Shown in pieces: positions 1 through 23,360 of a DNA stretch of 23,360 nucleotides. Each line of letters begins with the position of its first letter. Position 1 is the first letter of the stretch. A program made the translations under genes and the position numbers. Source of the DNA: Myxococcota bacterium (GTDB taxonomy: Bacteria > Myxococcota_C > UBA6777). Below the pieces are notes generated by a model. That model made no database searches. It was not told where the DNA came from and worked only from the letters and a program-made list of their open reading frames with translations. The stretch spans positions 1-23,360 of the forward strand of contig JAKLKB010000113.1 of assembly GCA_023150835.1 (NCBI GenBank). The letters run 5' to 3'.

Positions 1-50
1 TTAAAGACGAAAATGGTGCTCCCTTCACCAAAGACTGCACCGAACAATAA
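1..50 (+). CDS. 3' end of a HAD-type hydrolase (upstream tandem copy)
   Basis: Only the last 15 codons are in the window, in the frame that starts at base 3, ending with TAA at 48-50. The peptide KDENGAPFTKDCTEQ matches the last 15 residues of the broken HAD gene that follows (KDENGAAFTKDCTEQ at its end, 1512-1556) with one substitution. DNA similarity is also high and both stops are followed by a run of C. This is therefore the tail of a tandem paralogue of the next gene. Its function can only be inferred from that paralogue; the catalytic part lies outside the window. Confidence 0.75.
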   Translation, partial: KDENGAPFTKDCTEQ

Positions 51-148
51 CCCCCCCCCAAGTCATCCCCGCCTCACAAACTCCGTGTTCGTGTGACATC
101 AAGCGAGAGAGTCGTGTGTGTGAACGACCTATGATCTTTTCGCCGACA

Positions 149-209
149 CGGGGTCAAGGGGCCTTTGGTCCCTTGTGGGGTGTGGGGCAAAGCCCCACGA
201 AAACGATCG
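149..209 (+). repeat. Dispersed hairpin repeat, copy A
   Basis: This stretch matches 14513-14573 over about 60 bp: CGGGGTCA, a G-rich stretch, then CCCTTG(T/C)GGGGTGTGGGG. It carries a 7-bp hairpin, GTGGGGC at 182-188 and GCCCCAC at 192-198, with an AAA loop followed by an A-rich stretch. It lies between the two tandem HAD copies. It could act as a terminator for the upstream copy or be a mobile REP-like element. Confidence 0.7.
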
Positions 210-253
210 GCGATGCGTCGCTCCTATCTTAGCCAAGGAAAGGGTGTTTTTTG

Positions 254-1556
254 ATGGTGAGTGTGAAGAAAGGATTTTTTGCGCGATACTTCTTCGTGGT
301 TCACTGGCTGTGTGCGTTGGTGGGGGTCGGTTTGTTGGTGGGTTGCACAAGACCTGCGGGTTCGGTCGGTAAGGACGGTGCTACAGCACCGCAACGAGTG
401 CCGATCCGGTTGTTGGATGCGCGGATCTCTGGGTGGGTTCGAGACAACGCCACAAAGATCAATGATCTCGTCAAAGCAAAAGGCCATACGAGCGCAGGAT
501 ACAGCGCGTCGGCTCGCCCCGTTGCGCTGTTTGATTGGGACAATACTGTCGTGAAAAACGATATCGGTGAGGCTACGTTCATCTGGATGATCCGCCACGA
601 CAAGATCCTCCAACCACCGAATAAAGATTGGTCGCAAACCAGCGCAGATCTTTCTGCTGACGCTGTCGCGGCCCTCAAAGCAGCGTGTGAAAGCCTTGCT
701 GATGTAGGTAAGCCCTTGCCGACTTCGACCAACACACGGCAAGACGAAGGGTGGCAAAGCGGCGTGGGATAACAGATCGCCTACAGGGGCGGCCAAAGAT
801 ATCACGCTCACCAACAATTCCCCCTATACTTGGTCGGCTCAGCTTCAAGCAGGTTATGATGCCAATGAGATCCACTCCTTTGCGCGAGCAGCTTTCGGTC
901 AAAACAATTGGGCTCCCATCGGTTCGACTCAAACGGTCGGTAGCAACAAAAGCGTCATCGGCTACATTCGGATCTATCGGCAAATCCGCGATCTGATCCG
1001 CACCCTACAAGAAAATGGCTTCGATGTATGGGTGATTACCGCGTCTCCGCAATGGACTGTCGAAGCGATCTCGATGGAGGTGAACATCCCCCCTGAACAC
1101 GTCATCGGTATCCGCCCTGTGTACGATGCGATGGGAAAAAGCACTTATAAGTTGCAGCCCTGCGGCCCTGATGCGAACAAGATCGTCACCACGTTTGCCC
1201 GAGGAAAGCGCTGTTGGACCAACCGCCTCATCTTTGGTGTGGCCGACGCCGAAGCGCTTAAAACCCAAACAGATCTGAGCAAACGTGCCGTCTTTGCTGC
1301 GGGTGATTCCGATACCGACTTGGCCTTTTTGCAAGACGCGACGGATCTCAAATTGGTGATCAATCAAAACAAAACCCAAGTCATGTGCAACGCTTGCCTC
1401 AACGTCACGGGCAAGTGGATCTACAACCCGATGTTCATCGCTCCCAAAGCCCTCAAAACCACCCCCTACGCCTGTTCTACCGCCAAAGACGTCGAAGGTC
1501 ATCCGATCAAAGACGAAAACGGCGCTGCTTTCACCAAAGACTGCACCGAACAATAA
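254..1556 (+). pseudogene. Frameshifted HAD-family lipoprotein hydrolase
   Basis: The N-terminal part (254-772) has a lipoprotein signal with lipobox LVGC (Cys31) and HAD motif I, DWDNT, with Asp94 and Asp96 as predicted nucleophile and acid/base. The C-terminal part, in another frame (about 738-1556), has ITAS as the likely motif II Thr and GDSDTD as motif IV. The two frames join near 734-740, after the peptide PLPTSTNT, where one extra base (or a deletion of 2 mod 3) breaks the frame. Frame 1 stops at 770-772, while frame 3 runs without a stop from 708 to 1556. If corrected it would be about 433 residues. The family is a phosphoserine-phosphatase-like HAD group of outer-membrane or periplasmic phosphatases; the substrate is unknown. 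An upstream tandem copy ends at base 50. The break could be a real decay event or a sequencing error. Confidence 0.75.
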
Positions 1557-1684
1557 CCCCCTCATCCGAGCCGTGTGCTGCGATGGAAACAAGAGCAAGC
1601 GAAAAAAAGCGGTGGGATGGCCTTGAGGAACAAGAGGCTGTTGCGCTAAGGTGGGCGAGGTGTGTTTGGACGAAGGAGGCGAAG

Positions 1685-2044
1685 ATGTTTCGTTTGGCGA
1701 GGTTGCGGGTGTTGGGTGGGTGTTTGTGGGCGTGGGTGGTCTTGTTTGGGTGGTCTTGTTTGCCGATCACCTCGGATGTTTGTCGTTTAGAGCCGGACAA
1801 GTGTCGTGGTCTAGCCGGGGCTTTTTGCAAGGGAGACAAGGAGTGCGCGGCGGGGTTGTTTTGTTGCCAAGAGAAAAGCAACTGTGGTGGGGGGATGTGT
1901 ACGATCGCTTGTGCGGCGGACTCGGATTGTCCGCCCGATATGTTGTGCGAGCATAAGATGTGTTTCTACCGCTGCGCAAAGGATCAAGACTGCGCCAAAG
2001 GGATGCGCTGCGAACACAACAACACCATCTGCGAATATCCTTGA
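1685..2044 (+). CDS. Small Cys-rich secreted protein, Dickkopf-like
   Basis: A 119-residue protein. The ATG at 1685 was chosen because AAGGAGG lies 5 bases upstream (1673-1679) and the N-terminus is a good export signal (MFRLARLRVLGG followed by a hydrophobic core to about residue 24). The GWSC at residues 22-25 is only a poor lipobox, so secretion rather than lipidation is possible. The mature part is dominated by Cys-rich units: DKECAAGLFCCQ, then DSDCPPDMLCEHKMC, then DQDCAKGMRCEHN. These resemble the C-x4-DC-x2-G-x2-C patterns common in myxobacterial secreted proteins. Disulfide-stabilised folding in the periplasm or at the cell surface is expected. The function is unknown, and nothing ties it to the nir genes beyond being upstream of them. 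Confidence 0.75.
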   Translation: MFRLARLRVLGGCLWAWVVLFGWSCLPITSDVCRLEPDKCRGLAGAFCKGDKECAAGLFCCQEKSNCGGGMCTIACAADSDCPPDMLCEHKMCFYRCAKDQDCAKGMRCEHNNTICEYP

Positions 2045-2118
2045 CAAATGTGTAATTCAAAGAGTGGTTCCTTCGGTGGGACGGGGAGATTGAGGGGGTG
2101 GTGTGGGGGGATTTCTTT

Positions 2119-2132
2119 TTGATCTAGATCAA
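2119..2132. promoter_or_regulatory. FNR/DNR-type box upstream of nirS, site 1
   Basis: TTGATCTAGATCAA is a perfect palindrome that fits the Crp/FNR-family consensus TTGAT-N4-ATCAA exactly. It lies about 190 bp upstream of the nirS start. FNR, ANR, DNR and NNR proteins cannot be told apart from the site. The same 14-mer recurs before the porin gene. Confidence 0.8.
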
Positions 2133-2140
2133 GTTTTGGT

Positions 2141-2154
2141 CTGATAGCTATCAA
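2141..2154. promoter_or_regulatory. FNR/DNR-type box upstream of nirS, site 2
   Basis: CTGATAGCTATCAA differs from the consensus TTGAT-N4-ATCAA at one position. Its centre is 22 bp (two helical turns) downstream of site 1. A possible -10, TTTAAG at 2178-2183, would place the start near 2190, about 42 bp from the centre of this site, the class II activator spacing. The -10 is only a 4/6 match. Confidence 0.6.
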
Positions 2155-2322
2155 GCTAGAAAAGAGGAGGGAGGGCATTTAAGACATGGTTGTCTTTTGA
2201 TTAGCCTGAAGTTCAAACGCAGCGGGCAGGTGAAGGCTTGTTTAAGAGGCGTTGGAGCTGGAGAAGTCGGTGCAAAGAGGTTTTGCGCCAAGTAGAAGAC
2301 TGCGTCACGAGGAGGAGCGAGA

Positions 2323-4692
2323 ATGAAAGAGCTCAAGATTCGGGCGAAGCATGGGTTCCCGTTGTTGTTGGGAGCGTTGTTGTGGATGATCGCAAGCAGC
2401 GGCCAACTGTGGGAAAACCGAGCTTCGGCAGGGGAGAAGCCCAATGCGGGCAAAGGATCAGGGGACAATCAAGTCCTCAAAGGGAAGCAAGTGCTTTCGA
2501 GTAAGGGCTGTGTGGCCTGTCACTCGGAAGATGGCTCAAAGCGCGTGGGACCGACGCTGCAAGGAGTGTTTGGGACGAAGCGCGAAGTGATCACCAACGG
2601 CAAGTTGCGGACGGTGGTGGCGGACGAGGCGTATATTCGGCTTTCGATTGAAAATCCGAAGGCGGATCTGGTGAAGGGATTCGAGAATTTGCCGATGGTC
2701 TCGCCTCGATTGAGGAAAGACGAGATGGATGCGGTGGTGGCTTACATCAAGAGCTTGGCGGTGCAAAAGAAGGTGGAAGCACCGACGCCCGCGACAGTCA
2801 CGGCGCTGGCGAAGTTGGGCCGAGATCTGGTGGAGAAGAAGGCCTGCACAACCTGTCACTCGTTGGATGGATCGCGAAAAGTCGCACCATCCTTTTTGAA
2901 CATCTATGGTCGGCAGACGACGGTGTTGTCGAAGGGATCGAAAGACAAGCGGACGTTTTCGGCGGATGAAGCGTATCTGCGTCGTTCGATCTTGGAGCCT
3001 GATGCGGAGCTTGTGACGGGGTATCACTTTAGTATGATGCCGCAGATCAAGTTGGAAACGGGCGAAGTGGACGCGATCTTGGCGTTTTTGAAGATCCACA
3101 AAGGCGAACCTGCGAAGGTGAAGGAAGAGGACAGCTTGCCGCCGTTGACGATGGCGGAGCGCACAAAGGCTTCGCAGATCTACTTCAACCGTTGTGCGGG
3201 TTGTCACGGGATGTTGCGCAAAGGTGCGACAGGACCGGCGTTGGTGCCGGAGCGCCTGCGTTCACGGAATCTGAACACGGCGAGCTTGCAAACCTTCATT
3301 ACATACGGTCTTCCGGGTGGGATGCCTGCATGGGGTCAAGCGGGTGTGCTTTCTCCGAGTGAAGTGGATCTGATTGCGCGGTTTTTGCAGCACCCACCGC
3401 CAGATCCAGCGGAGATGTCACTTGTAGAGATGCGCAAGAACTGGAAACTGTACATCGCCCCGAAAGATCGGCCCACCAAGCCAGAACACACGCGGGATTG
3501 GCAAAACTACCTTGGCGTGGTGCTTCGCGATGCGGGGAAAGTGGCTGTTTTGGATGGAAAAACCAAAGAAGTGATCTCGATCGTGCCGACAGGATTTGCG
3601 GTCCACATCCTGCGGTCTTCGGGGACGGGTCGTTATTTCTACTCGATCGGTCGAGATGGTCGGGTGACGATGATCGACTTGTGGATGAAAAAGCCCGCTG
3701 TTGTAGCGGAAGGCAAGACTTGCTATGACGCTCGTTCGGTGGATAGCAGCAAGTACAAAGGCAAGCTAGGCGATTATATGGACAAGCTGTTGATCGTGGG
3801 TTGCTATTGGCCGCCAAGCCTCGTGGTGATGGATGGCCAGACGTTGGAGCCAAAGAAAGTGGTTTCGACGAGCGGCTATACTTACGACACAGGCGAGTTC
3901 TTGCGCGAAGCGCGTGTTGCGGCGATCTCGGCATCGCACCATGCGCCCGTGTGGATCGTGAACATCAAAGAGACGGGTTATATCTGGGTGGTCGATTATC
4001 GGGACTTGAATAACTTGAAGATCTCGAATATCGCGGCAGAGCGTTTCTTGCATGACGGTGGTTTCGATGCTTCGCGGCGTTACATCTTGATGGCGGCAAA
4101 TGCGCGCCACTCGATCGCGGTGGTGGATCTGCACACGCAAAAGCTTACAGCGATGGTCAAAGTAGATGCGGTTCCTCACCCCGGGCGTGGGGCGAATATC
4201 GATCACAAGACGTACGGGCCGATCTGGTGTACGGGTCACTTGGGTGCGCCGACGATCGCTTGTTTGGGAACGGATCCTGAGAAACATCCGAAAAACGCAT
4301 GGAAAGTGGTGGGTCGGATGACGATGCCGGGTGCTGGCGGTGGAAACTTGTTTGTCAAGACGCATCCGAAATCTCGGTGGTTGTATGCGGATCGCACCTT
4401 GAATCCATCGTCTGCGTTGTATCGAACGATCTATGTGTTCGACAAGCAGACCTTCAAGCTAGTGAAAGAGTTGCCGATCCCGACCAAGTATCAGGGTCGT
4501 GCGGTCCATATCGAGTACAACAAAGACGGAACAGAGGCGTATATCTCGGCATGGAGTCCGATGAATCAACCTTCTGCGGTGCTTGTGTACGACGACAAGA
4601 CCTTGACACTCAAGCAAGAGATCACAGGAAACTGGATGGTGACACCCACAGGAAAATGGAACGTTTTCAATACGATGGGCGACATCTATTGA
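2323..4692 (+). CDS. nirS: Cytochrome cd1 nitrite reductase with two extra N-terminal cytochrome c domains
   Basis: Periplasmic enzyme that reduces nitrite to NO. It has 789 residues, against roughly 560-600 for typical NirS. The start has AGGAGGA at 2310-2316 and a signal peptide (residues 1-36, RASA/GE). Three haem c motifs are present: CVACH 63-67, CTTCH 175-179 and CAGCH 291-295. The first two domains are alike (CHS-x-DGS near the haem, DEAY, SI-x-P) and resemble the haem domain fused to Cox2-type oxidase subunits. The third, with distal-Met candidate GLPGGMPAW, is the normal NirS haem c domain. The d1 beta-propeller follows from about residue 380 to the end. It keeps the d1 axial ligand His428 (AVHI) and catalytic His577 (FLHDGG) and His619 (PHPGRGAN). 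The 42-residue spacing of the last two equals that of the Pseudomonas enzyme. First gene of the nir unit, behind two FNR-type boxes. The extra haems may replace a soluble donor. Confidence 0.95.
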   Translation: MKELKIRAKHGFPLLLGALLWMIASSGQLWENRASAGEKPNAGKGSGDNQVLKGKQVLSSKGCVACHSEDGSKRVGPTLQGVFGTKREVITNGKLRTVVADEAYIRLSIENPKADLVKGFENLPMVSPRLRKDEMDAVVAYIKSLAVQKKVEAPTPATVTALAKLGRDLVEKKACTTCHSLDGSRKVAPSFLNIYGRQTTVLSKGSKDKRTFSADEAYLRRSILEPDAELVTGYHFSMMPQIKLETGEVDAILAFLKIHKGEPAKVKEEDSLPPLTMAERTKASQIYFNRCAGCHGMLRKGATGPALVPERLRSRNLNTASLQTFITYGLPGGMPAWGQAGVLSPSEVDLIARFLQHPPPDPAEMSLVEMRKNWKLYIAPKDRPTKPEHTRDWQNYLGVVLRDAGKVAVLDGKTKEVISIVPTGFAVHILRSSGTGRYFYSIGRDGRVTMIDLWMKKPAVVAEGKTCYDARSVDSSKYKGKLGDYMDKLLIVGCYWPPSLVVMDGQTLEPKKVVSTSGYTYDTGEFLREARVAAISASHHAPVWIVNIKETGYIWVVDYRDLNNLKISNIAAERFLHDGGFDASRRYILMAANARHSIAVVDLHTQKLTAMVKVDAVPHPGRGANIDHKTYGPIWCTGHLGAPTIACLGTDPEKHPKNAWKVVGRMTMPGAGGGNLFVKTHPKSRWLYADRTLNPSSALYRTIYVFDKQTFKLVKELPIPTKYQGRAVHIEYNKDGTEAYISAWSPMNQPSAVLVYDDKTLTLKQEITGNWMVTPTGKWNVFNTMGDIY

Positions 4693-4774
4693 GGGCTGCT
4701 TGACAAGATCATGAAGTCATCCGACACAACCCCCTAGAACAGGCGACTGAAGGTGACAACGAAACCGCGCCTTG

Positions 4775-6769
4775 ATGATGGATAGAAAAGACATGATGTC
4801 GCAAAAAAAGTTTTGTTCTTTGATCTGTAGGCGCGGCGGGTATGGGCTTTTTGTGGTATGGGTTTGTGGGGTTGTGGGGGGCTTCTTGGTTTGGTTGGCT
4901 GCGCAGGAGGGGAGCGCTCAGACCTCTCGACCCACAACGCAGGCGCAATATAGGCGATCTGCGGTGTCGTTGCCCACCAAGCCAAGACCTCTCTTGCGAG
5001 GTCGCAGAGAGGGTAAGCCAAGCGTGTCCACGTCACGACACGCACACCGACGGCAAAATGTTCACTCCGTTCAAACGGGTATGCCGATCAAGGCCAACGC
5101 ATCGATGGCTCGACGTATGCGCAGACACCGACGGATCGATCCAAAGGAAGCGGCGTTTTTGCGACAAGGGGATCTTGCGACAGGACGGGCTTTGTACGCG
5201 CAACAATGCGCTTCTTGTCACCACGAACGTCGGCAGGGGCGGACGGGGTCGCCCTTGCTACCGTTGTTTTTGCGTCGTCGTTCGGTGGCGTGGTTGGATC
5301 GGGTGTTGGTGCATGGAAAAGCCGCCACTTTAATGCCGGGATTTCCGCGTCTTACGCCACCGCAAAGAGCCTCGATTATCCGTTATCTGCGGACTCCCGG
5401 GCGTGTCGTGTGGGGGGCCGCAGACGTACAAAAGAGTCTGGTGCTTTCGAGGGAGAAAGGCCATCCGTTTGTATTGTCGGATATTCGGGCGTTGACGGCG
5501 GTAGTGGAGCGTGGAAAGCAACAAGTGTGGTTGATGGAGGGGACGAAGATCCATGCGCGGTTTCCTGTGCAACATGTGCATGGTGGGATCAAGTTTCAGG
5601 CGGAGGGGAAGTCGCTGTTTGTGCCGTCGCGAGATGGTTGGGTGACGCGCTATGATGTACAAAAAGGTCGGTGGGATCGGCGTGTCCGTGCGTGTGTGTA
5701 TCTGCGCAATATCGCGTTGGTGCGGGGCGGGGAGTATGTGGTGGCGGCTTGTTGGTTGCCGCGAGCGTTGGTGATCTTGCGGGCAGAGACGCTTGAACCT
5801 GTGCGATTTTTGCCATTGGACGGGATGATCAGCGCGATCTACACCTCAAGCACACAGCAGCAAGCGATCTTTACGATGCAAGATCGGCCAGAGATCGGCT
5901 TTTTGGAGGCCAAGGACTGGTCTGTGCGCAAGGCTGCGTTGCGGGTGGCGCTGAGTGATTTTTTCTTAGACCCATCGCGTCGGTATCTTGTGGGGAGTTC
6001 GCCGCAAGCCAAGCGTCTGTTTGTCTATGATCTACACAGCCAAGCGTTTGTCTTTGATGCGCCGATATCGGGGATGCCGCATCTGTTTTCTGTGGCTTTT
6101 TGGTACGAAGAGGGGCGATTCTACTTTGCGACGCCGCACATGGGGACGGGGCGGATCAGTGTGTGGGAGATGTATCGTTGGCGTTTTGTGAAAGATATCG
6201 CCATCGGAGGGCCGGGGGCTTTTGTGCGAACGCATCCGATGACGCCGTATCTGTGGGCGGACAACGGCTCGGATCAGTTGGTGCTGATCGAAAAAAAGAC
6301 ATGGAAGGTCAAGAAGTTGCGTCCTGTGGCGGGGCGTCGTCTGATGCACACGGAGTTTTCGGCAGATGGGGTGCTGGCGTATCTGAGTGTGTTTGAAAAG
6401 GACGGCGCTTTGCTGATGATGGATGCGATCACGCTACAACAGCGGGGGATTTGGCCGGCGAGTTGGCCTGTCGGAAAGTATAATTTTATCAACAAACAAC
6501 AGCGCTATGCACCCGTACAGCTTGGTTATGAGGTGTTTATGGCGCGCTGCTGGGGGTGCCACCACACGACACAAACGGCCTTTGCGCCGTCTTTTCTGTC
6601 GATTGCGGAGAAACGCCATCCTGCGTGGATCCGCGCCCAACTCCTCGATCCAAAGCTCACCGCAAAGCACCTCGGTTACAAGCGCAGCGTGATGCCCAAG
6701 ATCCCCTTGCGCTCCGAGGAGATCGAAGTGTTGATTCGGTTTATCCTTGATCTCCCGAAGAACAAATGA
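4775..6769 (+). CDS. nirN: NirN-like haem d1 protein with cytochrome c domains at both ends
   Basis: A 664-residue periplasmic protein. It has an N-terminal export signal, a low-complexity Arg-rich stretch, a cytochrome c domain (CASCH 145-149, distal MPGF), a seven-blade d1-type propeller (about 220-570) and a second cytochrome c domain at the C-terminus (CWGCH 592-596, MPKIPL). NirN of Pseudomonas, about 490 residues with one haem c, oxidises dihydro-d1 to haem d1 and hands it to NirS. The FLHDGG and PHPGRG catalytic motifs of NirS are absent, so this is not a second nitrite reductase. The start is uncertain: ATG at 4775, 4778, 4793 or 4796 and TTG at 4772 are in frame and none has a strong ribosome site; 4793 or 4796 would give a cleaner signal peptide. 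It follows nirS after 82 bp and precedes nirJ by 9 bp. The C-terminal haem domain is not part of classical NirN. Confidence 0.82.
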   Translation: MMDRKDMMSQKKFCSLICRRGGYGLFVVWVCGVVGGFLVWLAAQEGSAQTSRPTTQAQYRRSAVSLPTKPRPLLRGRREGKPSVSTSRHAHRRQNVHSVQTGMPIKANASMARRMRRHRRIDPKEAAFLRQGDLATGRALYAQQCASCHHERRQGRTGSPLLPLFLRRRSVAWLDRVLVHGKAATLMPGFPRLTPPQRASIIRYLRTPGRVVWGAADVQKSLVLSREKGHPFVLSDIRALTAVVERGKQQVWLMEGTKIHARFPVQHVHGGIKFQAEGKSLFVPSRDGWVTRYDVQKGRWDRRVRACVYLRNIALVRGGEYVVAACWLPRALVILRAETLEPVRFLPLDGMISAIYTSSTQQQAIFTMQDRPEIGFLEAKDWSVRKAALRVALSDFFLDPSRRYLVGSSPQAKRLFVYDLHSQAFVFDAPISGMPHLFSVAFWYEEGRFYFATPHMGTGRISVWEMYRWRFVKDIAIGGPGAFVRTHPMTPYLWADNGSDQLVLIEKKTWKVKKLRPVAGRRLMHTEFSADGVLAYLSVFEKDGALLMMDAITLQQRGIWPASWPVGKYNFINKQQRYAPVQLGYEVFMARCWGCHHTTQTAFAPSFLSIAEKRHPAWIRAQLLDPKLTAKHLGYKRSVMPKIPLRSEEIEVLIRFILDLPKNK

Positions 6770-6778
6770 GGTGTATCC

Positions 6779-7879
6779 ATGTTACGGATCTCAGAGTATA
6801 TGCGCGACGCGCTCGAAGAAAAGCCGATCCGTCGAGCAGATATCGCGATCTTGATCTGGAACTTGACGAACCTCTGTAATCTTTTTTGCGAGCATTGTTA
6901 TGCAAACGCCCACACGCAAAAAGAAACAGAGCTTTCGCTTGAAGAGATCGACGCGATCTTGCCGCATCTTTGGCGGCAGGGAATCCGCTTTATCATCGTC
7001 TCAGGGGGAGAACCCCTTGTGCGCAAGGATCTCTTTGCGATCGCAGCGCGGATGAAGCAGCAAGGTTTTAAGACTTATCTATCGAGCAATGGTCTGCTGA
7101 TCAACGAAGACAATCTACCTGCGATCCAAGAGCATTTTGATTATGTAGGGATCAGCATTGACGGAAGGCCCGAAGTGCATGATCGCTTTCGGATGAAAAA
7201 AGGGGCTTTTGAGCGGTCGCTTCGGGCCTTGGAGATGTGCCATGCTGCGGGGATCCGCGTGGGGATGCGCTATACGCTGACGACGTTGACGTTGGACAGT
7301 CTGCCTTTTGTGCTGGATCTGGTCGAAGAGAAGGGCTTTCCGAAGCTGTATATCTCGCATCTTGTGTACGCGGGGCGTGCGCAGGCTTCGTTGGATCTTT
7401 CGCATGAGGCGTATCTTGGGGCGATGGAGACGATCTTGGGGCGAGCGTTCGATTGGTTGGAGCGGGATGCGCCGTATGACCTTGTGACGGGCAACAACGA
7501 AGCCGATGCGCGGCTGCTGTTGGACGCTTTTTCTGCGCGTTATCCGAGACATCGCGAGCATCTTGAGCGGCGGCTATTGACGTGGGGAGGCAATCAATCG
7601 GGGGCGCGTCTGGTCAATATCAACCATCGTGGGGATGTCAAACCTGATCCTTTCTTTCCTGTTTCGCTTGGAAATCTTCGCGAGCATGATTTCTCGCAGA
7701 TCTGGGAAGGCTTGCCCGATCAGCAGCCGCTGTTGCAAAGCCTGCGCGCTCATCCTCGCCCTGTTCATGGCAAGTGTGCGGACTGTTCTTCGCTGCTGTT
7801 TTGTAATGGCAACTCACGCGCCCGTGCCAAGGCGCTTTACGATGATTTTTTTGCGGAGGATCCATCATGCGCCCTCTAG
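6779..7879 (+). CDS. nirJ: Radical SAM haem d1 biosynthesis enzyme NirJ
   Basis: A 366-residue cytoplasmic enzyme. The radical SAM cluster motif is C33-x3-C37-x2-C40 (NLCNLFCEHCYA), followed by the SAM-binding GGEP (VSGGEPL, about 75-81). A C-terminal Cys-rich region (GKCADCSSLLFC, ending DPSCAL) should bind a second Fe-S cluster, as in the SPASM/twitch-type ends of NirJ. NirJ acts after siroheme decarboxylation and removes propionate side chains to give the d1 keto groups. The gene lies 9 bp after nirN with GAGGTG 5 bases before the ATG, and its 3' end overlaps nirF by 13 bp, which suggests translational coupling. AhbC/AhbD of the alternative haem pathway are relatives; the d1 gene context favours NirJ. 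Confidence 0.9.
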   Translation: MLRISEYMRDALEEKPIRRADIAILIWNLTNLCNLFCEHCYANAHTQKETELSLEEIDAILPHLWRQGIRFIIVSGGEPLVRKDLFAIAARMKQQGFKTYLSSNGLLINEDNLPAIQEHFDYVGISIDGRPEVHDRFRMKKGAFERSLRALEMCHAAGIRVGMRYTLTTLTLDSLPFVLDLVEEKGFPKLYISHLVYAGRAQASLDLSHEAYLGAMETILGRAFDWLERDAPYDLVTGNNEADARLLLDAFSARYPRHREHLERRLLTWGGNQSGARLVNINHRGDVKPDPFFPVSLGNLREHDFSQIWEGLPDQQPLLQSLRAHPRPVHGKCADCSSLLFCNGNSRARAKALYDDFFAEDPSCAL

Positions 7880-8958
7880 GGATTGTCTTTTGTGTGTGGG
7901 CGTCGTTGTGTAGCTTGGCGCACGCGGAGAGTGAGCTAAAGAAGGCATCCGAAAAAGTCTATGTGATCGAACGAGATCGCAGCCAGATCGCGGTGTTGCA
8001 ACACGGAAGGCTGTTGCGAGAGATCGGTGGATTGGGCAAGCTGCACCACGCGACGGTCAAGTTTTGGCGAGGGCATGGGTATCTGATCAGTCGTGATGGG
8101 TTGTTGTCGCAGATCGATCCGAAAACCGATCAGGTGATCCGCCAAGTTCGTGTAGGAAAAAGCAGCATTGCTTTGGATTTTGTGGGATCTTGGATCGCGG
8201 TGGCCAACTATGCGCCGCAGGATGTGGTGTTTTTGGATGCGCAATTGAAGATCCACAAGCGCCTCGTCACAGGTTCCCGCAACGTGGGGATCAAAAGCTG
8301 GCGCGAGCTTTTGGTGGTGGCGCTGATGGATCGCGATGCCTTGTGGGTCTTGGATAGCCAAAAGGGATTTCGTGTCGTTCATCGCGTTGAAAAAGCAGGG
8401 AAAATGCCTTATGACGCGCTGATCGCGGGTTCGTTTTATTTGAGTGCCTTTTTCAAAGAGCGGCAGATCGGTGTGTTGGATCTCGAAAAGAAAGTGTATC
8501 GGCGGGTGTTGTTGCCGATCGCAAAAGAGGGAGTTCCGTACAAGATCCCGCACTTTGGGATGTGGGGAGTGTGGGAAGGCATGGCGTACTTGCCCGTTGC
8601 AGGCTCACAGCAGTTGGCGAAGGTGGATCTGGCGCGTTTTCGGCGGGACGGGCAGATCATGTTAACGGGTTTGCCGGTCTTTGCGGTGCTTTCCGCTGAC
8701 GGTCATTCTCTTGCGGTGAATTATAGCGGTGAGATGCAAGATTTTCTGACAATTATCCAGCGGAAAGATGGAAAGATCTTGCGTCACTTTCGTGCAGGAA
8801 AGCGTATTATGCACTTACGCTTCTCTCCAGACAGCAAGCGACTGTACCTGTCTTCTTATTTTGATCACAAAGTGCGTGTTTTTTCTGTAAAGCCTTGGCA
8901 GAAGCTCGCTTCTGTTGTTGTCCCCACACCTTCTGGCCTTTTTATGGTGCAGCCATGA
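7867..8958 (+). CDS. nirF: Haem d1 biosynthesis protein NirF
   Basis: A 363-residue periplasmic protein with no haem c motif. The signal peptide is residues 1-20 (cleavage AHA/ES). No proper lipobox is seen, unlike the lipid-anchored NirF reported in some species. The rest is a d1-type propeller with features shared by NirF: VYVIERDRSQIAVL at the mature start, GRLLREIGGLGKLHHA, the MPYDAL blade motif, PHFGMWG, and LRFSPDSKRLYLS near the end. NirF is required for late d1 maturation and can convert or carry the d1 precursor. It overlaps nirJ by 13 bp and nirE by 4 bp (ATGA). Confidence 0.9.
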   Translation: MRPLGIVFCVWASLCSLAHAESELKKASEKVYVIERDRSQIAVLQHGRLLREIGGLGKLHHATVKFWRGHGYLISRDGLLSQIDPKTDQVIRQVRVGKSSIALDFVGSWIAVANYAPQDVVFLDAQLKIHKRLVTGSRNVGIKSWRELLVVALMDRDALWVLDSQKGFRVVHRVEKAGKMPYDALIAGSFYLSAFFKERQIGVLDLEKKVYRRVLLPIAKEGVPYKIPHFGMWGVWEGMAYLPVAGSQQLAKVDLARFRRDGQIMLTGLPVFAVLSADGHSLAVNYSGEMQDFLTIIQRKDGKILRHFRAGKRIMHLRFSPDSKRLYLSSYFDHKVRVFSVKPWQKLASVVVPTPSGLFMVQP

Positions 8959-9818
8959 ACAAAAAAACAGGTAAAGTGTATCTTGTGGGCGCGGGTCCGG
9001 GCGACCCTGAGTTGATGACGAGAAAAGCGTATCGGCTTGTGCAACAAGCCGATGTGATCTTGTATGATCGGCTGGTGAATACGGATATGCTGGAAGATAT
9101 CAAGGATGGGTGTCAGTTGGTGTATGTAGGAAAAAAAGAGGGTCTGCACGTGATCCCCCAAGAGGAGATCAACCGACTGTTGCGGGATTATGCGCTGCGC
9201 TATCCGTTGGTGGTGCGTTTGAAAGGTGGCGATCCTTTTCTGTTTGGGCGAGGCGGCGAAGAAGCCCTGTACTTGCGTGAGTGTTGCATCCCGTTTGAGA
9301 TCGTGCCGGGGGTGACGTCGGCGTTGGGGGCACCTGCGTACGCGGGGATCCCTGTGACGCATCGAGGGATGGCGTCGATGTGTTCGATGATTACGGGACA
9401 TTTGGCAAAAGAAGAAGTGGATGAGCTGCCATGGGATGCGTTGGCAGCGATGCAGACGCTGATCTTTATGATGGCGGTGGGAGCGCGCCAATACATCGCA
9501 CAACAGCTTTTGGCGCATGGTCGCCCCGAAGAGGAGCCTGTGGCGTTTATCGAACATGGGACGACGTCGAAACAACGAGTGACACGAACGACGCTAGGCG
9601 TGCTTGCGCGAACCCCGCCAGCAGTGCGCTCGCCCGCGATCCTTTTGGTGGGAGAAGTGGCACGCCTTCACGAAGAACTCGATTGGTTTTCTGCGGCAAG
9701 CGATCTTCCTCATCTTCCCGGGCTAGAAGTGATGGAAGTCGGCGATCAGGGGGTGGTCTTGGCGGATACACGGGGGCAAGGAGAAGGCGAGAAGCAGGAA
9801 AGCGAGGTGCTGCCGTGA
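8955..9818 (+). CDS. nirE: Uroporphyrinogen III C-methyltransferase (NirE/CobA)
   Basis: A 287-residue cytoplasmic SAM-dependent methyltransferase. It makes precorrin-2 from uroporphyrinogen III, the branch point towards haem d1. The motifs are VGAGPGDP (11-18) and LKGGDPFLFGRGGEE (89-103), then PGVTSA, PAYAGIPVTHRG and ITGH in the usual order. The length matches single-domain SUMT, so no CysG oxidase/chelatase or HemD domain is fused; the oxidase/chelatase step to sirohaem must be encoded elsewhere. The ATG overlaps the nirF stop as ATGA, and the stop overlaps the next start as GTGA, so translation is coupled on both sides. The location inside the d1 cluster favours the name nirE over cobA. 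Confidence 0.92.
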   Translation: MNKKTGKVYLVGAGPGDPELMTRKAYRLVQQADVILYDRLVNTDMLEDIKDGCQLVYVGKKEGLHVIPQEEINRLLRDYALRYPLVVRLKGGDPFLFGRGGEEALYLRECCIPFEIVPGVTSALGAPAYAGIPVTHRGMASMCSMITGHLAKEEVDELPWDALAAMQTLIFMMAVGARQYIAQQLLAHGRPEEEPVAFIEHGTTSKQRVTRTTLGVLARTPPAVRSPAILLVGEVARLHEELDWFSAASDLPHLPGLEVMEVGDQGVVLADTRGQGEGEKQESEVLP

Positions 9819-10846
9819 TCGACAAAGAAGCCCTGTTGATCCGCGCACAACAAGGGATCGGACTGGTCGAGCGACCTTATGCAGAGATCGCCCAAGATCT
9901 CGGCGGTACAGAAGACGAAGTGCTTTCAGGACTGCGTGCGTTGATCGGAGACAAGATGATCCGTTCACTTGCGCCGATCTATGATACGCGCAAGATGAAC
10001 TACGATAGCGCTTTGGTGGCTTTTGAAGTGGAGCCGCAGCGGATCGAGTCGGCTGCTGCGGTGGTAAGCACACATCCGGGCGTGAGCCATAATTATGAGC
10101 GGCCCCACGCCTATAATCTGTGGTTTACATTGGCCGTTCCAACCACTTCTTCTTTGGGGCTTGATCGCACAGTAAAGGTGCTCGGACAACAAGCCGAAGT
10201 AAAGGACGTTGCGATCTTGCGGGCAAAAAAAACCTTCAAGATCGGTGTAAAGCTTGATCCAAAACGTTCTTCTTTTCAACGCGAGTCTTCTCGGGTAATG
10301 GAGATGGCGGATCGTCCTTTGTCTGTATCGGAGCAAGAGGCCATCCGTGTGACGCAGGGAGCTTTGGCGTTGGTGTCTCGTCCTTTTGGAGTGTATGCCG
10401 AAGCGCTTGGGATCACAGAAGAAACGCTGCTTGGGTGTCTTCGCGGCTTGCAGATGCGGGGCGTTTTGCGTCGCATCGCGGCGGTGGCTTTTCATCGCAA
10501 ACTGGGGTTTGAAGCCAACGGCATGGCGGTGTGGCAGGTTTCCGAAGAAAAAGCGCTCGAAGTGGGTCCGCAGATGGCCTCTTTTTCGGCTATCTCGCAT
10601 TGTTACCTACGAGAAGCCAGCGCGGGTTGGAAGCACAATCTGTTTGCGATGATCCATGGGAAAGAAAAACAAGAAGTTCAAGATATCGTCTCAAAAATAC
10701 AAGAGGAAGTAAAACTTCCTGAGGCGATGATTCTGTTTTCATCAAGAGAGTTCAAGAAACAACGGATCTTGTATTTTTCTCAAGAAGCAGAAGAATGGGA
10801 GCGGCGTTGGGGGATATCGTCACCCCTCGCGATCCATGAGGCATAA
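9815..10846 (+). CDS. nirDL: Fused two-domain sirohaem decarboxylase (NirDL/NirGH type)
   Basis: A 343-residue cytoplasmic protein made of two AsnC/Lrp-like halves. The first (about 1-155) has an N-terminal helix-turn-helix and the motif SHNYERPHAYNLWFTL. The second (about 170-343) has a matching helix-turn-helix (ALALVSRPFGVYAEALGI) and CYLREASAGWKHNLFAMIHG. The halves correspond to the paired subunits NirD/NirL or NirG/NirH (AhbA/AhbB in the alternative haem route). Those pairs decarboxylate sirohaem at two acetate groups to give didecarboxysirohaem. One fused chain here replaces up to four genes, and no other copy is in the window. The start is GTG at 9815, overlapping the nirE stop by 4 bp. 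Confidence 0.88.
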   Translation: MIDKEALLIRAQQGIGLVERPYAEIAQDLGGTEDEVLSGLRALIGDKMIRSLAPIYDTRKMNYDSALVAFEVEPQRIESAAAVVSTHPGVSHNYERPHAYNLWFTLAVPTTSSLGLDRTVKVLGQQAEVKDVAILRAKKTFKIGVKLDPKRSSFQRESSRVMEMADRPLSVSEQEAIRVTQGALALVSRPFGVYAEALGITEETLLGCLRGLQMRGVLRRIAAVAFHRKLGFEANGMAVWQVSEEKALEVGPQMASFSAISHCYLREASAGWKHNLFAMIHGKEKQEVQDIVSKIQEEVKLPEAMILFSSREFKKQRILYFSQEAEEWERRWGISSPLAIHEA

Positions 10847-10852
10847 AAACAG

Positions 10853-11944
10853 ATGTCAAGGGAAGATGTGCAGGCACAAGAAGACAAGCAACAACTGCGT
10901 TGGTTTCAGGGTGTTGTGTGGGTGGCTTTGTTTGGGACGCTTGTCTTGGGTCTGATCATGCGCTGGATGTTGGCGGGGGCTATCTTTCCATCTTGGATGT
11001 CTTTTCGTTTCTTCAAACACGCACACTCGCATCTAGGTTATTTCGCGGTATTGTTTCCTTTGGTGTGGGCTTGTTGGTGGAAACAAGAAGGCTTTTCTTT
11101 AGGAAAAGGCTGGCGGCTTGTGTATGTGTGGGGTGTGATCCTCAGCACGATAGGATTTTTGCGTGCGGGCTACGCGGTGGATTCGATCCTCGGCTCGACG
11201 GTGGTGTTGGGTGTGTGGTTGTATGTTGCGTGGGCACAACGCGCTCTGTCGATGCGTCGGGAGGATTGGCTGTCTTTTGCTCCGTTGGGGATCGTCTTGG
11301 GCGCGATCTGCATCCCGCCGATCGCCGTGTTGAGCCGTCGTGATCCCGGGATGGCGGTGTTGTGGGTCAAGACCTTTTTGAGTCTACTGATCTTTTTGGT
11401 CGTGTTGCCAGCCGTTTTTTCGCGGCTGTCACTTCAAGCCCCCCCGCGTTGGCTTTGGTATGGTGTCTCTTTTGCGTCTTCGTGTTTTCTTGGGATCGAG
11501 CCTTGGCCTTGGTTGGGGGGAGGACTGGTGGGGATGGGGGGGTGGTTGTTGTGGGCCTTGCGAAGAGGCACGCTTCCGTGGGATATCCGCAGTGCATGGT
11601 TTTTTTGGGCGGCCTCCATGATCTTGGTGGGATGTCGGGTGGTTTCTTACGATCATTTTCTGGGCATTGCAGGGATCCATTATACGCTGTTGGCTCCGTT
11701 TTTTCTATCCTGTTGGTGGATCTTTTTTGAGCGTTTCCCTCCTGCATGGCTGCGCTTTCCCTACCTGTTTTTTGTACTCGGGATGTGTGCTGCGATCGCG
11801 GGGCTGTCTTGGTTTCCCAAGCACGCGCTTTGGTTTTCGCGGGCCTCTGCGGTATTTGGCTCTTTGCTTGTTTTGTGGCTTGTGTTCCTTGCTGTGTTTG
11901 TTGTAGGCTCTCGCCACAAATCGAGAGGTATCGTTTCGGTTTGA
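10853..11944 (+). CDS. Polytopic membrane protein of unknown function, HAHSH motif
   Basis: A 363-residue protein with about eleven or twelve hydrophobic segments after a short soluble N-terminus (1-20). The first loop/helix holds HAHSH (56-60), followed by LGYFAVLFPL. Such clustered His at a membrane face could bind haem or metal, as in NnrS and haem-copper oxidase relatives. I do not recognise a named family with confidence. It starts 6 bp after nirDL, so it belongs to the nir transcript, and its stop codon lies inside the FNR-type box that precedes norC. A role in NO handling, haem delivery or assembly of the nir/nor proteins is inferred from position only. Confidence 0.8.
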   Translation: MSREDVQAQEDKQQLRWFQGVVWVALFGTLVLGLIMRWMLAGAIFPSWMSFRFFKHAHSHLGYFAVLFPLVWACWWKQEGFSLGKGWRLVYVWGVILSTIGFLRAGYAVDSILGSTVVLGVWLYVAWAQRALSMRREDWLSFAPLGIVLGAICIPPIAVLSRRDPGMAVLWVKTFLSLLIFLVVLPAVFSRLSLQAPPRWLWYGVSFASSCFLGIEPWPWLGGGLVGMGGWLLWALRRGTLPWDIRSAWFFWAASMILVGCRVVSYDHFLGIAGIHYTLLAPFFLSCWWIFFERFPPAWLRFPYLFFVLGMCAAIAGLSWFPKHALWFSRASAVFGSLLVLWLVFLAVFVVGSRHKSRGIVSV

Positions 11945-11954
11945 TCTGCGTCAA
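11941..11954. promoter_or_regulatory. FNR/DNR-type box upstream of norC
   Basis: TTGATCTGCGTCAA fits TTGAT-N4-GTCAA, a common form of DNR/NNR sites. It is about 93 bp upstream of the norC ATG and contains the TGA stop of the preceding gene (11942-11944). No convincing -10 was found at the class II distance. Confidence 0.65.
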
Positions 11955-12046
11955 GAGCCGTGTTGATACGGATCATGTGTGTTTGGCATTGTAGACTTAT
12001 TAGTCCATAGATTCTGTGGTCTATATTCATGCAGGAGGTGAAGACC

Positions 12047-12838
12047 ATGCTCTCGAAGTCGCAAGCGCGAACGTTCTTTTTGGTGGGGACATTGTTGTTT
12101 TCTGTGCTGTTTTTGTTTCTAACGATCGATACGGTGCGTCAAGTACCAGCGCAGACGCGGGCGAAGAACATTACGCCGGCGGTGGCGCGGGGGAAACATC
12201 TGTGGGATCAGAACAACTGTATGGGTTGTCATACGTTGTTGGGGGAAGGTGCCTATTATGCGCCTGAGTTGACGAAGGTGTATGAGCGCAGGGGCGCAGC
12301 GTGGATGGATGTGTTTTTGAAAGATCCTCAAGCGATGTTTCCCGGGCAGCGCAAGATGGTGAAGTACAAGTTTAGCGATCAAGATCGCCAAGACTTGATC
12401 GCCTTTTTCAAATGGATCGGGGAGATGGACCTGAACGGTTTTCCGCCGCGTCCATCGCGAGATCTGAATGCGGGTTTGCCTGCACAAGTGACTCCGCCCG
12501 CCCCGCCAAGCACCCGCGCCGATGTCCCTGCGCCGCGCCCGACAACACAGCCTTCCTCCCAAGCCGCGACACGCGTTGGGGCCGCTCCCCAAGTCGCTGC
12601 TGCGCCTGCGATGCCCGTCAAGTTCCAGCAGCTTTGCGTTGCGTGCCATATGCTTGGTGGAAAAGGTGGGCGTGTGGGTCCTGCGTTGGACGGTGTTGGG
12701 AAAAAGTACAATGTCACTTCTTTGCGCAAGTGGCTTGAAGATCCGCAAGGCGTCAAGCCGGGAACTGCGATGCCCAAACTGCCCTTTACTGCGCAAGAAC
12801 TGGATCAGATGGTTGCCTTCTTGTTGGCGCAAAAATAA
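12047..12838 (+). CDS. norC: Nitric oxide reductase cytochrome c subunit NorC, fused to a second cytochrome c domain
   Basis: A 263-residue protein anchored in the inner membrane by one N-terminal helix (about 9-28) and facing the periplasm. Residues 30-145 are typical NorC: WDQNNCMGCHTLLGEGAYYAPEL, with haem motif CMGCH 58-62, and DLNGFPP near the end. A Pro/Ala/Thr-rich linker (about 147-185) leads to a second haem c domain with CVACH 197-201, GPALDGVGKKY and a distal-Met candidate AMPKLPF. Ordinary NorC has about 150 residues and one haem. NorC passes electrons to NorB. The ATG at 12047 has AGGAGGTG at 12033-12040; an in-frame ATG at 12029 precedes that site and is rejected. norB follows after 91 bp. 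Confidence 0.95.
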   Translation: MLSKSQARTFFLVGTLLFSVLFLFLTIDTVRQVPAQTRAKNITPAVARGKHLWDQNNCMGCHTLLGEGAYYAPELTKVYERRGAAWMDVFLKDPQAMFPGQRKMVKYKFSDQDRQDLIAFFKWIGEMDLNGFPPRPSRDLNAGLPAQVTPPAPPSTRADVPAPRPTTQPSSQAATRVGAAPQVAAAPAMPVKFQQLCVACHMLGGKGGRVGPALDGVGKKYNVTSLRKWLEDPQGVKPGTAMPKLPFTAQELDQMVAFLLAQK

Positions 12839-12929
12839 GAGAAAAATGGAACTCAAGTTAAAGAGAAAACAGATATCTGCTGAGCGAACAACAAAGTATC
12901 CTTGCGTAGGATAGCGAGGAGGAGTGAGT

Positions 12930-14366
12930 ATGAAATTTAAATCACAAAAGGTGGCATACTGGTTCTTTGCTGCGTGTATGTTGCTGCTGACGTTGCAGTT
13001 GACGTACGGATTTATTATGGCGTTTGCCCACATGGGGTTGGATGGTCTGCACGATTATATCCCCTTCAATGCGGCACGTGCGACGCATACAAACCTCTTG
13101 GTGGTGTGGCTTTTGACCGGTTTTATGGGCGCAACACATTTTATCATCCCCGAAGAAGCGGATCGCGAACTGCACTCGGTTCCGTTGGCCTATCTTCAAT
13201 TGGTCTCTCTCTTGGTTGTCGGTGTGGTGGCGATCATCGGTTTCCATTTGAACTGGTGGGAAGGTCGCAAGTTTCTTGAGATCCCTCGCCCATTGGATTA
13301 TCTCGTGGTGGTCAACGTCTTGTTGTTCATCTACAACATCGGGATGACCGTGTGGAACGGAAAACGCTTTACCACCACGGGGATCGTTTTGTTTATGGGT
13401 CTTTTTTCGGCGGCGCTGCTGTATCTTCCCGGCATGATCTATTTTACCAACCATACCTTTGATTCGTACTTCCGATGGTGGGTTGTCCACCTGTGGGTGG
13501 AAGGGGTTTGGGAACTGATCATGGGTGCGATCTTGGCGTATCTCTTGATCAAATTGACTGGCGTGGATCGTGAAGTCATCGAAAAATGGTTGTATGTGAT
13601 CGTCGGTTTGACCTTTTTGTCGGGTATTTTGGGAACTGGCCACCATTACTACTACATCGGGACGCCTCGCTATTGGCTGTGGATCGGTGGTTTGTTTTCG
13701 GCGCTTGAGCCGTTGGCCTTTTTGGGGATGGCGCTGTTTGCGGTGGCGATGTACCGACGCAGCGGTCGCCAACATCCGAACAAGATCTCGCTGTATTGGA
13801 CGGTGGGTTGTGCGATTATGGCGTTTGTGGGTGCAGGATTTTTGGGCTTCGCTCATACGCTCCCCCAAGTCAACATGTATACACACGGGACGCTGGTTAC
13901 TGCAATGCACGGTCACTTGGCGTTTTGGGGAGCCTACGCGATGATCGTGTTGGCGATTATCACCTACTCGATGCCTTTGATGACGGGCCGCAAGCTATGG
14001 AACAATATGCCCGGCCTTCTGGCTTTCTGGACATCCAACATCGGTATGGTCGGGATGACGGGAGCTTTTGCGGTGGCGGGTATCGCGCAAGTCTATCTGG
14101 AGCGCAAGCTCGGTCTGGACTTTATGGTTGTGCAAAAAGAGATCGAAGTGCATTTCTTTGGGTTGACGCTCGCTGCGACGCTGTTCTCGGTAGGAATTAC
14201 CTTGTTCATCTATAACTTTATCAAGCATGGCTTGCCACGCGATGAGATGGTCGGCGATCAGTCCTTGGATGCCGAGTGGGTAGAACCCCACCAAGCACAG
14301 ACTGTTAGCGCTGCGCCTGCACCCGAAAAAAGCACCCCCAAAACAGGCAAAAAAGCAAAAGCCTAA
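12930..14366 (+). CDS. norB: Nitric oxide reductase catalytic subunit NorB (cNor type)
   Basis: A 478-residue inner-membrane protein with about twelve helices that reduces two NO to N2O. Ligands in the expected spacing: His53 (RATHTNLLVVW) and His329 for the low-spin haem b; His187, His238 and His239 for FeB; His327 for haem b3. The cNor signature HLWVEGVWE (187-195) carries the two conserved Glu residues (191 and 195), which marks NO reductase rather than oxidase. Spacings 187-238 and 187-327 equal those of Pseudomonas NorB. There is no quinol-oxidising N-terminal extension, in line with the presence of NorC. The ATG at 12930 has AGGAGGAG 5 bases upstream; the GTG at 12924 is within that site. 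The C-terminal tail after about residue 440 is Ala/Lys-rich and soluble. Confidence 0.97.
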   Translation: MKFKSQKVAYWFFAACMLLLTLQLTYGFIMAFAHMGLDGLHDYIPFNAARATHTNLLVVWLLTGFMGATHFIIPEEADRELHSVPLAYLQLVSLLVVGVVAIIGFHLNWWEGRKFLEIPRPLDYLVVVNVLLFIYNIGMTVWNGKRFTTTGIVLFMGLFSAALLYLPGMIYFTNHTFDSYFRWWVVHLWVEGVWELIMGAILAYLLIKLTGVDREVIEKWLYVIVGLTFLSGILGTGHHYYYIGTPRYWLWIGGLFSALEPLAFLGMALFAVAMYRRSGRQHPNKISLYWTVGCAIMAFVGAGFLGFAHTLPQVNMYTHGTLVTAMHGHLAFWGAYAMIVLAIITYSMPLMTGRKLWNNMPGLLAFWTSNIGMVGMTGAFAVAGIAQVYLERKLGLDFMVVQKEIEVHFFGLTLAATLFSVGITLFIYNFIKHGLPRDEMVGDQSLDAEWVEPHQAQTVSAAPAPEKSTPKTGKKAKA

Positions 14367-14418
14367 ATCTCTTTTGGTGTCGCTAGTAGGCAAAAATCCC
14401 CGTGTCTGTACAAGCTCA

Positions 14419-14489
14419 AGCGGCGCAGACGTTGGTTTGAAACCCTCCGTGTTCGCGGAGGTTCGAGCGACGCAGATGTTGGTTTGAAA
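14419..14489 (+). repeat. Pair of 24-bp direct repeats with a hairpin between
   Basis: AGCGGCGCAGACGTTGG and AGCGACGCAGATGTTGG are the starts of the two copies; each goes on with TTTGAAA. The copies differ at two positions and have a period of 47 bp. The 6-bp hairpin CCTCCG/CGGAGG lies between them. Confidence 0.75.
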
Positions 14490-14512
14490 AACCTGTGTTT
14501 GTTCCGCTAATT

Positions 14513-14573
14513 CGGGGTCACGGGGGCTATGACCCCTTGCGGGGTGTGGGGCCGCGCCCCACAAAACCTATCG
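14513..14573 (+). repeat. Dispersed hairpin repeat, copy B
   Basis: Matches 149-209. Two stems are visible: GGGGTCA 14514-14520 with TGACCCC 14530-14536 (9-base loop), and TGTGGGGC 14545-14552 with GCCCCACA 14556-14563 (loop CGC). An A-rich stretch follows rather than a T run, so as a terminator it would be clearer on the minus strand. Copy A retains the second stem and a degraded first stem. Confidence 0.75.
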
Positions 14574-14646
14574 AAGGATCAAACCGTGTCATTTTTTCGG
14601 TGCGGACAAGGGGAAGGGACTCTTCATATTAAGGCGAAAAATCAAA

Positions 14647-14676
14647 GCATGGGGTGACTTGCGGGTCGCCCCATGC
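14647..14676 (+). other. Strong hairpin in the norQ leader
   Basis: GCATGGGGTGAC (14647-14658) pairs with GTCGCCCCATGC (14665-14676) over 12 positions with one G-T wobble; the loop is TTGCGG. It ends 55 bases before the norQ ATG. No T tract follows, so it is more likely an RNA stability or processing structure, or a repeat, than a terminator. Confidence 0.6.
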
Positions 14677-14731
14677 GCATCGCGCCGATGTTTTGCGCAA
14701 AACGGGCAGAGCGAAGGCAAAGGAGCGGAAG

Positions 14732-15547
14732 ATGGATGGAGCAACGACCGTGCAAAAAGAAAAAGATTCAGAACAAGTACTGCCTTTTTATCAGCCAGTA
14801 CGCAAAGAAATCGAAGTGTTTACGCATGCAGCAAAGCATAATCTTCCCGTTCTTTTGAAAGGTCCTACAGGAACAGGTAAGTCTCGTTTTGTGCAATATA
14901 TGGCTGCGAAATTAGGACGCCGTTTAATTACGGTGTCGTGTCATGAAGAGACTTCAGCGGTCGATCTTTTAGGACGTTATCTTGTGAAAGGTGCTGAGAC
15001 GCTTTGGATGGACGGCCCGTTGACGCGGGCTGTTCGCGAAGGCGCTGTCTTGTACATCGACGAGATCGCGGAAGCGCGCCCTGACACGATCGTGGTGTTG
15101 CATTCGCTGACGGATCATCGCCGTGTGTTGTATCTTGACCGTCACGACGAAGAGATCGAAGCGGCGGAAGGCTTTTTGTTGGTGGCTTCTTTCAACCCCG
15201 GTTATCAAGGGGCGTGGAAAGAACTGAAGCCTTCCACGCGCCAGCGCTTTGTTTCGTTGCACTTTGATTACCCCGCGCCAGCGCTCGAAGCGCAGATCTT
15301 GAGTGCGGAAAGCGATGTGGACGAAAAGACGGCAGGACAATTGGTCAAGATGGCAGGGAAGATCCGGAATCTGCACCACCTTGGCTTGGCAGAGTCTGTC
15401 TCGACGCGGCTTTTGGTGGATACCGCCAAGTTGATCCAGTCGGGACTTCCGCCGCGATTGGCTTGCGAAGTGGGTATTGTTGAGCCATTGACGGATGATC
15501 GGGAGGTCGCTCGGTCGTTGATGGATCTGATCGCGCTGCATATCTAA
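14732..15547 (+). CDS. norQ: MoxR-type AAA+ ATPase NorQ, NO reductase activation
   Basis: A 271-residue cytoplasmic ATPase of the MoxR/CbbQ/NorQ group. Walker A is GPTGTGKS (44-51), Walker B is LYIDEI with Asp110-Glu111, and SFNPGYQG serves as the sensor region. NorQ works with NorD to insert the non-haem iron FeB into NorB. The ATG at 14732 was chosen because AAAGGAG ends 6 bases upstream and the protein then has the usual length; earlier starts would add about 26 residues translated through the leader hairpin. Its last codons lie in the first unit of a 47-bp tandem repeat. Confidence 0.93.
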   Translation: MDGATTVQKEKDSEQVLPFYQPVRKEIEVFTHAAKHNLPVLLKGPTGTGKSRFVQYMAAKLGRRLITVSCHEETSAVDLLGRYLVKGAETLWMDGPLTRAVREGAVLYIDEIAEARPDTIVVLHSLTDHRRVLYLDRHDEEIEAAEGFLLVASFNPGYQGAWKELKPSTRQRFVSLHFDYPAPALEAQILSAESDVDEKTAGQLVKMAGKIRNLHHLGLAESVSTRLLVDTAKLIQSGLPPRLACEVGIVEPLTDDREVARSLMDLIALHI

Positions 15548-15632
15548 AGAACGCGTACAGGCGTTGGTTTGGTCGGTTCGCGCTGCATATCTAAAGAACG
15601 CGCACAGGCGTTGGCTTGGTCGGCTCGCGTTG
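15531..15632 (+). repeat. 47-bp tandem duplication spanning the norQ stop
   Basis: Units start at 15531 and 15578, with a partial third at 15625. The units share TCGCGCTGCATATCTAAAG and, with a few T/C changes, the remaining 28 bases. The first unit holds the last codons and TAA (15545-15547) of norQ, so the second is a copy of a gene end. The spacing between norQ and norD is produced by this duplication. Confidence 0.85.
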
Positions 15633-15658
15633 TTTTTCAAGGCAAAGGTGGGTGCAAG

Positions 15659-17434
15659 ATGGAATGGGATCAGTGGTTATTTCGCAGTGCTTTGCGGTTG
15701 TGGCAACGCATCCGCCATACAGGGCCTGATCCTGCGATCGTAGCGCGTCGGGTGTCTCTTGAGGACGAAAAAAAACGCCTTGAAGTGATCGCCAAAGCCC
15801 TAACAGGGCGTCCGATCCAGCTCCATCGTGCAGAACAAGAAGGCGGGCGGATCGGCGATATCTTCTTTTTGCCTGAGCAGAGTAGTTTCTTTTCGACACA
15901 AGAAAAAAACCGAGATCTGTATCTTTTCCGCGTCTGTTTTTTATCCGCAGATCTCTTGCTGTCTTTTCGCCTTCGTCGCAACAAAGAAGGCGAAGCAGCG
16001 GCAGAGAAAGAGCGCGAGCTTTCAGTCGGAGAAGTTCTGACGTGGATGAAAGCACAGTGGCCGGGGATGGAGGAATGGTCGAAGGCTTTGATCGAAGAAG
16101 CCGAAGACGCACAGCGCAGCGAAGATCCCCAACGGATGCGTTGTTTGTTTGCGCGCTCGGGCGATCAGGGAGATCTTGCGGACTTTGGGATCTATCACGA
16201 TCCACTCAATCCGAAACAAGGCGAAGATGAGGACGAAGAAGAGAAAAAAGATATCTCTGAGCGAAAAGCGCCGCCAAGAGAAAAAGTTGAAGTCTTGCAG
16301 ATCGACAAGAAAACGATGCAAGATTATACGCTGATGCACCAATTTGAAAAGATCGAGACGCTCGACGATTTTAATGGGCGTTGGCGAGACATGGACGGTG
16401 CGGATGAGATGGAGGCGCACGAAGAAGCGTTGCAAGAGCTGGACATGCGGCAAGTGGTACGCGCAGACTCAGTGACGCACTCGGTGTATCAGGCTGATTT
16501 TTTGGCTTCTGCTGCGGCTCCTGAGGTCGAAGGTGATCAAAGCACACAGCCTTTTCTGCTGTACCCCGAATGGGATCCGAAAAAAAAGGTTTTGCGCCCG
16601 GACCATTGCAAAGTCTATCTCGAAGAAAGTGATCGCGAAGACGCGAGTGTCCTCGCACAGACGCTCTCCGCTCATCGCCTCACCATGCAAAGGCTGCGCA
16701 AAAATCTGATGCGTTTTCGCAATATGCGTCAGGTCTTGCGGCGTCAAACAGACGGTGAATTTCCTGATATGGATGCGTTGATTGATGCTTATGGCCAGAG
16801 AAAAGCAGGACGTTTAGACGACGATCGCGTTTACCTTTCACGTCGGCTTTTTCGCCGTGATCTTGCGGTTTCTATCTTGATGGATGTCAGCTTGAGTACG
16901 GATGGCTATTCAGGCGGTCGGCGGGTCTTGGACGTAGAAAAGCAAGCCGTTTTGATGTTCGGGCAGTTGCTGCAAGAACAAGGAGAAGCCTTTCGGATCG
17001 ATGCGTTTTGGTCGAAGACGCGAAACCAGTGCCATTATATCCAGATCAAAGATTTTCGAGACGGATGGGCGACGGCTTCTTCGCGGATCGGCGGGTTGCG
17101 TCCTGTAGGCTATACGCGGATCGGCCCGGCCTTGCGGCATGCCACCACGTTGCTGCGTGGGCAGCCTGCGCGACGGCGTTGGATCTTGCTGTTGTCCGAT
17201 GGAAAACCCAACGATTATGATCGATACGAAGGCCAACATGGGATCGCAGACGTGCGCCAAGCCATCCGAGAGGCCGAGCAGGCCGGTGTGCGGGTGTATG
17301 CGCTCGCTGTGGAGCAAGAGGCACGGCATTATCTACCGCAGATGCTCGGACACGCCAACTATCAGATCCTTTCGCGCCCTGAAGAACTTCCCGAAGCAAT
17401 GTTGTTTTTTTACACGCGTTTGTTGGCCTCTTAA
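15659..17434 (+). CDS. norD: von Willebrand A-domain protein NorD
   Basis: A 591-residue cytoplasmic protein. The C-terminal vWA domain (about 400-591) has the MIDAS motif DVSLS (409-413) and LLSDGKPND (Asp514) in the typical NorD form; MLGHANYQIL and a terminal LFFYTRLL complete the domain. The middle (about 190-235) is rich in Glu, Asp and Lys. The ATG at 15659 is used because AAAGG lies 10 bases upstream and MEWDQWLF begins a plausible protein; an earlier in-frame start at 15569 would translate the tandem duplication. NorD partners the ATPase NorQ in NorB maturation. Confidence 0.93.
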   Translation: MEWDQWLFRSALRLWQRIRHTGPDPAIVARRVSLEDEKKRLEVIAKALTGRPIQLHRAEQEGGRIGDIFFLPEQSSFFSTQEKNRDLYLFRVCFLSADLLLSFRLRRNKEGEAAAEKERELSVGEVLTWMKAQWPGMEEWSKALIEEAEDAQRSEDPQRMRCLFARSGDQGDLADFGIYHDPLNPKQGEDEDEEEKKDISERKAPPREKVEVLQIDKKTMQDYTLMHQFEKIETLDDFNGRWRDMDGADEMEAHEEALQELDMRQVVRADSVTHSVYQADFLASAAAPEVEGDQSTQPFLLYPEWDPKKKVLRPDHCKVYLEESDREDASVLAQTLSAHRLTMQRLRKNLMRFRNMRQVLRRQTDGEFPDMDALIDAYGQRKAGRLDDDRVYLSRRLFRRDLAVSILMDVSLSTDGYSGGRRVLDVEKQAVLMFGQLLQEQGEAFRIDAFWSKTRNQCHYIQIKDFRDGWATASSRIGGLRPVGYTRIGPALRHATTLLRGQPARRRWILLLSDGKPNDYDRYEGQHGIADVRQAIREAEQAGVRVYALAVEQEARHYLPQMLGHANYQILSRPEELPEAMLFFYTRLLAS

Positions 17435-17505
17435 CCGCATCGAGCAAAAGAATGCCAGAATCACGAGAAGCAATCCTTGCTACAAAGCAAACATTTGGGG
17501 GGAAA

Positions 17506-17955
17506 ATGCTTACGCAGACAGGGGTTTATGCGCTGCGTGCGATGTCGCACCTCGCGATGCAAGAGTCCAGTCGTTTTATCTCATCGCGGGATCTTGCCGA
17601 AGGATCGAATGTACCGCCTTTTTATTTGTCCAAAGTCATGCGAAAGCTCGTGAATGCAGGGCTGGTTCGGTCGCGAAAGGGACACGCAGGCGGCTTTGCT
17701 TTTGCCCGATCTCACGAAGAAGTCACCTTTTTGGATGTCTTGGAAGCCGTCAATCCTGAAGAAGAACGCGCAGAATGTTTTTTTGGTCACGATACCTGTG
17801 ATCCCAAAAACCCCTGCCTGCTGCATTTCTTTTGGATGGATCTACAAGGCGGATTCAAGGACTGGGCAAGGCATACGAATTTTTCGGACGTTCAACGCAT
17901 TAACGAAAAACTCCAATTTTTCCAAGGAATGATCGCACGAAAAAAGCAAGAATAA
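17506..17955 (+). CDS. Rrf2-family Fe-S regulator, NsrR-like (copy 1)
   Basis: A 149-residue transcription factor. The N-terminal winged helix-turn-helix has GVYALRAMSHLA, SSRDLAEGSNVPPFYLSKVMRKL and RKGHAGGFAFAR. Three Cys (91, 98 and 104; C-x6-C-x5-C) fit the [Fe-S] ligands of NsrR/IscR-type proteins; the spacing differs slightly from E. coli NsrR. NO damages such clusters, which usually relieves repression of nor and related genes. The ATG at 17506 follows GGGGGGAAA; an earlier ATG at 17452 in frame lacks this and would add 18 unusual residues. It lies 71 bp after norD and probably closes the nor transcript. It is paralogous to the regulator at 20880. Confidence 0.88.
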   Translation: MLTQTGVYALRAMSHLAMQESSRFISSRDLAEGSNVPPFYLSKVMRKLVNAGLVRSRKGHAGGFAFARSHEEVTFLDVLEAVNPEEERAECFFGHDTCDPKNPCLLHFFWMDLQGGFKDWARHTNFSDVQRINEKLQFFQGMIARKKQE

Positions 17956-18099
17956 GGCGAAACCCAAAAGAATAGGAGTTATACGAGATCCGCAGGGTGT
18001 GTGATCGCAAAACGTAGGGGCAGACAGGTGTGGCACTTGGACCAACTCAATCGGGTGTCTACGCACTATCCTACGGGAACACTTCACACGGATATCGTA

Positions 18100-18525
18100 T
18101 TATGCAGAGGGGGAGCCAAAGCCTTTGATGCGGGGCTGGAGATGCAAAAACATCAAAGGAAAAGAAAGAAAAAGTAAGATCGCAGAAAGGGTTAAAAAAG
18201 AAGAATACGGAAAAAAGAAAAAGAAAAAGCTATAGAGCAAAAGTCCAAAATTAAGAAAGAAACAAGAACAGATCGCCAAGATCGCCCGTGGGCGCTGATG
18301 TTTTTGGACACGCGGAAAGATCCAATAAGCCATCCCCAACACAGATTGCGCCATCCACCCGACCAGCAGCCACAACGGATGGAGCGTCGCAAGCGAAGCA
18401 AGTTGTTTTTCTATCCCACCAAGCGAAAAACCTGCATATTGCGTAAGCAACAATGCACCAAGCGTACTTCCGCAAAAAAGATAGAAGAAGGAAAACAAGA
18501 GCATCCATCGACTAAGAGCGGGCAT
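18100..18525 (-). CDS. Small four-helix membrane protein, paralogue of the upstream gene
   Basis: A 141-residue integral membrane protein with about four hydrophobic helices. Core motif: HPLWLLVGWMAQSVLGMAYW followed by IFPRVQKHQRPR and LNFGLLLY. The same pattern is in the next gene upstream (His, then YWMFP, then a Lys-Gln-Pro-Arg stretch, then LNFGLLLR), so the two arose by duplication. They recall one end of haem-copper oxidase subunit I, but this is only a resemblance. The start overlaps the upstream gene by 14 bp. It ends the nnrS operon, facing the Rrf2 gene tail to tail. A run of seven Phe codons appears in helix 3. Confidence 0.72.
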   Translation of the reverse strand: MPALSRWMLLFSFFYLFCGSTLGALLLTQYAGFSLGGIEKQLASLATLHPLWLLVGWMAQSVLGMAYWIFPRVQKHQRPRAILAICSCFFLNFGLLLYSFFFFFFPYSSFLTLSAILLFLSFPLMFLHLQPRIKGFGSPSA

Positions 18526-18958
18526 CTTCGACCTGCTTTTTGGGCCTCGGCTGGAGACGGGGAAGGATCAGCAGCAAAAACAGCAAGACGCCGAGCCATT
18601 GGAGCCATGCTGCACTCACAAGCAAGATCTGTAAAGAAAGTCTCGGGTAGAAAAAGAGCATCGGTTCGACGGCGGCACGCAACAGCAGCCCAAAGTTGAG
18701 CGCCGCAAGGGACGCATAAGCAAGTCCAAGGGGACCTCGTGGCTGATCTTTGCGCGGCGTTGGAAACATCCAATAAGCCACACTAAAGATGATCTGCATG
18801 ACTCCCCCCACAAAGAACAAATGAACAATCGCCCGATGCCACGGCCAGATCGGCGTATCCCATAGCCAAGAAGCCGTCCAACGAACCGCTTCAAGCCCCA
18901 TCGCTAAGGTTAAATAGAGAAAACAAAGACGGGCTGTGTGGCGAGAAAAAGGTGGCAT
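18512..18958 (-). CDS. Small four-helix membrane protein, paralogue of the downstream gene
   Basis: A 148-residue integral membrane protein. Motif: HRAIVHLFFVGGVMQIIFSV, then AYWMFPTPRKDQPRGP and LAALNFGLLLRAAVEP. Two His (WHRAIVH) at the start of helix 2 are possible haem or metal ligands. The paired organisation with its smaller paralogue suggests a heterodimer. It begins 9 bp after the CopD-like gene. Proteins of this type occur near nor and nnrS genes in other bacteria as far as I recall, but no function is established to my knowledge. Confidence 0.72.
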   Translation of the reverse strand: MPPFSRHTARLCFLYLTLAMGLEAVRWTASWLWDTPIWPWHRAIVHLFFVGGVMQIIFSVAYWMFPTPRKDQPRGPLGLAYASLAALNFGLLLRAAVEPMLFFYPRLSLQILLVSAAWLQWLGVLLFLLLILPRLQPRPKKQVEDARS

Positions 18959-18967
18959 GGTGTTGTT

Positions 18968-19414
18968 TTACCAAGCCCCGCCCGTACGAAATCCTACGCC
19001 GATCCAGACAAACAACACGGCGAGCGTTGTCACGCCGATGATGTGGAAGGCGAGGCTATACATCGCTTGGGTATTTTCTTTTTGAGGAATCAGAAACAAT
19101 CTTGCATGGATCGCAAGTGCTACCGTCAGCCCCAAAAACAGCAGCTTGAGCGCGATATGAGACGAAACATAGCTCGTCAAGGAAAACCACCGGTTGAGCG
19201 GCAAGTAACGCAAGGCCAACCACACGCCTGTCACGATCTGGATAAACAGCGCGGGTAATCCGATGGTTTCAAAGTGTTCCTCAAACTCATGTACCATCGA
19301 CCAACGCCCTGACCGCCAAGCCCTCGGCAAAACGCGCAAAGCAAGCACAAGATGACCCCCCACCCAGATACTCGCGCCCAAAAGATGCAGTAGCAACAAT
19401 GTTTTGTAAAGCAT
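18968..19414 (-). CDS. CopD-like membrane protein
   Basis: A 148-residue inner-membrane protein with four predicted helices. The first helix, LLLLHLLGASIWVGGHLVLA, has the His-Leu-x-Gly-Ala-x-x-Trp-x-Gly-Gly-His pattern of CopD/CopD-like proteins; VHEFEEHFETIG and ALKLLFLGLTVALAIHARLF follow. Conserved His residues could bind haem b or copper. It has an ideal ribosome site (AAGGAG, 6 bases before the ATG). It lies 24 bp after nnrS and is probably cotranscribed with it. Given the context, a role in NO/haem/copper handling is more likely than classical copper resistance, which is an inference. Confidence 0.75.
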   Translation of the reverse strand: MLYKTLLLLHLLGASIWVGGHLVLALRVLPRAWRSGRWSMVHEFEEHFETIGLPALFIQIVTGVWLALRYLPLNRWFSLTSYVSSHIALKLLFLGLTVALAIHARLFLIPQKENTQAMYSLAFHIIGVTTLAVLFVWIGVGFRTGGAW

Positions 19415-19438
19415 GATATCTCCTTAGGAAAGCTCGCG

Positions 19439-20632
19439 CTATCCGGCCCTCCCATCGGGTCTTGGAGCCAACAAGATCGGCGTATACTTCACAAGGAAAA
19501 GAGCATAAGCCGCGATCCAACATCCTCCCGTGAAGATCAACAGCACATGAGTCCATGCGCTCGGAAAGAACGGAGTGAGTACACGCAAACAAGCCGCCGA
19601 CAAGATCAATGCGTAAGCAAGAACAATCGAGGGAGCCACAAGCAGCGGTCGCCCCGTGTGGCCCAGTGATACGCGTGAGATCATCCCAAGCACAAAACAG
19701 CCGATCCCACCGACCGTAAACGCATGGATGTATGTGGATGGATGGATCACGTTGGTCCATACGGACAGGCTATGTAAGAAAAAACCTATTACGATCCACA
19801 GATAAGCAAGATGTAAGATCCAAAGAATCGGCTTCGTTCGTGTACGCCACGATCCCCACGTCCACATCCGTACCAAGTTCGCAACTCCCGCAAACAATGC
19901 TGCTGCCGAAGTGATTGGATGGCTTTGATCCCAAATCAGCATACTCACCATGTAGGCGATAACACCGAATAACCCCGCTCGATCCATCAACGGCCACTTG
20001 TCGATATCAGGAGCTTGCAAAGCGTTTTTGGTAAAGTAAGGGACCACTCGACCGCCGATCATCACCAACAAGAAAAGAACGCAATTCAATCCAAGATAAA
20101 GTCCCCTACGACCCCAGCCCATCGCGATCCCTGAGGTCTCAAGCAGGTAAAACATCTGCCCGATACTCATCAAAGACAGCCAGCCGACCAAAGCGGTGTT
20201 GTTCCACTTTCCACCCCGCCAAAGGGTCGGTGTCAGCCCGATGATCAGCGCAGGCAAAAACAACGAGGCCATCAACACCCAGCCGCGACCCATGCCCAAA
20301 AGCGCCGCCCACATCCCCAAACGACCCAGCAACCAAAACCCAAACAAGATCCGCAAGGGGAGGCCGTGCAGCCCCCGCGTTCCCGTCCAGTTGGCACTTG
20401 CGGTTAATAAAAATCCCGCGATGATCGCCCCCGCAAACCCGTACACAAGCTCGTGTACATGAAAAAAGATCGTATTCAATCCGCTCCCAAGCGGCGTCAG
20501 ACCGTGAAGGCCACTGGTCCAGTACAACATAAACAGCAACGCATACGTTGCACCGCCTAAAAAAAACGAGCGAAAGCCCATCTGCCATACCACGAAAATG
20601 GCGGAGGGCGTTGGTGTTGTGTTTGTCGTCAT
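19439..20632 (-). CDS. nnrS: NnrS family membrane protein
   Basis: A 397-residue inner-membrane protein with about twelve helices. NnrS landmarks: GFRSFFLGGATYA near the start, FHVHELVYGFAGAIIAGFLL (His58, His60, Glu61), GGRVVPYFTKNAL in the middle and HAFTVGGIG with MISRVSLGHTGR towards the end. NnrS is a haem- and copper-containing protein of denitrifiers that protects against NO stress. The ATG has AAGGA 8 bases upstream. It is the first gene of a minus-strand operon with the CopD-like and two small membrane genes, and diverges from an Rrf2 gene. An FNR-type box lies about 95 bp upstream. Confidence 0.92.
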   Translation of the reverse strand: MTTNTTPTPSAIFVVWQMGFRSFFLGGATYALLFMLYWTSGLHGLTPLGSGLNTIFFHVHELVYGFAGAIIAGFLLTASANWTGTRGLHGLPLRILFGFWLLGRLGMWAALLGMGRGWVLMASLFLPALIIGLTPTLWRGGKWNNTALVGWLSLMSIGQMFYLLETSGIAMGWGRRGLYLGLNCVLFLLVMIGGRVVPYFTKNALQAPDIDKWPLMDRAGLFGVIAYMVSMLIWDQSHPITSAAALFAGVANLVRMWTWGSWRTRTKPILWILHLAYLWIVIGFFLHSLSVWTNVIHPSTYIHAFTVGGIGCFVLGMISRVSLGHTGRPLLVAPSIVLAYALILSAACLRVLTPFFPSAWTHVLLIFTGGCWIAAYALFLVKYTPILLAPRPDGRAG

Positions 20633-20719
20633 CGTCTTGATCCTTCTTTGGAGACTTCTTTGGTTGGCCCAAAATAGACATAAAAGTCCTTTGAAAATTG
20701 ATCTATCATGGACGATGCT

Positions 20720-20733
20720 TTGATGTATATCAA
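20720..20733. promoter_or_regulatory. FNR/DNR-type box between nnrS and the second Rrf2 gene
   Basis: TTGATGTATATCAA matches TTGAT-N4-ATCAA exactly. Its centre is 94 bp from the nnrS start and about 153 bp from the Rrf2 start, so nnrS is the likelier target. It sits in the 247-bp divergent intergenic region (20633-20879), where no gene is seen. Confidence 0.75.
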
Positions 20734-20879
20734 GAATACCATAAGGCCGTGATCGTATAAGAAAATGTTTTGCTATACGAAGAGTGATATTGTTGAATGG
20801 CTTTTGTGGGGGAGTTTACCCCACGCTCCGTTGCTTTGCTCTTTGTTAACAAAGGAAAGCACGATCAATAGGAGATTCG

Positions 20880-21332
20880 ATGCTCGTTAACCAGACCGAC
20901 ATCTACGCGCTACGTGCGATGACCTTTTTGGCCCTTCAAGGAGCGGATGCCTTGGTTTCATCGAAGGATCTTGCGGAAAAGACACGGATCCCGAGCCATT
21001 ACCTTTCTAAGATCATGCGCCGTTTGGTCGAAGCAGAGCTTGTGGTTTCGCAGAAGGGACACGGAGGGGGGTTTCAGATCGTCCGTCCGTTGGAGGAGAT
21101 CACCATCGAAGGGATCTTGGATGCGATGGGAGACAAACATGAGCTAGAGAAGTGCGCGTTTGGTTGGGAAAAGTGCGGCGGGGAGCATCCGTGTCCTTTG
21201 CATCCTGCGTGGAGCGAACTCAAGTCAAGCTTTGTCGGATGGGCAAGCTCGACAAATCTTTCAAAGCTGCGTAACGCCCATATCCAGCAGCGCTTTCTTT
21301 CCTCGCTTGGTGGAGGGGATCTTCCTGAATGA
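20880..21332 (+). CDS. Rrf2-family Fe-S regulator, NsrR-like (copy 2)
   Basis: A 150-residue winged-helix regulator, paralogous to the one at 17506: TDIYALRAMTFLA, SSKDLAEKTRIPSHYLSKIM, and QKGHGGGFQIVR. Three Cys at 92, 99 and 105 (C-x6-C-x5-C) have exactly the spacing of the other copy, so both should hold an Fe-S cluster and sense NO or redox state. AGGAG lies just before the ATG. It is divergent from nnrS and could repress that operon, itself, or the porin gene downstream. Confidence 0.9.
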   Translation: MLVNQTDIYALRAMTFLALQGADALVSSKDLAEKTRIPSHYLSKIMRRLVEAELVVSQKGHGGGFQIVRPLEEITIEGILDAMGDKHELEKCAFGWEKCGGEHPCPLHPAWSELKSSFVGWASSTNLSKLRNAHIQQRFLSSLGGGDLPE

Positions 21333-21650
21333 TGGAATTCGATATCGTTTGAGATTCGAAATGGCGGGGTGAAAGGGCGAAGGGGATTCAAAGCAGAGGT
21401 TGAGATATCCGTCTGAAATGAAAAAAGCGAACCACTTGATTTTTATGTTCTTTTTCGTGCTGTTGCATACGTTTCATTTGATCTAGATCAATCTATTCGT
21501 TGAGTCAAACCAAGCAAAAAGCGTTTTTGTCGATAGATCTGTCCCTTGAAGAAAGTGGAGGTTGATGTCCTCAATGTAGGCACGCAGCAAAGAGTTGTGC
21601 AGCGGGTGCGGTACAAAGCGGCGTGCATCGGATGAAATGAGGAGGCTACC
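21333..21650 (+). other. 318-bp intergenic region before the porin gene
   Basis: No gene is supported. It holds the FNR-type box at 21478-21491 and the porin ribosome site AGGAGG at 21640-21645. If the box acts at the usual class II position, the porin transcript would have a leader of about 125 bases. No clear terminator for the preceding Rrf2 gene was seen. Confidence 0.6.
21478..21491. promoter_or_regulatory. FNR/DNR-type box upstream of the porin
   Basis: TTGATCTAGATCAA is identical over all 14 bases, spacer included, to nirS site 1. It is 160 bp upstream of the porin ATG. No good -10 stands at the class II distance. Confidence 0.75.
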
Positions 21651-22940
21651 ATGCGTATGCGAGATGTGGCGAGGCTGGGATGGGTGATCTTGATCGTGGG
21701 TCTGAGCAGTTTGTCAACAGCATGGGCCAAGCCCGGAGAGATCGGGAAGTTTGCGTTTTTGAATGGCGATGTGAAGTTGTGGCTTTCGGGGGAGTACCGT
21801 GCGCGGATGGAGTTGATGCAGGGGCGAGACTTCAAAGCCCCTGATAAAGCAGCGGGAACGCCCGAAGATCGGTTGTTTGTCGTGCATCGTGCGCGTTTGG
21901 AAGTGGGCGCGCTGTTGTGGTCTCGCGTGGAGATCATGATGCAATTTCAAGACGTTCGGCTTTGGGGCCAAGAAGCGGACACCTTGGCAGACTTTCAAGC
22001 CAAAGGTTTCGATCTGCACCAAGGATGGGCGCGTTTCCTTTTTACGGACGAACTTTCTCTTAAAGTCGGACGGATGGAGCTTGGATACGACAACGAGCGC
22101 ATCCTTGGGGCGGTGGATTGGACACAACAAGCGCGTTCGTTTAACGGTGTCTTGTTGGCGTGGGATCCGAGTTTTATGCAGCTTCATGCGTTTTATGCGG
22201 CCATCTCACAAAAAGATACCTTGTTGTCGGCTTCTCAGATGACAGGTGCATGGGCAAAAGTCCGTAAATGGAAGTTCTTTCAACCTTCATTGTTGTATGT
22301 TTTTGATTTTAATACAGAAACAGAGCGATATCGCCACACCATCGGAACGCATATCACAGGAGCCATCGCAGGGTTTAGCTATACAGGCGAGTTCTATTAC
22401 CAAACAGGGACGCAGAAGACCCTGACCGAAACGCAGCAGATCCAATCGTATCTGGGTGCGCTCTCGCTTGGTTATCAGATCCCTGTGCCAACCAAGCCAA
22501 CGATCCGTGTCTGGGCTGACTTTGTTTCGGGCGATGATAATCCAACGGACAGCGTGTATCGCTCGTTCGATACGCTGTTTGCGACAAACCACAAGTTCTA
22601 CGGCTTCGCGGATATCTTCTTAAACCTGCCCGTTCATACCAAGCAACGTGGTTTGATGGATCTGGGTGCAAGTGTCGGCTTCTCTCCCTTCCAAGGCTTT
22701 GGGCTGACCGTGTGGTATCACTATTTTCGACTTTTCCACGGCGCGCCTGACGCAAACCAACAGATGCAACAAGAACTGGCTTCGGAGATCGACGTGGTTG
22801 CGAGTTATACGTTTCTTAACGGCCATGCCTACATCTCGACAGGTTATAGCATCGTACTTCCAACGGCAGGGATGGCGGTTCTTGGAAAAGGCAATCAGCC
22901 TGAACATTGGTTTTTTGTAGAGTGCCGTACGAAGTTTTGA
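21651..22940 (+). CDS. Outer-membrane beta-barrel porin, alginate-export family type
   Basis: A 429-residue protein. Signal peptide of residues 1-26 (STAWA/KP), then amphipathic strands throughout, ending in Phe (ECRTKF) as outer-membrane barrels do. The region FVVHRARLEVGALLWSRVEI, followed by QGWARFLFTDELSLKVGRME and GYDNERILGAVDWTQQARSF, is characteristic of the alginate-export (AlgE-like) group. In that group the name reflects Pseudomonas AlgE, but many members are general anion channels. No alginate genes are nearby and the promoter carries the nirS-type box, so uptake of nitrite or nitrate is the better guess. AGGAGG lies 5 bases before the ATG. Confidence 0.85.
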   Translation: MRMRDVARLGWVILIVGLSSLSTAWAKPGEIGKFAFLNGDVKLWLSGEYRARMELMQGRDFKAPDKAAGTPEDRLFVVHRARLEVGALLWSRVEIMMQFQDVRLWGQEADTLADFQAKGFDLHQGWARFLFTDELSLKVGRMELGYDNERILGAVDWTQQARSFNGVLLAWDPSFMQLHAFYAAISQKDTLLSASQMTGAWAKVRKWKFFQPSLLYVFDFNTETERYRHTIGTHITGAIAGFSYTGEFYYQTGTQKTLTETQQIQSYLGALSLGYQIPVPTKPTIRVWADFVSGDDNPTDSVYRSFDTLFATNHKFYGFADIFLNLPVHTKQRGLMDLGASVGFSPFQGFGLTVWYHYFRLFHGAPDANQQMQQELASEIDVVASYTFLNGHAYISTGYSIVLPTAGMAVLGKGNQPEHWFFVECRTKF

Positions 22941-22966
22941 GCGAAGTAATAAGCGGGGCGGGGGAA

Positions 22967-23360
22967 AGTCCACGGAAAGCACGGAAAGCACGGAAAGAAA
23001 GCAGAAGAGTCCACGAAAAGTGCGGAAAGTGCGGAAAGAACGCAGAAGAGTACACGGAAAGCACGGAAAGCACGGAAAGAAAGCAGAAGAGTCCACGAAA
23101 AGTGCGGAAAGTGCGGAAAGAACGCAGAAGAGTACACGGAAATCACGGAAAGCACGGAAAGAACGCAGAAGAGTACACGGAAAGTGCGGAAAGTGCAGAA
23201 AGAACGCAGAAGAGTACACGGAAAGTGCGGAAAGTGCGGAAAGAACGCAGAAGAGTACACGGAAAGTGCGGAAAGTGCGGAAAGAACGCAGAAGAGTACA
23301 CGGAAAGTGCGGAAAGTGCGGAAAGAACGCAGAAGAGTACACGGAAAGTGCGGAAAGTGC
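22967..23360 (+). repeat. 41-bp tandem repeat array (continues past the window)
   Basis: Units start at 22967, 23008, 23049, 23090, 23131, 23172, 23213, 23254 and 23295, with a partial one at 23336: nine full units of exactly 41 bp. Each unit contains three 9-bp subunits of the form (CA/TG)CGGAAAG followed by AA(C/A)GCAGAAGAGT. Early units alternate between a CA form (1, 3) and a TG form (2, 4), giving an 82-bp higher order; later ones are almost all the TG form. Nothing in it looks coding. Its right end is not in the window. Confidence 0.95.

Follow-up and report, generated by a model that had tools for sequence, protein, structure and literature searches.

Introduction

The closest described relative of the protein analyzed here is the C1-C2-NirS fusion of Chloroflexi. 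In this fusion, an added N-terminal cytochrome c domain is thought to act as a built-in electron donor of the nitrite reductase (Schwartz et al. 2022, PMC8756737). The architecture was called unique to Chloroflexi, and the fusion loci were reported to lie without a nir/nor operon around them (PMC8756737). In the text of a later phylogeny, which covers about 540 NirS, the Chloroflexi fusion is the sole one mentioned (PMC10999283). Our literature search on multi-haem NirS returned the Chloroflexi paper and subsequent work citing it, and no other report.

A second described system is the electron entry into caa3 oxidases. In Rhodothermus marinus, ActE of alternative complex III (ACIII) passes electrons directly to the cytochrome c domain of the caa3 subunit CoxB, and an ACIII-caa3 supercomplex has been seen at low resolution (PMC5928083). 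In F. johnsoniae, the transfer to caa3 is attributed to a mobile ActA domain, and ActE is dispensable (PMC8552683). Herein, a stretch of 23,360 nucleotides from a Myxococcota bacterium (contig JAKLKB010000113.1), referred to as the window, was analyzed. It carries a nitrite reductase gene that relates to both systems.

Results

Domain organization of the predicted NirS

The nirS gene (2323..4692, forward strand; 789 aa, ATG start) is predicted to encode a cytochrome cd1 nitrite reductase in which three c-type haem domains precede a single d1 propeller. Residues 1-40 (2323..2442) read as a signal peptide or signal anchor without a lipobox cysteine. Residues 14-25 form a helix in the structure model, and residues 1-40 are the least constrained part of the protein (dN/dS 0.56, from few sites). 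They are followed on the same strand by the extra cytochrome c domains D1 (residues 44-149; 2452..2769) and D2 (residues 154-268; 2782..3126), then by the ordinary NirS haem c domain, C2 (residues 272-359; 3136..3399), and the eight-bladed haem d1 propeller (residues 385-789; 3475..4689). Pfam matched Cytochrom_C in two stretches (6.5e-23), Cytochrome_CBB3 at residues 282-355 (1.2e-19), and Cytochrom_D1 at residues 392-784 (9.1e-115).

The initial annotation had described three CxxCH motifs before an intact d1 propeller with both catalytic histidines, and this description was verified. The motifs lie at residues 63-67 (nt 2509-2523), 175-179 (2845-2859), and 291-295 (3193-3207), giving the cysteine-histidine pairs C63-H67, C175-H179, and C291-H295. 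By PDB alignment, His428 corresponds to the d1 ligand His200 of Paracoccus, and His577 and His619 correspond to the catalytic His345 and His388. The C2 ligands C291-H295 and Met334 are invariant in 49 sequences.

In the PDB search, the cd1 of Paracoccus pantotrophus aligned from residue 272 onward (E 1e-176), and the cd1 nitrite reductase of Pseudomonas aeruginosa likewise aligned from residue 272 (E about 1e-176). The best PDB matches were NirS, well above NirN, and the protein falls among NirS in the tree. The full-length model matched the Paracoccus cd1 structure with a Z of 61.5; D1 was poorly resolved in this model. These data place 2323-4692 as a complete ordinary NirS core with about 230 residues added N-terminally. 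Taken jointly with the electron relay discussed below, it is reasonably probable that the predicted protein works as a cytochrome cd1 nitrite reductase converting nitrite to NO.

The added domains are of the caa3 subunit II type

When D1 and D2 were searched alone, the best PDB match of each was 1w2l, the cytochrome c domain of the Rhodothermus marinus caa3 oxidase subunit II (7.6e-14 for D1 and 6e-18 for D2). This structure was far ahead of every other structure for both domains. A fold model of the D1-D2 pair, for which CoxB domains were included in the alignment, matched 1w2l with a Z of 15.9, and the next structure reached 10.9. Each domain was resolved in the pair model; their mutual placement was not confident (pTM 0.53). 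The closest relatives in other genomes, from a profile run over 145 genomes, were mostly caa3 CoxB proteins. This count is supporting and not decisive, because the profile was made from D1/D2 domains and the host's own related cytochromes and some of its rows were non-NirS. In trees, D1, D2, and the extra domain of a third family member (G002) sit among CoxB domains. The domain searches, the trees, and the fold match all agree with the initial annotation, which had called the added domains Cox2-type rather than NirM or NirC type, and on sequence grounds D1 and D2 are assigned to the caa3 CoxB type. D1 and D2 belong to the same domain family as 1w2l; however, the CoxB domain is carried on a CuA cupredoxin/membrane subunit, whereas D1 and D2 are carried on a nitrite reductase. 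Pfam gave no match to COX2 or COX2_TM (the CuA cupredoxin and the transmembrane hairpin) in the window NirS.

The axial motif differs between the two domains. D2 has an axial MMP. D1 has LPM in the window and IPM in G002, and one of these two readings is present in all three sequences, whereas CoxB domains have MP. Because LPM replaces the axial MP, the haem ligation of D1, including the sixth ligand and the potential, is uncertain.

The two added domains had been described as clearly duplicated from each other. They are indeed 39% identical; however, the identity of D1 to a foreign CoxB domain is higher (49%), and the clade uniting D1 with D2 is weakly supported (68/54). A simple tandem duplication is possible, and so is joint capture from a CoxB with two c haems, as found at loci L175, L186, and L190. 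The host's own caa3 CoxB was also considered as the direct source; it was weakly rejected (AU p 0.02) and is probably not the source.

The fusion is found in a second species

The window genome is a draft in 239 contigs, which leaves room for the reading, also raised in the initial annotation, that a cytochrome gene was wrongly joined to nirS by assembly or annotation. However, a second species of the genus (G001, locus L007) has the identical nirS architecture at 98% identity, in the same operon place, with the same set of genes downstream in the same order. In the third family member (G002, locus L008), NirS is 685 aa long and has a single extra domain; it is a two-c-haem form. The linkers are short and in frame, and the base composition of the extra region is unremarkable. 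Between the two closest species, dN/dS was 0.09 for D1, 0.011 for D2, 0.014 for C2, and 0.030 for d1. These low values, well below 1 in the extra region, indicate that the added domains are kept by selection. The second species, the intermediate form, and the purifying selection together rule out a misassembly or a wrong start, and an artefact of this kind is considered extremely improbable.

Multi-c-haem NirS in other groups and the separate origin of the window form

The NirS tree was built from 98 distinct cores, collected in a single scan over 84,980 genomes and in several surveys of whole genomes. The window clade is nested among NirS with one c haem, namely L013 ('bacterium BF2.bins.44'), Aquificota, and Planctomycetota. 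The one-c-haem NirS of Aquificota and L013 have the closest cores outside the family, with up to about 65% identity. They have a NirN-like neighbour with two c haems, as in the window, but lack D1 and D2.

NirS with more than one c haem occurs in several other groups. In Chloroflexota, at least two c haems were found in 10/10 NirS-bearing genomes (sample of 400). In a Woeseiaceae-type order of Gammaproteobacteria (L103-L132), 28 of the 30 loci inspected had a two-c-haem NirS. The two-c-haem form is the normal form in this order, and no report of it was found in the literature. Single cases of two-c-haem NirS came from Acidimicrobiia, Bipolaricaulota, and Thermoanaerobaculia. Apart from the window clade, three c haems were found in one NirS, that of Anaerolineae co234_bin11 (L046:7848-10235). 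The initial annotation had implied that the window architecture was unique, and this does not hold, since a NirS with one extra domain had already been described in Chloroflexi (PMC8756737), and the present survey revealed further NirS with two or three c haems. It had also considered that the three-haem form might be standard in a known clade. Two-c-haem forms are standard elsewhere, but no known clade was found with the caa3-type three-c-haem form as its standard. The multi-c-haem NirS in other groups contradict the statement that the fusion is confined to Chloroflexi.

The multi-haem forms differ from one another in the added domains and in the cores. The Chloroflexi C1-C2-NirS and the window NirS both have an added N-terminal cytochrome c; however, the single domain added in the Chloroflexi form belongs to a different cytochrome c subtype and contains a long insert, whereas the window form has two of CoxB type, and the Chloroflexi core is far from the window core in the tree. 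The Woeseiaceae-type NirS also has an extra N-terminal cytochrome c, but of a different type and with a spacing of about 155 residues. Its core lies on the Paracoccus side of the tree, and its gain is separate from that of the window (AU p 1e-4). The Anaerolineae NirS (L046) has three c haems and d1 in one chain, as in the window, but its extras are a Chloroflexi C1 domain preceded by a cytochrome of a different type, with an origin separate from the window.

Along the NirS tree, the number of c haems, used as a label, shows no fewer than five to seven changes, a count that does not by itself distinguish gains from losses. AU tests on the NirS core rejected the union of the window clade with the Chloroflexota multi-haem type (p 1e-66) and with the Woeseiaceae type (p 1e-4), which rules out a shared origin with either on the core. 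Uniting the two three-c-haem forms, from the window and L046, was also rejected (p 7e-62). These rejections and the different cytochrome types indicate that the fusion of cytochrome c to NirS arose several separate times.

In the domain tree, the Chloroflexi-type C1 domains form a separate clade (98/95), and the extra domain of G002 groups with the window D1 (99/95); a common origin of the added domains with the Chloroflexi C1 domain could not be rejected by this short domain tree alone (p 0.30). The combined placements assign the gain of D1 and D2 to the family's own lineage, with one of the two domains probably gained before the other. On this evidence, the window NirS is placed as a rare, separately evolved version of an already described NirS-cytochrome c fusion.

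The nir-nor cluster and its predicted regulation

The cluster runs in the order nirS, NirN-like, nirJ, nirF, SUMT, fused sirohaem decarboxylase, membrane protein, NorC, NorB, norQ, norD, Rrf2 regulator, and nnrS. The NirN-like d1-propeller protein (4772..6769, forward strand; 665 aa) has a cytochrome c domain at each end. A two-c-haem NirN-like gene 3' of nirS is standard in Aquificota, L013, and L041. Because it is normal for these one-c-haem relatives, this neighbour is not tied to the NirS fusion. The next genes, all on the forward strand, are a nirJ-like radical SAM protein (6779..7879; TIGR04051 at 1.5e-111, below the curated cut-off), a nirF-like d1 propeller without a cytochrome c domain (7867..8958), a uroporphyrinogen III methyltransferase of SUMT/NirE type (8895..9818; TP_methylase 1.5e-51), and a fused two-module sirohaem decarboxylase of NirDL/GH, AhbA-AhbB type (9431..10846, with a true start probably near 9810). 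Between the d1 genes and norC lies a membrane protein of 363 aa without a Pfam match (10853-11944), and the sister species has an ORF of the same length at the matching place.

The nor genes follow on the forward strand. The NorC-like subunit (12029..12838) has two c-haem motifs, whereas the usual NorC has one; the two-motif form is also present in the sister species (L207:14089-14871). It is followed by a NorB-like haem-copper subunit (12924..14366; assigned by COX1 at 2.8e-58 and gene context) and by a norQ-type AAA ATPase with a norD-like VWA protein (14654..17434). A 47-bp direct repeat in two copies (15531-15629) lies at the norQ end and norD start. At the end of the window, a tandem repeat of period 41 with about 9.6 copies (22967-23360) runs past the window end.

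A perfect FNR/DNR-type box, TTGATCTAGATCAA, lies upstream of nirS (2119..2132, forward strand), and a second box with 1 mismatch follows 22 bp on (2141..2154, forward strand). A pair with the same 22-bp spacing lies upstream of norC (11941..11976, forward strand). Single boxes are found between nnrS and the divergent Rrf2 gene (20720-20733) and before a porin-like gene (21478-21491). Six FNR/DNR-type sites were counted in the window, and none of 100 window shuffles reached six. The nirS and norC boxes stand at matching sites in the sister species. The paired boxes at matching sites in both species point to control of nirS together with nor by low oxygen or NO.

No nirM- or nirC-type small cytochrome gene was found in the window, as the initial annotation had noted; the other cytochrome c domains in the window are only those of the NirN-like ORF and NorC. 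This is relevant to the reading that D1 and D2 take the place of NirC/NirM in maturation, as electron donors or acceptors while haem d1 is inserted and not during turnover. A small neighbouring cytochrome gene is rare at multi-c-haem loci and present at many one-c-haem loci, which is suggestive. This contrast is confounded and is not proof, because of kinship among the loci and because the Chloroflexi loci were reported without a nir operon (PMC8756737). However, the extra C-terminal cytochrome c domain of the NirN-like neighbour might stand in for NirC, and the same NirN-like arrangement accompanies the one-c-haem NirS of Aquificota, L013, and L041. The maturation role is therefore judged very unlikely.

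Candidate electron donors in the genome

The initial annotation had proposed a membrane donor such as the bc1 complex, with no soluble cytochrome. A bc1-type cytochrome b (PF13631) was not found in the window genome or in the sister species, and the control genomes were positive. The bc1 complex is not supported as the donor, as its cytochrome b was not found in the window genome, and ACIII is present instead. G002, with its two-c-haem NirS, has one cytochrome b match (PF13631), so reliance on ACIII alone need not hold for the whole family.

On contig C238, ActD and an ActE-like cytochrome of ACIII precede CoxB (which carries a cytochrome c domain of its own), CoxA, CoxC, and CoxD, the last in fusion with a cytochrome c. 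In the sister species, a 1113-aa ORF at the ActB position and Fe-S, NrfD, and ActD subunits form one cluster with the caa3 genes. ActB, ActE, and ActF were assigned from gene order. ACIII thus lies next to a caa3 oxidase in the window genome. The nir and act genes sit on different contigs, with no positional link. Two proteins inside the ACIII-caa3 operon of contig C238 carry fused or repeated cytochromes, namely the CoxD (COX4_pro)-cytochrome c fusion (L209:10246-11226) and a protein with two c haems whose cytochrome repeats are nearly identical (L209:15957-17210). Fusions of cytochromes to respiratory proteins are frequent in this lineage.

The census of c-type cytochromes in the window genome (PF00034 and PF13442, read by eye) contained no short free-standing soluble member. 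The remaining c-type cytochromes in the census are fused, membrane-bound, or lipoprotein-like. The genome is 93% complete, so the absence of a soluble carrier is not proven. The census fits the carrier-free part of the initial proposal. Lipoprotein-like monohaem cytochromes (C202 and C120) are present, and C202 and other membrane cytochromes could serve as NirS donors.

Discussion

A proposed built-in relay through D1 and D2

The arrangement of domains is best explained by a built-in relay from a membrane donor through D1 and D2, with ACIII as the proposed donor, and we regard this explanation as the probable one. Electrons from menaquinol would enter ACIII (ActA/ActE haems), pass to the D1/D2 haems of NirS, then to the ordinary haem c of C2, and finally to haem d1, where nitrite would be reduced to NO. 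The NO would then pass to NorBC encoded downstream. The order of the haems in this relay is a suggested one. That electrons flow through D1 and D2 is quite likely. As ACIII is known to feed caa3 through a CoxB-type domain, D1 and D2 are proposed to receive electrons from ACIII, and this identification of the donor is more tentative, with a chance somewhat short of even. In NirS, the CoxB-type domains would have the role that they have in caa3, namely to take electrons straight from a membrane quinol-oxidising complex. Soluble cytochrome c551 (NirM) would be dispensable, because D1 and D2 would accept these electrons directly. A stable carrier-free ACIII-NirS supercomplex, held through the borrowed caa3-type domain as the denitrification counterpart of the ACIII-caa3 supercomplex, is a more speculative and rather unlikely extension.

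NirS elsewhere receives electrons from c551 or azurin. D1 and D2 might accordingly offer a larger docking surface or a tether to mobile or lipid-anchored cytochromes, or to a cupredoxin or HiPIP, so that a shuttle and not ACIII would still deliver the electrons. The lipoprotein-like cytochromes C202 and C120 agree with this reading, which we give roughly one chance among four in our weighing. It is opposed by the census, in which no short soluble class I cytochrome was found with PF00034 and PF13442, and by the CoxB type of D1 and D2, which is the type that accepts electrons directly from ACIII in R. marinus (PMC5928083).

The extra haems might also serve mainly as an electron store for quick re-reduction of haem d1, so that NO would be released, or nitrite turned over, faster. 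In cd1 enzymes, it matters for NO release how fast d1 is re-reduced, and with three c haems, three electrons would be stored next to haem d1. However, a store would leave the donor-binding CoxB type of D1 and D2 unexplained, and we consider it improbable compared with the relay from a membrane donor.

Implications for denitrification

The data indicate that nitrite reductase was fitted with built-in cytochromes several separate times, against the published Chloroflexi-only statement. The module on the window NirS is the one used by oxygen-reducing caa3 oxidases. In the literature searched, no description of electron transfer from ACIII to NirS was found. If ACIII feeds NirS directly, denitrification would be possible without bc1 or a soluble cytochrome c, by a route for which no description was found. 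If true, such an ACIII-NirS route would change the genome-based prediction of denitrification. The fusion itself suggests that nitrite respiration may proceed in this organism without a free electron shuttle.
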